Made by a program: the position numbers and the translations under genes. From contig CALUPT010000004.1 of NCBI GenBank assembly GCA_944322715.1, forward strand, positions 124,001 to 188,000: a DNA stretch of 64,000 nucleotides, written 5' to 3'. Numbering within the stretch: position 1 is the stretch's first letter; the number at the start of each line of letters is the position of its first letter. This DNA is from an uncultured Bacteroidales bacterium (lineage in GTDB: Bacteria; Bacteroidota; Bacteroidia; Bacteroidales; UBA932). Of the stretch, positions 1 through 64,000 are shown piece after piece. Under the pieces are notes generated by a model. It ran no database searches. It had not been told where the DNA came from and was given only the letters and a program-made list of their open reading frames with translations.

Positions 1-1285
1 GGATATCCCTCAGCTTTGTACGTATGTCTCCTACCGCAATCCTGTCGAGCGTACCGAAGACAGTGTCATTCCTGTCCAATATGTCTTCCTGATTCTGGGC
101 ATAGTATCCTATATTCACATTATGTCCTGTCCTGGCCTCGCCAGCCATCGGTTCCAGTTCTCCCGTTATCACCCTCATCAGCGTCGTCTTGCCCTCGCCG
201 TTGCGGCCCACAAGCGCCACCTTCTCTCCCCTGCGGACCTCTATGTCCGCATCCGAGAACACAACCTTGCTCCCGTACCCGACCTTCAGACCGGAAGCCT
301 TGAAAGCGACATCCCCGGAGCGGGGGGCAGGAGGGAACTTCACGCTCAGTGCCGCCTTGTCCTCATCATCCACCTCTATCCTCTCCAGTTTCTCCAAAGC
401 CTTGACCCTCGACTGGACCTGATTGGACTTGGTAGGCTTGTAGCGGAACTTCTCGATGAACTCCTCGGTCTTCTCGATCATCCTCTGCTGGTTCTCGTAG
501 GCGGCCTTCTGCTGCGCTATCCTCTCCTTGCGCAGTTCCATGTATCTGCTGTACGGCACCTTGTAGTCATGGATGTGCCCCAGCATTATCTCCACTGTCC
601 TGTTCGTCGTATTGTCCAGGAACTTCCTGTCATGGGAAATGAGCACCATGGAGCCGCGATAATCCTTCAGGTATGCTTCAAGCCATTCTATGGACTCTAT
701 GTCAAGGTGGTTCGTAGGCTCATCGAGCAGAAGGACATCCGGCCTGGAAAGCAATATCTTTGCAAGCTCTATACGCATGTTCCAGCCCTGGCTGAATGTC
801 TCGGTCGCCCTCCCGAGTTCCTCGTATCTGAACCCGAGTCCCATCAGCGTCCGCTCCGCCTGCACACGGGGAGATTCGGTCTGTCTCACCGCAAGGGCAT
901 CGTTCAGGTCGTTCAGCCTTATAATGAGAGCCTGGTACTCCTTCGATTCATAGTCTTCCCGCGATGACAGCTCCTCCGTTATCCTGCGTATCTCGTCCTC
1001 CATCCCGAACAGTTCGGAAAAGGCCGTCATGGCTTCATCTATGACACTCCGGCCCTTGTGGTGCTCCATGATCTGCGGCAGATATCCTATCCTGGTTCCG
1101 GAAGTCATGGCTATCTTGCCCGAAGTCGGAGACTGCAGTCCGCAGATCAGCTTCAGGATGGTCGACTTGCCGGCGCCGTTCTTGCCGACAAGACCGATTC
1201 TGTCGTTTTCACTGATATGGAAATTGATGTCGTCCAGCAGGGTAAACCCTCCATAGGCGACAGTCAACGAATTGATCGATATCAC
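1..1285 (-). CDS. ABC-F subfamily ATPase, C-terminal part beyond the window
   Basis: Soluble tandem ATPase of the ABC-F family, which acts on ribosomes (translation factor or antibiotic protection) rather than in transport. About 428 N-terminal residues are visible: first Walker A GKNGAGKST near residues 34-42, a signature written FSQGW instead of the usual LSGGW, Walker B LLLLDEPTNHLD, a charged linker, and a second Walker A GRNGEGKTT. No transmembrane segment is seen. The start is a GTG that shares one base with the tatA stop (TAGTG), suggesting translational coupling; no better ATG precedes the Walker A. The gene continues past base 1, so length and the second Walker B cannot be judged. 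Which ABC-F subgroup it belongs to is open. Confidence 0.9.
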   Translation of the reverse strand, partial: MISINSLTVAYGGFTLLDDINFHISENDRIGLVGKNGAGKSTILKLICGLQSPTSGKIAMTSGTRIGYLPQIMEHHKGRSVIDEAMTAFSELFGMEDEIRRITEELSSREDYESKEYQALIIRLNDLNDALAVRQTESPRVQAERTLMGLGFRYEELGRATETFSQGWNMRIELAKILLSRPDVLLLDEPTNHLDIESIEWLEAYLKDYRGSMVLISHDRKFLDNTTNRTVEIMLGHIHDYKVPYSRYMELRKERIAQQKAAYENQQRMIEKTEEFIEKFRYKPTKSNQVQSRVKALEKLERIEVDDEDKAALSVKFPPAPRSGDVAFKASGLKVGYGSKVVFSDADIEVRRGEKVALVGRNGEGKTTLMRVITGELEPMAGEARTGHNVNIGYYAQNQEDILDRNDTVFGTLDRIAVGDIRTKLRDI

Positions 1286-1500
1286 TATTTGTCTTCCTTT
1301 TTATCCGTAATCCGGTGGCTTGCATCATCCTGCACCGCTTCATTGTCACCCTCCTTGATGCCTTCCTTGAAATTCCTGACACCTTTTCCAAGACCTTTCA
1401 TGAGTTCAGGAATCTTCGCTCCGCCGAATATCAGCAGAATCACCAGGGCTATTATAAGGATCTCCCAACCGCCCAGACCGAAAACCATTGGCTGTATCAT
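1285..1500 (-). CDS. tatA: Twin-arginine translocase subunit TatA/E
   Basis: Small inner-membrane protein that forms the pore-like component of the Tat pathway, exporting folded proteins. The 71-residue product starts [13 protein letters not shown], followed by one hydrophobic helix ([12 protein letters not shown]), the family hinge FGGAKIPEL and an amphipathic helix, then a charged tail rich in D, E and K. An upstream in-frame extension to 1548 would add 16 residues unlike the family and overlap the thioesterase gene, so the start at 1500 is preferred. No tatC is present in the window, so the partner must be elsewhere. It is coupled to the downstream ABC-F gene by a one-base overlap. Confidence 0.9.
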
Positions 1501-1544
1501 AATCAATCGTTTTATTTGGATCCGCAAATGCGGATTCCGTGTTA

Positions 1545-1991
1545 TCAAATGTTTTTACCGACGGTGCTGTCCGTGTCTTTCCCGTCCGTTTCCATGCTGG
1601 CTCTGATTACGGCCGCCAGTTTTTCCGGACACCGGACCGGATGCCTGGTCTCGGCATCTATGAATCCGAGCGTCACCGACCCATCCGCCAGCAGTTCCCC
1701 GCGCTGGTTGTAGACTTCGTTCCTGACCACTAATTTTGCAAGGGGGACCTTGTCTATCCTCGACACGATCCTGACGGTATCTCCCATGACGGCCGACTTC
1801 CTGTACCGGCATTCGACAGCCACCACTGGAAGCATGACGCCTTCCGCCTCAATCCTTTCTATCGGAAGTCCGTACTTCGCCATCATGTCGGAACGTCCGC
1901 ATTCGAAATACCTGATGTAGTTCGAATGATGGACTATCCCCATCTGGTCCGTCTCATAATACCTCACTGCAAGTTCCAGTTCCGCGCGCAT
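1545..1991 (-). CDS. YbgC/FadM-type acyl-CoA thioesterase
   Basis: Hot-dog fold thioesterase of the 4-hydroxybenzoyl-CoA thioesterase group, 148 residues, the usual family length. The N-terminal motif [18 protein letters not shown] carries the conserved Asp and the HHSNY segment seen in YbgC-like enzymes, which hydrolyse acyl-CoA or acyl-ACP in the cytoplasm; the true substrate cannot be read from sequence. The C-terminal 30 residues are polar and poorly conserved. It lies 36 bases downstream of the valS stop on the same strand and 44 bases before tatA, so valS, thioesterase, tatA and the ABC-F gene may be transcribed together. Confidence 0.88.
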
Positions 1992-2027
1992 GTATGACAG
2001 ATTTTAAATTTCCACTTCAGAGAATTT

Positions 2028-4676
2028 CTACTTCAGGGCCGCAAGCGATGCCTTTATACTCTCTATCTTGGAGATGGAGTCCGCCTCCTTTTTCCTCTCT
2101 GCCGCCACTACCTTCTCCGGTGCGCCGTTCACGAACTTTTCGTTGGAGAGTTTCCTGCGCACAATCGCGAGGAACTCCTCCTGATACCTGAGGTCGGCCT
2201 CGAGTTTCACGCGTTCCTTCTCCGTATCCACCAGTCCTTCCGCGAGAATGGACATCTTCACCGTCCTTACCATGAAAGGTATCTCGGTACCGGTTACCGC
2301 GGACCCGGAAACAGTCTCCGCACTGCCAAGATTTGCAAGCCTGGTCACTACAGGAAGCACGCCGGCAGGAAAATCTCCGTATATACGCAGTTTCAACGGC
2401 TCTTTCGGAGAAATGTTCTTCTGCTGCCTTATCGCCCTGACCGCAACCACAGCCTCTTTCGCCATCTCGAAATCGGAAATGCACCCGCTGTCGTAGCTCC
2501 CCGCCACAGGCATCCTCTGGAGCATGATGGTCTCCCTGTCTCCGCGCGGAGACAGACTATGCCACAGTTCTTCGGTAATGAACGGCATGAAAGGATGTAT
2601 CATTTTCAGCAGGGAATCGAAAAATCCTATGGTAGCATCGTATGTAGCCCTGTCGATGCCGGCTCCGTAAGCAGGTTTGACCAGTTCGAGATACCATGCG
2701 CAGAAATCGTCCCAAAAGAGTCTGTATATGCCCATCAGAGCATCCGAAAGACGGAACTTCCCGTAATGGTCCTCCATGGTTGCAAGCGCCTCATCGAGCC
2801 TGTTGCGGAACCATTTCACGGCTGCTGCGGCCGCTTCCGGCCGGTCTGCACCCTCATCCACATCCCAGGATGACACGAGGCGGAAGGCATTCCATATCTT
2901 GTTGCAGAAATTCCTGCCCTGCTCCACCTGGGATTCGTCAAACAGGATGTCATTGCCGGCAGATGTGCACAGAAGCATTCCGAGACGCACTCCATCCGCT
3001 CCGTACTTCGCTATCAGGTCGAGAGGGTCGGGCGAATTGCCCAGAGTCTTGGACATCTTCCTGCCGAGCTTGTCCCGGACAATACCTGTCAGATACACGT
3101 TATGGAACGGCACATCCTTCATGAACTCGTTCCCCGCCATGATCATCCTCGCCACCCAGAAGAAAAGGATGTCCGGGCCTGTCACCAGGTCATTGGTAGG
3201 ATAATAGTAGGCAAGGTCCCTGTTCGGCTCATGTTCCGGATGTCCCGGCATTTCAGGATCGAACACGGATATCGGCCACAGCCATGATGAGAACCATGTG
3301 TCCAGCACATCCTCGTCCTGCTTCAGGTCAGCGGCTGTAACTGCAGGATCCAGCTTCTGTGCCAGTACGAGCGCCTCCTCTGCCGTGGAAGCGACGACAT
3401 ACCTCCCATCCGGCAGATAGTATGCGGGTATCTGCTGTCCCCACCACAGCTGACGGGAGATACACCAGTCATGTACGTTCTCCATCCAGTGACGGTATGT
3501 ATTGCGGTACTTGTCTGGAATCAGCCTTACCCTGCCGCTTTCGACAGACTCGAGCGCATCCTTTGCAAGGGCATCCATCTTCAGGAACCACTGCATTGAA
3601 AGTCTCGGCTCTATCACCGCATTCGTCCTCTCGGAATAACCCACCGGAGAGGTATAGTCCTCCACCTTTACGAGATTTCCTGCGTCGGCAAGCATTGTCT
3701 CTATCTTGCGGCGGGCCTCGAAACGGTCCTCCCCCACAAGAATCCGCGCCTTTTCGTTCAGGCGGCCGTGATCATCTATTATGTCCAGGACCGGCAGATT
3801 GTGTCTTAGCCCTATCTCGTAGTCATTGACATCGTGGGCCGGAGTCACCTTGAGGCAGCCGGTACCGAAATCCATCTCCACATAACTGTCCTCTATAACA
3901 GGTATCTCCTTGTTGATCAACGGAATGAGCACCTTTTTCCCGCGCAGCCAATGGTATCGCTCATCGGCTGGGTTCACGCAGATTGCGGCATCCGCCATTA
4001 TCGTCTCGGGACGCGTAGTGGCAATGACAAGGAAATCTTCCGTAGGATTTCCGTTGCCATCGGATATGAAGTACCTGAGGTGATAGAACTTGCTGGTGGT
4101 ATCCCTGTGGATGACCTCCTCATCGCTCACCGCAGTCAGTCCTACAGGGTCCCAGTTGACCATCCGCACTCCCCTGTAGATATACCCTTTATTATAGAAA
4201 TACACGAAGGTATTGATGACGGCCTTGCTCAGGTCCGGATCCATGGTGAATTTCGTCCTGTCCCAGTCGCACGAGGCGCCGAGCTTGCGGAGCTGGCTGA
4301 GGATTATCCCGCCGTGCTTTTCCTTCCACTCCCACGCGTGACGCAGGAACTCCTCCCTTGTGATGTCATCCTTGCTGATGCCCTGTTCCTTGAGCTTTGC
4401 AACCACCTTGCTCTCGGTAGCGATGGATGCGTGATCCGTACCGGGTACCCAGCACGCATTCTTCCCGTCCATCCTGGCCTTACGGACAAGCACATCGTTC
4501 AGTGTATTGTTGAGCACATGGCCCATGTGCAGGATTCCCGTCACATTCGGCGGAGGTATCACAACGGTATAAGGCTCCCTCCCATCCGGCTCGGAATGGA
4601 AAAACCTGTTCTCCAACCACCAGGCGTACCACTTGTCTTCCGTCTCGGCGGGATTGTATTTTGCTGAAAGTTCCAT
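2028..4676 (-). CDS. valS: Valyl-tRNA synthetase
   Basis: Class I aminoacyl-tRNA synthetase that charges tRNA-Val. The product of 882 residues has the HIGH-type motif HMGH at 50-53 after PPPNVTG, the KMSKS loop as KMSKT at 540-544, a connective-peptide editing domain between them, the anticodon-binding domain after it, and a C-terminal coiled coil rich in K and E (last 70 residues) typical of ValRS. The start ATG at 4676 ([11 protein letters not shown]) matches the family N-terminus; the frame stays open upstream to 5102, but that stretch is antisense to the DUF3467 gene and looks non-coding. A -7 element TATATTTG lies about 33 bases upstream. Confidence 0.97.
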
Positions 4677-4708
4677 AAGCCAATAAATTTCTTTACACGC
4701 AATAGCCT

Positions 4709-4717
4709 GCAAATATA
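4709..4717 (-). promoter_or_regulatory. Candidate valS promoter -7 element
   Basis: TATATTTGC on the minus strand matches the Bacteroidota -7 consensus TAnnTTTG. No good TTTG is found 19-21 bases upstream (GTAA there), so the -33 half is weak. It is the best placed element ahead of the valS start at 4676. Confidence 0.5.
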
Positions 4718-4788
4718 CGAATTTATTCAAATTTTCCTTACATTTGTCGGATGTAAAGAATACGGTATGAACATATAATTCAGATATT

Positions 4789-5109
4789 ATGGACAATACG
4801 AATAACGGGAAGAGCCTGAGCTTCGAAATAAAGCAGGACATGGCAAAAGGGACATATTCCAACCTTGCAATCATCACCCATTCCAAGAACGAGGTCATCA
4901 CCGATTTCGCGGCTTCGCTGCCCGGGATGCCGAAACCGGAGGTCGTAAGCAGGATAGTAATGACGCCGGCGAATGCAAAGCGGCTTCTGCTTGCCCTGCA
5001 GGACAATATAGGAAAATATGAAAACATGTACGGACCTATCGATCTCGGCGAGCCTAAGGCTACATTCCATATCGGAGGTTTCGGAGGCGGCAACGGAGCC
5101 AAGTCATAG
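4789..5109 (+). CDS. DUF3467 family protein
   Basis: Small cytoplasmic protein of 106 residues matching the DUF3467 family, whose function is not known. The recognisable core runs from about residue 9 to 84: a beta-rich segment ([18 protein letters not shown]), the [21 protein letters not shown] stretch and a helix [20 protein letters not shown]. The tail is glycine-rich ([13 protein letters not shown]). No signal peptide or membrane segment is seen. It is divergent from valS across a 112-base gap and precedes the kdsC-like gene by 72 bases, so it could share a transcript with kdsC and maf. DUF3467 genes are common single-copy genes in Bacteroidota; no catalytic residues can be proposed. Confidence 0.85.
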
Positions 5110-5181
5110 CGGGCACGGCATCAAGGAAAACCGGATATGACGGAAAACAGATGTACAGGCAGGACTACTGGAGGTGACAGC

Positions 5182-5736
5182 ATGAATCCTGCTTCAAATC
5201 AAGGATATGACGAGAACGCATGGAAAAAGATAAGGGCTTTCGCATTCGATGTTGACGGCGTGCTGACGAATGGCGGAATACTCGCCCATTCTTCCGGGGA
5301 ACTCTTCAGGACATTCGACTCAAAGGATGGATTCGCATTCAGAATGGCATCCATGCACGGCTATCATCTTGCCATAATAACCGGAGGCCGCGCGGAAAGT
5401 ATCAGGAAAAGGTTTCTTACATGCGGTGTGGCTCCCGAAGATGTCTATCTCGGTTCGAGGGACAAAATCAAGGATTTCAATGACTTCTGTCTGCGCCACT
5501 CCCTGGCTCCGGAAGAAGTCATGTATTTCGGGGATGACATTCCCGACATTCCGGTGATGAAGGCGTGCGGAGTGGGGGTATGTCCGTCCGATGCCGTGGA
5601 AGAGGCCATTGAAGCGGCGGATTACGTGGCCCCTTGTGCAGGAGGGAAAAGACTGGCCCGCAGTATCATAGAGAAGGTAATGAAGCTCCAGGGTACATGG
5701 AAGCTGGACATTTCGCTCTACGAACAGCGGTTCTGA
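5182..5736 (+). CDS. kdsC: KdsC-like 3-deoxy-D-manno-octulosonate 8-phosphate phosphatase
   Basis: HAD-superfamily phosphatase of the KdsC type, which removes phosphate from KDO-8-phosphate in lipopolysaccharide core synthesis. With 184 residues it has motif I DVDGVLT (23-29), ITGG for motif II (66-69), and motif IV GDDIPD (117-122); no cap domain is present, as in tetrameric KdsC. The start at 5182 is chosen because GGAGGTG lies just upstream; an earlier in-frame ATG at 5137 would add 15 unusual residues before that site. It is followed 104 bases later by maf, the gap holding two copies of a dispersed repeat. A related role on another sugar phosphate is possible. Confidence 0.85.
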   Translation: MNPASNQGYDENAWKKIRAFAFDVDGVLTNGGILAHSSGELFRTFDSKDGFAFRMASMHGYHLAIITGGRAESIRKRFLTCGVAPEDVYLGSRDKIKDFNDFCLRHSLAPEEVMYFGDDIPDIPVMKACGVGVCPSDAVEEAIEAADYVAPCAGGKRLARSIIEKVMKLQGTWKLDISLYEQRF

Positions 5737-5757
5737 ATTGTCATCCCGTCCTGCCGC

Positions 5758-5829
5758 TGTCATCCTGAGCATGGAGAAGAACCCGTAATACCGGTCAGTC
5801 ACTGTCATCCTGAGCGCAGCGAAGGATCT
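5758..5829. repeat. Two copies of the dispersed TCATCCTGAGC repeat
   Basis: Two direct copies beginning TGTCATCCTGAGC occur at 5758-5784 (degenerate second half) and 5803-5829 (second half GCAGCGAAGGATCT). The same element, in either orientation and with CATTCTGAG or CATCCTGAG variants, appears at 10106-10237, 44041-44121 and 48649-48669. It is only in gaps between genes. Confidence 0.8.
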
Positions 5830-5840
5830 GATAATCGGAA

Positions 5841-6440
5841 ATGAAAATGAAAGGAAACAAAATCATAATCCTTGCAAGCGGCTCCCCGAGGCGGAAAGAG
5901 CTGCTTGCAGGTCTTGACATTGAATTTGAAACGGATACCCGCAACCGCTTCAAGGAAGACTATAGCATCGACACCCCTCACCGCCGGATACCGGCACTGA
6001 TGTCGGAAGGCAAGTCATACGGATTCCACAGACCTCTTGCCCCGGACGAAATACTGATTACGGCCGACACTCTTGTCCTGTGCGGGAATGAAGTCCTCGG
6101 CAAGCCCAAAGGAGAAGATGATACGCAAAAGGCCGCAGATGCGGCGAGAATGCTCAGGATACTGTCGGGAAGAGAACATGAGGTAATCACCGCCGTGACC
6201 ATCCGCGACAACAGCCGCCACAAGACGTTTTCAGACATTGCGGAAGTCCGCTTCAGGGAACTCACTGACGATGAAATCGGATACTATATAGAAAGATACA
6301 GGCCTTTCGACAAGGCAGGGGCATACGGTATCCAGGAATGGATCGGCTATGTCGGCATCGACTGCATCAAAGGCTCGTTCTACACCATAATGGGACTTCC
6401 CGTCCATCTCCTGTACAGGCATCTGCAGGATTTCATGTAA
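5841..6440 (+). CDS. maf: Maf family nucleotide pyrophosphatase
   Basis: Maf/HAM1-fold enzyme that hydrolyses nucleoside triphosphates, including non-canonical ones, to the monophosphate and pyrophosphate in the cytoplasm. The product of 199 residues shows the N-terminal signature ILASGSPRRKELL (residues 9-21), the metal/catalytic segment ITADTLV, GKPK, and the SGREHEVITAV segment, then GAYGIQEWIGYVGIDCIKGSFYTIMGLP, all in family order. It is a normal full-length Maf. ATG at 5841 is used; a second ATG three codons later would also work. Downstream lies the accessory patch beginning at 6441. Confidence 0.93.
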   Translation: MKMKGNKIIILASGSPRRKELLAGLDIEFETDTRNRFKEDYSIDTPHRRIPALMSEGKSYGFHRPLAPDEILITADTLVLCGNEVLGKPKGEDDTQKAADAARMLRILSGREHEVITAVTIRDNSRHKTFSDIAEVRFRELTDDEIGYYIERYRPFDKAGAYGIQEWIGYVGIDCIKGSFYTIMGLPVHLLYRHLQDFM

Positions 6441-6554
6441 TATGAATGTGCAGGATAACGTCCAATCAGAAGAGATACGTTGCTATTTGAGGGGGCAGTA
6501 GGATTTTCAACATATTTTTTGTTATTGTTGTCGGACAAAGGAAAATTCTTTTAA

Positions 6555-7100
6555 AGTTTTGCAAAACAACGGTACGGCTACACCCTCTCCCTGCGGGCGA
6601 ACCTGCTGCGCTGGGCCACGCTCACGCCCGACTTGGGAATAGAGTGGCGCATCAGCCCGTCCGTGGGCATCATGGTGCACGGGTCATGGACTTCGTGGAC
6701 ATGGCAGGACAACGCCCGCCGCTATGCCCTCTGGGAAGTAATGCCGGAAGTGCGCTGGTATCCGGGTGAGAAGAAAGCCTGGTATGTGGGTGCGATGTTC
6801 AAAACCGGACAGTTCAACTACAAATTTTCAGGCACCGGCCGTCAGGGCGACCTTCTGTGCGGCGGCATCACCGGAAACACACAGACAGTGACCGCCACGC
6901 TGACCTACTCTGACGGCAACCCGGCAGACACGAGCCTTGAAAGCGACCTCACGGCATCCCTCGCGGACTTCAACAACGACAAGGCCGTACCGCTCACTCT
7001 CGGCGGCACCATAGCCGAAACCCCGACTGAGGCCGGAGTGGAAGCCGGCATCACCGGTTGGGAGACGATTGACTGCGGCGGAGTGAATGCCGAGCTCTAA
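6555..7100 (+). pseudogene. Chimeric remnant: DUF3575 fragment joined to a fimbrillin-like C-terminus
   Basis: The frame is open from just after TAA at 6552 to 7100 but has no plausible start. Its first part (YGYTLSLRANLLRWATLTPD, then GIEWRISPSVGIMVHGSWT and the RWYPGEKKAWYVGAMF segment) resembles DUF3575 proteins of Bacteroidales fimbrial operons, lacking the signal peptide. From about base 6850 the character changes to a Thr/Asp-rich stretch ending ITGWETIDCGGVNAEL, like the C-termini of Mfa-like fimbrillins (xWxxxxGGxxxxE). I infer a deletion that joined the 5' part of a DUF3575 gene to the 3' end of a fimbrillin gene. The family matches are from memory of motifs, not a search. Confidence 0.55.
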
Positions 7101-7213
7101 CGGGAAGCTGCTGTCAGTATGGCATCACAACCTTGACGGCACAAATAGAAAAACCGAGTGTTCTTTGAAAGACTGGAGTGAGAAAGGAGTATTACGAGCT
7201 TTGTATTAGCTGA

Positions 7214-7546
7214 ATTAATGTTAGTTTTGCCGTAGGCAGCACAAGCGGTGCATCTTGTGGAGCCATCACCATAGACGATGCCACCGTCCATGCCTATGGA
7301 GTGGGAGCCTACAGCATGGCCACCCCGGCTATTGGCAGCGGATTCCCAATTGCGTGGTGGAAACGCCGGTAACACCGATTATATCGGATGGGGAGGCGCA
7401 AATGGTATTTCCACAGGTGCAAACAATGCTGTCAGCCTCGGTAGCGGCGGCACCTGCACCAGCAGCACCGTCTATTGCTACACGGGGAAACATTGGATAA
7501 GACGGTGGTGTATGATGTCTCCGGCAACGCCACTTATAATCGCTAA
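7214..7546 (+). pseudogene. Frameshifted glycine-rich surface-protein fragment
   Basis: Three pieces of one protein can be read in two frames: INVSFAVGSTSGASCGAITI...IGSGF (7214 to about 7345), NAGNTDYIGWGGANGIST...VYCYTG (about 7363 to 7484) and GETLDKTVVYDVSGNATYNR then TAA (7484-7546). The second break is at a run of four G; a fifth G would restore the frame. The pattern CGxITIxxATVxAxG..AIGSG is like repeats in secreted Bacteroidales surface proteins and fimbrial tip genes. No start codon or signal peptide is left. A hairpin terminator follows at 7564, so the 3' end of the old gene seems original. Confidence 0.5.
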
Positions 7547-7563
7547 ATGTTAAGACAGAATTT

Positions 7564-7606
7564 CAGCGGCAATCTGCGTTTCTTATGCAAATTGCCGCTG
7601 TTGTTT
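7564..7606 (+). terminator. Hairpin terminator after the degraded surface-protein gene
   Basis: Perfect 10-bp arms CAGCGGCAAT (7564-7573) and ATTGCCGCTG (7591-7600) with a 17-base loop are followed by TTGTTT. It sits 18 bases after the TAA of the frameshifted fragment. Confidence 0.7.
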
Positions 7607-7765
7607 CTCTGAATCCGGTCGTTCACAAAACATTCCGGTAATTCCGGTCACCTGGACATGATTCTATCGGTAGGCTATAGGGTAAAATCCAGCCGGGAAA
7701 GAAAGTATGTCCTTATATAGAGACGTTGGTCGGAAACGGGATAGTCGTAATCAATGTCTAAAATA
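7601..7765. other. Gap with no recognised gene
   Basis: This stretch between the terminator and the HigBA operator holds no convincing reading frame, RNA or repeat that I can identify. It is part of the accessory patch and shows no match to the flanking genes. Confidence 0.5.
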
Positions 7766-7808
7766 TCCTCAAAAATTGAGGACATTTGTAGTTATTATTT
7801 TATCTTTG
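7766..7808 (+). promoter_or_regulatory. HigBA promoter and candidate operator
   Basis: An inverted repeat TCCTCAA-AAA-TTGAGGA (7766-7782) lies just upstream of a -7 element TATCTTTG (7801-7808), about 30 bases before higB. The repeat covers the expected -33 position. Antitoxins of this type bind palindromes in their own promoter, so this is the likely autoregulatory site (inference). Confidence 0.6.
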
Positions 7809-7837
7809 TATCAAAATAGTGGAGGGGGGGGATAGTT

Positions 7838-8152
7838 ATGGAGATTATTTTCAATGAACAGTATTTACAGGATTTGTATCTTACTGGACGTACTGACAAA
7901 AAACATCGGTATCAGCCGCATATAATACGTAAATATATCCGTGTTATAAACCTGATGATAGATGTTCAGGATATATTGGAACTCCGGCAGTACAATTCAT
8001 TGAATTATGAGAAACTCAAAGGTGACAAGATTGGACTCTCATCAGTGAGAGTGAACGATCAGTACCGTATAGAGTTTGAAGAACGGATGAAAGACGGAGA
8101 GGCAGTAGTTACGATATGCAATATAACCGATTTGTCAAATCATTATAAATAG
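7838..8152 (+). CDS. higB: HigB-type toxin (RelE superfamily)
   Basis: Putative mRNA interferase of 104 residues, matching the RelE/HigB killer family in length and in its C-terminal core (LSSVRVNDQYRIEFEE, then VVTICNITDLSNHY). Such toxins cleave mRNA on the ribosome when the antitoxin is lost. It is followed after 7 bases by a HigA-like antitoxin, in the toxin-first order characteristic of higBA. The codons are visibly richer in A and T than those of neighbouring genes, consistent with acquisition by transfer. A G-rich stretch (GGAGGGGGGG) upstream probably acts as ribosome site. Confidence 0.85.
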   Translation: MEIIFNEQYLQDLYLTGRTDKKHRYQPHIIRKYIRVINLMIDVQDILELRQYNSLNYEKLKGDKIGLSSVRVNDQYRIEFEERMKDGEAVVTICNITDLSNHYK

Positions 8153-8159
8153 CAGGAAT

Positions 8160-8504
8160 ATGATTACAATAAATGGCGTTGATCCGAACATGATAGCAAA
8201 TAATCTTACTCCAGCATTTCCCACTCATCCCGGAGAGGTGTTGAAAGAGGAAATCGAGTATCGTGGAATTTCTCAGACGAAACTTGCGAAACAGATGTGT
8301 ATGTCATATAAAGCATTGAATGACATACTTAATTGTCGTCGACCATTGACTGCTTCAACTGCCATGATGTTCGAGGCGGCATTGGGTGTCTCTGCCGAAA
8401 CATTGATGCGGATGCAGTTGAGATATAACATGCAGAAAACCTCTGCGGACAAGACTTTTATGGCTCGTTTGAAAAAGATTCGCGAGTACGCGGCAGTACT
8501 TTAG
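8160..8504 (+). CDS. higA: HigA-type antitoxin, HTH XRE family
   Basis: DNA-binding antitoxin of 114 residues. The segment FPTHPGEVLKEEIEYRGISQ begins the HigA/VapI helix-turn-helix domain, continued by TKLAKQMCMSYKALNDILNCRRPLTASTAMMFEAALGVSAETLMRMQ, which contains the recognition helix. The C-terminal 30 residues are basic. It lies 7 bases after higB and is preceded by AGGA. It should neutralise HigB by direct binding and repress the operon through the palindrome at 7766-7782 (family knowledge). Like higB it is AT-rich relative to flanking housekeeping genes. Confidence 0.87.
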   Translation: MITINGVDPNMIANNLTPAFPTHPGEVLKEEIEYRGISQTKLAKQMCMSYKALNDILNCRRPLTASTAMMFEAALGVSAETLMRMQLRYNMQKTSADKTFMARLKKIREYAAVL

Positions 8505-8543
8505 CCGCATATCTCTGGACGGGGTATATAAAACAAATGAGAC

Positions 8544-8561
8544 GCGCCTCTCACGAGGGGC
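8544..8561 (-). terminator. Probable trailer hairpin of tRNA-Cys
   Basis: Arms GCGCCTC (8544-8550) and GAGGGGC (8555-8561) pair with one mismatch around a 4-base loop, downstream of the minus-strand tRNA gene; read on that strand it is followed by a T-rich stretch. The same trailer contains GGCACCTC (8559-8566), complementary to the tRNA acceptor end. Confidence 0.4.
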
Positions 8562-8614
8562 ACCTCATACTAACCACATAATTAATAACACTAAAACTAA
8601 TAACCAATAAGTCG

Positions 8615-8685
8615 AGGTGCCAAGCAGAATCGAACTGCTGTAGCAGGTTTTGCAGACCTGTGCCTAACCGCTCGGCCATAGCACC
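8615..8685 (-). tRNA. tRNA-Cys (anticodon GCA)
   Basis: A full cloverleaf is present on the minus strand: acceptor GGTGCTA pairs with TGGCACC (one G-U pair), the anticodon arm CAGGT...ACCTG encloses loop CTGCAAA with anticodon GCA, the T arm is CAGCAG-TTCGATT-CTGCTT-like, and the discriminator base is U, as expected for cysteine. CCA is not encoded. Length is 71 bases including the discriminator. Confidence 0.96.
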
Positions 8686-8699
8686 TTGCTAACGGAGTG

Positions 8700-8730
8700 C
8701 AAAGGTAGACATTTTTTATTTATCTGCAAA
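8700..8730 (-). promoter_or_regulatory. Promoter of tRNA-Cys
   Basis: TTTG (8730-8727) and TACCTTTG (8707-8700) are separated by 19 bases on the minus strand, a near-perfect Bacteroidota promoter, 15 bases ahead of the tRNA 5' end. Confidence 0.8.
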
Positions 8731-8855
8731 CTTTTTTATAAGGAATTTGCATTAAATTTCAATGTCCCGTTTGCTCGTTAACTCTAACACACTAATAACT
8801 AACGCATTGTAATTCTCAAAGAACCGAAAGGAAATATTGCATAAAGCGTGCCAAA

Positions 8856-10088
8856 CTATTCAACATAGAGAAGAAGCCCTTTCAGATACTCCCCTTCCGG
8901 ATGATATATGTTCACAGCATGGTCAGCCGGCTGATTGAGACGGTCCAGAATACGGACGCTTCTTCCGGTCTGCGCCGCAGCCGAAAAGACCGCAAGCGCA
9001 AATGCTTCCTTGTCGACCACCTGGGAGCAGCTGAAAGTGAAAACGAGCCCCCCTGAAGCGACTTTGGAAATGGCTGCGGCATTCAGACGCTGATATGCCC
9101 TGAGGGCATTCTTCAAGGCGCCCCGGTGCTTGGCAAACGCCGGAGGATCCACAATCATCAGATCATATTTTCCCTCCGGGACAGTTTTCAGATACTCCAT
9201 CGCATCACAGCACAGCGAAGTATGCCTGTCAGCCGCATAGCCGTTGAGAGCGATATTCCTGTCCACAAGAGCCATTGCCTTTCTCGAACTGTCGACAGAA
9301 ACGACAGAGGATGCTCCTCCGGCTAAAGCATAGATTGAGAATCCTCCTGTATAGCAAAAGAGATTCAATACATTGTGACCATCGGCATATTTCTCCACCA
9401 TGGCCCTGTTCTCTCTCTGGTCAAGGAAAAATCCTGTCTTCTGCCCTTCAGTCCAGTCGATGATGAATCCGTGTCCGTTCTCCCTTACGGCAAAACCGGC
9501 ATCATCGAATCCAGCCTTTCTGTACAGATACCCATCCACGGGATCAAGTCCGGCCTTGAACGGTACGGTAGCCGAACTTTTGTCATACACGGCTTTCAGA
9601 CCATCGCCATAGACGGCCAGAAGAGCATCGCAGATCTGCCTGCGGGAACGGAACATTCCCACTGAATGCGCCTGCATGACGCACACGCCATCATAATAAT
9701 CTATTACAAGACCGGGAAGGTTGTCGCCTTCTCCGTGCACCAGACGGTAGCAGTCCGTTACGGCAGGATGTCCGACAGGGTCCGAAACCGGGCCAAGGCT
9801 GCCATGCATTGCCAAGGATGCGGCGACACGCACATTCAATGCCCTTGAAATCATTATTTTCCAGAAATCCGGATCATTGAAATTCTCATCAAAACTGAGA
9901 ATCCGCACGGCTATCGAGCCTATCTGGTAATGTCCGGCAGCAAGGAAGCGTCCATCGTATGAATACACTCCTACTACATCTCCTTCCGCCGGATTTCCCT
10001 GTATTTCCGCCACAGCTCCTGAAAACACCCACGGGTGAAAGCGGAGTACGGATTCCTCCCTGCCTTTTCTCAATATTACCTTTATCAT
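8856..10088 (-). CDS. rlmI: RlmI-like 23S rRNA (cytosine-C5) methyltransferase
   Basis: Class I SAM-dependent methyltransferase of 410 residues. An N-terminal PUA-like RNA-binding region (about 1-75, HPWVFSGAV then VGVYSYDGRFLAAGHY) is followed by a linker barrel and the Rossmann-fold domain with the SAM site LNLFCYTGGFSIYALAGGA and the catalytic-loop motif DPPAFAKHR. FTFSCSQ near the C-terminus is also typical. RlmI methylates C1962 of 23S rRNA; the related RlmL/RlmK types differ in architecture, so the assignment is to the family and the exact base is inference. It stands alone between tRNA-Cys and the repeat array. Confidence 0.88.
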   Translation of the reverse strand: MIKVILRKGREESVLRFHPWVFSGAVAEIQGNPAEGDVVGVYSYDGRFLAAGHYQIGSIAVRILSFDENFNDPDFWKIMISRALNVRVAASLAMHGSLGPVSDPVGHPAVTDCYRLVHGEGDNLPGLVIDYYDGVCVMQAHSVGMFRSRRQICDALLAVYGDGLKAVYDKSSATVPFKAGLDPVDGYLYRKAGFDDAGFAVRENGHGFIIDWTEGQKTGFFLDQRENRAMVEKYADGHNVLNLFCYTGGFSIYALAGGASSVVSVDSSRKAMALVDRNIALNGYAADRHTSLCCDAMEYLKTVPEGKYDLMIVDPPAFAKHRGALKNALRAYQRLNAAAISKVASGGLVFTFSCSQVVDKEAFALAVFSAAAQTGRSVRILDRLNQPADHAVNIYHPEGEYLKGLLLYVE

Positions 10089-10105
10089 TGTTTTCTTCTG
10101 TTAGC

Positions 10106-10237
10106 AGATTCTTCGCTTCGCTCAGAATGACACTTTTATTATTTTCTTGGGCTACGCTCAGAATGACACTTTTATTATTTTCTTGGGCTTCGCTCAGAAT
10201 GACATTTTACGTTTTTTGGGGCTTCGCTCGGAATGGC
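10106..10237. repeat. Tandem array of a 36-bp unit containing the dispersed repeat
   Basis: Four imperfect copies of a unit centred on CTTCGCTCAGAATGACA follow each other with a 36-base period: copies at about 10106, 10147, 10183 and 10218, joined by T-rich spacers (CTTTTATTATTTTC). The first copy is the complete form with AGATTCTTCGCTTCG; the last is diverged. It fills most of the gap between the rlmI start and the exonuclease stop. Confidence 0.85.
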
Positions 10238-10243
10238 TGTAAA

Positions 10244-10849
10244 TCATTCTGAAGGAGGGAGAGGGGATTTCTCTGTCACGATAAGTTTCAGGAACATTTC
10301 CCTGCAGACCCAGGCATCGGTCGCTGCATATCTTATCTGCGACTCCGAGAGTTCATCCGCCTCCCAGTTGGACAGCTGCTGCGTCTTCGAAATCCTGAAG
10401 CCGAGGATAATCGCCGACATTTTCTTCACGCTTTTGTCGCGTATCCCCCACTCCCAGACTATTTTCTGCAGATCAACGAATGATGCCGGAGTGAACATCG
10501 CATATTTCTGCAGCCCCTTGATGTCATCGTGGACAGCTGCCCCCACCTTGATTATCTTAGGGTTCTCCAGCAGGGCGCATAGCTTCCGGTGCATTCCCAA
10601 TGACTTGATCCTGAACAGATATGCCTTGCCTGCCCCGGACAACTGGAGAAGCGACACTCCATACCTCGGCTGTGATGCGGAAAAACAGGGACGTGTCTCG
10701 GTGTCGAACCCTATGATTTTCTGCCGACCGAGATATGCGACCGCCCTGGAGAATTCCGGCCCATCCGAATCGATGACGTGAACCTCTCCGGGAAATGCAG
10801 CCGTTTCCATCTCTGAAAGCTGCTCCTGGGAAATGGAACTAATGAACAT
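10244..10849 (-). CDS. RNase D-like 3'-5' exonuclease domain protein
   Basis: DEDD-family exonuclease of 201 residues, a single catalytic domain without the HRDC domains of RNase D. Motif ExoI is GFDTET (Asp49, Glu51), ExoII lies in the KVGAAVHDDIKGLQK segment and ExoIII in YAATDAW (Tyr and Asp), giving the DEDDy set that binds two metal ions. The family includes RNA maturation and DNA exonucleases, and the substrate here is unknown. Its start overlaps the end of the upstream lipoprotein gene by 11 bases, suggesting co-translation. No signal peptide, hence cytoplasmic. Confidence 0.88.
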   Translation of the reverse strand: MFISSISQEQLSEMETAAFPGEVHVIDSDGPEFSRAVAYLGRQKIIGFDTETRPCFSASQPRYGVSLLQLSGAGKAYLFRIKSLGMHRKLCALLENPKIIKVGAAVHDDIKGLQKYAMFTPASFVDLQKIVWEWGIRDKSVKKMSAIILGFRISKTQQLSNWEADELSESQIRYAATDAWVCREMFLKLIVTEKSPLPPSE

Positions 10850-11936
10850 GGTTGTACCTTATATACTTAATATCCGTATCCCCGCCGGCCGATGGCAGGA
10901 TTGCATATTCCATTACGGATGGATACTGTATCCTGTGCGTGAAGAGATTCTCATTCCTCAGCAGGCCATAGCATGACCTTGCAATGGAGGATACGGCATC
11001 GATCACCTTGAAATCATCATCGAGAATGGCCCTGTAGACTGCATATTCATCCGCGGTGGAAGAATTGACCCTTGCCGCGACCTCGCTGATGGAATCCGCA
11101 TACGCCGACAATCCGAAATCATCGATGACAAGGGCAGCTAAAGGAGTCACTTCTCCGGTGGACATATACATGTCCAGAAACCTGAAGAAACCCTCCTCAG
11201 CCGTGGAAAAACCTTCAGGACTGAAACCGACATAATCAAACCCGTAGTTCCAGTCCCTGAACACCAGGGCATAGACCCCGGAAGCAAGGACATCGCTTTC
11301 CGCCCAGATTCCGACCCTGCCCGAAACATGCAAATTCGTCATCCTCTCCGCAATCGCCCTGACCGGAGATATGACCCTGAGCCTTTTCCCGAAAAAAGAG
11401 AAAAGGGTATCGGCATCCTCCACTCCCGCTTCCGAATACGGAGACGAAAAGACCATCACCTTGGCAGACGGCTTTCCTTCGGTCGGAGCATTGCTGAAAA
11501 TATTCTGATAGCATTCCGATGCGGCTGCTGCCACCGCATTCCTGACAGTCACCGTCCTGATGGAATCATCCCTTCCCTCCCGGAAAAGAGCCGTGCAGGA
11601 GCTGTCGGCAAGATCGTAATACGATGCAAAGATTTCTCCTGCAAAATCAGGCAGACTGTCACGCATTTCCCTGGCATCCACATTGTCATACATGTCGCAG
11701 CGCATCAGATAATCCGTCAGCAGCCTCGTATCCTTCTCAGGACCGATCACGGCTATGTCTCCATACCTGTCCATCGGATCGTATCCGGCCATCACCGAAT
11801 GCTCCACCGATGATGTATCGGCCATCACGGACCCGAGATACGGGAGCAGATCCACGCCATCGGCCCCGTTCCTTCCGCAGGAAATGGCCATGACGGCTGT
11901 CAATGACAATATTATTACGGTATTCTTGCCCTTCAC
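10839..11936 (-). CDS. Lipoprotein of unknown function
   Basis: I do not recognise this family. The product of about 365 residues starts at GTG (VKGKNTVIILSLTAVMAISC), giving a clear lipoprotein signal peptide with Cys as the acylation residue; an earlier frame start at 11999 would overlap glnN by 40 bases and add a poor N-terminus. The mature protein is acidic, with alternating hydrophobic beta-like segments (RYGDIAVIGPEKD, RLRVISPVRAIAERM, LAALVIDDF) that resemble the core of periplasmic substrate-binding or alpha/beta proteins, but no motif is decisive. It lies 23 bases after glnN and overlaps the exonuclease gene. Confidence 0.75.
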   Translation of the reverse strand: MKGKNTVIILSLTAVMAISCGRNGADGVDLLPYLGSVMADTSSVEHSVMAGYDPMDRYGDIAVIGPEKDTRLLTDYLMRCDMYDNVDAREMRDSLPDFAGEIFASYYDLADSSCTALFREGRDDSIRTVTVRNAVAAAASECYQNIFSNAPTEGKPSAKVMVFSSPYSEAGVEDADTLFSFFGKRLRVISPVRAIAERMTNLHVSGRVGIWAESDVLASGVYALVFRDWNYGFDYVGFSPEGFSTAEEGFFRFLDMYMSTGEVTPLAALVIDDFGLSAYADSISEVAARVNSSTADEYAVYRAILDDDFKVIDAVSSIARSCYGLLRNENLFTHRIQYPSVMEYAILPSAGGDTDIKYIRYNHVH

Positions 11937-11959
11937 TTCGTTCTGTTTTGGTAAAAGTA

Positions 11960-14134
11960 TCAGAAGAACAGCAGTTCGCGGTATTTCGGGAGAGGCCACA
12001 TCTCATCATCCACCAGCATCTCCAGATGGTCCGCACTGTCGCGCACCTTGTCCATCCAAGACTTGACATCACGGGAATAGACCTTAGCCCTCTGGGCGAT
12101 GTCCGCTATCCTGTTGGCCTTCTTGCGGGCTTCCACAAGCTCTTCCACATCCTTTGTTATCGCATTGATATAGGAAGATATCTTTTTTAGCGTTGAGAAC
12201 TCGGACTGGCACAGTTCCTTGTACTCGTCCCCGAATATCTCCTTGACACCTTTCACATTCTCTATCAGAATATTCTGGTATTTCACAGCTGCCGGAAGGA
12301 CATGGTTGAGACAGATGTCACCGATGACCCTCGCCTCTATCTGGAGCTTCTTCACATACGTCTCGTTCAGCACCTCATACCTGGCCTCGACCTCGTTCCT
12401 GTTGAGCACTTTCGTCTCGGCAAAAAGGTCAAGTGTCTCCTTCTCGTGGTATACATCGTAGGCATCCGGGACATTCCGCACTGCACGGAGCCCTCTCCTC
12501 CTTGACTCTTCTTCCCATTCCTTGCTGTATCCGTTGCCCTCGAACATAATGTCTTTCGACTCCACAGTGAACTTGCGGATAACATCCATAATGGCCTTGG
12601 ACTTCTCTACCCCGCTGTCAATGAGCGTATCCACCTCGCTGCGGAACCTCTTGAGACTCTGTGCGACGGCGCTGTTGAGAATATATATGGCTGAAGCCAC
12701 GTTGACGGATGACCCCACGGCCCTGAACTCGAACCTGTTGCCAGTGAATGCGAACGGGGAGGTACGATTCCTGTCCGTATTGTCAGGGAAGATTTCCGGA
12801 ATGGAATTGACTATCTTGATGGACTCGAGTCCGGCCTCATCCTGCGGAAGATCCTGCATGTTCTCAATGGCCTTGAATATGCCTGAAAGGGTGGAGCCTG
12901 CGAATACCGACATCACTGCAGGCGGAGCCTCGTTCCCTCCGAGCCTGTATGAATTGCTCAGGTTGGAGACGCCGGCCATCAGGAGATAATGATGCCTGTA
13001 CACGGCATTGACCACAGCCGAGAAAAAGGACAGGAACTGGAGATTCTTCGTAGGGGTTTTGCCAGGAGACAGGAGATTGACCCCAGTATTTGTACAGATG
13101 GACCAGTTGCAGTGCTTCCCGGAACCGTTCACCCCATCAAAAGGTTTCTCGTGGAAAATCACCTTGAGATGATGTTTTTCAGCCACCTTCTGCATCAGAA
13201 TCATCAGCATCATGTTCTGGTCTATGGCCGTGGTGGCATCACAGAACACCGGTGCGCACTCGAACTGGTTAGGTGCCACCTCGTTATGTCTGGTCTGAAG
13301 CTGTATACCCAGCTTGTATGCCTCTGTCTCGAAGTCTTTCATGAAAGCACTTACCTTCAATGGAATCGCTCCGAAATAGTGATCTTCGAGCTGCTGGTCC
13401 TTGGCCGATGTGTGGCCTATGACAGTCCTGTTGCACAGCACCATATCAGGACGGGCGTTGAACAGAGCCTCATCTACAAGGAAATATTCCTGCTCTATGC
13501 CGAGGTTCACGCCCACTGACTTCACATTCTCATCAAAAAGATTGGCTACGGATGTCGCAGCCTCGCTTATGGCCTGCATTGACTTGAGATTCGGCACTTT
13601 CGTGTCGAGGGCCTCTCCGGTATACGATACGAAGACCGAAGGGATGCAGAGAGTCCCGTCAAGTATGAAGACAGGAGAAGACGGATCCCACGCGGAATAT
13701 CCTCTCGCCTCGAACGTGTTCCTGAGGCCTCCGTTGGGGAAACTGGATGCATCAGGTTCCTGCTGTACCAGGGCGCTGCCGTTGAATTTCTCGAAAGCCT
13801 TGCCGTCCTTTACCGAGACGAAAGCCTCGTGCTTCTCGGCAGTAGAATCCGTGAGAGGCTGGAAAAGATGAGTGTAGTGCGTCGCTCCCATCTCTATTGC
13901 CCATGCCTTCATCCCGGAAGCGATCTCGTTGGCCACTCCCCTGTCCAGCTGGGCTCCATACTTCACTGCTGACAGCACCGCTTCGTAGGCCTGCTGGGAT
14001 ACATATCCTCTCATTTTTTCGATGTCAAGGACATTCTGTCCGAAAAACCGGGAAATGGGGCCCTTTTCGACAAAGAAGCGCTCAGGCTTGTGAGTCGCCG
14101 ACTCATTCAAAGCCATCTGTCTAAATGTTGCCAT
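11960..14134 (-). CDS. glnN: Glutamine synthetase type III
   Basis: ATP-dependent ligation of ammonia to glutamate, the main ammonia-assimilating step. The 724-residue length is that of GSIII, far longer than GSI or GSII. Seen are the GSIII N-terminal region (ERFFVEKGPISRFFGQNVL), the metal-binding segment GIEQEYFLVDE, RHNEVAPNQFE, the ATP/glutamate loop DGVNGSGKHCNWS and a helical GSIII C-terminal extension. Start ATG is the one 7 residues before QMALNESATHKPE. Its promoter matches on the minus strand at 14169-14200. GSIII is standard in Bacteroidales, where expression responds to nitrogen supply (family knowledge). No amtB or glnB is next to it. Confidence 0.97.
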   Translation of the reverse strand: MATFRQMALNESATHKPERFFVEKGPISRFFGQNVLDIEKMRGYVSQQAYEAVLSAVKYGAQLDRGVANEIASGMKAWAIEMGATHYTHLFQPLTDSTAEKHEAFVSVKDGKAFEKFNGSALVQQEPDASSFPNGGLRNTFEARGYSAWDPSSPVFILDGTLCIPSVFVSYTGEALDTKVPNLKSMQAISEAATSVANLFDENVKSVGVNLGIEQEYFLVDEALFNARPDMVLCNRTVIGHTSAKDQQLEDHYFGAIPLKVSAFMKDFETEAYKLGIQLQTRHNEVAPNQFECAPVFCDATTAIDQNMMLMILMQKVAEKHHLKVIFHEKPFDGVNGSGKHCNWSICTNTGVNLLSPGKTPTKNLQFLSFFSAVVNAVYRHHYLLMAGVSNLSNSYRLGGNEAPPAVMSVFAGSTLSGIFKAIENMQDLPQDEAGLESIKIVNSIPEIFPDNTDRNRTSPFAFTGNRFEFRAVGSSVNVASAIYILNSAVAQSLKRFRSEVDTLIDSGVEKSKAIMDVIRKFTVESKDIMFEGNGYSKEWEEESRRRGLRAVRNVPDAYDVYHEKETLDLFAETKVLNRNEVEARYEVLNETYVKKLQIEARVIGDICLNHVLPAAVKYQNILIENVKGVKEIFGDEYKELCQSEFSTLKKISSYINAITKDVEELVEARKKANRIADIAQRAKVYSRDVKSWMDKVRDSADHLEMLVDDEMWPLPKYRELLFF

Positions 14135-14168
14135 AATTAATTAGAATTAGATTTGTCAAGTACGGCCG

Positions 14169-14200
14169 CAAAGGTAAAAAAAATATGCTATCTTTGCGAA
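14169..14200 (-). promoter_or_regulatory. Promoter of glnN
   Basis: On the minus strand TTCG (14200-14197) and TACCTTTG (14176-14169) are 20 bases apart. On the plus strand TATCTTTG (14189-14196) could serve as -7 for the aminotransferase, though no -33 is seen there; the two promoters would overlap. Confidence 0.65.
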
Positions 14201-14236
14201 CCGTAATTATAAATTTAACGTAAAAAGGAAATCGCA

Positions 14237-15439
14237 ATGGCAAACATCTCTCTAAAAGCACAGCAGATGCCCGCCTCTGCCATCAGGAAACTGGTTCCTC
14301 TGTCAGATGCGGCAAAGAAACAGGGAATCAAGGTCTATCATCTCAATATGGGCCAGCCTGACATAAAATCTCCCGAATGCGCACTCAAGGCGGTAAGAGA
14401 GAATAAGCTCACCCATGTTTCCTATTCCAACTCGGCCGGTCTTGCCGAACTCCGTACAGGACTCATCGAGAAATACTACAGAAAGATAGGCATCGACATC
14501 GACATGTCGGAAATCATCATAACCATTGCCGGCAGCGAGAGCGTCAACCTGGCGCTCCAGATTGCCTGCGATGCCGGGGACGAGGTGATAGTGCTGGAGC
14601 CGTTCTATACCAACTACAACACTTTCGCATTCATGAACGGGCTCACGCTCAAATCCATACCTACCGATATCAAAAGCGGTTTCCAGGTGCCTGACATAGA
14701 GGAGTTCGAGAAAGCGATCACCCCGAAGACAAAGGCTATCCTCATCTGCAACCCTGGCAATCCGACAGGGACCCTGTATTCGAAGGAAAGCATGCTTGCA
14801 ATAGGTGAAGTCGCAAGGAAGCACGACCTGTTCCTTATCTCGGATGAGGTGTACAGGGAGTTCTGCTACACGGACGAGCCGCATTTTTCCGCTATGCACA
14901 TACCGGATCTCGACCAGAACGTGATCCTCGTGGATTCGGTCTCCAAGAGATACAACCTCTGCGGTGCGCGTGTCGGATGCATCGTGTCCCATAACCAGGA
15001 AGTGATGAAAGCCGCCCTGAAATATGCCCAGGCAAGGCTGTGTCCTCCGGTTCTCGGACAGATTGCCGCCATCGGCGCGCTCGACACTCCCGACTCATAC
15101 ATACAGGCGGTAAGGGAAGAATACATAAAGAGGAGGAACTACATGATAGAGACCCTCAACGGAATCGAAGGAGTGTACTCCCCTATGCCTATGGGAGCCT
15201 TCTATACCGTTGCGAAACTTCCTGTCGACAATACGGAGGATTTCGCAAGGTGGATGCTGGAGACATTCAGACTCGACAACTCCACTACAATGGTCACTCC
15301 TGCGGCATCATTCTACAAGACTCCTGGCAAGGGCATCAATCACGCCCGTCTTGCATACGTGCTGGAGATACCTGAACTGGAAAAGGCCCTCCATGTGCTT
15401 GAGGAAGGCCTCAAGGCATATCCGGGCAGGACAATGTAA
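14237..15439 (+). CDS. PLP-dependent class I/II aminotransferase
   Basis: Fold-type I aminotransferase of 400 residues, probably acting on aspartate or another amino acid with 2-oxoglutarate. Seen are HLNMGQPDIKSP near the N-terminus, the SESVNLALQ segment of the phosphate-binding site, the CNPGNPTG motif, ISDEVYREF with the conserved Asp and Tyr, and SVSKRYNLCGARVGC with the PLP lysine. The C-terminal substrate Arg lies in HARLAYV. It is divergent from glnN, which links it loosely to nitrogen metabolism. The 3' end overlaps the convergent phosphoesterase gene by 29 bases. Substrate is not determined. Confidence 0.9.
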   Translation: MANISLKAQQMPASAIRKLVPLSDAAKKQGIKVYHLNMGQPDIKSPECALKAVRENKLTHVSYSNSAGLAELRTGLIEKYYRKIGIDIDMSEIIITIAGSESVNLALQIACDAGDEVIVLEPFYTNYNTFAFMNGLTLKSIPTDIKSGFQVPDIEEFEKAITPKTKAILICNPGNPTGTLYSKESMLAIGEVARKHDLFLISDEVYREFCYTDEPHFSAMHIPDLDQNVILVDSVSKRYNLCGARVGCIVSHNQEVMKAALKYAQARLCPPVLGQIAAIGALDTPDSYIQAVREEYIKRRNYMIETLNGIEGVYSPMPMGAFYTVAKLPVDNTEDFARWMLETFRLDNSTTMVTPAASFYKTPGKGINHARLAYVLEIPELEKALHVLEEGLKAYPGRTM

Positions 15440-16526
15440 ATACCGTGATCTCGGGAGGGACTCCGGCACGGGCAGGAAAACCGGTCTCGCCGAGCCCCGT
15501 ATTGACATACAGATACTGCGGACAGCGGATGTCTTCACAAAGACCATCCCTGTCCGCTTTTTTCGTGCCGTCGGTCACCTCGTCCGACCTGCAGTAAAGT
15601 CCGGAATATTCCTTATATATGAATGAGGCCGGTGACCAGCCGAAGATGGCAAGCTGCATAGCGTGTGTATGACCTGAAAGCATTATGTCGACATCATCCC
15701 TGTACACCACCTCCTTTCTCCAGTGTGTGGGATCGTGGCTCATCAGTATGACATAGTCGCCGGCTGCATATGAAAGCGCCTTGTCAAGGTCGCCATCGGA
15801 AGGGAAATGCGGATGTGCAGATATGTTCCGCACACCGGCGATGGTCACTGTATCTCTGCAGAGACTGCCGTCAATGCAGGAGAAGGATGTCCTTGCGACA
15901 TTCACACAGCTGTCCAGAAGGACTGTCCAGCCCATATTCTCCTCCTTTTCGACAAGCGTCTCAAGGGCCGCCAGCCTTTCTTCTTCCGATGCATATTCCG
16001 TATATGTGCAATAGTCGTGGTTGCCGAGCACAGAATACACGCCGTCTTTGGCCCTGAGCCGCGACAGCACGGCTGCAAGCTCACTGTTCAGTTCATCAGG
16101 AGAGAATGTTATCATATCCCCTGTAAACAGGATCAGATCGGGATCTAGGCTGTTGACTTTATCCACTGCACGACTCAGGGAGCGGGCCCTGCCCTGGAAT
16201 GAACTCAGATGGATATCCGACAGCTGGACTATCCTATAGCCATCAAAGGATTCAGGAATGCTGTCGCTAATGATCTCCACCTCCTTGACATTGTATATGT
16301 TACGCTCAATAAGACAGCCGTATGCAAAGACCGGCAGAGGGAGCAGGACGAACCACAGTCCCCTGCGGAAAAATGTACGGAACCTGACACCGAAAACGGA
16401 GGCTATGCCTCCGGAAATTACAACCAGCAGCAGCACAAGCAGACAGGCTGCCGTCAGTCCAGATAAAGTTATCAGAAAAATCACCATAAAAAATACAGCG
16501 GCAGGCATAGACCAGAACCGCTGCAA
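15411..16526 (-). CDS. Membrane-anchored metallophosphoesterase
   Basis: Calcineurin-like phosphoesterase of 371 residues. Two hydrophobic N-terminal segments (about 10-45 and 57-71) anchor it in the inner membrane. The catalytic domain follows with DIH (Asp104, His106), GD (Asp137), GNHD (Asn169, His170), SHD (His264) and GHTH (His286, His288), the complete set of metal ligands. Relatives (YaeI-like) hydrolyse phosphodiesters or UDP-sugar lipids, and the substrate here is unknown. Its start is 2 bases after the stop of the FISUMP-like lipoprotein gene, so it is probably the last gene of the adhesin operon. It converges and overlaps with the aminotransferase. Confidence 0.9.
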   Translation of the reverse strand: MQRFWSMPAAVFFMVIFLITLSGLTAACLLVLLLVVISGGIASVFGVRFRTFFRRGLWFVLLPLPVFAYGCLIERNIYNVKEVEIISDSIPESFDGYRIVQLSDIHLSSFQGRARSLSRAVDKVNSLDPDLILFTGDMITFSPDELNSELAAVLSRLRAKDGVYSVLGNHDYCTYTEYASEEERLAALETLVEKEENMGWTVLLDSCVNVARTSFSCIDGSLCRDTVTIAGVRNISAHPHFPSDGDLDKALSYAAGDYVILMSHDPTHWRKEVVYRDDVDIMLSGHTHAMQLAIFGWSPASFIYKEYSGLYCRSDEVTDGTKKADRDGLCEDIRCPQYLYVNTGLGETGFPARAGVPPEITVFTLSCPDMP

Positions 16527-16528
16527 AT

Positions 16529-18067
16529 TTAATAGATATATTCCACATCTGATTTCCTGAACCGGAGAATCCTGGTATCCTTGGGGCCTGCTCCGTTCTT
16601 AGTCATATACAGTCCGCCCATCGAACCGCCCATATACCACCCTTCTCCTTCCGGTGAATACACTCCGAAAAGCATATTGTTGTGATGGCCGTAATGTCTT
16701 ATGCCTTCCGATGTATTCCATTGCGCTCCCGGGCCATACCAAACGACCGCTTCATTCTCCGGGAAATCCGGGGAAGACATGGCGATATGGATAAGGTCAT
16801 CTATGGTCATGCTGCCTACCGGGATACCGTTTCTGCGCCTCTGCGTCCTGTCTATCATAGAATGTCCCTCCCACGGCTCCTTCAATGCATGCGTGCCGTT
16901 CCACATCATCCAGATATAGTCGGTCGCATCGAAAATCCTGTTGAAATCCTCCATGGACGGCAGTTCATATCCATCCGGAGAAAGGGCATCCGCCGGGAGA
17001 CGGTTGATATGGACTGAATTGTCCGGGTTGAATCCATCCATTGACGGAATCCCGTCCGAGTCGACTACCCTCATCCCGATACCGCTGTCACCCTGATATG
17101 CCCAGCCCCACAGACTTGCATATTCTTCCGCGGTGCATTCCGCCAGATAGTCGGAAAGCGGCTTTCCAGCCTTCGCAGCAGGATCATCGGCAGACAGGAT
17201 CTGGTCTTCGAAATCCCTGGAATTCCCCATAGCGTTATACTTGCACCACCAGATGCCGTGAAGGAAAGTCACCGGCAGACCGTAATTGAGTCTTGTCACG
17301 GTATATTCCTCCTTGCCCGTACCATCGGCATTCATTATGACTATCGTTGCCGACTGTTTCCGGCCATCCGCCGTAGGGTCATTCGGCCTCCAGCCTCCGA
17401 CAATCCGATATGTGCCTTCCGCTTCCTGTACCGGTCTGATATCGAGCCACATGTCCTCTCCATCCGGAAATCCGGCCGAGATCACCTTGCCGTCGGGAAT
17501 TACCGCCACTGCAAATTCGTTGTCGGCATATCTTCCGAAATCGAATGTGAAATCCTCCCGGAAATCCAGTATTCCTTCCATGACCGTCGGGTTAGGGGAA
17601 AGTTCAAGGACTATCCTGTCCTGCGGATACGCATGCTGCAGGCCCTTCCTCCTGAACCTCAGTTCAGTCACGAGTCCTTCCACTCCGGGAGCATAGAGCC
17701 CTTTCGAGACGGAGAAGGCATTCGGTCCGGTCTGCCGCACCTCGAGCCTGTATCCGTCTGAAGGAATGAGCTCCAGTTCATCCGGACTTTCTATGACGAG
17801 AGTGCATTCGGCTGCGGTATGGGGAAAGACAAGAAGCGTCCTGTCCGCATTCAGAATGACATCCTCCGGTATCGCGGATTTTTCCGCATCCACAGCCAGC
17901 CTGCTGTCCAGGTCCGGAACCAGGTCTATGTCTTCGTCTTCATAGTCTCCGATGACGGTCTCCGTCACGACATCCTTTTTCTCATCGGATATCACAATGT
18001 CAAGTTTGCTGCACGCCGCAATGACAGCCGCGGCAAAGGCAAACGGGATAAACAGTGTCCTTTTCAT
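16529..18067 (-). CDS. FISUMP-like secreted lipoprotein
   Basis: Secreted lipoprotein of 512 residues with signal peptide and lipobox AAVIAAC (Cys19). About residues 150-512 are homologous to the C-terminal part of the next gene upstream (18088-20355): both have FDFGRY or CDFGKY, PDGExxWxxxR, GGWRPNDPxADGR, the xYTVxRLNxGLPV string, a GIWWCKYNAMG-type segment and ADALSPDGYELPSxxDF, which recall the FISUMP domain. The N-terminal 150 residues are unique. It probably sits on the cell surface; ligand unknown. It lies 20 bases after that paralogue in the same operon. Confidence 0.7.
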   Translation of the reverse strand: MKRTLFIPFAFAAAVIAACSKLDIVISDEKKDVVTETVIGDYEDEDIDLVPDLDSRLAVDAEKSAIPEDVILNADRTLLVFPHTAAECTLVIESPDELELIPSDGYRLEVRQTGPNAFSVSKGLYAPGVEGLVTELRFRRKGLQHAYPQDRIVLELSPNPTVMEGILDFREDFTFDFGRYADNEFAVAVIPDGKVISAGFPDGEDMWLDIRPVQEAEGTYRIVGGWRPNDPTADGRKQSATIVIMNADGTGKEEYTVTRLNYGLPVTFLHGIWWCKYNAMGNSRDFEDQILSADDPAAKAGKPLSDYLAECTAEEYASLWGWAYQGDSGIGMRVVDSDGIPSMDGFNPDNSVHINRLPADALSPDGYELPSMEDFNRIFDATDYIWMMWNGTHALKEPWEGHSMIDRTQRRRNGIPVGSMTIDDLIHIAMSSPDFPENEAVVWYGPGAQWNTSEGIRHYGHHNNMLFGVYSPEGEGWYMGGSMGGLYMTKNGAGPKDTRILRFRKSDVEYIY

Positions 18068-18087
18068 TGTCTAAAATCGGTTTTACG

Positions 18088-20355
18088 TCAGTCGTACATA
18101 TACTCTACCGGTGTCTTTACACACCTTATCGTCCTTGTCTTGACAGTGTTGTGCACCGTATATTTCAGCCAGTTCTGTCCTGGACGGTCGTTCTGCGAAT
18201 AGCCTTCGAGGGACCATGACCTGCCGCTGTCTCCGTATGTCGCAAACAGGATGTTCATTCTGGCTACATTTCCGGCAACCGTGTTCCACTGGTGTCCGGG
18301 ACCATAGAGGACAAGACGGCTTCCCTCCGACTCGAACTCATAGAAGGCTACAGGACCATAATCCTGTCCGAGGAAATTCACTTCGCGTTCCACTATATTG
18401 ACTGTCAGCGGCTTGCCATCCCTGTTGACATAACTCCTCGTCCCGGTGCCACCGAGGTTGTAGTCATCGCCCGGGACAAGGAAGGCAAAATCATCGTATC
18501 CGGGTATCCTGTATCCGTCCGGCGCCATGATGGCAGGGTCGATAAGGCCGAAATTGTCAGGATTTGCCGTCACGCCCTCATAATGGAAACCGTTCCCGTC
18601 ATGGGCCAGCGGCATCCCCTGCAGCCTGCCTCCCTGATACTGGTCGCCCATGTACCGCAGAAGCTCATCATCTGTTACGGAAACCAGCATGTCAAGAAGG
18701 CTGTCGTATCCTTCCGCAGGATTTCCGGAGATGGTTATCTGGTCTGCATAATCCCCTGCATTGCCGGAAAGATTGTACTGCGCCCACCATGTCTGCCCTA
18801 TCCTGACTACCGGCAGTCCGATATTCAACCTCCTCACCGTATATGTTTCAGCCCCTGTTCCGCCGCTTCCGGATATGACTATCCTCGCTTCCTGCACCCT
18901 GCCATCCGCTTTCGGATCATTCGGTTTCCAGCCTCCTGTCAGTCTGTAGACTCTCTCCGCCGGATTTCGGGAAACCTCCCCTGCCGGGACTGTCTCCTCT
19001 GCCCTGATCCATTCGGACTCCCCGTCCGGATATTCAATGTCCAGAGTCATGCCGGCCGGCATGGAGACTGTCCCGAGTTCGCCATCGATATATTTTCCGA
19101 AGTCGCACGTCCCGTTTTCATCCAATGCCAGATGCCCTCCGAACACTACAGGGTTGGCTTCGAATACTATGACTATCCTTCCTGACAGGCTGCCTCCGCT
19201 CACCACATCGACATACATCCGTTCCGTCGTGCTCCCCGGGAGCCTGAATTCCGTGGAAATGTCTACTGAAGCGACATGTTCCATGGAGACTCTTGCCTTA
19301 CGCACCGAGACATCCGCTCCCCTTACCTCCCCTGATACGGACAATTCCGATTCCGGAGAGGCAAGTACCGCAAGGGAAAGTACATTACGGGTGTGAGGTA
19401 TGTACACGGTATCGCATGTCCGGCTCACCCTTACGCCATCCGGCAGCTGCGATGCACCGGTATCTACAAGACCTCCGTACACGGGGGATGTTCCCGATAC
19501 GTCTCCGGCAGCCCAGTCCCCATCCGTCACGGCCACGGAAGCTGCTGCGCCGGTCCCCCTGACGTCAAGAGTGTAAACCGTATTCCTTTTCAGTCTGTCC
19601 GGAAAAACGGCCCGCAGACGGTGCGTACCTTCGCCTGATGATATCACGATTCGGGCTTCTACACTGCCGCCATCCTGTTCCGGAATATATGACAAGAACC
19701 TGCGGCCGTTCTCAAGAGGGTCTCCGGACCAGTCTGCATGGATTTCAGAAGCGCCATCCGATACGGCCGGAGATTCCCTGCCGGGCCATATCATGCCCCT
19801 GTCTTTCAGTCCGGTCACCGAAACGGAGAGGACCCGCACCCCCTTCATCCTGGATGCGACATCGAGCCTTGCCGCACTTCTGGTAAGTCCCAGACCGCCC
19901 GAACTGCCATCTATACGCATGCTTCCCGACATGAGGACGCCATCCGCCGTCATCTCCGGCACCGCAGCATCCATCGACAGGAATTCCTCCTCGTCCAGTC
20001 CCGGACGAATGCTTTCCAGAGCCGATATTCCTGACGCGTTGGCCAGCACATACAGCATCCCATCCGCTGTTTCAGGGAGGAACATGTAACGGTCCCCATC
20101 CTGAGACACAGGAGCCATTATCTCCTGCAGATACCCTTCGGCAAATCTGTAAGCGGTCACATTGTCTATCCGGTATCCGTCCCCTGTCTCCTGCTCCGGT
20201 CCGCCGCCGGAATCCATTCCGCAGGCATACAGACGGACAGTCAGCCCTGACGGATTTTCTGGCCGGGCGCCATCTCCGGTACACCCGGCAAACACGGCAG
20301 GTATCAGCATACCCGCCATTATCAGATATTGAAACTTGTTTTTCATGTTTTCCAT
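18088..20355 (-). CDS. FimB/Mfa2-like lipoprotein with FISUMP-like C-terminal module
   Basis: Lipoprotein of about 755 residues (start at 20355, or three codons later at 20346). Signal peptide ends PAVFAGC. Residues about 35-280 resemble the N-terminal domains of FimB/Mfa2 fimbrial anchor proteins: LTVRLYACG, then VTAYRFAEG, MYVLANASG-like and the LTRSAARLDV strand. A middle beta-sandwich region (about 300-400) leads into a C-terminal module paralogous to the downstream lipoprotein, including GGWKPNDPKADGR and MAPDGYRIPGYDDF. Likely surface adhesin or fimbrial component; no polymerisation partner is visible in this operon. It follows the metalloprotease gene by 53 bases. Confidence 0.72.
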   Translation of the reverse strand: MENMKNKFQYLIMAGMLIPAVFAGCTGDGARPENPSGLTVRLYACGMDSGGGPEQETGDGYRIDNVTAYRFAEGYLQEIMAPVSQDGDRYMFLPETADGMLYVLANASGISALESIRPGLDEEEFLSMDAAVPEMTADGVLMSGSMRIDGSSGGLGLTRSAARLDVASRMKGVRVLSVSVTGLKDRGMIWPGRESPAVSDGASEIHADWSGDPLENGRRFLSYIPEQDGGSVEARIVISSGEGTHRLRAVFPDRLKRNTVYTLDVRGTGAAASVAVTDGDWAAGDVSGTSPVYGGLVDTGASQLPDGVRVSRTCDTVYIPHTRNVLSLAVLASPESELSVSGEVRGADVSVRKARVSMEHVASVDISTEFRLPGSTTERMYVDVVSGGSLSGRIVIVFEANPVVFGGHLALDENGTCDFGKYIDGELGTVSMPAGMTLDIEYPDGESEWIRAEETVPAGEVSRNPAERVYRLTGGWKPNDPKADGRVQEARIVISGSGGTGAETYTVRRLNIGLPVVRIGQTWWAQYNLSGNAGDYADQITISGNPAEGYDSLLDMLVSVTDDELLRYMGDQYQGGRLQGMPLAHDGNGFHYEGVTANPDNFGLIDPAIMAPDGYRIPGYDDFAFLVPGDDYNLGGTGTRSYVNRDGKPLTVNIVEREVNFLGQDYGPVAFYEFESEGSRLVLYGPGHQWNTVAGNVARMNILFATYGDSGRSWSLEGYSQNDRPGQNWLKYTVHNTVKTRTIRCVKTPVEYMYD

Positions 20356-20408
20356 TGCATTATAAGTCTATATGTTCCCTGAGCGGCATACGGCCGCAGC
20401 CATCCCCG

Positions 20409-22304
20409 CTACCGGTAAATATTGGGATTCGAGCCGGACTTCAGATATTCCGGAGAATCCACGGGCATCCTGTCCAGATGGCCGATATAGAAACTGTTCA
20501 TCAGTTCCTGCGCCCACGGCCCGTATGTGAAGGAACTGTTGTGGCTGTATCCCATCACATGACCGAGTTCGTGAAACATTACCTCGCAGGCATAGAGGGA
20601 GGTATAATGCTCCAGCCAGCCGCCCTGCCATGCCCCGAACGTGCTTCCTCCCCCGAGCCCCATCACCGAATTTCCGGTATATACCAGTCCGACATTGATG
20701 GTCCTCGTCTGCCTCATCTGACCGAGCACCGTCTCCACGGACACCTTGTCATCCACGCCCCCGTTGCCGTAGAGCCTGTCCTGATTCTCCCTGAGTATCC
20801 GCTCGTGTTCAGGCATGTCGATCATATATGTGAAATTCAGGAAAAAGGCGACCGCTTCCCTGCAATGCACGGGTCTGATCCCCATCCAGTTTCCGCTCGG
20901 TCCGCCATCCGGTCTGTCGGGATCCCCTCCGAAAAGGTCGAACCGTATGTTCCAGCCGTGCCGTATCTCCCGCAGTTTTCCCCAGTAGGGATCATCGGAC
21001 ACCACATCGTACTCCGCATCCGAAAACTGCGAAGGGTCCAGCCGCCCCACCTCCAGTATCCGTCCGGAGGCCGTCCTGTAGATGGCTTTCCTCTCCATGG
21101 AAGGGAGCAGCTCGTAAAAATCCGCGAATGCGGGCACCTCATCGAAGAAAGCAAGGTCGATGAACTCATCCGATACCGAAGGGATCCTTGCCCGCACAAG
21201 CACGTTCCTGACACTTCTCGGAGAATAGAACCTTACGTTAAGCCTGCCATCATCCCCCACGGAAAACTGCATCGGGCTTGCCGTGTTGAAATTGCGCAAC
21301 GACTTGTCCGTATATATGCCGTGATGCTCGTCATCCTGAAGGATGGCGCCGTGCCTCCCTTCCCTGTAGGCGGCATCCGTTATGAACATCGTACCAGATT
21401 CATCCTCCGGATGGACCACATCGGCATATACGGTCGATACGGTATTGGAGCATATACCGGACGGACCGTACGAGTATGTCCTGGATATGGTGTTGCCGCG
21501 GTAGTCCCTTGTCTTCATCCTGATATGCCCAGACATGTCCGCACCGCCTGCCGTAGGCATGAAAAGATACGACTGCCCCTGCGACATGTCGAGTTCCTCC
21601 ATCCTGCCATCGCTCTCTCCGGACAGGGAACCATCTCCGCGGAGTCCGGTATACAGTTTCATGTTCTCCAGGCCGGCCGTGCATTCCGTTACCGCAGTCC
21701 GGACATAGCGGTTCCTGTAACCGAGGTCGAAATCGAGCCTGCCCGCAATCCTCGTCTGCGTCACTTCCCCGGGCATGTCCGACACCGTCACAAGACCATC
21801 CGGAGATTCCTCGTGATATACGCGGAAAGGGGTGCTGGAATAGAAGTATTCCGCCTCCAGCGGACGCGCAAGGTCTTCCGGGAATGAGAGCCACACATCC
21901 GAGACATGTCCGATACTGTTTATTTCCGCCCCATCCATGCCGCTGTCACCTTTTATGCCGAGTACAAGCATCCTGTACCCGCCTTCCTGCAGCCCTTCTA
22001 TGTGTACAGTGGAAGAAGCCCTGTCGTAATATCCTTTCCAGCCCTTCTCCGGATTCCCATCCTCATCCACTACCACAAGTTCCACATGGTCGTAATCCGC
22101 CCTGTCAGGCCCCGTGCCGTATGTTTCCTCCCTGAAAGGCCTCTTGCGTTTCCCAGTATGGACATCGGGGGAATAGCCATCATACCTTAGCCCGAAAGAC
22201 ACTCCCCGCGGCAGAAGAGGTCCGGATATGCCCGGGGCATCCTCCTTCACGCAGGCTACAAGCATCGAAACTGCGGTCAACAATGCAATCACAAACTTTT
22301 TCAT
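20409..22304 (-). CDS. Secreted zinc metalloprotease lipoprotein (metzincin-like)
   Basis: Lipoprotein of 631 residues with signal peptide ending SMLVAC. A zinc site HELGHVMGYSH lies at about 578-588, the extended HExxHxxGxxH of metzincins, with a candidate Met-turn in QELMNSF about 15 residues later. The N-terminal third is beta-rich (GVSFGLRYDGYSPD, YDHVELVVVDEDG, RMLVLGIKGDSG) and resembles the FimB-like fold of the next gene, so catalytic and adhesin-like parts are fused (inference). The ATG at 22304 is chosen for the AGGAGG before it; the frame runs further upstream without a signal peptide. It is the first gene of the operon, behind the promoter at 22375. Confidence 0.8.
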   Translation of the reverse strand: MKKFVIALLTAVSMLVACVKEDAPGISGPLLPRGVSFGLRYDGYSPDVHTGKRKRPFREETYGTGPDRADYDHVELVVVDEDGNPEKGWKGYYDRASSTVHIEGLQEGGYRMLVLGIKGDSGMDGAEINSIGHVSDVWLSFPEDLARPLEAEYFYSSTPFRVYHEESPDGLVTVSDMPGEVTQTRIAGRLDFDLGYRNRYVRTAVTECTAGLENMKLYTGLRGDGSLSGESDGRMEELDMSQGQSYLFMPTAGGADMSGHIRMKTRDYRGNTISRTYSYGPSGICSNTVSTVYADVVHPEDESGTMFITDAAYREGRHGAILQDDEHHGIYTDKSLRNFNTASPMQFSVGDDGRLNVRFYSPRSVRNVLVRARIPSVSDEFIDLAFFDEVPAFADFYELLPSMERKAIYRTASGRILEVGRLDPSQFSDAEYDVVSDDPYWGKLREIRHGWNIRFDLFGGDPDRPDGGPSGNWMGIRPVHCREAVAFFLNFTYMIDMPEHERILRENQDRLYGNGGVDDKVSVETVLGQMRQTRTINVGLVYTGNSVMGLGGGSTFGAWQGGWLEHYTSLYACEVMFHELGHVMGYSHNSSFTYGPWAQELMNSFYIGHLDRMPVDSPEYLKSGSNPNIYR

Positions 22305-22374
22305 TTCACTGTTTCCTCCTATATTTGCATAAGTTTTTCCATTTGAAGCCATGCAGGCTTCCCTGTTCCGGGCG

Positions 22375-22418
22375 CAAAGATACCTGAACCGGCCGCCATA
22401 ATCCGTAACAAATGTTAC
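22375..22418 (-). promoter_or_regulatory. Promoter and candidate Crp-type operator of the adhesin operon
   Basis: A -7 element TATCTTTG (22382-22375) has no TTTG at the expected -33. Instead a palindrome GTAACA-AA-TGTTAC (22405-22418) is centred about 41 bases before the predicted transcription start, the class II activator position. GGCCGCC direct repeats flank it (22391-22397, 22423-22429). The divergent crp gene starts 47 bases beyond. Confidence 0.6.
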
Positions 22419-22464
22419 AGAAGGCCGCCGCGCCGTCCGGACAGGTTCAGAAACATGACTGTCC

Positions 22465-23076
22465 ATGCATTGCGAGATTACCGACATTCCTCTTTTCAGA
22501 GGCGGAGACATACAGGCGATAGAGAGAATCCTCGATGATTCCCCGAGCAGATATTCTACATACGGGAAAGGCGACATCATAGCGATGCAGGGCAATGCCT
22601 GCCGCTCGCTGTATGTTCTCTGCGAGGGCAGCGTCTATGCCAAAATGATAAGCGAAGAGGGAAAGGAATTCACCCTGGACACCCTCTCCGCACCGGAAGT
22701 GCTTGCTTCGGCATTCGTATTCAGCACCCAGGGCATATTTCCGGTAACGATAATAGCAAACAGCGACTGCGGTATCTGGGTACTGAACAAGGAATGCATG
22801 TTCAGGATAATACGGGAGGACAATGCCGTACTGAGAAACTATCTGACAATCATATCCGACCACAGCATGTTCCTCAGCACAAGGCTGCACGAGTTCGCCC
22901 TCCAGACGCTGGCTTCGCGCGTCACGAGCTACATTGGCAAGAACGGCATCCTCCGGAATCTGCAGGAAGCGGCATTCATCCTCGGGGTTGCCCGTCCATC
23001 GCTCTCCCGGACCGTGGCACAGTTAGTGGCGCAGGGCACGCTCGTCAGGGATGAACAGGGCTACCGTCTTGCATGA
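22465..23076 (+). CDS. Crp/Fnr family transcriptional regulator
   Basis: Regulator of 203 residues: an N-terminal cyclic-nucleotide-binding-type beta barrel (about 10-125; the segment YSTYGKGDIIAMQGNACRSLYVLCEGSVY is typical), a dimer helix (about 125-150) and a winged helix-turn-helix of the HTH_Crp type at the C-terminus (NLQEAAFILGVARPSLSRTVAQL). No Cys cluster for an Fe-S centre is seen, so an Fnr-type sensor is unlikely. The effector is unknown. It is divergent from the adhesin/metalloprotease operon with a palindrome between, so it probably regulates that operon. The 3' end overlaps the convergent hydrolase gene by 32 bases. Confidence 0.9.
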   Translation: MHCEITDIPLFRGGDIQAIERILDDSPSRYSTYGKGDIIAMQGNACRSLYVLCEGSVYAKMISEEGKEFTLDTLSAPEVLASAFVFSTQGIFPVTIIANSDCGIWVLNKECMFRIIREDNAVLRNYLTIISDHSMFLSTRLHEFALQTLASRVTSYIGKNGILRNLQEAAFILGVARPSLSRTVAQLVAQGTLVRDEQGYRLA

Positions 23077-23764
23077 GGACAAGCACTGCAACGATCTTAG
23101 GTATCAGCATGGACAGGACATATTCTTCCTCCATGAAATGCGTTCCAGGATATGTCGCCCAAGTCCCCTCCCCGAAATATTTCCTCCATGTCCTGATGCT
23201 CACGATCCCGCTCCTGCGGTAATGGTCGCGTTCTCCGAAAAAGGCGAAGAACTTCCCTGCCGGGCCGGATTGACCGTTCCCTGCAGCCGGCAGCCCCGAA
23301 AGGGCAGCCCTGCGGTGTGCGATATAGCGGTACAGTATCCTGAAAGTGAAATGCAGCCGCTGACGGTCGCCCGGCTTCGGCCGGTATATCATATCCAGCA
23401 GCCAGGTAACTCCGGGAATTAATGTAAGGAAGGACAGATAGCCAAGGTATAATGGGGCGTTCAGGGACGGGGACACGAAAATGTGCGGGACTCCCCTTAT
23501 CCTGAGAGCCTGCAGAGCGCCGAGGGACTCCCCTATGACAATGGCTGGATTCATTTCGTCCACCCAGGAGGTTATCTGCGCATGCCCCTCCTCAGGGTCA
23601 AACGAGTATGTGCGTACTACAATACTGACCCGTCCGCGCATCTCCACGGGAAGAGCAGCATCGATATTGTCGTTCAATATGGCCGGTATGCGGCTGTCTC
23701 CTCCGCCTCCCATCCCGTGTACATATAATATGATTGTGTCACCTTGTCTGCCCTGTGTTTCCAT
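23045..23764 (-). CDS. Alpha/beta hydrolase
   Basis: Predicted hydrolase of 239 residues. Seen are the oxyanion segment LYVHGMGGGGDS, the nucleophile elbow GESLG (Ser), a late acid in FFGERDHY and the catalytic His in GTHFMEEEY, a complete triad. A hydrophobic stretch (YLGYLSFLTLIPGVTWLLDMIY) may form a lid or membrane contact. The substrate cannot be inferred. ATG at 23764 (METQGRQGD) is chosen because AGGAG lies just upstream and the predicted -7 element TAAATTTG at 23799-23792 is ahead of it. It converges with crp and diverges from the aminopeptidase. Confidence 0.8.
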   Translation of the reverse strand: METQGRQGDTIILYVHGMGGGGDSRIPAILNDNIDAALPVEMRGRVSIVVRTYSFDPEEGHAQITSWVDEMNPAIVIGESLGALQALRIRGVPHIFVSPSLNAPLYLGYLSFLTLIPGVTWLLDMIYRPKPGDRQRLHFTFRILYRYIAHRRAALSGLPAAGNGQSGPAGKFFAFFGERDHYRRSGIVSIRTWRKYFGEGTWATYPGTHFMEEEYVLSMLIPKIVAVLVLMQDGSPVHP

Positions 23765-23791
23765 GGACTCCTGTTTCTTTGATCCGACCGG

Positions 23792-23818
23792 CAAATTTAC
23801 AATTTTTTGCTATCTTTG
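23792..23818. promoter_or_regulatory. Divergent -7 elements for the hydrolase and aminopeptidase genes
   Basis: Minus strand TAAATTTG (23799-23792) precedes the hydrolase start at 23764. Plus strand TATCTTTG (23811-23818) precedes the aminopeptidase start at 23880. Neither has a clear TTTG at -33. Confidence 0.5.
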
Positions 23819-23879
23819 CATCCCTGTCCTGCAAATGCAGGGCACGACAGATGGATATTAACTCAAAACAACTGGTATA

Positions 23880-25067
23880 ATGAAAAGATTTTTTCTGGCG
23901 ACATGCATCGCCATGTCAGCCGTATGCGCGTCCGCCCAGGACAATGCAGAGACGCCGAAACAGCCTGCAGACTACGAGTTCACTGTCATAAAGGAAGCTC
24001 CGGTCACAAGTGTCAAGGACCAGTACCGTTCCGGCACATGCTGGTGCTTCTCGGCTCTCTCTTTCGTCGAATCAGAGATCCTCAGGACAAAAGGAGACAC
24101 CCTCGACCTTTCGGAAATGTTCGTCGTAGGCAAGTCATACCACGACAGAGCAGTCAAATATGTCAGGGTCGACGGTGCACTCGGCTTCAGTGCAGGAAGC
24201 TCTTTCGGGGATGTCTTCCACGTAATCTCGGACTATGGCATCGTACCGCAGTCCGCCATGCAGGGTATGAACTACGGTACAGAGAAGCCGGAACAGTCAG
24301 AGCTTGATGCCGTACTTCTCGCATACGTGGAGGCTATCGTGGAGAACCCCAACAGGAAACTGACTACTGCATGGCTCAATGGCTATGACGGAATCATTTC
24401 AGCATATCTCGGAGAATACCCTGAATCTTTCGAATACAATGGACAGACATACACTCCGGAATCATTCAGGGACTACCTCGGCATCAACACAGCCGACTAT
24501 GTCAATCTCACATCGTTTACCCATCATCCATTCTATACATCCTTCCCTATCGAGGTGCGCGACAACTGGCGCTGGGACAGTGCATACAACCTTCCTATCG
24601 ATGAGCTGATGGAGGTCATGTACAATGCAATCGACAAGGGCTATACGATAGCTTGGGGCTCCGATGTCAGCGAGAGGGGCTTTACAGGAAGCGGCATCGC
24701 GACCGTTCCTGATGTTGACATCAAACCGGGTGCAGGCTCTGACCAGGAACGCTGGGTAGGCAAGGACACGGAGAAAGAGGCCACAGCGGAAAAGAGCACC
24801 GGAGAGAAGAAGATCACCCAGGAGCTGCGCCAGACAGAATTCGACAACAAGCTCACCACGGATGACCACGGAATGCACATCTACGGGCTCGCCCAAGACC
24901 AGAACGGCAACAAGTTCTTCATGGTCAAGAACTCTTGGGGAGACGCAGGAAAATACCAGGGAATCTGGTACGCCTCAGATGCTTTCGTGAGGTACAAGAC
25001 ACTCAACATAGTCGTACACAAGGATGCCCTTCCTAAAGACATAAAGAAGAAACTCGGGATCAAATAA
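23880..25067 (+). CDS. Secreted C1B aminopeptidase (bleomycin hydrolase-like)
   Basis: Papain-fold cysteine aminopeptidase of 395 residues with an N-terminal signal peptide (MKRFFLATCIAMSAVCASAQ, cleavage after SA-Q likely). The catalytic set is Gln48, Cys54 (QYRSGTCWCFS), His330 (DDHGMHI) and Asn351 (KNSWG). Unlike classical cytoplasmic bleomycin hydrolases this one is exported to the periplasm or beyond, as in other Bacteroidales C1 peptidases. Residues 290-325 form a charged insertion. It lies 17 bases before pssA and may share its transcript. It probably trims peptides for uptake. Confidence 0.92.
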   Translation: MKRFFLATCIAMSAVCASAQDNAETPKQPADYEFTVIKEAPVTSVKDQYRSGTCWCFSALSFVESEILRTKGDTLDLSEMFVVGKSYHDRAVKYVRVDGALGFSAGSSFGDVFHVISDYGIVPQSAMQGMNYGTEKPEQSELDAVLLAYVEAIVENPNRKLTTAWLNGYDGIISAYLGEYPESFEYNGQTYTPESFRDYLGINTADYVNLTSFTHHPFYTSFPIEVRDNWRWDSAYNLPIDELMEVMYNAIDKGYTIAWGSDVSERGFTGSGIATVPDVDIKPGAGSDQERWVGKDTEKEATAEKSTGEKKITQELRQTEFDNKLTTDDHGMHIYGLAQDQNGNKFFMVKNSWGDAGKYQGIWYASDAFVRYKTLNIVVHKDALPKDIKKKLGIK

Positions 25068-25084
25068 CGGAACCTGAGAATGTC

Positions 25085-25822
25085 ATGAAAGGTATCATCA
25101 GACATATTCCCAACACAATCACATCCATGAATCTCCTCTGCGGAGCCATGGGTGTGATTTGTGCTTTTGACGGCAGGCTGGAGGCATCTTTCTATTTCAT
25201 GCTGGCTGCCGCAGTCTTCGATTTCTGCGATGGGCTTGCAGCCAGGGCACTCAATGCATATTCAGACATAGGCAAGGAGCTGGATTCCCTTTCAGACATG
25301 GTCAGTTTCGGCCTTTTGCCGGCAATTATGCTGAACAGGCTGATGGCTGAAGCAGGAAATGTCAGCGTATGGAGCTATGTACCCCTTGTAATGGCGGTCT
25401 TTTCCGCACTCCGGCTCGCAAAATTCAATATCGATGAAGAACAGAAAGACAATTTCATCGGACTTGCGACTCCGGCATCGGCAATGCTGTGTGGCGCTCT
25501 TGTACACTATATCTGCAAGACTCCAGACAGCTTCTTGGCTCCATTGATCGGGACAAGGCTGTTTGTCCCCATACTATCCATCGTATTGTCCGCTCTGATG
25601 GTGAGCAGGATACCGATGTTCTCCCTCAAGTTCAAGGCAGGGCAGAAAGACAGCATTGTCTACAGGATGAGGGTAGGGTTCATCGGATTCTGCGTGGCTG
25701 TATCCATCGCCATATTCCTGTTCGGTCTGCAGTTCTCGATGATCTTCATTGTAGCAGTGACAGGATATGTCATCATGAATATCAGTCGCTTCATCTCCAC
25801 CGTGACATCCCCGAGAAAATAG
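25085..25822 (+). CDS. pssA: CDP-diacylglycerol-serine O-phosphatidyltransferase
   Basis: Inner-membrane enzyme that makes phosphatidylserine from CDP-diacylglycerol and serine, the first step toward phosphatidylethanolamine. The product of 245 residues has the full CDP-alcohol phosphotransferase motif D-x2-DG-x2-AR-x8-G-x3-D-x3-D with Asp46, Asp49, Gly50, Ala53, Arg54, Gly63, Asp67 and Asp71. About seven hydrophobic segments are seen, in keeping with the subclass II enzyme of Gram-positive and Bacteroidota type. No psd is adjacent. It is followed by a strong bidirectional terminator. Confidence 0.95.
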   Translation: MKGIIRHIPNTITSMNLLCGAMGVICAFDGRLEASFYFMLAAAVFDFCDGLAARALNAYSDIGKELDSLSDMVSFGLLPAIMLNRLMAEAGNVSVWSYVPLVMAVFSALRLAKFNIDEEQKDNFIGLATPASAMLCGALVHYICKTPDSFLAPLIGTRLFVPILSIVLSALMVSRIPMFSLKFKAGQKDSIVYRMRVGFIGFCVAVSIAIFLFGLQFSMIFIVAVTGYVIMNISRFISTVTSPRK

Positions 25823-25863
25823 GATGCGGACAGACATTATTACAGGCGCCTGCCCGTATAATA

Positions 25864-25909
25864 AAAACTGCTGATGTCATTTGCCTGGCAAACTGACATC
25901 AGCAGTTTT
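25864..25909. terminator. Bidirectional terminator between pssA and the glucan locus
   Basis: Perfect 16-bp arms at 25864-25879 and 25894-25909 start with AAAA and end with TTTT, so it can act on both strands. It separates the converging pssA and GH128 genes. The loop is 14 bases. Confidence 0.85.
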
Positions 25910-25928
25910 GCTGTAAAGGACTTTCCGA

Positions 25929-27200
25929 TCAAAGTATTCTGAACCAGTTGAACATAGGGGACACATCGCTGGTGCCTTCTATTGCAATGGTCTGTTTCCC
26001 GTCCGCGAACGGAAGCTCGACTGTGACTGTACTCCATAAGCGTCCGGTATCAGGCAGGTTTACAGTGACCTTGCTGCCGTTCACCGTAAAATCCACTGAA
26101 GTGGCGAGATAAGTCCTGACCCTGAGCTCTACCTGTCTGGTACCGCCTGCCACATCCACCTGATACTCCACTTTCTGCCCCGCAACGAGATTTCCGATAT
26201 GAAGCACTCCGGCTTCATCAGTGGTCGGCTCGACTGTGACACCTCCCCGGAATGCAGAGTAGTGTTCAGCCTGCATGATCTGCCCCTGTCTATAATACAG
26301 ATTCCTGTCCTGAGTGGACATGTTCACGAAGACTTCACCAAGCTCAGTAAGAGAAAACGGAGGACGACCTCCTGTAATCAATGAATTGTGGCACTGTTCC
26401 TCTCCGTTTCCGCGAGGTATGAACCAGGCATAACGGAACACATCAGGATCAGCTTCTAGCCTGTTGATTGCATCCACCATAAATTTCATCTGCTGTTCTG
26501 CGCTGATACTGTTGTTGTCCCAGTTGCAGAACTCTGTCAGCCATATCGGCTTTCCGTATTTTCTGAATCCATCTATATAGTCCATAAGGGCGGTTGCGCT
26601 TCCCATATAGCAATGCACGGCAATCCCGTCCACATCATCCAAAGACACGCCCGGCTGGGCAAAGAACTCATCAAGCCATTTCCAGGGATCGCTGTACCCT
26701 TCAAGAGTGCCATAGTTCATCGCCGGCGAGATCAGCTTCATCCCGAGCTCGTCCGCAAGAGCCACCACATCCGGCCAGAATGCAGCCGCCTGCGCAGGAG
26801 TCATGTTTGCCTGGTCAGTCAGGTTAGGCTCGTTGAATGCAAGGATGTATTCTGCTTCAGGATGGGACTTTTTGTAAGTCCTGATATTGTCAGGATTGTA
26901 ATTGCCGTTCCAGATCATCGGGCACCAGTCCATCCCGTACTGCGAGAAAAGGTTCTGTGCGGTTTCCGAAGGGACACTGCTGGACCAGTTGTATGACCAT
27001 GATATCGCCGGACCGAGCACCGGGATATCGTACTGTGGAAGCTGGTCGAAATTATAGCTCACTCCCCTTTTCTGGCTCTTTGCCTGATATGATACGTTTG
27101 CCATGTCCGGAGTCACAGGCTCGAGAGCGCCGTCCCTGGAACATGATACGGCTGCTGCCGATACCAGGAGCAGCACAATAGACAATCTGAAGAATTGCAT
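25929..27200 (-). CDS. GH128-type beta-1,3-glucanase lipoprotein with C-terminal CBM6-like domain
   Basis: Surface or periplasmic lipoprotein of 423 residues (lipobox AAAVSC, Cys20). Residues about 40-285 match the Asl1-like glycosyl hydrolase core (GH128): GVSYNFD, then AFNEPN with the acid/base Glu124 and WLTEFCNW with the nucleophile Glu223. The last 120 residues (QAEHYSAFRGGVTVEPT..., VEYQVDVAGGTRQVELRV) look like a CBM6 carbohydrate-binding domain. GH128 enzymes cut beta-1,3-glucan. It is the last gene of the minus-strand locus, 6 bases after the GH16 gene. Confidence 0.88.
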   Translation of the reverse strand: MQFFRLSIVLLLVSAAAVSCSRDGALEPVTPDMANVSYQAKSQKRGVSYNFDQLPQYDIPVLGPAISWSYNWSSSVPSETAQNLFSQYGMDWCPMIWNGNYNPDNIRTYKKSHPEAEYILAFNEPNLTDQANMTPAQAAAFWPDVVALADELGMKLISPAMNYGTLEGYSDPWKWLDEFFAQPGVSLDDVDGIAVHCYMGSATALMDYIDGFRKYGKPIWLTEFCNWDNNSISAEQQMKFMVDAINRLEADPDVFRYAWFIPRGNGEEQCHNSLITGGRPPFSLTELGEVFVNMSTQDRNLYYRQGQIMQAEHYSAFRGGVTVEPTTDEAGVLHIGNLVAGQKVEYQVDVAGGTRQVELRVRTYLATSVDFTVNGSKVTVNLPDTGRLWSTVTVELPFADGKQTIAIEGTSDVSPMFNWFRIL

Positions 27201-27206
27201 GTGTCT

Positions 27207-28127
27207 TTAATTTTTCTGATAAACCCTTACATAATCCACATACATCTTCGCTTCGTCCCCGTCCTGTGGAAGGGCAGTGATGCCTGACGCGTTCAGGATT
27301 CCGGTAAAGCGTCCGCCGACTGCAAGATTGAAGATTATGAAGAAGTCATGGTGGAAATAAAGCCCCGTACTCCAGTCGTCAGAAGTGTCATTGATATCCA
27401 TCTTGTAGTAAGGGGCATTGTCAGGATATTTGTCCATATCCAGATACATGCTCAGGGAATTCTCGTCCCAGATGAGGGTGAAAAGATGGAACTCCCCGTC
27501 CTGGAGGCTGTAGCTGTTGGTCTTGCTGTTGGCGTAGTTAGGATATGCACCGTCCCTGTAGAAGCCCCAGTGGGCTGCCCCGTTGAAGAAACGGTCCTGG
27601 GTGCCGCTGGAGATCCCGGCTGAATTGCCCATCTCCATGATGTCTATCTCTCCGCAGCGCGGCCAGCCGTTTGTGTCATAATCGGCTCCGAGCAGCCAGA
27701 ATGCAGGCCAAAGCCCGTTGGCTGTGGAAGGAAGCTTGATGCTGGCTTCCACCTTCCCGTGGGTGAATTCGTATCTGTCGCTGGTGTTCAGCCTTCCTGA
27801 AGTGAAGCTCTTGCCGTTGAAATTCTCTCTCCTGGCGGTGATTATAAGGCATCCGTTGCCATCTTCGTCAGGACCTACAGAGATATTCTCTGCCCTGTAA
27901 TATTGAAGTTCCTGGTTTCCGCCGCCGTCACCGTTGACTTCAATATACCATTTGCTCTCGTCGAGGGCACCGTCATTGAACTGGTCCTCCCATACGAGCT
28001 TGTAACCGTCAGTCTCTCCTGAACCTGTGCCGGATCCTGCAGGACCGCCCTCTTCACCTGTGTTCAGATTTCCCGAGCATGCCACTGCGAGAGACAGGAA
28101 CGGTATCAAAAACAATATCTTTTTCAT
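27207..28127 (-). CDS. GH16 laminarinase lipoprotein
   Basis: Endo-beta-1,3-glucanase (or mixed-linkage glucanase) of glycoside hydrolase family 16, 306 residues. Start at 28127 (MKKILFLIPFLSLAVAC) gives a lipoprotein signal peptide; Cys17 is followed by a Gly/Ser/Glu linker to about residue 42. The catalytic motif EIDIMEMG has the nucleophile Glu160, Asp162 and acid/base Glu165. Upstream, YKLVWEDQFN and GLWPAFWLLG form part of the glucan cleft; WxxxVNGDGGGNQELQYY is the usual laminarinase N-terminal signature. It sits with GH128, SusC and SusD, consistent with cutting laminarin-like glucan at the cell surface. Confidence 0.95.
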   Translation of the reverse strand: MKKILFLIPFLSLAVACSGNLNTGEEGGPAGSGTGSGETDGYKLVWEDQFNDGALDESKWYIEVNGDGGGNQELQYYRAENISVGPDEDGNGCLIITARRENFNGKSFTSGRLNTSDRYEFTHGKVEASIKLPSTANGLWPAFWLLGADYDTNGWPRCGEIDIMEMGNSAGISSGTQDRFFNGAAHWGFYRDGAYPNYANSKTNSYSLQDGEFHLFTLIWDENSLSMYLDMDKYPDNAPYYKMDINDTSDDWSTGLYFHHDFFIIFNLAVGGRFTGILNASGITALPQDGDEAKMYVDYVRVYQKN

Positions 28128-28140
28128 CTCTAATAATTTA

Positions 28141-28177
28141 AGGGCGGCCTCCATACCATTGCGAATGGAGCCGCCCT
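28141..28177 (-). repeat. Hairpin between the surface lipoprotein and GH16 genes
   Basis: Arms AGGGCGGCcTCCAT (28141-28154) and ATGGAgCCGCCCT (28165-28177) pair along 13 positions with one bulge. No T run follows on the minus strand, so it is more likely a processing or stability element within the operon than a terminator. Confidence 0.6.
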
Positions 28178-28200
28178 GGTTTATTGAATGTTAGCCGGGA

Positions 28201-29031
28201 CTAGTTCTTCTGGTAGAAGAAGACTGCGTCCAGGTCGAGTGTAGTTCCCTGAGTTGCAGGAGATGTAGAGAACTGGAAGAAGTTTGCTGAAGTAGGGGTT
28301 ACATCCCATTTCATGTTCATGTCTGAAACCTTTACCTCGTACTCTTCCCATTCACCGACATTGAATTCGCCGTCAAGTGGAGTGATTGCATTGAGTGTTG
28401 CGACAGGTTGTCCTGCTGAATCGCTCTGGACGATAGAGCCTTCTCCAATAGCGAATGCATATGAAGACTTGTCTGAGGCATTGCCCTCAGCCCAGTTGAG
28501 AGTGATCAGCTGAGCCACGTCTTCCTGATTGGTCTTGTATGCAAGGTGCAGATAATATTCGCCTGTAGCGAGATCTTTGATCAGGTCGAGATCCTTCCTG
28601 TCAGCAAGTCCTTCTGTAGTAAGGTTGTACGCTCCGCCAGTCCAATTGACAGTACCAACCACGAATGAAACCCATCCTTCACCGAATCCGCATGAATTAA
28701 GTCCGCTTGGAGTACCGCCGACATATGTTCCCTCCCATACATAAAGACCGATTCCATCCTTGGTCTCGCCATTGACATCGATAGTATATGGCTGGAGATC
28801 CATCTTGATCTTGCCTTCATCCTCGAGCATCTCATACTCCTCTGCACCGAGGGTGATGATGTAATAGTCCTTGCCGTTGGTAAGAGCTTCTGGAAGCGGA
28901 ATAGTAAGTCCGCCTTCACCTTCATTTCCACCATTTCCGCCGGTAGTTGTGTTAGAGTCATCCTTCTTGCAAGAAACCATTGCCAGGGCTGCGCAAATAG
29001 CCGCAACTGCAAATAACAGATTTTTTCTCAT
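28201..29031 (-). CDS. Surface glycan-binding lipoprotein (SusE/SGBP position)
   Basis: Lipoprotein of 276 residues (lipobox LAMVSC, Cys21, then KKDD acidic signal typical of surface export in Bacteroidales). The mature protein is beta-rich with many aromatic and Gly residues; no enzymatic motif is seen. It lies directly after susD, the normal place of the SGBP-B/SusE lipoprotein that holds glucan at the surface. The C-terminal part (VKVSDMNMKWDVTPTSANFF, LDLDAVFFYQKN) has the look of a carbohydrate-binding beta-sandwich. Assignment is mainly by position. Confidence 0.7.
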   Translation of the reverse strand: MRKNLLFAVAAICAALAMVSCKKDDSNTTTGGNGGNEGEGGLTIPLPEALTNGKDYYIITLGAEEYEMLEDEGKIKMDLQPYTIDVNGETKDGIGLYVWEGTYVGGTPSGLNSCGFGEGWVSFVVGTVNWTGGAYNLTTEGLADRKDLDLIKDLATGEYYLHLAYKTNQEDVAQLITLNWAEGNASDKSSYAFAIGEGSIVQSDSAGQPVATLNAITPLDGEFNVGEWEEYEVKVSDMNMKWDVTPTSANFFQFSTSPATQGTTLDLDAVFFYQKN

Positions 29032-29092
29032 GATTGTTTTGTTTTTAAAGTGTTGATAATTTTTATAGCTGGTTCAGGTTTTATCCGCTGAA

Positions 29093-30733
29093 TCAATATC
29101 CGTTGTTCTGTGTGAGACCGCTGAGTCTTACCTCCTCGTCAGGGATCGGGAACAGCTCGTGCTTTCCTGCCACGAATTCCGACATGGCAGACCTCGCCTC
29201 TTCAGTCTCTGCCGCCTTATATGCATCCATAACTTCCTTCACTATCCCCCAACGACACAGGTCAAACCATCTGTGGCCTTCCATCGCAAGCTCGCACCTT
29301 CTCTCGTGCCTGATGGCCATCTCAAGATCTTCAGGAGTGTCTGTCAACTGGTGCATCGCATATGCCTGCCTGTAGTCAGGGACTTCATAATCAGGGAACT
29401 GAGGCAGGATAGACGCCGACCCCCTTGCCCTGCTGCGGACATTCTCAAGATAAGTCTTTGCGCCAGGAGTATCACTGTTTTTGAGGCAGACCTCCGCATA
29501 TAGCAGATAGAAGTCAGCAAGCCTGTAGACCACATTGTTGATAGGAGAACGCGAATTGTGGTCGAGTTTCATATATTCGTCATCCACGGTCAGAGTCCTT
29601 TTGACTGCCACGTTGCTGCATCCGAGATAAGTCTCTTCAGTCGGGTTGGACATCTCGGCCTGGGACATTTCCCTGATGCTTGCCTTTTTCCTCGGGTCTC
29701 CCGCTTCGAATTCATTCTTCAGGTTGTCTGTCGGCTTGTTGAATCCCCAGCCCGGATTGTCAAGGTTGGCAGAGCGCGACCGGATAAGCATAGTTGTGAA
29801 AGTTCCTCTCGTGAATCCGTTGCCCTCTCCGTAATCGGAAGTAGGTTCGGCCATATACTGGATTTCAAAAATGGATTCGTTGCCGTTTTCACCCTCAAGC
29901 GTAAAATTGTCCTCATAGTTCTGGCATAGAGAATATTCGGCAGCCTGCTCCGAAAGGAATGTATCCCCCCATTTCTTGGCTTCAGTGTAGCAATCTACAG
30001 TAGTCGTAGACTTACCCTGCTCCTTGAAATTACCCCAGTAGAGGTAGACTTTCATCAGCATCGCCTGGGCAGCACCGCTTGTTACCCTTCCAAGGTCAGC
30101 GCTCTCGTACTGGCTCTTCTTGGGGAGGTCCGGCTCTGCTTCTTCGAGATCCTTGACCATCAATGCATAGATATCATCCAAAGATGCCCTCGGCTGTTTC
30201 CAGTCATCGCTTGTGTAGATCGGGGCTTCAACCTTAGGCACACCTCCGAAAATCCTCACAAGCCTGAAATAGTAGAATGCCCTGAGAAATTTTGCTTCAG
30301 CAACTATGCGCTCCTTGAGCCCGTTGGTCTCGAACTTGTCGTCAGACATCCCTGACACCTGCTCTATACACAGGTTTGCCCTCTGGATTCCCTGATACTG
30401 TGCCCTGTAATAATCGAGCAGAAGAGTATTGTTGGAGATGGTCCTGAAATTCTCGATATCATACGCATCTGCCATGTCGGAAGTGTTCTGTCCCCCTTTC
30501 AGGGCATCGTCTGAAGCTATGTCACCGATGAACCATTCGCAATAATAAGTGCTGTTGAACTCCCACATGAGAGGAGCGTATGCTGCGTTAACAGACTGGA
30601 TGGCGGCTGCTTCCCCTGTGAAATAATCTTCAGGAGAGTTGGTCATCGGACCTTCTTCGCTGAGCCAGTCATTACATGAGACCAGAGACATCGCGCCAAG
30701 TCCCAATATACCGTATAATATATATTTTCTCAT
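29093..30733 (-). CDS. susD: SusD/RagB-like glycan-binding lipoprotein
   Basis: Outer-membrane lipoprotein of 546 residues that forms the lid of the SusC transporter. The signal peptide ends with lipobox MSLVSC (Cys20). N-terminal SusD features (NDWLSEEGPMTNSPEDYF, then AAIQSVNAAYAPL, YRAQYQGIQRANLCIEQV) with TPR-like helices and the C-terminal RagB/SusD region (RHERRCELAMEGHRWFDLCRWG, ending LFPIPDEEV) are all present. Its start is 11 bases after the susC stop. Like its partner it should bind beta-1,3-glucan oligosaccharides. Confidence 0.96.
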   Translation of the reverse strand: MRKYILYGILGLGAMSLVSCNDWLSEEGPMTNSPEDYFTGEAAAIQSVNAAYAPLMWEFNSTYYCEWFIGDIASDDALKGGQNTSDMADAYDIENFRTISNNTLLLDYYRAQYQGIQRANLCIEQVSGMSDDKFETNGLKERIVAEAKFLRAFYYFRLVRIFGGVPKVEAPIYTSDDWKQPRASLDDIYALMVKDLEEAEPDLPKKSQYESADLGRVTSGAAQAMLMKVYLYWGNFKEQGKSTTTVDCYTEAKKWGDTFLSEQAAEYSLCQNYEDNFTLEGENGNESIFEIQYMAEPTSDYGEGNGFTRGTFTTMLIRSRSANLDNPGWGFNKPTDNLKNEFEAGDPRKKASIREMSQAEMSNPTEETYLGCSNVAVKRTLTVDDEYMKLDHNSRSPINNVVYRLADFYLLYAEVCLKNSDTPGAKTYLENVRSRARGSASILPQFPDYEVPDYRQAYAMHQLTDTPEDLEMAIRHERRCELAMEGHRWFDLCRWGIVKEVMDAYKAAETEEARSAMSEFVAGKHELFPIPDEEVRLSGLTQNNGY

Positions 30734-30744
30734 ATCCTGTTCAT

Positions 30745-33700
30745 TTAGAATGTGATGTTCAGACCAAGCATGAATGTGCGTGACTGAGGGTAGTTACCGT
30801 AATCCACACCGCCTCCCACTTCAGGGTCGTAACCCGAATATTTGGTGATTGTAAAGAGATTGTTGGCAGAAAGATAGATTCTGCAGCGGCTCATCTTTGC
30901 CTTGCTGATCCATCTGTCCGGAAGCGAATATCCTATCTGGAAGGTCTTCAGCCTGAGATATGAGCCGTCCTCGATAAGACGGTCGCTGTCCTCGTTGTTG
31001 GTAGGACTGCCTTTCGGATTAGGGATGGTTCCTGACGGATTGGATTCTGTCCACACATTTTTCATGGTCCTGCTGAAAGTAGCCTCATTACCTGTGCCTT
31101 CCGTACGGAGACGCACTGCATTGAAAATCTCGTTTCCTGCCACGCCCTGGAAGAAGAGCTGGACATCGAGACCTTTCCAGTTGAGACCTGCATTGATGCT
31201 GTATGTCAGCCATGGGAAAGGATTTCCGAGGTCAGTCTTGTCGTTCTCGTCGATTTTTCCGTCATTGTTGCGGTCCACATATTTCGCATCGCCAGGCTTG
31301 CAGACAGGATTGTCAGTAGCCCAGAGGTGCTCCTTGACCTCTTCCTCAGACTGGTAGATGCCGTCATACTGGTATCCCCAGAAAGTATAGAGGGCATATC
31401 CCTCGTCGCTTATGGTACGGTCTCCATAGACTCTCGCACCACCGTTAAGGGCAGTCAGCTCATTCTTGATGAACGACATGTTGCCACCGATGTTATAGTC
31501 CACCTCCCCGATACGGTTCCTGTGGTTGAGAGTAAGCTCGACACCTGAATTGCGGACTGTACCGACATTGGCTGTAGCAGAATACCTGTTCCCGACATGT
31601 GCAGGTGCTGTCACCCCGAGAAGCATGTCTTTCGTGTCCCTGATGAAGTATTCCAAAGTACCTGTGAGCCTGTTGTTAAGGACTCCGAAATCAAGTCCCA
31701 CATTCCACTGCTCCGTAGTCTCCCAATGTCCGCCGCTGTTGACATATGTCAGGATAGAGGCTCCGTTGGCAAGCTGCTGGTCGCCGGGACCGAGGACATA
31801 GTCCACGAATGTTGGTCCGCTGTTGAATATCGACAGGAGGAATGCATTGTCGCCGATCTTGTCATTTCCGATACGGCCCCATCCTGCCCTGAGCTTGAGG
31901 TCATCGAGCCATGATATGCCTTTCATCCATTTCTCGTTGCTGATTCTCCATGCCAGCGCAGTGGAAGGGAAATAACCCCAGAGCTTGTCCTGGAACTTGC
32001 TCGAACCGTCAGCCCTGAAGTTGACAGTGATCAGATAACGGCTGTCATACGAATAATGGAGACGGCCGAGCAGAGAGAATCTTCTGCTTCTCGACACTGA
32101 ATCCGAGCCGTAAGAGCGGTTGGTCGTGGCCTGAGCCAGATACCAGTTCTTTTCTGCAGGATTGACGATGGATGCTCCCGAGCCTCCTATGCTGTAGGAA
32201 TTGTATTCCTCCGTGGTCTGACCGACCATCGCAGAGAAGCTGTGCTTCTTGATGTCACGGGCATATGTCAGGATATTCTCCACAATGACAGTTGAATACC
32301 TTGCCATATTGCTTTCGATGAAGTTCTCATCCATCTTGTCGAAGCTTGAGAACTCATACGAGTCCTTGAAGAGCCTGTGACGGGTGTTGGAAAGGTCAAG
32401 GCTGACGTCAGAGCGGAAAGTAAGACCTTTCAAAGGATTGATTTCAAGGAATATATCCCCTACCCAGCGCTCAGTCTTGTCTGACGGATGCGACATCTCC
32501 ACCATTGAAAGAGGGTTGGTGACATTCTTGAAGTTGGATGCCGCACTGATCTGTCCTCCGAGAGAGTCTCCCCTCCAGTTGACAGCATTGTCAGGATATC
32601 TTGCAGGATCCCACGGAGCCATTGCGATAGCCGCAGAAAGGATTGAGGCCCCCGGGCTGCTGTTGTTGTTCATGGCGTTCCTGCCCCATGAATTCATGAA
32701 AGTCAGGTTCTCGCCTATCTTGAGCCATTTGGTGATCTGGTGAGAAGAATTGGCCCTGAGGGTCACCCTGTGATAGTCAGAGCCTATGATAGTACCGTCC
32801 TGGTTGTAGTAGCTTCCGCTGATTGCCCATGAACTCTTCTCGTTGCCGCCGTCCACTGAAAGGTGGTAATTCTGCACAATGGCATCCCTGAACACCACAT
32901 CCTGCCAGTCGGTGTCTATGTTGGAGTAGTTCATGTTGGTCGGGTAATATTTCGAGTTGCCGATCAGGGTCTTCCTAACCCATGAATCCCTGCCCTCGTT
33001 GTTCAGGATGTTGATCGACTCCTGGTTGCCGTTCATTGCAGCAAGGGCATGAGAAAATTCATCCGCATTCATCAGATCGAGCTTTCTCCACCTTGACTGG
33101 ACACCTACATAAGCGTCGAACGACACCCTTGTGCGTCCTGCATCACCACCTTTCTTGGTAGTCACAAGTATCACTCCGTTTGCACCTCTGGAACCGTAGA
33201 TAGCAGTAGCCGATGCATCTTTCAGAATCTCTGTGGACACGATGTCGTTGGGACTGACATAAGATATGTCGCTGACGATGACTCCATCCACCACATAAAT
33301 AGGTGAACTGTCATTGACAGTCCCGATTCCCCTGATTCTCACCTGGGATGCCGCACCCGGCTGTCCTGAATTGGAAGTCACGGTCACACCAGCTGCCAAG
33401 CCCTGCAGAGCCTGGTCGAGACCTGCGGCCGGAGTCCTCTGCAGCTCTTCCGACTTGACAGAAGATACGGAACCGGTAAGGTCGCTCTTTTTCATCACTC
33501 CATAGCCAATGGCCACAACCTCATCAAGCATAACCGCATCCGTCTTCATAGCGACATCTATAGTCCTCGGGGAATTCCCTGAAATAGGGAAAAGCTGGTC
33601 CTTGAAACCTATGGAAGTGAAAAGAAGCGTCTGTCCGTCCTGGACATCGATAGAATATTTACCGTCAAGGTCAGTTGAAGTACCTTGGACCGTACCTTGT

Positions 33701-33831
33701 ACTACAACAGAGACACCTGGAAGCGGCAAGCCGTCATCGGCCGAAGTCACCACTCCGCTGACAGTCGCTGTCTGCGCAAACGAGACCTGCAAGAAAAGCA
33801 GCAGACTCGCAAGGGATAGAAAAATTTTCAT
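30745..33831 (-). CDS. susC: SusC-like TonB-dependent transporter
   Basis: Outer-membrane transporter of 1028 residues: signal peptide (MKIFLSLASLLLFLQVSFAQ), a carboxypeptidase-regulatory-like N-terminal domain (TVSGVVTSADDGLPLPGVSV to about residue 95), the plug domain with VRIRGIGTVNDSSPIYVVDG and the SusC signature SRGANGVILVTTKKG, then the 22-strand barrel ending MLGLNITF with a terminal aromatic. It imports glucan fragments into the periplasm with TonB/ExbBD, which are not in this window. It is the first gene of the glucan locus. A -7 element TACTTTTG is at 33889-33882. Confidence 0.97.
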   Translation of the reverse strand: MKIFLSLASLLLFLQVSFAQTATVSGVVTSADDGLPLPGVSVVVQGTVQGTSTDLDGKYSIDVQDGQTLLFTSIGFKDQLFPISGNSPRTIDVAMKTDAVMLDEVVAIGYGVMKKSDLTGSVSSVKSEELQRTPAAGLDQALQGLAAGVTVTSNSGQPGAASQVRIRGIGTVNDSSPIYVVDGVIVSDISYVSPNDIVSTEILKDASATAIYGSRGANGVILVTTKKGGDAGRTRVSFDAYVGVQSRWRKLDLMNADEFSHALAAMNGNQESINILNNEGRDSWVRKTLIGNSKYYPTNMNYSNIDTDWQDVVFRDAIVQNYHLSVDGGNEKSSWAISGSYYNQDGTIIGSDYHRVTLRANSSHQITKWLKIGENLTFMNSWGRNAMNNNSSPGASILSAAIAMAPWDPARYPDNAVNWRGDSLGGQISAASNFKNVTNPLSMVEMSHPSDKTERWVGDIFLEINPLKGLTFRSDVSLDLSNTRHRLFKDSYEFSSFDKMDENFIESNMARYSTVIVENILTYARDIKKHSFSAMVGQTTEEYNSYSIGGSGASIVNPAEKNWYLAQATTNRSYGSDSVSRSRRFSLLGRLHYSYDSRYLITVNFRADGSSKFQDKLWGYFPSTALAWRISNEKWMKGISWLDDLKLRAGWGRIGNDKIGDNAFLLSIFNSGPTFVDYVLGPGDQQLANGASILTYVNSGGHWETTEQWNVGLDFGVLNNRLTGTLEYFIRDTKDMLLGVTAPAHVGNRYSATANVGTVRNSGVELTLNHRNRIGEVDYNIGGNMSFIKNELTALNGGARVYGDRTISDEGYALYTFWGYQYDGIYQSEEEVKEHLWATDNPVCKPGDAKYVDRNNDGKIDENDKTDLGNPFPWLTYSINAGLNWKGLDVQLFFQGVAGNEIFNAVRLRTEGTGNEATFSRTMKNVWTESNPSGTIPNPKGSPTNNEDSDRLIEDGSYLRLKTFQIGYSLPDRWISKAKMSRCRIYLSANNLFTITKYSGYDPEVGGGVDYGNYPQSRTFMLGLNITF

Positions 33832-33881
33832 GATTAGCTATTAAATATGCGGTCAAAACAAACCTGTCAAAACTGACGGGA

Positions 33882-33889
33882 CAAAAGTA
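33882..33889 (-). promoter_or_regulatory. Candidate -7 element of the susCD operon
   Basis: TACTTTTG on the minus strand is followed in the predicted 5' leader by an inverted repeat CCTGTCA-AAAC-TGACGGG (33863-33880, one mismatch). No TTTG at -33. An activator is therefore expected. Confidence 0.5.
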
Positions 33890-34072
33890 TGTATTTGCAT
33901 CCTCCATAGCACTGTCATTCACCTCACAAAAACTCAACATACCTCATAAAAATATTCTACAACAACTCTCTATATTTTCATATTTCATTATAAATCAATG
34001 GATTATTAATCCACTGCATTTAATTGCCACTACTTTCTTTACAGATTTCACATCACATTTCAGGAAAAAAGA

Positions 34073-34080
34073 TATTTTTG
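34073..34080 (+). promoter_or_regulatory. Candidate -7 element of the glucan regulator gene
   Basis: TATTTTTG lies 20 bases before the start of the regulator gene. The -33 half is not convincing. The 269-base gap between the divergent susC and regulator genes is AT-rich and holds no reading frame. Confidence 0.45.
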
Positions 34081-34100
34081 CATATAGAAATGACCGCATA

Positions 34101-36944
34101 ATGAAAGCACTCAGGATTCTTTTACTGGCCATTCTTGCAAGCATATGGATGCAAATGTCCGCGACCAGCCCGATTGTCAGGAACTACAGCAAGAACGACT
34201 ATGGAGCAGGGACGCAGAACTGGGCAATTGTCCAGAATGGAGGAGGCATCATCTATTTTGCAAACAATTTCGGAATGGTCGAGTTCGACGGCAAACAGTG
34301 GAGGACATATCCTGTCAGGAACGGGACAGTTGTCCGCTCATTGTCCTATGACCGGTCGACGGAAAGGATATATGCCGGAGCTACGGATGAATTCGGGTAT
34401 TTTTCGATTGACGAGGCCGGATGGCTTGCATATACTTCCCTGTCATACGGCAATGACACTAAAGGCCCTCTTGAGGAAATATGGAAAATATACAATCTAG
34501 ATGGAGTCATCCATCTGCAGAACAACAACGAAATCATCCGTTATCATGACGGGATGTTCTCACATTATTCCGCAGGAAAGAAAATAGATTGCTCCGCAAT
34601 GGTCCATGGAGTGCTCATAGTCGCCACCACAGACAGGATCAGCATGTTTTCAGGAGAACAGTTTATCGGACTGAAAGGGACGGAAGCCCTTACAGGCAAA
34701 AAGATAGTGAGCATTATCAGCCCAAACCGGGACACAGTATATTTTATCACTGAAAAGGATGGCATCTATACATACGACTGGGACAAGGCAAGGAAAATGA
34801 AGACATCTCTCGACAGGATACTCTCCAGCAAGGTAATCTACTGCGCTTCGATTGTGGACAGCTACATATCATTCGGGACGGTGACCGACGGAGTATATGT
34901 CCTCGACACTGCAAGGGACACATATTTCCATATCAATGCAGACAACGGACTGCAGAACAACACAGTCCTGAGTATGATGCCGGACAATGACGGGAATCTC
35001 TGGCTGGGGCTTGACAATGGGATTGGCTATATATCCCTGAATTCACCGGAACAGGCACTGTTTTCATCCTCACTCGTCTGCGGAGCCGGTTACGCATCCC
35101 TTCAAGACGGGGACAGGATTCTGCTCGGGACCAACCAGGGTCTGTTCCAGGTCGATTTCGATCCTGCGAAAGGCGTGATCGGGGACAGGGCAGAGAAAAT
35201 CGGGGGGGGCATTGACGGCCAGGTGTGGAATCTTGCAAAGATTGACGGGACAATATTCTGCAGCCACGACAGCGGACTTTATATAATAGAAGGCAATAGA
35301 GCGGAAAAGATACCTGGCATCAGAGGTGTCTGGAAAGTGGAGGGACTGCAAACCCGGAAAGGCATTGTCCTCGGCAGCTCATACGATGGTTTTTTCACTG
35401 TCAGGAAGATTGACGGCATATGGGCCCTGGATAAACGGGTGAAAGGCTGCGATGATGACAGCGGGATGTTCGAAGAGGACCGGGACGGAAAAATCTGGTT
35501 CTACAGATGGATGAAAGGGCTGTTCAGACTCACGCTGACTGAAGAATGCGATTCTGTCACGAAAATAGAATATTTCGGAACAGATGCCGGGCTGCCGAGC
35601 GACAACAACAATCTTGTGAACAGATTCCGCGATGAAATAATATTCTCTTCAGACAACGGATTCTGGAAGTACGACCGCAAATCCAGCATGATGATTCCGG
35701 CAGAAGAGATAAATTCGATGTTCTCCGTACTGCCGAAAGCAGTCGCCTTCGTGGAATCTCCGGAAGGAGACCTGTACTTCATGTCCGGAAGTATGGATGC
35801 AATCGCTTTCAGGGACAATGGTTCGTGGCAGGTCGATTCGCTGAGCCTCAAATATATGAAAAACAAAAGAATCTTCGGCTTCGAAAACATATCCTGGCCT
35901 GCACCCGACTCTTTCATCATCAATACATATGACGGATTTTCGGTATTCGATACAGGCAGAATCAGATCAGGGAGCAACAGGACGGGAAATGGAGTCTTTA
36001 TCAAAGAAATAACCGTAAAGAGAGAGAACAGGGATTCCGTAGTCTTCGGGAGCAGATCCCAGACTTATACCTCCGGACCGGACTTTGAACTCCCATTCGA
36101 ATATAACTCGCTGCAAATAACCTATATATCGCCATATTTCGAGAACAATGAAAGCATGTCATACAGCTACATACTTGAAGGATATGATAAAGAATGGTCT
36201 GAATTCTCGAATGACAATGTCAAGGAATACACCAGGCTGCCTCATGGCAGATATACATTCAGGGTCAGATCAAGGTACAGCCAGGCGGATAAATATTCTG
36301 AAGCAAGCGTGGATTTCTCTATCCGTACTCCTTGGTACAAAAGCGCTTTGGCCTATTGCATCTATTCTGTATCGGCAGCACTGCTGCTTTATGTCATCCT
36401 GCTGCTCATCAAGATGAGGTCGATGCGTCTGGTCAGGGAAATGGAAGCCAGAAAGGAAGAGGAAATCATGGTACTCAAGAACAGGACGCTTGAACATGAT
36501 CTGAAGCACAAGTCCCAGGATCTTGCGTCATCGACAATGAACCTCCTGAGAAAGAATGAAATTCTGCTCAAAATCAAGAATGGGATAGATGTCTCCATCA
36601 GCCATTTCAACGAAGATGACAAAGTCAAGGGGATACGAGAGCTGCAGAAACTGAAATATGAAATCCGTGACAACATCGAACATGACGATGACTGGAAAAA
36701 ATTCGAGCAGAACTTCGATGTCGTATATGAAGACTATCTGCACCGCCTCGGCAAGAAATATCCATCCCTCAGCATAGGAGACAAGAAAATTTGCGCTTAC
36801 CTTAAAATGGGTCTGTCGTCAAAGGACATTGCACCATTGCTGAACATGTCTGTCCATAGTGTAGAGATGGCACGCTACCGTCTGCGCAAGAAACTGAATA
36901 TAGACAGGAGCATCAATCTTTCAGAATTCCTGCAGAACTTCTGA
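34101..36944 (+). CDS. One-component transmembrane regulator: Reg_prop propeller, Y_Y_Y, LuxR-type HTH
   Basis: Membrane regulator of 947 residues with signal peptide. Residues about 25-660 form a large periplasmic propeller built of Reg_prop-like repeats (NNFGMVEFDGKQWR, GNLWLGLDNGIGYISL, DRDGKIWFY). A Y_Y_Y domain follows (about 660-735, PFEYNSLQITYISPYF, SYSYILEGYDKEW). A single transmembrane helix is at 749-772, then a coiled coil (EARKEEEIMVLKNRTLEHDLKHKS) and a LuxR/GerE-type HTH in the last 60 residues (LSIGDKKICAYLKMGLSSKDIAPLLNMS). No histidine kinase or receiver domain is present, unlike hybrid two-component regulators. It probably senses glucan fragments and controls the divergent susCD operon. 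Confidence 0.88.
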   Translation: MKALRILLLAILASIWMQMSATSPIVRNYSKNDYGAGTQNWAIVQNGGGIIYFANNFGMVEFDGKQWRTYPVRNGTVVRSLSYDRSTERIYAGATDEFGYFSIDEAGWLAYTSLSYGNDTKGPLEEIWKIYNLDGVIHLQNNNEIIRYHDGMFSHYSAGKKIDCSAMVHGVLIVATTDRISMFSGEQFIGLKGTEALTGKKIVSIISPNRDTVYFITEKDGIYTYDWDKARKMKTSLDRILSSKVIYCASIVDSYISFGTVTDGVYVLDTARDTYFHINADNGLQNNTVLSMMPDNDGNLWLGLDNGIGYISLNSPEQALFSSSLVCGAGYASLQDGDRILLGTNQGLFQVDFDPAKGVIGDRAEKIGGGIDGQVWNLAKIDGTIFCSHDSGLYIIEGNRAEKIPGIRGVWKVEGLQTRKGIVLGSSYDGFFTVRKIDGIWALDKRVKGCDDDSGMFEEDRDGKIWFYRWMKGLFRLTLTEECDSVTKIEYFGTDAGLPSDNNNLVNRFRDEIIFSSDNGFWKYDRKSSMMIPAEEINSMFSVLPKAVAFVESPEGDLYFMSGSMDAIAFRDNGSWQVDSLSLKYMKNKRIFGFENISWPAPDSFIINTYDGFSVFDTGRIRSGSNRTGNGVFIKEITVKRENRDSVVFGSRSQTYTSGPDFELPFEYNSLQITYISPYFENNESMSYSYILEGYDKEWSEFSNDNVKEYTRLPHGRYTFRVRSRYSQADKYSEASVDFSIRTPWYKSALAYCIYSVSAALLLYVILLLIKMRSMRLVREMEARKEEEIMVLKNRTLEHDLKHKSQDLASSTMNLLRKNEILLKIKNGIDVSISHFNEDDKVKGIRELQKLKYEIRDNIEHDDDWKKFEQNFDVVYEDYLHRLGKKYPSLSIGDKKICAYLKMGLSSKDIAPLLNMSVHSVEMARYRLRKKLNIDRSINLSEFLQNF

Positions 36945-36950
36945 CAAAAA

Positions 36951-36978
36951 AGCCGGGACTCCAGATAGAATCCCGGCT
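36951..36978 (-). terminator. Terminator of rubrerythrin
   Basis: Arms AGCCGGGA (36951-36958) and TCCCGGCT (36971-36978); on the minus strand the hairpin is followed by TTTTTT. It lies 45 bases after the rubrerythrin stop, and also just after the regulator gene. Confidence 0.8.
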
Positions 36979-37022
36979 CAGGTTCTGAGGCATTGCCGCT
37001 GTCTGTCATTCACGCCCGCCCT

Positions 37023-37565
37023 TTAGTAATTGGTAGCGTGGATCTTGAAATAGGCCTTAGGATGCCTGCATACGGGGCAGAGTTCCGGAGCCTTCCTGCC
37101 GATCACGATATGGCCGCAGTTGCTGCACTCCCAGATGACATCATTGTCCTTTGAGAATACGAGGTCTCCCTCCACATTGGCAAGGAGCTTACGGTAACGC
37201 TCCTCGTGCATCTTCTCGATGGCCGCCACCTTCTCGAAAAGGACTGCTATATCATCGAAGCCCTCCTCCCTTGCAGTCACGGCAAATCCTGCATACATAT
37301 CGGTCCACTCGTAGTTCTCGCCCTGAGCCGCATCCAAAAGATTCTCCGCGGTCGAAGGGATCTCGCCGCCCTTGAGCAGCTTGAACCATATCTTGGCATG
37401 CTCCTTTTCGTTGTTTGCCGTCTCCTCGAACAACTGGGCAATCTGTACATAGCCATCCTTCTTCGCCTTCGATGCGTAATAGGTGTATTTGTTACGGGCC
37501 TGCGATTCACCGGCAAACGCTGTCCACAGGTTTGCTTCGGTCTGTGATCCTTTCAATTCCTTCAT
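37023..37565 (-). CDS. rbr: Rubrerythrin
   Basis: Non-haem iron peroxidase of 180 residues protecting anaerobes against hydrogen peroxide. The ferritin-like diiron domain has Glu20, Glu53 with His56, and Glu117 with His120 among its ligands; the C-terminal rubredoxin domain has Cys147, Cys150, Cys163 and Cys166. Length and order are those of classical rubrerythrin. It takes electrons from rubredoxin or a flavoprotein. The gene has a good promoter (TACCTTTG at 37614-37607, GTTG 19 bases upstream) and its own terminator, so it is monocistronic. Confidence 0.97.
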
Positions 37566-37606
37566 GTTTTTATAATTTAGAATTATTAAAAATTAAATCC
37601 TTTCTG

Positions 37607-37637
37607 CAAAGGTAGGCAAATTAATTATAAATCCAAC
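37607..37637 (-). promoter_or_regulatory. Promoter of rubrerythrin
   Basis: On the minus strand GTTG (37637-37634) and TACCTTTG (37614-37607) are 19 bases apart, 41 bases before the start codon. Confidence 0.65.
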
Positions 37638-37711
37638 TGTCCGGGGCGGATTTTTCTCTCTTTTTGCAGAAAACGCCACTGGTAGGGATAAAACGGAAGC
37701 GCAGAAGACAC

Positions 37712-37740
37712 AAAAAGAGCCGCCCTGAAAGGGACGGCTC
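37712..37740 (-). terminator. Terminator of gap
   Basis: Arms GAGCCGCCCT (37717-37726) and AGGGACGGCTC (37730-37740) pair with one mismatch around a 3-base loop; on the minus strand TTTTT follows (37716-37712). It lies 26 bases after the gap stop. Confidence 0.8.
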
Positions 37741-37766
37741 AATTCAATATATCCGTAATCAATGGA

Positions 37767-38777
<1,011 letters not shown>

Positions 38778-38835
38778 TTAAAAAGTTACACAATTCCATT
38801 TTCAAATCCGAACGCCCCTCTATGCAAAAACGGTG

Positions 38836-38905
38836 CAAAAATAAGAAAAATAATGAACATTCATATACTTTGTCAGAATTTTACTGACACTTTGTCACTT
38901 TGTCA
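38836..38905. promoter_or_regulatory. gap -7 element and TTTGTCA repeat cluster
   Basis: TATTTTTG (38843-38836) is the candidate -7 for gap on the minus strand. Upstream lie three direct TTTGTCA copies (38869-38875, 38891-38897, 38899-38905) and an inverted pair TGTCAG-N7-CTGACA (38871-38889). Their spacing suggests a regulator site, but none is known to me. Confidence 0.45.
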
Positions 38906-38945
38906 CGAAAATGACGCGCGATTGGTTTGATATCGGATGCCACCG

Positions 38946-38975
38946 TTTGAAAACGCGATTTTTTAAGTACATTTG
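38946..38975 (+). promoter_or_regulatory. Promoter of surE-lpxB
   Basis: TTTG (38946-38949) and TACATTTG (38968-38975) are 18 bases apart. The predicted start of transcription near 38981 supports ATG 38994 rather than the upstream TTG at 38973. Confidence 0.7.
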
Positions 38976-38993
38976 CAGGCAAATTATCGTGAA

Positions 38994-39902
38994 ATGAATA
39001 TTCTTGTGACGAATGATGACGGATACCGGGCCAAGGGTATCCGGGTTCTTGCGGAAATGATGAGACGGTACGGCAATGTATATGTCGTGGCGCCGAAGAC
39101 GCACCAGTCAGGGATGTCCATGGCTGTCTCGTTGGGATTCAAGGCGATACGCTATAAGGAAATCCTGCATCTGCCTGCTTCTGATGATGGGACGGAGGGA
39201 AGCCTGACCGTGGCATATATAGACGCGACACCTGCAAGCTGCGTGAAATATGCCCTCGATACCGATGTTTCCGGGTGGCCGAGGCCGGATGTGGTGGTGT
39301 CGGGCATCAACCACGGCTCCAATGCGGCTTCCGCCTCCTGCTATTCCGGCACTCTCGGGGCGGCACAGGAGGCAGCCTTGTGCGGAATCCCTGCAATAGG
39401 GGTCTCCCTGTGCTCGATGAATCCCGATGCCGACTTCTCCGCCGTGGAGGAACATTTCCCTGGAATCATGCGGAAGATACTGGAGGCCAATGAAAGACCG
39501 TCCGGACAGAACAAGGAAAAGACAGGACTGGATGCGGGATACGGGATCTACTACAACGTGAATTTCCCTGACATTCCGGCAGGAAAGATCCGCGGCATCC
39601 GGACAGGATACCAGGGAAAGGGCCACTGGGTACGGGAATTCACGGACTGGGATCCGACATTCTACAGCAGGCACGGAATCACCCCGGAAATGCTTGGGCA
39701 GGAGTCGGCCCCATCATGCGAGGAGGGAGAAAAACTGTACATGATGGTCGGGACATTCGTGGACGATCCGGGCAATGACTCCCGTGCCGACCACCATATA
39801 TTGGAAAACGGATACATATCCGTAGTGGCGCATAATATAGACACGACGGACTACAGGGAAACGGACAGACTCGGCAGCCTCGGGTTCGACACGGATTTCT
39901 GA
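38994..39902 (+). CDS. surE: 5'-nucleotidase SurE
   Basis: Survival protein E, a metal-dependent 5'(3')-nucleotidase acting on nucleoside monophosphates in the cytoplasm. The N-terminal MNILVTNDDGY gives the metal-binding Asp8 and Asp9; SGMSMAVS and SGINHGSNAASASCYSGTLGAA contain the other ligands. At 302 residues it is longer than E. coli SurE (253), with an insertion around residues 165-190. It is transcribed with lpxB, 45 bases downstream, as in other Bacteroidales. A promoter lies just upstream of the start. Confidence 0.95.
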   Translation: MNILVTNDDGYRAKGIRVLAEMMRRYGNVYVVAPKTHQSGMSMAVSLGFKAIRYKEILHLPASDDGTEGSLTVAYIDATPASCVKYALDTDVSGWPRPDVVVSGINHGSNAASASCYSGTLGAAQEAALCGIPAIGVSLCSMNPDADFSAVEEHFPGIMRKILEANERPSGQNKEKTGLDAGYGIYYNVNFPDIPAGKIRGIRTGYQGKGHWVREFTDWDPTFYSRHGITPEMLGQESAPSCEEGEKLYMMVGTFVDDPGNDSRADHHILENGYISVVAHNIDTTDYRETDRLGSLGFDTDF

Positions 39903-39947
39903 AACACGGACATACCTTTCTCAACGGCAACGACAGATATCTGACAG

Positions 39948-41168
39948 ATGAAATACTATATCATAGCGGGAGAAGCATCCGGAGACCTGCACGGGTCCAA
40001 CCTGATGCGCGGATTGTACGCCAGGGATCCGGAAGCGGAGATACGTTTCTGGGGAGGCGACCTGATGAACGGGGTCTATATGGACAATGAAGGAAATGCT
40101 TCACGGCAGGGAGTACACGGCGGGGACGGGAAATCGGGAGGTCTGGTACACCATTACAGGGAAGGAGCCGTAATGGGGGTCTGGGAAGTGATACGCAAGG
40201 GAGGCAGTCTTCTGAAAAACGTAAGGGAATGCAAGGAAGACATCCTTGCATACGGTCCCGATGTCATTATCCTGATAGACTATCCCGGATTCAACTTCAG
40301 GATAGCGGAATTCGCTCACGGAAAAGGGATGAAGGTATTCTATTACATTGCGCCAAAGGTCTGGGCATCACGCGAAGGCAGGATACGCAAGCTGAAGGCT
40401 TTTGTAGACAAACTCTTCATCGTATTCCCCTTCGAGATTCCGTATTTCAGGGCCAAAGGCGTCGATTTCATCTACGAGGGCAACCCGCTCGTGGATGCGG
40501 TGGACAATTCTCCGGCAATGAAAGAGACAAGGGAAGATTTCTTCGGACGCAATTCACTTGACGACAGGCCTGTCATTGCCATGCTGGCAGGTTCGAGAAA
40601 GCCTGAGATATCATCGATGATGCCCGTTCTGACAGAATTTGCGCGCAAGATGCATTCCATCCCGCAATATTCGGATTATCTGTTCCTTATAGCGGGAGCG
40701 CCCGCCCGTTCCATCGAAGACTATTCCCGGTGGCTCGACCCTTCCGAGGACTACATACGGGTCCTGTTCGGAGAGACCCAGTCCATAATCAGGCACGCGG
40801 AGGCCGCCGTAGTCAATTCCGGAACGGCATCTTTAGAGACAGTGCTTTTCAATGTGCCTCAGGTTGTAGGCTACAGGGTCAACTGGCTGACATACGTAGT
40901 CGGGAAACATATAATCAAGATCCACTACATCAGCCTCGGCAATCTCTGCATCGACCGCCTCGCTTTCAGGGAGCTGATCCAGGACGACTGCAATGCGGAC
41001 GAAATCCTCAAAGAGGTCCGCGCCCTGATCGAAGACAGGGCATACCGGGAGAGGATGCTCTCCGACTATGCAGAAATACGGCATCTGCTCGGAGGGACGG
41101 GTGCTTCGCAGGCTGTCGCCGGAGCCATGGTCGATATTCTCTCGGAATCATCCTCCCCGGGACAATGA
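39948..41168 (+). CDS. lpxB: Lipid-A-disaccharide synthase
   Basis: GT19 glycosyltransferase of 406 residues that joins UDP-2,3-diacylglucosamine and lipid X to form the lipid A disaccharide at the inner membrane. Seen are YYIIAGEASGDLHGSNLM, YYIAPKVWASREGRIRKLK, FPFEIPYFRAKGVDFIYEGNPL and the C-terminal donor site segment IIRHAEAAVVNSGTASLETVLFNVPQVVGYR. An insertion at about residues 45-65 (NEGNASRQGVHGGDGK) lengthens it relative to E. coli LpxB. It follows surE and its stop directly abuts the convergent lpd stop with no gap. Confidence 0.95.
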   Translation: MKYYIIAGEASGDLHGSNLMRGLYARDPEAEIRFWGGDLMNGVYMDNEGNASRQGVHGGDGKSGGLVHHYREGAVMGVWEVIRKGGSLLKNVRECKEDILAYGPDVIILIDYPGFNFRIAEFAHGKGMKVFYYIAPKVWASREGRIRKLKAFVDKLFIVFPFEIPYFRAKGVDFIYEGNPLVDAVDNSPAMKETREDFFGRNSLDDRPVIAMLAGSRKPEISSMMPVLTEFARKMHSIPQYSDYLFLIAGAPARSIEDYSRWLDPSEDYIRVLFGETQSIIRHAEAAVVNSGTASLETVLFNVPQVVGYRVNWLTYVVGKHIIKIHYISLGNLCIDRLAFRELIQDDCNADEILKEVRALIEDRAYRERMLSDYAEIRHLLGGTGASQAVAGAMVDILSESSSPGQ

Positions 41169-42569
41169 TCATATCCTGAAGACTTCGCTGAGGGTCGGAT
41201 GGGCGTGGATTGTGGAGCGGAGGTCCTCCACCGTGGCTCCCATGCCGATGAATGCAGCCATTTCCGCTATCAGATCCGCCGCATGCGGGCCGAAGATATG
41301 GCAGCCGAGTATATGGCCGTCCTCGGCCACTACAGTCTTGACAAATCCATCCGTCTGCCCCAAAGCCACGGCCTTGCCGTTGGAGCGGAAGAATGACTTC
41401 ATCGTCCTGCAGGCAATTCCCTTTTCCTTGCATTCATCCTCCGTAAGGCCCACAGCCGCCGCCTCAGGCATGGTGAACACAGCCGACGGCACGACAGACA
41501 GATTGATATTGTCTTTCCGTCCGCAGATATGGTTCAAGGCTCTCAATCCCTGATATACGGCAACGTGGGCAAGCATCATTTTCCCGGTCACATCCCCTAT
41601 CGCATATACGGAAGGGCAGGATGTCCGCATGTTCTCATCCACGACTATGCCTTTCGGGCCATACTCCACTCCGGCGTTTTCAAGTCCGAGACCATCGGTT
41701 GCAGGCCTGCGCCCTACAGCGACAAGGACTTTCCCGGCAACGGTTTGTGCGACCTTCCCCTTGCAGTCATACACTATCCTGTAGGCAGAAGGACCGGCGT
41801 CGCCATCATCCGCTCCATACACGGAACCATCGGCCGGCAGAGGAGAAACGGACCGGACTGCCGCTGAAGTGATTATTTCGATTCCTCGCTTTGACAGACT
41901 CTGTTTCAATCTCTTGGCAAGGTCGGAATCAAAACGGGGCAGAATCTGTCCGCAATATTCGATGACAGTCACCCTGCTACCGAAACTGTTGAATACCGAT
42001 GCGAACTCAAGACCGATGACTCCGGCTCCGATAACGCACAGACTTTCCGGAACATGATCAATGTCAAGCAGTTCCCGGGATGTCGCAAGCCCCGGCAGGT
42101 CTCCTCCCGGCACATGCAGCGCAGCGGCGGCAGACCCGCTCGCCACCACTATGCAATCGGCAGTATAGTCCCTGCTTTCAGGGCAATCCACCGTTACTGT
42201 ATGTGCATCTTTTATGACAGCCCTTCCATGCACAAGGGTTATCAGCCTGTTGTCCAGCAAGGTATGTACTCCGGAGCGCAACTGCTCCACCACCTCGGAC
42301 TTGCGCTGCCTTATCTTCCCGAAATCCGCCAGGATATCCGCGCCAGCCATACCGTCAGACCGGAAACAGACTCCGAACTCCCCTGCCGACCTCGCCTCTT
42401 CCAGAATCTCTGCACTGCGGCAGAATACTTTCGTTGGGATACATCCTTCGTTAAGGCATGTCCCTCCGACATTACCCTTTTCAATGAGGATTACCTCCAT
42501 TCCCCTTTTTGCAGCCTCGATGGCCGTCTCGTATCCTCCCGGACCCGCTCCTATTATGATTATCTTCAT
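41169..42569 (-). CDS. lpdA: Dihydrolipoyl dehydrogenase (E3)
   Basis: Flavoprotein disulfide reductase of 466 residues that reoxidises the lipoyl group of GcvH with NAD. The FAD motif IIIIGAGPGGYETAIEAAKRG is at the N-terminus; the redox pair is Cys38 and Cys43 in GGTCLNEGCIPTK; the NAD motif is VIGAGVIGLEFAS and the FAD motif VYAIGDVTG. The C-terminal HAHPTLSE carries the catalytic His and Glu. It is the last gene of the glycine cleavage operon, 1 base after gcvPB, which points to use by that system, though other complexes may share it. Confidence 0.95.
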   Translation of the reverse strand: MKIIIIGAGPGGYETAIEAAKRGMEVILIEKGNVGGTCLNEGCIPTKVFCRSAEILEEARSAGEFGVCFRSDGMAGADILADFGKIRQRKSEVVEQLRSGVHTLLDNRLITLVHGRAVIKDAHTVTVDCPESRDYTADCIVVASGSAAAALHVPGGDLPGLATSRELLDIDHVPESLCVIGAGVIGLEFASVFNSFGSRVTVIEYCGQILPRFDSDLAKRLKQSLSKRGIEIITSAAVRSVSPLPADGSVYGADDGDAGPSAYRIVYDCKGKVAQTVAGKVLVAVGRRPATDGLGLENAGVEYGPKGIVVDENMRTSCPSVYAIGDVTGKMMLAHVAVYQGLRALNHICGRKDNINLSVVPSAVFTMPEAAAVGLTEDECKEKGIACRTMKSFFRSNGKAVALGQTDGFVKTVVAEDGHILGCHIFGPHAADLIAEMAAFIGMGATVEDLRSTIHAHPTLSEVFRI

Positions 42570-42570
42570 T

Positions 42571-44010
42571 TCAAATACTTTTAGCCGTCAGACTGTATTT
42601 CAGCACAGGATGCCTTGCGGCAGCGGTCTCATCGGGACGGCGGACAGGAGTGCCGTGAGGGGCGGACCTGACCATGTCGGGATCCGTCGCCGCCTCCACG
42701 GCGATTTTTCTCATCGCTTCTATGAAAGAATCCAGAGTCTCCTTGCTTTCGGTCTCGGTAGGTTCAATCATTATGGACTGGTGGAAAAGCAGAGGGAAAT
42801 ATACTGTCGGAGCGTGGAATCCATAATCCAGCAGCCTTTTGGCGACATCAAGGGTCGTCACTCCCGTGCTCTGGCCGGCAAGTCCGTCAAAGACGAACTC
42901 ATGCTTGCAGACCCTGTCTATCGGCAGCCTGTAGCAGTCTTTCAGACTCTCCTTGATATAATTCGCATTCAGGGTGGCGAGAGGACCGGCCAGCCTGATG
43001 TTCTGTTTCCCGAGCATCAGGATATAGGCGTACGCCTTCATCAGCACGCCGAAGTTTCCCATAAAGCCGGAAACTCTTCCTGCATTCCCTTCCGGTTCCT
43101 CCCCATCGATACGGGGAAGAGGGAGACAGGATTCAAGCCTTTTTGTCACACCTACAGGCCCTGCCCCCGGACCGCCGCCCCCGTGTGGCGTCGAGAAAGT
43201 CTTGTGCAGGTTCAGATGCATTATGTCAAATCCCATGTCCCCTGGACGGGCGACCCCGAGAAGAGGATTCATATTGGCTCCGTCATAGTACAGAAGGCCT
43301 CCGCAGGCGTGCACCAGATCAGCGATCTCCTCTATCCTTGTCTCGAACAGTCCGAGAGTGTTCGGGTTGGTCATCATTATTCCGGCTACCGTATCATCCA
43401 GCAGGGTCTTCAAGTGGTCCACATCGATTGTCCCGTCCGGCAGGGACTTCACCTGGACCACCTCCAGACCGCATACCGCGGCGCTTGCGGGATTGGTACC
43501 GTGCGCGCTGTCCGGAACAATCACCCTTGTCCTTTTCATGTCTCCCCTGCATATATGGTAGCGGCGCATGATCATAAGACCGGTAAGTTCACCGTGCGCT
43601 CCTGCAAACGGGTTGAGCGTGAATGCCGCCATGCCGGTTATGGCCGACAGGGCTGCCGACAGGTCGCCGTACAGCTTCATCACGCCCTGTACAGTGGAAC
43701 GCGGCTGCAGAGGATGGATGCCCTGGAATCCGGCCATTCCCGCAATCTCCTCATTTATCTTGGGATTATACTTCATTGTACAGCTTCCGAGCGGATAGAA
43801 ACCCGTATCCACACCGAAATTCATGTCCGACAGATTGGTGTAGTGCCGTACGGCATCCGGCTCGCTGACTTGGGGCAGATTCGGCCTGAGGGTCCTTCGG
43901 AGGCCTGACGGAATCGAGTCAGTATTGTCTTCCCAACGGTTTTCCGGAAGGGAATAGCCGCACCGTCCTTCTTCCGACAGTTCGAATATCAGTTTATCGT
44001 AGTATTTCAT
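42571..44010 (-). CDS. gcvPB: Glycine dehydrogenase (decarboxylating) subunit 2
   Basis: PLP-binding half of the split P protein, 479 residues, which decarboxylates glycine and passes the aminomethyl group to lipoyl-GcvH. The PLP lysine is Lys270 in MHLNLHKTFSTPHGGGGPG, with PDSAHGTNPASA and DGANMNPLLG upstream. The C-terminal domain (EFVFDGLAGQSTGVTTLDVAK, FPLLFHQSIMIEPTETESKE) is typical of GcvPB. Its partner GcvPA lies 121 bases upstream, the gap holding two repeat copies. Bacteroides species often have a single fused gcvP; here it is divided. Confidence 0.95.
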   Translation of the reverse strand: MKYYDKLIFELSEEGRCGYSLPENRWEDNTDSIPSGLRRTLRPNLPQVSEPDAVRHYTNLSDMNFGVDTGFYPLGSCTMKYNPKINEEIAGMAGFQGIHPLQPRSTVQGVMKLYGDLSAALSAITGMAAFTLNPFAGAHGELTGLMIMRRYHICRGDMKRTRVIVPDSAHGTNPASAAVCGLEVVQVKSLPDGTIDVDHLKTLLDDTVAGIMMTNPNTLGLFETRIEEIADLVHACGGLLYYDGANMNPLLGVARPGDMGFDIMHLNLHKTFSTPHGGGGPGAGPVGVTKRLESCLPLPRIDGEEPEGNAGRVSGFMGNFGVLMKAYAYILMLGKQNIRLAGPLATLNANYIKESLKDCYRLPIDRVCKHEFVFDGLAGQSTGVTTLDVAKRLLDYGFHAPTVYFPLLFHQSIMIEPTETESKETLDSFIEAMRKIAVEAATDPDMVRSAPHGTPVRRPDETAAARHPVLKYSLTAKSI

Positions 44011-44040
44011 TTCATCGAATTCACATTGTTAATAATTATC

Positions 44041-44121
44041 GGATCCTTCACTCCGTTCAGGATGACAAGTGAGAGTCATTCATGATGACAGTGTTGTCAT
44101 TCTGAGTGAAACGAAGAATCT
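44041..44121. repeat. Two inverted copies of the dispersed repeat between gcvPA and gcvPB
   Basis: GGATCCTTCACTCCGTTCAG (44041-44060, continuing to 44067) is the minus-strand form and TGTCATTCTGAGTGAAACGA (44095-44114, to 44121) the plus-strand form. They could pair into a long hairpin within the operon transcript. Confidence 0.75.
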
Positions 44122-44131
44122 CCCGCTACTG

Positions 44132-45457
44132 TCAGCCTATGGCATCGATTACACCGACCATAGCATCGATCTCCGCCTTCGTCCTGCGTTCGGTGACACA
44201 GAATGAGACATAACCTTCCTCTGTCCGCAATGCGCCGAAGAATCCGTTGTCAAGCAATGCCTTCTGCAGGGTCGGTATATCAATGGAGGTCCTGAGCACG
44301 AACTCTTTCAGGAAAGGCCTGTCGAAGACTTCGGCGAATTTCCCTGTCTCAAGCAGCCTGTCGTGCAGATAATGGGCGCCTCCATACGAAAGGTCGTTGA
44401 CCTTCTTCAGCCCGTCGGGTCCCATCAGTGACATATACACAGTAACGAAAAGAGCCATCAGCGACTGGTTGGAGCAGATATTGCTTGTCGCCTTCTCCCT
44501 GCGGATATGCTGTTCCCGCGCCTGGAGGGTCAGTACGAACGAGCGTTTCCCATCAAGATCGGTCGTAGCGCCCACAATCCTGCCGGGCAGTTTGCGCATC
44601 AGTTCCATGCGGCAGGCAAGGAAGCCAACGTACGGTCCTCCGAAACTGAGGGGTACGCCGAAAGACTGGGCATCTCCGCAGGCGATGTCCGCACCCCATT
44701 CCCCCGGGGTCTTCAGGACAGCCAGCGAAGATGGGTCGCTATACACGGCCAGCAAGGCTCCAGCAGAATGTGCCGCATCTGCAAATCCTGCAAGATCTTC
44801 GATTATTCCGTATCTGTTGATTCCAGGCACGAGCACCCCTGCCACATCGTTCCCGGCCAGCTTCAGCTGCAGATCACTAATGGAAGTGACCCCATCGGAA
44901 ATCTCTATGGTGTCAAGCTGCACTCCGTGATATCCGGTATATGTCCTGATTACATCGATAACATTCGGAAGCAGGGACGAAGATATCAGCACCTTCTTCC
45001 TTTTCTTCGATGAAGCCGTACACATCAGCATGGCTTCGGCAGCGGAAGTCGGGCCGTCATACATTGAAGCGTTGGCACAGTCCATACCAGTCAGTTCACA
45101 GATCATGCTCTGGAACTCGAAGATGTACCGGAGTGTCCCCTGCGAGATTTCCGCCTGATAGGGAGTATATGCCGTCTGGAACTCGGACCGTGAAATGATA
45201 TGCTTCACGGCTGCCGGAGTATAATGGTCGTATGCCCCTGCCCCGCAGAATACGGTCAGTCTGGCATTCCTGCGGTCTAGATCTTCGAAATACCGGCGGA
45301 CCTCATCTTCCGACATCGCATCCGGAAGGTCATACTCACCCTTGAAACGCAGGCTTTCAGGGACATCCGAATAAAGCTCTTCAATGGAAGAGACTCCGGA
45401 ACGTCGGAGCATCTGCCCTATATCGTCCGGAGTATGGGGGAAATATGCAAAAGCCAT
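44132..45457 (-). CDS. gcvPA: Glycine dehydrogenase (decarboxylating) subunit 1
   Basis: First half of the split P protein, 441 residues. It starts MAFAYFPHTPDDIGQMLRRSGV, the typical GcvPA N-terminus, with FCGAGAYDHYTPAAVKHIISRSEFQTAYTPYQAEISQGTL and YDGPTSAAEAMLM in the middle. It lacks the PLP lysine, which is in GcvPB, and forms the alpha2beta2 P protein with it. It follows gcvH with 2 bases between. Expression as part of the operon is expected. Confidence 0.95.
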   Translation of the reverse strand: MAFAYFPHTPDDIGQMLRRSGVSSIEELYSDVPESLRFKGEYDLPDAMSEDEVRRYFEDLDRRNARLTVFCGAGAYDHYTPAAVKHIISRSEFQTAYTPYQAEISQGTLRYIFEFQSMICELTGMDCANASMYDGPTSAAEAMLMCTASSKKRKKVLISSSLLPNVIDVIRTYTGYHGVQLDTIEISDGVTSISDLQLKLAGNDVAGVLVPGINRYGIIEDLAGFADAAHSAGALLAVYSDPSSLAVLKTPGEWGADIACGDAQSFGVPLSFGGPYVGFLACRMELMRKLPGRIVGATTDLDGKRSFVLTLQAREQHIRREKATSNICSNQSLMALFVTVYMSLMGPDGLKKVNDLSYGGAHYLHDRLLETGKFAEVFDRPFLKEFVLRTSIDIPTLQKALLDNGFFGALRTEEGYVSFCVTERRTKAEIDAMVGVIDAIG

Positions 45458-45459
45458 GG

Positions 45460-45843
45460 CTATTCCTTTTCGCAGAACGCAATGTATGCCGCCTCATCCA
45501 TCAGATCATCAAGTTCGGACGGATCCGACATTTCCACCTTTATGATCCAGTTGGCATACGGATCCACATTCAGCCGTTCCGGAGCATCCTCCAGTTCCGT
45601 ATTGGTCTCAATGACCCTGCCCGATACCGGGGAATAGAGGTCGCTTGCAGCCTTGACGCTCTCGACCGCTCCGAATTCCTCCCCTTTGCTCACTTCATCA
45701 CCGACTTCCGGCATATCCACATACGAAAGGTTGCCGAGAGCGTGCTGTGCGAAATCGGTTATCCCGACTGTCGCAATGTTTCCATCTACGCTCACCCATT
45801 CATGCGACTCGCTGTACAGGAGTCCTGCTACTGTCTTGCTCAT
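45460..45843 (-). CDS. gcvH: Glycine cleavage system H protein
   Basis: Lipoyl-carrying shuttle of 127 residues. The lipoylated residue is Lys64 in GAVESVKAASDLYSPVSG; SHEWV and VGITDFAQHALGNLSYVDMP before it are canonical. It carries the aminomethyl intermediate between GcvP and GcvT and is reoxidised by dihydrolipoyl dehydrogenase encoded in the same operon. It is spaced 36 bases from gcvT. Lipoylation can be supplied by LplA encoded at the head of the operon. Confidence 0.97.
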   Translation of the reverse strand: MSKTVAGLLYSESHEWVSVDGNIATVGITDFAQHALGNLSYVDMPEVGDEVSKGEEFGAVESVKAASDLYSPVSGRVIETNTELEDAPERLNVDPYANWIIKVEMSDPSELDDLMDEAAYIAFCEKE

Positions 45844-45879
45844 TGTGTTATCAGTTTTATTTCGGTTAATATCGTTATA

Positions 45880-46980
45880 TCATTTCTTATAGTGAGGGAC
45901 ATAGAACCTTTTCCTGCAGACTGTCCCCGGAAAGACCTTTTTCCTTATATGGACACCGACCCGTGTCCCGAGGTCGGCATACCGTTTCGAAAGCATTGCG
46001 AAACATATACTCCTGTCAAGGGTGATTGAACGGTAGCCGGTGGTGACTGTCCCCACCTGTTCTCCATCGGCCTCCACGGGATATCCCGCCCTTGCCACCG
46101 CCTTGTCGTCAAGTTCGATGCCGACGAGCTTCCTGGTCAATCCGGCAGCCTTCTGTGCGATGAGGGCATCCCTGCCGATGAACTCCGGCTTGTCCATCTT
46201 GACGAAGATTCCCAGACCGGCTTCCAGCGGAGTGATGTCATCTGAAAGCTCATGTCCGTACAGAGGAAGCCCAGCCTCGAAACGCAGGGTGTCCCGGCAT
46301 CCGAGACCGCAAGGTACGACCCCAGCCCGCGCCAGCGTATCCCATATATCCCTGATCTCATCCGCAGATGAATAGAACTCGAAACCGTCCTCTCCCGTGT
46401 ACCCCGTTCTGCTGACTATCAAGCGTTTCCCGTTCCACTGCATCTCTCTCCACGTGTAGAAGGCAAGGGAGGAAGCGGCATCAAGATGAAGCACATCGGA
46501 CAGTATCTCCTCTGCACGGGGACCCTGCAGGGCAATCTGTCCCCACATCCCGGATTCGTTCCTGACACTGACATCGAACCCTTCCGCATGGTCCGTCAGC
46601 CAGTTGAAATCCTTGCCGATATTGGCAGCATTGACCACAAGCAGGTAGCTGTCAGGTACGGAATCCCTGTAGACCAGCAGGTCATCCACTACCCCGCCCC
46701 GTGGATTGAGCAGCATGCCGTACAGGACCTTTCCTGACGGCATGTCCGTGATGTCGTTGCAGAATACATGGCTGACATATTTCTCCGCATCCGGGCCGCT
46801 GACAAAAATCTCTCCCATGTGCGACACATCGAACATCCCCGCGGAATTGCGGACCGCGTTGTGCTCATCGATTATGGATGTGTACCGGATGGGCATATCA
46901 TAGCCTGCAAAGGGGCTCATCTGCGCCCCGAGGGCTATATGCCGGTCATAAAGACAGGTTTTCAACAGGTTCTCTTCCAT
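45880..46980 (-). CDS. gcvT: Aminomethyltransferase (glycine cleavage T protein)
   Basis: Tetrahydrofolate-dependent aminomethyltransferase of 366 residues that releases ammonia and forms methylene-THF. Seen are GAQMSPFAGYDMPIRYTSI, FDVSHMGEI, the folate-binding middle (YTGEDGFEFY, GLGCRDTLRFEAGLPLYGHEL) and the C-terminal beta domain (GYRSITLDRSICFAML). The catalytic Asp is in FDVSHMGEI-type context by family knowledge. It is the second gene of the operon, 5 bases after lplA. Confidence 0.95.
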   Translation of the reverse strand: MEENLLKTCLYDRHIALGAQMSPFAGYDMPIRYTSIIDEHNAVRNSAGMFDVSHMGEIFVSGPDAEKYVSHVFCNDITDMPSGKVLYGMLLNPRGGVVDDLLVYRDSVPDSYLLVVNAANIGKDFNWLTDHAEGFDVSVRNESGMWGQIALQGPRAEEILSDVLHLDAASSLAFYTWREMQWNGKRLIVSRTGYTGEDGFEFYSSADEIRDIWDTLARAGVVPCGLGCRDTLRFEAGLPLYGHELSDDITPLEAGLGIFVKMDKPEFIGRDALIAQKAAGLTRKLVGIELDDKAVARAGYPVEADGEQVGTVTTGYRSITLDRSICFAMLSKRYADLGTRVGVHIRKKVFPGTVCRKRFYVPHYKK

Positions 46981-46985
46981 AACTT

Positions 46986-47786
46986 CTATAATAAGTTCTC
47001 ATTCTGCCGTTCCTTTCCGAGGATGAAGCCCGGGTCAAGATATTTCTCCGACAGTTCCGAAACCGCCGCCTCATCCTCCTCCGAAAGCAGACAGACCGGC
47101 ATCTCCGGCACGGAACCGGAATGCCAGTCCATCAGAGAGATGGACTCATCGAAGAATCTGGCGGCGAGCCAGGAAGCCAGAGAACTGATATCCGGGAACA
47201 TTCCGGGTGAAGAATCTTCAAGTTTCCACCTCAGATTACAGACCCTCTGACGCACGGATTCGACACCCTTGCGATGCAGTTTCCGCGGAGATGGGGTGAT
47301 AGCCCGGGACATGGCATCGATATCCACATCATACATCAGTGTACCGTGCACTATACTGGCCCCTCCCACTGTGTAGAAAGCATTCCCGGACACCTTCATT
47401 CCATCGACAGATATGTCGTTCCTGCCGGATGCTTCCGCCGCAAGTCCCGCTTCACAGAGAGCACCGGACATCATTCCCAAATATCTTGTGAAAGCCTGCA
47501 TTGCATCCGGCCCGGGCGAAATATACGACACCATCAGGTTCCCCCTGTCCGCATATACACAGCCCCCTCCGCTTTTTCTGCGGACTATATTCACTCCGTT
47601 ATCGCTGCACCAGTCGAGATTCACCTCGGCAGACATTATCTGATTCCTTCCGAAAATGACGGTAGGCGCGACATTCCAGAAAAAGACCGACTCCTGACAG
47701 GGCAGTTCCCTGGCCACATATTCTTCTGCAGCCAGATAGAAAACAAGCGGCCTGTCGGTCCGTGTCGGAAATAATATCTGCGTCAT
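46986..47786 (-). CDS. lplA: Lipoate-protein ligase A
   Basis: Enzyme of 266 residues that attaches free lipoate to apo-H protein using ATP. Start at ATG 47786 (MTQILFPTRTDRP); six residues upstream would also be open but lie within the predicted promoter distance. Motifs VRRKSGGGCVY (about 68-78), GRNDISVDGMKVSGNA with the catalytic Lys131, and GTLMYDVD are seen. The C-terminal lid domain is reduced (about 70 residues). As the first gene of the glycine cleavage operon it makes the system independent of de novo lipoylation. Confidence 0.93.
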   Translation of the reverse strand: MTQILFPTRTDRPLVFYLAAEEYVARELPCQESVFFWNVAPTVIFGRNQIMSAEVNLDWCSDNGVNIVRRKSGGGCVYADRGNLMVSYISPGPDAMQAFTRYLGMMSGALCEAGLAAEASGRNDISVDGMKVSGNAFYTVGGASIVHGTLMYDVDIDAMSRAITPSPRKLHRKGVESVRQRVCNLRWKLEDSSPGMFPDISSLASWLAARFFDESISLMDWHSGSVPEMPVCLLSEEDEAAVSELSEKYLDPGFILGKERQNENLL

Positions 47787-47801
47787 ATTGCAAAATTCTT
47801 T

Positions 47802-47875
47802 CAAATTTAAGAAACTGTTTTGAAATTTCTGCTAATATGCGAAGATATTATTGACAATCTTAAGACAATTGTCAA
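47802..47875 (-). promoter_or_regulatory. Promoter and candidate operator of the glycine cleavage operon
   Basis: The -7 element TAAATTTG (47809-47802) is 16 bases before the lplA start. An inverted repeat TTGACAAT (47851-47858) and ATTGTCAA (47868-47875), spaced 9 bases, lies about 55-78 bases upstream of the predicted start. No glycine riboswitch fold is recognised in the leader. Confidence 0.55.
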
Positions 47876-47912
47876 GGAGAAGTATAAATCGGAAGGCGGG
47901 CAGACAGAAGAG

Positions 47913-48629
47913 TCAATATTCCCGGGGACCGAATATCATTGTCCCTATACGGACCATGGTGGAACCGTATTCCAAGGCTGTCCTGTAGTCTTCGGACATC
48001 CCGATTGACAGTTCCCTGAAATATTTCAGACGGCTGCCCTCCGCAGGAAACGCGGAGACAGCGGTACCAGCCAGACTGTCGAACAGTTTCCGTATCCTGC
48101 CGAAATCGGACCGGATCACCGTTTCATCATCGGTAAATGTCGCCATACCCATCAGACCGCAGAACCTCACATTCGGATAGGACTGCTCCCCGAGAAGAAT
48201 GTCGCGGATCTCATCTGCGGAAAATCCCTGTTTCGTCTGTTCGGCGGCTATATGACATTCGAGTAACACGTTTGTTATCCTGTCGTTGTCGCTACCCCAA
48301 CGGTCGATTGCCTGCAGGAGATGCAGAGAGTCGACAGACTGTACCAAAGAGACATACGGCAGCACTAACTTGAGTTTGTTGGTCTGCAGATGCCCTATGA
48401 AATGCCATTCTATATCGGGATATGCCGGAGTGCCATCGGGATTCCTCTCCTGTCCGAGTTCCGTGACCTTGGCATACAGTTCCTGGGGACGGCTCTCCGC
48501 AAAAATACGCTGATCGGCTCCGTAGGCCTCCCTGATCGCATCCGCCGGATGGAATTTGGAGACTGCCGCCAGTCTGACTCCTGACGGCAGTTCCTCTTTC
48601 AGTCTCCGTATGGTATCTCCGATATCCAT
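47913..48629 (-). CDS. yggS: YggS family PLP homeostasis protein
   Basis: PLP-binding protein of 238 residues with the fold-type III (alanine racemase-like) barrel. PLP Lys25 lies in LAAVSKFHP; FAESRPQEL (normally GENxxQE), WHFIGHLQTNK, SVDSLHLL, GLMGMATFTDD and the ELSIGMSEDYRTAL motif with VRIGTMIFGPREY at the end are canonical. It balances the free PLP pool in the cytoplasm and has no known catalysis. It starts 65 bases after yidC and shares no obvious operon with the gcv genes. Confidence 0.93.
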   Translation of the reverse strand: MDIGDTIRRLKEELPSGVRLAAVSKFHPADAIREAYGADQRIFAESRPQELYAKVTELGQERNPDGTPAYPDIEWHFIGHLQTNKLKLVLPYVSLVQSVDSLHLLQAIDRWGSDNDRITNVLLECHIAAEQTKQGFSADEIRDILLGEQSYPNVRFCGLMGMATFTDDETVIRSDFGRIRKLFDSLAGTAVSAFPAEGSRLKYFRELSIGMSEDYRTALEYGSTMVRIGTMIFGPREY

Positions 48630-48648
48630 TGTACCGTTATATCATCAT

Positions 48649-48669
48649 ATCCTTCGCTTCGCTAAGGAT
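48649..48669. repeat. Dispersed repeat copy between yggS and yidC
   Basis: ATCCTT-CGCTTCGCT-AAGGAT forms a small hairpin that belongs to the dispersed repeat family. It occupies the gap between the yidC stop and the yggS start. Confidence 0.65.
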
Positions 48670-48694
48670 AATATGGCCAATCCCGCAAGGAAGA

Positions 48695-50587
48695 TCAGCG
48701 TCTGCTGCGTTTGCGCTGCTCCTTGAGAGCCTGCTCCTGCATTTTCTGCGCTTCCTCCAGACGCTGCTGCCATTTGCTCTTTGGGAGCGGCTTGCCCTCG
48801 GTAGCGGCAAGCTGTGCATGTATCTTCTTTTCATCCACCACAAACCTGCGGACAAACCATGTCTGGAGCATTGTGATTATGTTGGAAAGGAGATAATAGT
48901 AACTCAATCCGCTGGAAAGGTTGTTACAGATGAAAAGCATCATTATAGGCATCAGCCATACGCTCATGAACTTCATCCCCGCCATATTCGGATCATTGGA
49001 CATCTGGCTTGAAGTCATCTTGGAATAGATGAACATGGATATGGCCATTAGCAGGGCAAACAGGGACACGTGGTCTCCGTAGAGAGGTATCCGGAACGGA
49101 AGGTCGAGGATGGAATCGTATGCACTCAGGTCATCGGCCCACAGGAAACTCTGCTGCCTCAGTTCGATGGATGCAGGGAAGAACCTGAACATCGCAAAGA
49201 GTATTGGGAACTGGAGCAGCATCGGGAGGCATCCGCCCATCGGGTTGATCCCGGCCCTTTTGTACAGGTTCATCATCGCCTGCTGCTTCTTCATCGCATC
49301 CTCCTGTCTCGGATACTTCTCGTTGAGCTTGTCCACCTCGGGCCTGATGACATTCATCTTGGCGGAAGATATGTACGACTTGATGGTCAGAGGGGACACT
49401 ACGAGTTTTATGAGAATCGTCATCAGAAGTATAATGATACCGTAGCTGCTGATGAACTTGCCGAAGAAATCGAAGCAAGGTATGATGGCTATGCGGCTTA
49501 TCCAGCCCACAAGCCAGCCTCCGAGCGGGATGATCTTCTCGTATTTCTGGTCATAGCTCCTGAGGGTCTTGAAATCATTCGGCCCGAAATAGAATTCGAA
49601 CGGTATCGTGACTCTGGAAGAATTGATGTCCAGATCGCTGCGCATCTTTGCAGAACAAGCCATGAGATCCCGCTGCGGGTCATCCTCATCATAGAACTTT
49701 ACCTTCAGATCCGTCGACGCGAAATCATTCCCGGCCCTCATGATGGCGGAGAAGAACTGCTGCTGGAACGCAAACCAGCTTACCCTCGCATCGATACGCT
49801 TGTCAGCGGACTTTCCCCTGCCGAGGTCATGGACCTTCTTGTCATCCGGAAAGCGGTAGTTGAGTTTGGAATACTGGAGCTCGTTGTTGTATCCTTTCTC
49901 AAGCCGCGGAATCACCACGCTCCAGTCTATGTCGAACATCGTGACGTTTCTCGGGATGACGGCCTGCATGCCGACGAACGACAGTTCGTTCCGCACCATA
50001 TAGCTTCCCGGAGCGAGGGTGTATTTCTGCTCGATGTATCCCCCTCCGGCGAAAGGCAGCCTCATCACAAGGGTGGAATCGGAACTCTCCGCGACATCGA
50101 AGACGAAGTTTTTCGTATTGATGCTCTCCCCGGCATACACCGTCACCCCATATTCGCTCATATCAGGCTTGATGAGATACAGTGCCGTGCTGTCGTATGT
50201 CATATAGTCCCGTATCAGTACGGAATACGGTTGGGCGCCCTGCGTAGTATATGTGACCTCCACCTTGTCATTGGACAGGGTGTAGAGGCTTGCCGTGGCG
50301 TTGCTCGCCACATTCAGCGCGGAATCCTTGTATATGGCGCGCTGGGGGGCCTTATGCCCCGGAGCCACTACGCTTGCTGTTCCGGCGGAATCCACTGCAT
50401 ACAGTTCGGGATGTTCTGCCCTGTATATGGAATCGGCCTTCATCTGCTCCCTCATCTGGACAAGCGCCAGGGAATCGAGCTGCGCCTGATATTCCGCCTG
50501 CTTTCTGTACTGCCTGGACTGGTACCACGAAAAACCGAAAAGTATTACACCTATAAGTATAAAACCGATTACCGAATTCTTATTCAT
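48695..50587 (-). CDS. yidC: Membrane protein insertase YidC
   Basis: Inner-membrane insertase/chaperone of 630 residues. An N-terminal transmembrane helix (SVIGFILIGVILFGFSW) is followed by the large periplasmic beta domain (about 100-380, with YSKLNYRFPDDKKVHDLG) and the conserved core with helices at about 385-580 (GIIILLMTILIKLVVSPLTIKSY, GGCLPMLLQFPILFAMFRFF, WLMPIMMLFICNNLSSGLSYYYLLSN). The tail is basic (KEQRKRSRR). It inserts respiratory and other membrane proteins, alone or with SecYEG. It lies 14 bases after the DUF349 gene and may be co-transcribed. Confidence 0.96.
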   Translation of the reverse strand: MNKNSVIGFILIGVILFGFSWYQSRQYRKQAEYQAQLDSLALVQMREQMKADSIYRAEHPELYAVDSAGTASVVAPGHKAPQRAIYKDSALNVASNATASLYTLSNDKVEVTYTTQGAQPYSVLIRDYMTYDSTALYLIKPDMSEYGVTVYAGESINTKNFVFDVAESSDSTLVMRLPFAGGGYIEQKYTLAPGSYMVRNELSFVGMQAVIPRNVTMFDIDWSVVIPRLEKGYNNELQYSKLNYRFPDDKKVHDLGRGKSADKRIDARVSWFAFQQQFFSAIMRAGNDFASTDLKVKFYDEDDPQRDLMACSAKMRSDLDINSSRVTIPFEFYFGPNDFKTLRSYDQKYEKIIPLGGWLVGWISRIAIIPCFDFFGKFISSYGIIILLMTILIKLVVSPLTIKSYISSAKMNVIRPEVDKLNEKYPRQEDAMKKQQAMMNLYKRAGINPMGGCLPMLLQFPILFAMFRFFPASIELRQQSFLWADDLSAYDSILDLPFRIPLYGDHVSLFALLMAISMFIYSKMTSSQMSNDPNMAGMKFMSVWLMPIMMLFICNNLSSGLSYYYLLSNIITMLQTWFVRRFVVDEKKIHAQLAATEGKPLPKSKWQQRLEEAQKMQEQALKEQRKRSRR

Positions 50588-50601
50588 CTCCTGTCTTCCT
50601 A

Positions 50602-52413
50602 TTATTCCTCATCTCCTATGGATCTTATACGCGTCTCGAGATCCTTCAGCTCTTTCTTCGACTGTTCTATCTTCTCCTGCATCTGTCTGATGAGAGGCTC
50701 CGAATTCTTGGACATGGCGAAGAAGCCTATATTGTTCTCGTATGTGACAATATCCTGTTCGAGCTGGTTGTACTTCTGTATGAGCCTTTCCTTTTCGCTC
50801 TTTGGAGCCTTTGCATAGTGGCTCTTGCGGACCTTGGCTGCATCAGGGAACCTGGCGTTTATGGCATCCTTGTATGCCTGCGCCACATTGTCCTTTTCCT
50901 TGAAAGGCACGAAACCTATCTCCTGCCATCTCTGCATGAACGACTCGAGAGCCTCGTGATCCCTCGTTTCATCTCCGGTCGGCTGATATGCCTCGATCTC
51001 CGCAATCAGTTTCTGCTTGGCCTTGAGATTGCCGTAGAAATTATTCTCCGGCTTCACGTTCCTGTCCCTCTCGTTGAAGAACTCATCGCAGGCAGCGCGG
51101 AAACGTTTCCACAACTGTTCGGATTTCTTGCGCGGTACGGCTCCTATCTCCTTCCACTGTTTCTGGAGATTGATGAACTGGTCGGTAGCCTTTTTCCACT
51201 CGGTGCTGCCCTTCAGGGCCTCTGCCGCCTCGCACAGGGAAATCTTCTTCGCCATATTGGCGTTCATGCTGTCCTTATAGTCGGTATAGAACTCCCTTTT
51301 GCGTCCGTAGAACCTGTCGCAGGCAGCACGGAACCTGTCATATATCTTCTGGTTCTCTTTCCTTGTGGCAAAACCGATTGTCCTCCACTGTTTCTGGATA
51401 TCCTCGATCTCCTTCGAACAGGCATTCCATTCCGCGGAACTCTTTATCTCCCTGTCCGCAATCTCCTCTACCTTCCCGCACAGGACGGTCTTGGCGGCAA
51501 GATTCTCCACCTGCTTCTCCTTCTGCTCCTCGAAATATGCCTGGTATTTCCTGTTGATCACGGCAGTGGCGGCCTTGAAGCGGTCCCATATCTCTTCACG
51601 GTACTGCTTGGCCACAGGACCGTACTCCTTCCACTGTTCATGCAGCTTCTGCAGCTCCTTGAAAGCCTCCACAATGTTCTCGTTCTCCGCCAGCTTCTCT
51701 GCCATCTCGCAGAACTTCTCCTTCACCTCCAGATTCTTCCTGAAATCCAGGTCCCGGAGTTCGCGGTTGATCTTGACCATGTCGTAGAACTGCTCCACGT
51801 ACAGCTGGTATGTGTCATTGATGTTCCTGTAGTTCTGGACCGGAACCGGGCCTATGGACCTCCAGCGGTCCTGTATCTCCCTGAATGCAGGAAAAGTGGC
51901 GTTCACATCCTCCTGCTTCTCCACAAGCGCCTTGAGATCGGCTATCACGGCCTCCTTCTTCGCAAGGTTCTCTTCCCTCTCCTGCTCCTGACGGGCATTG
52001 TACTCCGCCCTCTCTTTCTTATAGGTATTGTAATACGTCTTGAAACCGTTCTCTATCTCCGTGAAAGCATCCTCCGGAACAGCATCTCCCGCCTCGGCCT
52101 TCTCCTTGGCCAGCCTCTTGTAGAAAGCCGTCCTTATGGCCTCCGCTTCCTTGTTCATCTTCATCCTTTCCGCGTTCCTGCCCAGCTCCTCGAACAGCGA
52201 GACAAGTTCGGCAAGGGTCTTCTCCGAATAGTTCGCCACAGGCGCAGACGGCTCCCCCGTCTCTTCCATATCCGCAGTTATGGGAGCATCGTCCTGTACA
52301 TCAGCGGTTTCAGCCGCGACAGCCTCTTCCGTCGCCGATGTATTCTCCATAGTTGAAGGCTCTTCTGTAACATCCGGTACATTTGCAGCATCCCGGATAA
52401 TCTCATCACTCAT
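50602..52413 (-). CDS. DUF349 tandem-repeat protein
   Basis: Highly charged coiled-coil protein of 603 residues with an acidic low-complexity N-terminus (about 1-65). Five DUF349-like repeats are seen, marked by RWRSIGPVP, QWKEYGPVA, QWRTIGFAT, QWKEIGAVP and RWQEIGFVP with about 75-80 residues between them. A C-terminal coiled coil follows. DUF349 proteins are large cytoplasmic helical proteins in Bacteroidota and Actinobacteria; function is unknown. The gene precedes yidC by 14 bases and is divergent from trmD. Confidence 0.9.
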   Translation of the reverse strand: MSDEIIRDAANVPDVTEEPSTMENTSATEEAVAAETADVQDDAPITADMEETGEPSAPVANYSEKTLAELVSLFEELGRNAERMKMNKEAEAIRTAFYKRLAKEKAEAGDAVPEDAFTEIENGFKTYYNTYKKERAEYNARQEQEREENLAKKEAVIADLKALVEKQEDVNATFPAFREIQDRWRSIGPVPVQNYRNINDTYQLYVEQFYDMVKINRELRDLDFRKNLEVKEKFCEMAEKLAENENIVEAFKELQKLHEQWKEYGPVAKQYREEIWDRFKAATAVINRKYQAYFEEQKEKQVENLAAKTVLCGKVEEIADREIKSSAEWNACSKEIEDIQKQWRTIGFATRKENQKIYDRFRAACDRFYGRKREFYTDYKDSMNANMAKKISLCEAAEALKGSTEWKKATDQFINLQKQWKEIGAVPRKKSEQLWKRFRAACDEFFNERDRNVKPENNFYGNLKAKQKLIAEIEAYQPTGDETRDHEALESFMQRWQEIGFVPFKEKDNVAQAYKDAINARFPDAAKVRKSHYAKAPKSEKERLIQKYNQLEQDIVTYENNIGFFAMSKNSEPLIRQMQEKIEQSKKELKDLETRIRSIGDEE

Positions 52414-52451
52414 AGTATTGGAGTTTGAATGTTCATAAATATTCCAGCCTG

Positions 52452-52459
52452 CAAATATA
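52452..52459 (-). promoter_or_regulatory. -7 element of the DUF349-yidC transcript
   Basis: TATATTTG on the minus strand, 39 bases before the DUF349 start. The -33 half (TTTC-like) is weak. Confidence 0.5.
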
Positions 52460-52466
52460 TGATTTT

Positions 52467-52497
52467 TTCGTGAAAAACTGATAAAATGCTATTTTTG
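52467..52497 (+). promoter_or_regulatory. Promoter of trmD
   Basis: TTCG (52467-52470) and TATTTTTG (52490-52497) are 19 bases apart. The start at 52553 is preceded by GGAGGGG, the best Shine-Dalgarno sequence in this part. Confidence 0.65.
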
Positions 52498-52552
52498 CAG
52501 GCATAAAAATATGCCGGAGACAATAATGTCCCGGAATGAAAACGGAGGGGAA

Positions 52553-53230
52553 ATGAGAATAGACATCATAACGGTCGTACCGGAACTGCTGGAAAGTCCG
52601 CTGGGACATTCGATTGTAGGCAGGGCCATCCGAAAAGGCATAGTGGAGATCCATGTCCACAATCTCAGGGAATACGGCAAAGGGCCGAGACAGCAGGTGG
52701 ATGACTACAGCTACGGCGGGGATGCGGGAATGGTAATGATGGTCGAACCTATATACAGAATGATAGAGAGGCTGAAAGCCGAGAGGGAATACGACGAGAC
52801 AATCTACATGTCCCCGGACGGGGAGACTTTCACCCAGGGGATGGCAAACGAACTGTCCCTGAAAGAGAATATCATCATACTCTGCGGTCATTACAAGGGA
52901 GTGGACCAGAGGGTTAGGGATCATCTGATAACCAGGGAGATAACAGTCGGGGACTATGTCCTGAGCGGAGGGGAGATCCCTGCGGCCATCGTGGCCGATG
53001 CCATTGTGAGGCTGCTGCCGGGAGCCATAACGGATGAGACATCGGCTTTGAGCGACTGCTATCAGGATGGACTGCTTTCCCCGCCCATATATACAAGACC
53101 GGCAGAATTCAACGGCTGGAAGGTGCCGGATGTGCTCCTGAGCGGTAATCCCAGACTGATCCGGGAGTGGCAGGATGAGCAGGCAATAGAACGGACGAAA
53201 AAATTAAGGCCAAAACTTTTGTCGGAATAA
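52553..53230 (+). CDS. trmD: tRNA (guanine37-N1)-methyltransferase
   Basis: SPOUT-class methyltransferase of 225 residues that methylates G37 next to the anticodon and keeps the reading frame. The start at 52553 ([21 protein letters not shown]) follows GGAGGGG; an earlier in-frame ATG at 52511 would add 14 residues unlike the family. The SAM-binding deep knot is seen in [25 protein letters not shown] and the [11 protein letters not shown] segment; [24 protein letters not shown] is canonical. It stands alone, unlike the rpsP-rimM-trmD-rplS operon of other bacteria. A terminator-ended leader follows. Confidence 0.97.
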
Positions 53231-53261
53231 TTTGTTTTTATAAAAAAACTGTTTATATTTG
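53231..53261 (+). promoter_or_regulatory. Promoter of the candidate RNA at 53266
   Basis: TTTG (53231-53234) and TATATTTG (53254-53261) are exactly 19 bases apart, the ideal Bacteroidota spacing, directly after the trmD stop. Confidence 0.8.
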
Positions 53262-53265
53262 CAGA

Positions 53266-53440
53266 GTGTTACAACAAAAGCATGGTTTGGTTAAAAATCA
53301 TAAGCGAATTTGAAAGATTACGTTAAACAATAGAATTTTTATTTCTAATATCTAACCACTACTAATTAATTATCCAAATCGGGATACACACACTACTAAC
53401 TAACCAGAAACGCCCCGCAGTGATTGTGGGGCGTTTTTTC
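53266..53440 (+). ncRNA. Candidate small RNA or attenuated leader
   Basis: About 170 untranslated bases lie between an ideal promoter and a perfect terminator. No reading frame with a ribosome site is seen. The 5' segment GGTTTGGTTA (53285-53294) can pair with either of two downstream segments ending TAACC (near 53361 and 53402), and ACTACTAA occurs twice. It may be an independent small RNA or a leader controlling the ATPase gene at 53468. The family is not recognised. Confidence 0.5.
53408..53439 (+). terminator. Rho-independent terminator upstream of the ModF-like gene
   Basis: Perfect 9-bp arms AAACGCCCC (53408-53416) and GGGGCGTTT (53428-53436) with an 11-base loop are followed by a T run. 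It lies 29 bases before the ATPase start, so transcription from 53266 must end or read through here. Confidence 0.9.
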
Positions 53441-53467
53441 AGAAATGCGATTCGACAAGGTAACGAC

Positions 53468-54895
53468 ATGGGACATCTGATTGAATTAAGGGACAGGACA
53501 GCGCCGAATCCGTACAGAAGGCTGCGCGAACCGGTCAACTTCACTTTGGACAAAGGCGAACATCTGGCAGTCATCGGTCCGAACGGTGCCGGGAAAAGCA
53601 TCTTCATCGACATGCTGTCAGGGTCAGCCGACATAAGGCAGATAAAGTTCAGGGATGCTTTCAGCCTGACAGGTTCCGCTTTCTATCATCAGCAGAGATG
53701 GAATTCGCAGGATGCGGATTCCGCACCCTCCGTCCGGGAAGTGCTCGACAGGACATGCGGCAGCCTCCCGGGAGGGAATGCGGGAAAGGCGGACATGACG
53801 GAACATATCTTCCGGCTGTTGGAGATAGGGCCGATGCTCGACAGCAAGACGGTAATGCTGTCCAGCGGAGAACTCAGGAAGCTGCAGCTTGCGGCCGCAC
53901 TTGCATCCTGCCCCGAGATTCTCATAATAGACAACCCGTATATTGGGTTGGACGTTTCAGCAAGACAGACAATGGACAGCATGCTCTCGGATCTGGCGGC
54001 AGATGGACATGTCCGGATAATCCTTGTAGTCAACAAGACGGGAGATATACCGCCGTTCATTACGCATGTCCTGACTGTCAATGACATGGCTGTCGGCAGA
54101 AAGGTTCCGGCCCCGGAGTTCCGCGCCGCAGAGAAGGAATCCGTCCGCTCCGGTAAGGCCGCCGGCCGCCTGTCCCCCGGCAAGCGCAGGGCAATACTTG
54201 AACTTCCATACAGCGGACACGACTACAACGCATCCGTCGTGGCGGACCTGAGGAATGTCAGTATCAGATACGGCGGCCGGACCATTCTCGACAGTCTGGA
54301 CTGGAAAATCCTGAACGGGGAAAAATGGGCCCTGTGCGGAGAAAACGGCAGCGGCAAAAGCACCCTGCTGAGCCTGATATGCGCAGACAATCCGCAGTCA
54401 TACGCCTGCGACATTACCCTGTTCGACAGGAAACGAGGAAGCGGGGAAAGCATCTGGGACATAAAAAGACACATAGGGTATGCAAGCCCTGAAATGTACA
54501 GGGCGTTTCTTCTGCACATGCCGGCTATCGGGATTGTGGCCGGCGGACTGTCCGACACTGCGGGCATTTGCGGAAAACCGACGGAAGAGCAACTGGCCAT
54601 CAGCAGTTTCTGGATGGACATATTCGGCATAGGACAACTCAGGAACCGTTTTTTCACCGACCTGTCGAGCGGAGAACAGCACCTGTGCCTGCTGGCAAGG
54701 GCCTTTGTAAAGGATCCGGAACTCCTGATTCTGGATGAACCCCTCCACTGCCTCGATGACAGGAACAGGGAACTTGCGAAGGAAATCATTGCGACATTCT
54801 GCCTGCGCAGGAACAAGACCCTGATCATGGTGTCGCACTACGAAGAGAATTTCCCGGATATCATGGACCACCGGCTCACGCTATCCCGTCATTGA
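53468..54895 (+). CDS. ModF-like tandem ABC ATPase
   Basis: Soluble protein of 475 residues with two ABC ATPase domains and no membrane part, like ModF/PhrA. Domain 1: Walker A GPNGAGKS, signature LSSGELRK, Walker B IIDNP. Domain 2: Walker A GENGSGKST, signature LSSGEQHL, Walker B LILDEP. In domain 1 the catalytic Glu after Walker B is Asn, so that site is probably not catalytic. Start ATG at 53468 gives MGHLIELRDR; the frame is open upstream through the terminator, so an upstream start is excluded. Such ATPases may act in a transporter with unknown partner or in stress response. Confidence 0.88.
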   Translation: MGHLIELRDRTAPNPYRRLREPVNFTLDKGEHLAVIGPNGAGKSIFIDMLSGSADIRQIKFRDAFSLTGSAFYHQQRWNSQDADSAPSVREVLDRTCGSLPGGNAGKADMTEHIFRLLEIGPMLDSKTVMLSSGELRKLQLAAALASCPEILIIDNPYIGLDVSARQTMDSMLSDLAADGHVRIILVVNKTGDIPPFITHVLTVNDMAVGRKVPAPEFRAAEKESVRSGKAAGRLSPGKRRAILELPYSGHDYNASVVADLRNVSIRYGGRTILDSLDWKILNGEKWALCGENGSGKSTLLSLICADNPQSYACDITLFDRKRGSGESIWDIKRHIGYASPEMYRAFLLHMPAIGIVAGGLSDTAGICGKPTEEQLAISSFWMDIFGIGQLRNRFFTDLSSGEQHLCLLARAFVKDPELLILDEPLHCLDDRNRELAKEIIATFCLRRNKTLIMVSHYEENFPDIMDHRLTLSRH

Positions 54896-54929
54896 AACAG
54901 GATGCCCGCAGGCATTCCGTGTCCGGTAC

Positions 54930-56363
54930 TCAGTGCGTGTCCGTTCCGGAAGAGGAGAGAGCCGGGACCTCATCGGCATCTGTCAGTTGGGGGATAGGGT
55001 TCCTGGTACTCTGGCGCGCACCGAGCCGTTGCAGTTTCCCGCAAGTCTGGATTATGCTCTGTCCGGATGGGGACAGTTTGGCCCCGGCGTCATCGTATGC
55101 CTTCCTTGCCGCATCGAGAGACTTTCCCACGGCTTCAAACCTTTTCACGAACTGCCCCACCCTGTCCAGCATCTCTTCCGCAAGGGCATATACTTTCTCG
55201 TGGTTCTCCGCCTGGGCGATATGCGTCCATGTCATGCTGATTATCTTCAAGGCCGCGAAAAGCGTCTGCTCATCGGCTATGAAGACATTTTTCTCCATTG
55301 CCCTGCGCCACAGGTCAGGCTTGCTGTTGAGAGCCGTCCACAGTGCGCCGGAATGCGGGACGAACATTATCACATATTCTATCTTTTCCTTGGGCGGCTT
55401 GATGTACGAAGAATAATCCTTGGCGGAAAGTTCCTTGACATGTTTTTCGAGGCTTAAAACATGGTCTCTCAGATGTCTTTGACGCTCATCCTCGGTCTCC
55501 GAGTTCACATAGTCCATGAAAGCGGACAGAGACACCTTGGAATCTATGATCACTTCCCTGCGGGCATCGAGGTGGAGGATAATGTCCGGACGGAGACTGC
55601 TGCCCTCTTCGGATTTCACCACACTGCCGGATGCATCCCGGATACTCTCCTGGACACTGTAATGGATGTTGGGAGTAAGGCCCTGTAACTCCAGGAGTTC
55701 CGACAGGACGGTCTCTCCCCAGTCCCCCTGCACCTTTGTCCCGTGTCTGAACGCCCTTGCCAGATCATCCGCGCTTCTCCTTGCGGCTTCGCTCTGTTTC
55801 ATCATGTTTTCCGCAGCAACCTTCATTTCGGTACTCATCTTCGTCTGGTTGGCTGCACTTTCATCCATCGCCTTCTTCATCCTGTCCATGGTCTCCTTCA
55901 GAGGATTGACAATCTGTCCGAGATTGGCGCTGCTGCTCTCGGAAAACTCCTTCTGCCTCTGTTTCAACATGTCATCCGTCGCAATCCTGACCTGTGAAGT
56001 CACCTTCTGCATGATCTCGTCGAATCTCTTCTGCAGACCGGTCATCGCCTCATTGTGCCGCCTCTCCTGATCAGCGAACTTGTCATTGCAGGCGATATCC
56101 TTGGCTTTCAGGGCATCGCTGCAGGCCTTGTCCTTTTCCTGCAGCATCTGCTGCAAATGCCTTTCATCCTCTTCCCTTACCGACTCTATCCTGGCCGCAC
56201 AGTCCGCCCTGATATCTTCAGACTGTTTCAGTGCGGCATCAAGCCGCGAACGCAGTACGGCCGTATCCGTCTCTGCAGCCTGCGTCCTTTTGCGGGCCAC
56301 AAGGAAGGCGATCACGTATCCTGCAACCAATGCCGCTATGGCAGACACTATCGTTTCCATCAT
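54930..56363 (-). CDS. rmuC: RmuC-family protein
   Basis: DNA recombination protein RmuC, predicted nuclease-fold protein that limits inversions at repeats (E. coli knowledge). The product of about 477 residues starts with one transmembrane helix (IVSAIAALVAGYVIAFLV), then a long coiled coil to about residue 170, and the conserved RmuC domain (QGDWGETVLSELLELQGL, LRPDIILHLDARREVIIDSKVSLSAFM). The start is at ATGATG 56363/56360, where the helix begins; the open frame extends further to 56429 without a start of quality. It converges with the ModF-like gene and diverges from nqrA. Confidence 0.93.
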   Translation of the reverse strand: MMETIVSAIAALVAGYVIAFLVARKRTQAAETDTAVLRSRLDAALKQSEDIRADCAARIESVREEDERHLQQMLQEKDKACSDALKAKDIACNDKFADQERRHNEAMTGLQKRFDEIMQKVTSQVRIATDDMLKQRQKEFSESSSANLGQIVNPLKETMDRMKKAMDESAANQTKMSTEMKVAAENMMKQSEAARRSADDLARAFRHGTKVQGDWGETVLSELLELQGLTPNIHYSVQESIRDASGSVVKSEEGSSLRPDIILHLDARREVIIDSKVSLSAFMDYVNSETEDERQRHLRDHVLSLEKHVKELSAKDYSSYIKPPKEKIEYVIMFVPHSGALWTALNSKPDLWRRAMEKNVFIADEQTLFAALKIISMTWTHIAQAENHEKVYALAEEMLDRVGQFVKRFEAVGKSLDAARKAYDDAGAKLSPSGQSIIQTCGKLQRLGARQSTRNPIPQLTDADEVPALSSSGTDTH

Positions 56364-56486
56364 ATACTTTTTTGTTTCAAAGTTAATTCCGTCATCGTTT
56401 CCGGCAAAATAAATCTGCAAAAATTCCACATATCGGGCAGAAGAACGGCAACCGGCTAAAAATCAAGACAGCATCTGCACCGCCGA

Positions 56487-56517
56487 TTTCATATACAAAA
56501 AATTTTGCGTATATTCG
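56487..56517 (+). promoter_or_regulatory. Promoter of the nqr operon
   Basis: TTTC (56487-56490) and TATATTCG (56510-56517) are 19 bases apart, 37 bases before nqrA; both differ from consensus by one base. Confidence 0.6.
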
Positions 56518-56553
56518 CGCCGGTTTTCAGAAAATACTAAAAACGGTTTTATA

Positions 56554-57912
56554 ATGTCAAACAACATTACTTTGAAGCGCGGGCTGAACATCCCTATTTC
56601 GGGAGAGGCGGCCCAGAAGATCAGGAAGGCAGTCGTGCCTGACGTTGTTGCCGTTAAGCCGACCGATTTCAGGGGACTTCTTCCGAAGCTCCTTGTCAGG
56701 GAAGGCGACAGCGTTCTGGCAGGTACCCCTGTGCTGGCTGACAAGCTGTCACCCGGCATCGTCTTCTCCTCTCCGGTAAGCGGCACGGTCCAGGCCATCG
56801 TCAGAGGCGAGAAAAGGAAGCTGCTTGAAGTCCGGATCAAGGCCGATGAGACACAGAAACATGTGGATTTCGGCATCCGGAAAGTCAAGGACATGTCAGC
56901 TGACCAGATCAAGGATGCCCTGATGAAGAGCGGACTGTGGCCGGCTCTCATCCAGAGACCTTACGGTGTACTGGCCAATCCCGAGATCAGGCCCAAGGCA
57001 ATCTTTGTCTCGGCATTCTCCACCGCTCCTCTTGCGGCCGACACGGACTATGCCCTCAGGGATGAGTTCGAGAACATCCAGACAGCAATCAACGCTCTTG
57101 CAAAACTGACGGATGGAGGAGTGCATGTCTCATTCAACAGCGTCAACTACAACGGCACTCCGTTCCACAAGCTCGAGAATGTGATCCAGCACACTTTCAC
57201 CGGAAAGCATCCGGCCGGAAACGTCGGTATCCAGATACATCATATCTCCCCTGTAAGAAAGGGAGAGACCGTGTGGACGGTATCGCCGCTCATGCTCGCC
57301 GCTATCGGGAAACTGTTCAATACTGGCAGATACGACCTTTCGAGACGTGTCGCCATCACCGGGCCGAAGGCAATCGACCCGAGCTATGTCACCGCCATCC
57401 CTGGAATGGCCATGTCGGATATCAGCGAATTCTACGACAATTCAGCTGATGACATCCGCTTCATAAGCGGAGATGTGCTCACCGGGACCAATGTCGGCAA
57501 GGATGGGTTCCTCGGATTCTACGACAACCAGGTGACGCTCATCAAGGAAGGCAGGGAATACGAGATGCTCGGCTGGGCGAAACCGTTCAGGTCACACCTG
57601 TTCAGTGCATCCCGCACATATTTCTCATGGCTCACGCCGAACAGGAAATATGACATGGACACCAACCTGCACGGAGGAGTCCGCGCATTCCTGATGAATG
57701 ATGTATACGGCAAGGTGCTTCCTATGGATATCTTCCCTGTATATCTGACGAAGGCCTGCATTGCAGGAGACATCGACAAGATGGAAAAATACGGGATATA
57801 TGAGGTCCTGGAGGAAGATCTCGCCCTCTGCGAGTATGTATGTCCTTCAAAGATTGACATACAGGCCATAATCTCGGACGGGATCAGCCTTATGATGAAA
57901 GAAATGGCATAA
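56554..57912 (+). CDS. nqrA: Na+-translocating NADH:quinone reductase subunit A
   Basis: Cytoplasmic subunit of the sodium-pumping NADH:ubiquinone oxidoreductase, 452 residues. The N-terminal RnfC-like barrel (LKRGLNIPISGEA, LLVREGDSVLAGTPVLADK, SPVSGTVQAIVRGEKRKLLEV) and the segment around SFNSVNYNGTPFHKL are present. The typical C-terminal DICEYVCP-type segment appears as ALCEYVCPSKIDIQAII. NqrA has no FMN of its own. It opens the operon nqrABCDEF, 16 bases before nqrB. Confidence 0.96.
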   Translation: MSNNITLKRGLNIPISGEAAQKIRKAVVPDVVAVKPTDFRGLLPKLLVREGDSVLAGTPVLADKLSPGIVFSSPVSGTVQAIVRGEKRKLLEVRIKADETQKHVDFGIRKVKDMSADQIKDALMKSGLWPALIQRPYGVLANPEIRPKAIFVSAFSTAPLAADTDYALRDEFENIQTAINALAKLTDGGVHVSFNSVNYNGTPFHKLENVIQHTFTGKHPAGNVGIQIHHISPVRKGETVWTVSPLMLAAIGKLFNTGRYDLSRRVAITGPKAIDPSYVTAIPGMAMSDISEFYDNSADDIRFISGDVLTGTNVGKDGFLGFYDNQVTLIKEGREYEMLGWAKPFRSHLFSASRTYFSWLTPNRKYDMDTNLHGGVRAFLMNDVYGKVLPMDIFPVYLTKACIAGDIDKMEKYGIYEVLEEDLALCEYVCPSKIDIQAIISDGISLMMKEMA

Positions 57913-57928
57913 AGAAAGACAGGAAGTT

Positions 57929-59113
57929 ATGAACGGATTAAGAAAATTGACTGACAAGATCAAGCCGGCCTTCGGGAAAGGCGGCAAGCTCGGATTTCTC
58001 CACTCGACTTTCGATGCTTTCGAGACATTCCTTTTCGTTCCTGACACCGTGACAAAGCGCGGTGCCCACGTAAGGGACAGCGTCGACCTCAAGAGAATCC
58101 TCATCATAGTCGTACTCGCCCTCGTTCCGGCAATGCTTTTCGGCATGTGGAACGTCGGCTACCAGCACAGCAACGCCTTCGGTCTCGACTGGAGCTTCTG
58201 GCAGATGTTCTGGTACGGACTCGTGAAAGTGATACCTCTCTATCTGGTATCATATATCGTCGGACTCGGCATCGAGTTCATTTCAGCCCAGATCAAGGGA
58301 CATGAAGTAAGCGAAGGATACCTCGTTTCAGGTATGCTCATCCCTCTGATCGTACCTGTCGATGTCCCTCTGTGGATGCTCGCCATTGCCGTCGCATTCG
58401 CAGTAATCCTCGGCAAGGAAGTGTTCGGCGGCACCGGAATGAACATCTGGAATCCTGCCCTTCTCTGCCGTGCATTCCTCTTCTTCTCGTATCCGAGCAA
58501 GATGTCCGGTGACACCGTATGGACCGGCGGTCTCTCAAGGTATCTGACTGAAGGCACAGCATACGCGACAAACGGCAACGGCCTCGTGGATGCATTCTCC
58601 GGAGCCACACCTCTCGCGCATCCTTCCATCGAAGGGCTGCAGCAGGCAGGGACCAGCTTTATGGATCTTTTCATAGGTACAGTTCCCGGATCTGTCGGCG
58701 AGACTTCGGTCATCGCAATCCTTATCGGAGCCATCATTCTGATCTGGACCGGAGTGGCAAGCTGGAAGATAATGCTGTCCTCCGTGATCGGAGGTCTGGC
58801 CATGGGCTATCTCGGATACGCCTGCGGAGTGACCGACCTGCCAGGCTACTACCAGCTGGTTCTCGGAGGATTCGCGTTCGGAACGGTGTTCATGGCTACA
58901 GATCCTGTGACTTCCGCACAGACCGAAACGGGTAAATGGATCTACGGATTCCTCGTCGGCGCCCTGACTGTCACTGTAAGGCTATTCAACCCAGGATATG
59001 TCGAGGGCATGATGCTCGCAATCCTTCTGATGAACACGTTCGCACCATTGATCGACTACTATGTCATCGATGGGTCCATCAAGAGAAGAGAGAAAAAAGT
59101 CAAAGTCGCATAA
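57929..59113 (+). CDS. nqrB: Na+-translocating NADH:quinone reductase subunit B
   Basis: Integral membrane subunit of 394 residues with about ten hydrophobic segments. FMN is attached to Thr227 in the motif DAFSGATPLA; riboflavin and quinone sites are also in this subunit (family knowledge). GKEVFGGTGMNIWNPALLCRA and the MATDPVTSAQTE segment are canonical. The gene lies 12 bases before nqrC. Confidence 0.96.
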   Translation: MNGLRKLTDKIKPAFGKGGKLGFLHSTFDAFETFLFVPDTVTKRGAHVRDSVDLKRILIIVVLALVPAMLFGMWNVGYQHSNAFGLDWSFWQMFWYGLVKVIPLYLVSYIVGLGIEFISAQIKGHEVSEGYLVSGMLIPLIVPVDVPLWMLAIAVAFAVILGKEVFGGTGMNIWNPALLCRAFLFFSYPSKMSGDTVWTGGLSRYLTEGTAYATNGNGLVDAFSGATPLAHPSIEGLQQAGTSFMDLFIGTVPGSVGETSVIAILIGAIILIWTGVASWKIMLSSVIGGLAMGYLGYACGVTDLPGYYQLVLGGFAFGTVFMATDPVTSAQTETGKWIYGFLVGALTVTVRLFNPGYVEGMMLAILLMNTFAPLIDYYVIDGSIKRREKKVKVA

Positions 59114-59125
59114 TATATAATAGGT

Positions 59126-59983
59126 ATGAATACTAACGGAAATACATATACGGTGATATATTCGACCGTACTGGTCGTACTGGTCGCGGCTATTCTCTCT
59201 TTCGTTGCAATGTCCCTGCAGGACAAGCAGAACGAGAATGTCAAGATGGAGACAATCTCCAAGGTTCTCACGGCCGCTGCGGAATCCGATCCATCAGTGA
59301 CGATAGATGAGACGACCAATGTGATGCAGATGTATGCCGACATGGTGACAGCTGCGTTCTTCGTGGATGGTTCAGGCAAGAATGTGGAGTCTATGGAACT
59401 CGGAAAGGAAGACCTGAACAGGATCGAAGTCCCTACTACGGCCGACCTCAAGAAGCAGAACGACCTTCTGAAAAAGATTGATGGCGGTCAGACGGACCTT
59501 CTCGGACAGCTCAGGCTTCCGGTGTTCATTTTCGATGTCAACGGCACGGAGATAAGGGTGATACCTTGTTATGGAGCCGGACTCTGGGGCCCTATCTGGG
59601 GGTATCTGGCCGTTGCCGATGACGGCAGGACCATCAAGGGAGCGATTTTCGACCATAAGGGAGAAACCCCGGGTCTGGGAGCCAAGATTGCAGAGCCTGC
59701 ATTCTACGACAAGTTCATCGACAAGGCATTTTCCGATGCAGACACCAAGTTTGCCGTCGTAAAGGGCGGGAATCCGGAAGATCAGAACACGGTAGATGCA
59801 ATCAGCGGAGCCACAATCACTTCGCAGGCTCTCGGGAAAGGCATCAACCTGTGGGTCAAATATTACGAACCTTATCTTAAAACAGTTGCTGCCGCCAAGA
59901 CGGAAAAACTCCTGCAACAGCAGGCTGCCGCCTCCGTTCAGGAGGACACGGCCGGAGAAGCAACAATCAATGAGGAGGAATAG
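59126..59983 (+). CDS. nqrC: Na+-translocating NADH:quinone reductase subunit C
   Basis: Periplasm-facing FMN subunit of 285 residues, anchored by one N-terminal helix (TVIYSTVLVVLVAAILSFVAM). FMN is carried on Thr230 in NTVDAISGATITS, with GLWGPIWGYLAV and GETPGLGAKI before it. The C-terminus is extended by about 30 residues with Ala, Gln and Glu. The start at 59126 (MNTNGNTYTVIYST) fits the family. It is followed after 2 bases by nqrD. Confidence 0.96.
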   Translation: MNTNGNTYTVIYSTVLVVLVAAILSFVAMSLQDKQNENVKMETISKVLTAAAESDPSVTIDETTNVMQMYADMVTAAFFVDGSGKNVESMELGKEDLNRIEVPTTADLKKQNDLLKKIDGGQTDLLGQLRLPVFIFDVNGTEIRVIPCYGAGLWGPIWGYLAVADDGRTIKGAIFDHKGETPGLGAKIAEPAFYDKFIDKAFSDADTKFAVVKGGNPEDQNTVDAISGATITSQALGKGINLWVKYYEPYLKTVAAAKTEKLLQQQAAASVQEDTAGEATINEEE

Positions 59984-59985
59984 CG

Positions 59986-60612
<627 letters not shown>

Positions 60613-60630
60613 CATCAAACTCGAATCGAA

Positions 60631-61245
60631 ATGGAATATTTAAGTCTATTTGTAAAGTCAATCTTCGTTGACAACATGATATTCGCCTACTTCCTGGGAA
60701 TGTGTTCCTATCTGGCGGTATCAAAGAATGTGAAGACAGCGACTGGTTTGGGTATTGCTGTTATCTTCGTGCTCCTGGTGACCCTTCCGATCAACTACCT
60801 GCTTAACGAGCATGTGCTCAAGGCCGGAGCACTCGCATGGCTCGGCCCGCAGTTCGCGGACATTGACCTCAGTTTCCTGAGTTTCATTGTGTTCATTGCC
60901 GTTGTAGCAGCCATAACACAGATAGTGGAAATGGTCGTGGAGAAATTCTCGCCTACCCTCTACTCATCACTCGGTATCTTCCTTCCTCTCATTGCTGTGA
61001 ACTGCGCCATCCTCGGAGGATCGCTCTTCATGCAGGAAAGGGATTTCGTGAATGTCGGCGAGGCTACGGTGTATGCCCTCGGTTCAGGAATCGGCTGGGC
61101 GCTTGCCATAGTGACCCTTGCCGCCATAAGGGAGAAAATGGCATATTCCCAGGTCCCTGCCGGACTGCGCGGACTCGGAATCACCTTCATAACAGTAGGG
61201 CTGATGGCGATTTCTTTCATGACATTTATGGGTATTCAACTTTAA
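60631..61245 (+). CDS. nqrE: Na+-translocating NADH:quinone reductase subunit E
   Basis: Membrane subunit of 204 residues, homologous to NqrD and RnfA. Cys in [11 protein letters not shown] and in [13 protein letters not shown] form the other half of the membrane iron centre. Six hydrophobic segments. It lies 18 bases after nqrD and 15 before nqrF. Confidence 0.96.
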
Positions 61246-61260
61246 GCTGGAGGTACTGAG

Positions 61261-62529
61261 ATGAATATATTAATGACAACATTGATTATAGCAGTGATCG
61301 CGATTGTCGCGGTCAATGTCATCCTGGTGGCTCTCCTGCTTTTCGTGAAGATAAAGCTGACCCCGGAAGGCAAGGTAAAGATCAATATCAACAACGGGAC
61401 AAAGGAAATCGAAGTCACTCCCGGCAGTTCCCTGCTTGCCACACTTGCCGAGCAGAAGATTTTCCTTTCCTCCGCCTGCGGCGGGAAGGGAAGTTGCGGA
61501 CAGTGCAAATGTCAGGTGCTTGAAGGAGGCGGCACGATACTCCCTACGGAAGTAGGGTTCTTCAACCGCAAGCAGATCAACGACCACTGGAGGCTCGGCT
61601 GCCAGGTCAAGGTCAAGGAGGACATGAAGATCGCCGTTTCCGAGTCTGCGCTCAGCGTAAGGAAATGGGAATGCGAAGTGGTATCGAACCGCAACGTAGC
61701 TACCTTCATCAAGGAATTCGTGGTAAAGCTGCCTGAAGGAGAGCATCTGCACTTCAAATCCGGAGGATATATCCAGGTCGATGTACCTGCATGTACAGTT
61801 GACTACAAGGATATGGACATCGATCCGGAATACAGGGCCGACTGGGAGAAAATGGGCGTGTTCGATCTGAAAATGATCAACCCGGCACCGGCAATCAGGG
61901 CATACAGTATGGCCTGCTATCCTGCCGAAGGCGACATCATCAAACTGAACGTACGTATCGCGACTCCTCCTGTAGACAGGGCCACAAAAAAGTTCCTGCC
62001 AGTCAATCCGGGTATCTGCTCATCGTACATCTATTCCCTGAAACCGGGAGACAAGGTGACGATATCAGGCCCTTACGGAGAATTCTTCCTGCCGGACAAC
62101 CTGCCTGCCGACCAGGAACTCATCTTCATCGGCGGCGGGGCCGGAATGGCACCTATGAGAAGCCACATCATGCACCTGTTCAAGACCGAGAAGACAGGAA
62201 TGAAAGTCAACTTCTTCTACGGTGCACGCAGTCTGAAGGAAGCGTTCTATCTCGAGGACTATCATGAGATAGAGAAAGAATTCCCTAACTTCCACTTCCA
62301 CCTCGCCCTCGACAGGCCGGATCCGGAAGCGGATGCAGCAGGAGTGAAATATACTGCCGGCTTCGTACACAATGTCCTTTATGAGACATATCTCAAGCAG
62401 CACGAGAATCCGGAGGATGCCCTCTATCTCATGTGCGGACCTCCAATGATGACCCAGTCCGTACTCGGACTTCTCGACAGTCTAGGAGTTCCATCAGAGA
62501 ATATCCTCTTCGATGACTTCGGAGGTTAG
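61261..62529 (+). CDS. nqrF: Na+-translocating NADH:quinone reductase subunit F
   Basis: NADH-oxidising subunit of 422 residues. One N-terminal helix (about 4-28) anchors a 2Fe-2S ferredoxin domain with Cys73, Cys79, Cys82 and Cys114 (motif ACGGKGSCGQCKC). FAD-binding (RAYSMACYPAE) and NADH-binding (LIFIGGGAGMAPMRSHIMH) domains follow, ending FDDFGG, the family terminus. Electrons go from NADH through FAD and the iron-sulphur centre to NqrB/C. It closes the operon, before a hairpin at 62568. Confidence 0.97.
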   Translation: MNILMTTLIIAVIAIVAVNVILVALLLFVKIKLTPEGKVKININNGTKEIEVTPGSSLLATLAEQKIFLSSACGGKGSCGQCKCQVLEGGGTILPTEVGFFNRKQINDHWRLGCQVKVKEDMKIAVSESALSVRKWECEVVSNRNVATFIKEFVVKLPEGEHLHFKSGGYIQVDVPACTVDYKDMDIDPEYRADWEKMGVFDLKMINPAPAIRAYSMACYPAEGDIIKLNVRIATPPVDRATKKFLPVNPGICSSYIYSLKPGDKVTISGPYGEFFLPDNLPADQELIFIGGGAGMAPMRSHIMHLFKTEKTGMKVNFFYGARSLKEAFYLEDYHEIEKEFPNFHFHLALDRPDPEADAAGVKYTAGFVHNVLYETYLKQHENPEDALYLMCGPPMMTQSVLGLLDSLGVPSENILFDDFGG

Positions 62530-62567
62530 TCTGCGGATCATAAGGAATATCTGTCTTTCTGACAGGA

Positions 62568-62598
62568 AATACCCCGCTACAGTCTGTGGCGGGGTATT
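62568..62598 (+). terminator. Hairpin at the end of the nqr operon
   Basis: Perfect 10-bp arms AATACCCCGC (62568-62577) and GCGGGGTATT (62589-62598) with an 11-base loop. The T run after it is short on both strands, but it lies between the converging nqrF and DUF47 genes. Confidence 0.75.
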
Positions 62599-62669
62599 GT
62601 CTTAACATCAGGGAAGGGTCATGCTCCGTTGCCGGGCGGGATCCGGGTGCGGAAAGGTCCGGGTCCGGT

Positions 62670-63323
62670 TTACTGGACATAACGGAGAAGTATCTTCCTC
62701 ACGTGATCGGAAAATTTCTTGGCCCTGTCGGTCGTCGCCTCGAACACTTCCGCCAGGTTCTTGTACTTCATCAGTTCTATGGCATTCTTCTCATCACGGA
62801 AAATGCTTCCTATATATTCCTCGTACGAATCATCACCGGCATGCTCGAGTTCCGTAATCCTGTCGCACTGCATGGATATCGCGGAAAAATTGGCCTTCAT
62901 GTCAGACATGAGCCTTATTATGTTCACCATCGCATCCGCCTCCGCATCTATATACTGCGCAAGATCGATGAGAGGCTGGTCGATTCTGTCCGGCATATAA
63001 AGCAGTATGGACTTTGCGGATGTATTGATCTGGTCCAGAAATTCATCCATGCCCATGGCGAAGACCTGAAGATCATCCCTGTCTACCGGATACAGGAGGA
63101 CTTCATAGATAGCCTCATAAAATTCAGCCAGCAAGGCATCTCCCTGTATTTCACATTGCTTGACTTCCTTTTCAAGTCTGGCCCACTCCCCCTTGTCTTC
63201 TGACCTTACAAGATCATAAAGAGCCGATGCCGCCTGTTTGCCAAGGGTTGCCTGCTGGTTGAAAATAGGCAGGAAATGTGATTTGGCCTTTGTAAATTTC
63301 CTCTGTCTTCTGAACAGTTTCAT
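62670..63323 (-). CDS. DUF47 (PhoU-like) protein
   Basis: All-helical protein of 217 residues in the DUF47/PhoU-like family (FNQQATLGKQAASALYDLV, CEIQGDALLAEFYEAIYEVLLYPVDRDDL, ELEHAGDDSYEEY, YKNLAEVFEATTDRAKKFSDHVRKILLRY), which usually binds metals and regulates low-affinity phosphate transporters of the PiT type. In many genomes pit is the next gene downstream on the same strand; here the downstream neighbour is nqrF on the other strand, so pit is absent. A -7 element TAAATTTG is at 63354-63347. Confidence 0.9.
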   Translation of the reverse strand: MKLFRRQRKFTKAKSHFLPIFNQQATLGKQAASALYDLVRSEDKGEWARLEKEVKQCEIQGDALLAEFYEAIYEVLLYPVDRDDLQVFAMGMDEFLDQINTSAKSILLYMPDRIDQPLIDLAQYIDAEADAMVNIIRLMSDMKANFSAISMQCDRITELEHAGDDSYEEYIGSIFRDEKNAIELMKYKNLAEVFEATTDRAKKFSDHVRKILLRYVQ

Positions 63324-63491
63324 AAATTTCCGATTTCATGAGTTTTCAAATTTATAAAAAAATGCATTCAAAGACTGCAATCTGACACAAAAAAGAGAAA
63401 AACAATACCAAAAAAGAGAAAAAACGCGGTCCTGCGGTTCTTCCGCTATTGCACGACTGTGCGATAATGTCAAGATTTGCAAAAAAAAAGA
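63324..63491. other. AT-rich gap with direct repeats
   Basis: Between the divergent DUF47 and Mfa2-like genes. It holds two direct copies of CAAAAAAGAGAAAAA-like sequence (63387-63401 and 63410-63424), a small inverted repeat GCAC-GACT-GTGC, and an A9 tract (63481-63489) directly before the ATG at 63492. The nearest match to a plus-strand -7 element is AAGATTTG, with TTGC 19 bases upstream. Confidence 0.5.
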
Positions 63492-64000
63492 ATGGACCGT
63501 AACCGTAAACATAAAGGCCGGAGACAAGCTCCTTCTACGCGCGTTCGCGCCATCGCCTTACTCAATTCTATATTTTGTATTCCGGCCTTTTTTTGCGGAT
63601 GCTCTCATGAAGAAGCGGCAATACATGAAGAACAGTGCAGGTATTCCGTCATTCTTCATACGGAAAAGCTTTCCGGAGACGGAGGGCAGCCGGAAGACAT
63701 AAGGCACACCGACATATTCATGTTCAATGATGATGCCTTGCGGAGGCTCGACTCTTACCAGAGAACGGAGGGTAACGGGCCTGTCAAGGCGGCATCCAGA
63801 CGCGGGGACAAGATCATGGTCATAATCGCCAATTTCCCGTGTTCAAAGGAAGAATGGAAACATGTGAATTCATACGAAGGGTTTATGGAGGAAATGTCCC
63901 TTCTGGAAAACGAGACAGCAGGATATCCTGTCATGAGCGCAGTGCTGCCGGTCTCCGCAGGAAGCGGCGGGACATGTCATGCAGACATGGAAAGGCTTGT
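63492..64000 (+). CDS. FimB/Mfa2-like lipoprotein, 5' part only
   Basis: The frame is open from ATG 63492 to the window edge (169 residues seen). The long basic N-terminus (MDRNRKHKGRRQAPSTRVR) leads to a hydrophobic stretch ending PAFFCGC, a lipoprotein signal with Cys at residue 38. The mature start (YSVILHTEKLS), DIRHTDIFMFNDD, the KIMVIIANFPC strand and the SYEGFMEEMSLLE helix follow the pattern of the N-terminal domain of FimB/Mfa2 anchors. No in-frame Met occurs between the signal peptide and the folded element, so translation must begin within or before it. The rest lies beyond the window. Confidence 0.75.
   Translation, partial: MDRNRKHKGRRQAPSTRVRAIALLNSIFCIPAFFCGCSHEEAAIHEEQCRYSVILHTEKLSGDGGQPEDIRHTDIFMFNDDALRRLDSYQRTEGNGPVKAASRRGDKIMVIIANFPCSKEEWKHVNSYEGFMEEMSLLENETAGYPVMSAVLPVSAGSGGTCHADMERL
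63513..63594 (+). promoter_or_regulatory. Terminator-like folded element inside the start of the Mfa2-like gene
   Basis: Outer arms AAAGGCCGGA (63513-63522) and TCCGGCCTTT (63581-63590) pair perfectly and are followed by a run of seven T. Inside are two small hairpins, GGAG-acaag-CTCC (63519-63532) and GCGC-GTTC-GCGC (63539-63550). The first competes with the outer stem. It looks like an intrinsic terminator or attenuator that is also translated as the signal peptide. Confidence 0.55.

Follow-up and report, generated by a model that had tools for sequence, protein, structure and literature searches.

The window, a 64,000 nt stretch of DNA from an uncultured Bacteroidales bacterium (UBA932; GCA_944322715.1, CALUPT010000004.1, positions 124,001-188,000 of the forward strand), contains between positions 16,529 and 22,418 three same-strand genes in succession, all encoding lipoprotein-type precursors, here called MET, L2 and L3. 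The features of the locus, and the grounds for each assignment, are as follows.

15411-16526, minus strand: membrane metallophosphoesterase, YaeI/LpxG-like; a neighbor judged a non-member (adjacency in 2 of 80 loci)
16529-18067, minus strand: L3, 512 aa lipoprotein, L2 paralogue lacking the pilin domain (sequence, hhalign)
18088-20355, minus strand: L2, 755 aa lipoprotein with a pilin domain (33-280), an Ig-like region (about 290-512) and a C-terminal Fib_succ_major-like domain (sequence, models)
20409-22304, minus strand: MET, a lipoprotein of 631 aa in which a metzincin follows an Mfa2-type pilin domain (sequence, model, homologues)
20541-20573, minus strand: zinc-binding motif HELGHVMGYSH, MET residues 578-588 (kept in homologues)
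21393-22214, minus strand: MET pilin domain, residues 31-304, with the Mfa2 anchor fold (AlphaFold2 model, VIA-align Z 12.5 to 5nfi)
22375-22382, minus strand: TATCTTTG, the operon's -7 promoter element, with the operator 22 nt before it (TAnnTTTG spacing)
22405-22418, no strand assigned: predicted operator GTAACATTTGTTAC (GTAAC-N4-GTTAC), HcpR2 motif (published motif, conservation)
22465-23076, plus strand: Crp/Fnr-family regulator, 203 aa, HcpR2 type, divergent from the operon (family match, residues, presence in 63 of 80 relatives)

The order protease, L2, (X), L3, where X is a stand-alone pilin gene found in some relatives, occurs, within the limits of each contig, in 80 of 80 loci drawn from several Bacteroidales families and is therefore not due to chance; the protease-led three-gene operon is a real unit. 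The divergent regulator lies beside it in 63 of the 80 relatives. No other flanking gene recurs across the 80 loci, the next commonest group being found in 9 of them at mixed positions. The earlier note had described three consecutive lipoproteins and a divergent Crp/Fnr gene, both of which are borne out, and the gene-order search that it proposed for other Bacteroidales finds the order conserved. The upper limit that it gave for the unit, 22418, is not the start of the lead gene: MET starts at 22304 and the segment 22405-22418 is the operator. The phosphoesterase that it placed after the lipoproteins does begin 2 bases past L3 in the window, but it does not belong to the unit: the two are adjacent in just 2 of 80 loci, and five further genomes of the genus that carry the cassette have the phosphoesterase homologue on a different contig. 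With the phosphoesterase removed, the suggested role in envelope remodelling is unsupported.

Pfam and NCBIfam give only sub-threshold matches for MET, L2 and L3, and their folds were therefore needed to classify them. By sequence, all three have the lipobox-type N-termini of signal peptidase II lipoprotein precursors, as type V pilus subunits do (MET, ...LVAC-VKED; L2, ...VFAGC; L3, ...IAAC), and the C18 of MET is invariant in 51 of 51 sequences. In the AlphaFold2 model, the N-terminus of MET aligns to Mfa2 (5nfi) over 231 residues with a Z of 12.5 and an rmsd of 5.7 (VIA-align). Further downstream, the metzincin zinc motif HExxHxxGxxH is complete throughout the MET group, with HELGHVMGY[S/N/G]H present in 86 of 86 MET sequences (81 distinct). 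The solved metzincin 9tpb matches residues 318-585 with an E of 4.9e-15; it was not among the matches of the fold search (library up to April 2026), and so this link rests on sequence. Like MET, 9tpb and 9tpc ('Metallopeptidase | metzincin') carry HExxHxxGxxH within the aligned region, but the aligned part of the 9tpb chain includes no pilin domain, C481 and C573 have no counterpart in 9tpb, and its zinc motif is followed by M where the MET group has F. The apparent Met-turn position of MET is this F592; the majority of distant relatives have M there (NMTY), and an invariant M602 is located further downstream. Distant metzincin relatives exist without pilin partners. Overall, sequence and model indicate that MET is a lipoprotein with a metzincin mounted on an Mfa2-type pilin domain, and peptidase activity is predicted.

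L2 begins with a pilin domain (residues 33-280) whose Mfa2/FimB-type fold matches 3up6 with a Z of 16.4 and the Mfa3 tip protein (5nf4) with a Z of 14.0. Its C-terminal Fib_succ_major-like domain, overlooked in the earlier note, is shared with L3 by homology. No solved structure for this domain appears among the structure-search matches listed, because that list is taken up by matches to the pilin and Ig domains. Others have linked the Fib_succ_major group to lectin-like ligand binding. By hhalign, L2 and L3 are paralogues (E 8e-128); in the window, L3 starts at the first Ig-like domain, having lost the pilin domain. Sequences and models assign L2, and L3 in most relatives, the type V tip-pilin layout, in which Ig-like spacers separate a pilin domain from a C-terminal Fib_succ_major domain. 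The gene for X lies between L2 and L3 in 36 of 80 relatives, and the commensal isolate Barnesiella sp. An22 is one of its carriers; the gene is missing from the window, and the rest of the genome holds nothing above weak similarity to it. The pilin domain is carried by MET, L2, X and the long form of L3. Neither X nor an L3 pilin domain is present in the window or in 9 relatives, yet every one of these loci keeps the protease.

These results agree with several proposals made from the sequence alone: a HELGHVMGYSH protease on a FimB-like N-terminus, a FimB/Mfa2-like second lipoprotein, a shorter paralogue as the third, and, more generally, the joining of adhesin modules (Mfa2-type in the models) to a metzincin (complete zinc motif in the sequences). 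FimB-like folds were expected in all three proteins; fold matches support this for MET and L2, but not for the window's L3. Likewise, the lack of a fimbrial shaft gene is true of the window but not of the relatives that have X.

The cassette shares lipoprotein precursors and the pilin fold with the type V pili of P. gingivalis (FimA, and Mfa1 with its Mfa1 stalk, Mfa2 anchor and Mfa3-5 tip). Moreover, it has a tip-like protein with an extra C-terminal domain, and the X of relatives resembles a stand-alone pilin. It differs in that the window has no stalk pilin gene, the Mfa2-like protein bears a metzincin, and cassette partners can drop the pilin domain entirely. The layout of L2 (lipoprotein, pilin domain, C-terminal Fib_succ_major) is also that of an Mfa2 plus Fib_succ_major lipoprotein from human stool that is reported as a target of a diversity-generating retroelement (PMC4159848). 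In contrast to that target, the C-terminal domain of L2 is conserved and not hypervariable. Diversification of L2 or L3 by such a retroelement was rejected: the window's genome, 99% complete, has no reverse transcriptase (RVT_1) match, and the 3′ end of L2 has no second copy there.

The Crp link, mentioned but left undeveloped in the earlier note, is the most informative part of the locus. The regulator matches cNMP_binding (E 2e-12), and its nearest solved relatives are HcpR proteins (9day, E 4.7e-20). Cassette regulators have an invariant R177-P178 recognition pair and R182, and the Pro at CRP position 181 that marks HcpR2 is present; P. gingivalis HcpR has Q where the cassette regulator has P, and the cassette regulator is shorter (203 aa) than HcpR (228 aa). 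The heme-ligand Met of P. gingivalis HcpR (Met68; PMC12750200) is kept as M61 in 63 of 64 cassette regulators. When close orthologues are counted, the regulator and MET are each present in 6 of 101 genomes, and the 6 are identical. No Prismane match, and thus no hcp, was found in the window's genome or in five other cassette genomes. The cassette regulator resembles HcpR and HcpR2 in its operator, R-P pair, heme-ligand Met, nearest solved relatives and promoter layout, but it is divergent from a surface protease operon instead of hcp; lacking hcp linkage, it is filed as HcpR2-like in mechanism and not as HcpR.

The operator points the same way. Published work gives GTAAC-N4-GTTAC as the motif of HcpR2, a branch of the nitrosative-stress regulators (PMC1274295), and the HcpR2 operator sequence GTAACnnnnGTTAC is present at the cassette promoter, between the divergent regulator gene and the operon, where the palindrome is perfect in every Crp-linked locus. 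TAnnTTTG, the Bacteroidetes -7 box, lies exactly +22 from the operator in 63 of 63 promoters and in none on the regulator side, with 0.7 expected, and the -33 TTTG is missing from its usual place ahead of the -7 box. In all 63 promoters, the operator is clear of the -7 box and sits where the missing -33 element would be expected, at the distance of a class II activator. Other Bacteroidales have this operator-22-TAnnTTTG layout near hcp. Fifteen loci of the Bacteroidaceae/Parabacteroides type have the operon and lack both the regulator and the operator; therefore, the switch is not essential.

Our main reading, to which we give a probability of about 0.5, is that the locus encodes a dedicated, regulated surface complex of type V pilin parts that binds and cuts its target, under an activator of the NO-sensor type. 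With the operator probably centered near -41, we infer that the regulator activates the operon in the manner of class II Crp/Fnr proteins. As with HcpR, the signal may be nitrosative or linked to heme, in which case host inflammation would switch the operon on; an HcpR2-type switch ahead of a surface-protease operon suggests as much. The lipoproteins would then reach the cell surface, where L2 and L3 may hold a host or microbial glycoprotein that MET would cleave. A short fiber may form where X is present; as the window has lost X and the pilin domain of L3, a compact membrane-anchored complex is likelier there than a true pilus. More tentatively, and somewhat against the odds, an HcpR2-type sensor may have exchanged its usual target, hcp, for a metzincin mounted on a pilin domain together with the adhesin partners, forming an NO-gated protease complex that cuts host glycoprotein chiefly during inflammation. 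If the main reading is right, gut commensals of several families could switch on surface proteolysis in inflammation, with the promoter, sensor family and enzyme all named, and the type V pilin fold would serve to carry an enzyme as well as for adhesion. Each part is of a known kind, and no description of a pilin-metzincin operon was found in the literature searched, whose scope excluded most subscription journals.

Surface proteases mature type V pilins (PMC5954841; PMC12632263), and, with pilin domains in MET, L2, X and long L3, the metzincin could instead take over the maturation step of Rgp or clostripain, trimming the N-terminal strands of L2, X and long L3 for strand-exchange polymerization into a self-processing fimbria, much as the earlier note's self-processing adhesin would have it. 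We consider this unlikely, since the protease persists even where X and the L3 pilin domain are gone, no maturation protease known so far is a metzincin from the same gene set as its pilins, and distant metzincin relatives are found that have no pilin partners. Equally improbable is that the protease serves nutrition or acts on mucus and that its regulator responds to a different small molecule or to the redox state, with no link to NO: Crp/Fnr proteins with related DNA contacts can have different ligands, and hcp, the usual HcpR target, is missing, but the motif, the recognition-helix pair, the heme-ligand Met and the shared promoter layout near hcp all point to the HcpR2 branch. Least probable is repression of the operon by the regulator. 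Crp/Fnr proteins are capable of it, and their site here is close to the promoter, yet the site avoids the -7 box and replaces the -33 element at class II distance in every promoter, and P. gingivalis HcpR activates hcp (PMC12750200).

A second genomic copy of GTAACN4GTTAC, at C3:129379 within a SusD-like ORF, is regarded as a chance occurrence.

The window carries three consecutive lipoprotein-type genes and, divergent from them, a Crp/Fnr gene:

22304-20409, minus strand: MET, pilin domain plus metzincin, 631 aa
20355-18088, minus strand: L2, adhesin-like, 755 aa
18067-16529, minus strand: L3, paralogue of L2, 512 aa
22465-23076, divergent, upstream of MET: Crp/Fnr regulator gene
22405-22418, regulator-MET interval: palindrome GTAAC-N4-GTTAC

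The gaps between the open reading frames measure 53 bases (MET-L2) and 20 bases (L2-L3). The genome (2.52 Mb, 25 contigs) has Candidatus Cryptobacteroides intestinavium as the closest named relative found, with 75% identity in MET. A scan of genome contigs gave 80 related loci with MET identities of 49-75%, recorded as Cryptobacteroides, Barnesiella, Alistipes, Bacteroides, Phocaeicola, Mediterranea, Parabacteroides and Odoribacter. Within contig reach, all 80 have MET, L2, an optional stand-alone pilin gene (X) and L3 in this order on a single strand, a conserved order of the kind that the earlier note had named as support. That note had also placed a phosphoesterase in the operon, which starts 2 bases past the L3 end in the window; this membership fails, as the gene adjoins the cassette only in the two nearest of the 80 relatives (L011 and L012), and five further genomes of the genus that bear the cassette have its homologue on a separate contig. 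The flanks vary, and the sole recurring neighbour is the divergent regulator (63 of 80 loci by tblastn), the next most frequent flanking group reaching 9 loci. The distribution is patchy: close MET and close regulator occur together in the same 6 of 101 genomes, all of the window's genus, two further genomes have distant MET relatives only, and a sample of the order has any MET match in 16 of 393 genomes. Many cassette records bear names of poultry-associated species.

Among solved structures, the regulator is closest to P. gingivalis HcpR (9DAY; 5v30/6np6) and to T. maritima 1o5l. The motif published for the HcpR2 branch, whose normal target is hcp, is GTAACnnnnGTTAC, and proline at CRP position 181 accompanies it (PMC1274295); among cassette regulators, R177-P178 and R182 never vary, and 63 of 64 keep Met61, the residue aligned with the heme ligand Met68 (PMC12750200). 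The nearest relatives in other Bacteroidales (31-35% identity) share a contig with hcp in four genomes (G082, G088, G092 and G070). No hcp match occurs in the window's genome or in five other cassette genomes, and the only other GTAACN4GTTAC in the window's genome lies within a coding region; the regulator, of NO-sensor type, therefore appears dedicated to the MET operon alone.

The palindrome was first noticed in the window, and the relatives' intervals then served as the test. Of the 63 Crp-linked intervals, 62 contain a perfect copy within the script's cut, and the 63rd (L023) does so once the cut is widened; L024 and L054, where the regulator was not found, also have a perfect copy. Composition shuffles, and dinucleotide shuffles of the window, gave zero perfect matches. 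The palindrome's upstream adjoining bases vary among relatives, so common descent by itself is insufficient to explain its conservation. A TAnnTTTG box, matching the Bacteroides -7 consensus TANNTTTGY (PMC12632263), starts exactly 22 nt past the palindrome in the MET direction at 63 of 63 promoters and in the regulator direction at none (0.7 expected), with identical spacing in L023, L024 and L054. The -33 TTTG is absent, its expected place by spacing being the palindrome end. The operator-22-TAnnTTTG arrangement, read by eye, recurs in other Bacteroidales: in L154 it directly precedes hcp, and in L149 and L150 it lies some 1.1 kb ahead of that gene. Regulator and site are both missing from 15 of the 80 loci, of Bacteroidaceae/Parabacteroides type (L050 recorded only as Bacteroidales). 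Operons of this type have neither regulator, operator nor a -7 box at 22-nt spacing in L044, L047, L049, L050, L057, L060, L065, L070, L071, L076, L081 and L086-L089.

The AlphaFold2 model of MET (mean pLDDT 89.6) has Bacteroidales pilins as its top Foldseek rows and places an Mfa2 anchor fold at residues 31-304 (5nfi, Z 12.5, rmsd 5.7, 231 residues aligned). At the sequence level, residues 318-585 resemble a metzincin of solved structure, 9tpb/9tpc (E 4.9e-15 by profile, 3.5e-12 by single sequence), and HELGHVMGY[S/N/G]H is present in all 86 MET sequences read (81 distinct), so that the proposed union of pilin-type domain and metzincin motif holds. All 51 of 51 sequences share two cysteines besides that of the lipobox, C481 and C573, which presumably form a disulfide; 9tpb has neither at the aligned positions. 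Past the zinc motif, the MET group has H-x3-F-T-Y where most distant relatives have H-x3-M-T-Y, and the Met-turn methionine thus appears to have been replaced.

L2 (model pLDDT 87.6) has a pilin domain at 33-280 (3up6, Z 16.4; Mfa3, Z 14.0), Ig-like domains at about 290-512 and a Fib_succ_major-like C-terminus, with sub-threshold Pfam matches in 21 of 51 members. L3 is paralogous to L2 along its entire length (hhalign E 8e-128). The FimB-like fold, which the earlier note had named as support if seen in all three lipoproteins, is found in the MET and L2 models but not in the window's L3, which has no pilin domain. The reported absence of a shaft gene describes the window, where X is absent, but not the 36 of 80 relatives that carry X, a stand-alone pilin lipoprotein roughly 300 aa long that matches the L2 pilin domain at E 1.3e-42 and Pfam Mfa2 at E 3.6e-10 at best. 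The loss of X and of the L3 pilin domain in the window is recent, because the sister locus L011 retains both. Of the 80 loci, 64 have a long L3 and 9 a short one; an apparent frameshift splits the gene in 2 (L076:4380-6655 and L079:12134-14415), and contig ends cut the other 5 loci. In the pilin-domain tree, the L3 domains of L012, L014, L022/L043 and L039/L061, loci without X, fall within the X clade, and X therefore appears to have fused to L3 on more than one occasion.

The gene set, folds, zinc motif, operator and promoter layout form the observed basis of the proposed mechanism. By analogy with established Crp/Fnr promoters, the palindrome centre near -41 would be a class II activator position, from which the regulator would activate the MET operon on a nitrosative or heme-linked signal; the rival is that it represses the operon. 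MET, L2 and L3 would be displayed on the surface, where L2 and L3 would bind and MET would cleave. MET could instead be a nutrient protease, its regulator answering a different signal, or it could mature its own operon's pilins. The X-L3 fusions and short L3 forms suggest that the L3 pilin parts are dispensable scaffolding, while MET is retained together with the C-terminal domains of its two partners, L2 and L3; this pattern favours a bind-and-cut complex over a fibre.

Elsewhere in the window, 25929-36944 holds a series of large open reading frames (423, 315, 276, 546 and 1028 aa on the minus strand, 947 aa on the plus strand) that resembles a polysaccharide utilisation locus in size and order. 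The genome's sole above-cut-off Pfam Mfa2 match is a 312 aa frame on another contig (L001, G000:C2:89062-89868), which may belong to a genuine fimbrial locus. Distant relatives of the MET catalytic domain (L110-L115 and L117, best seen in L111, L112, L114, L115 and L117; 26-37% identity) are without the pilin domain and often adjoin a 330-380 aa lipoprotein of no assigned family, possibly a partner or inhibitor. Further, L116 (G070:C230) carries a distant full-length form, which pairs a MET-like protein of 637 aa (23%) with a downstream L2/L3-like lipoprotein of 732 aa, and the pair therefore predates the cassette group.
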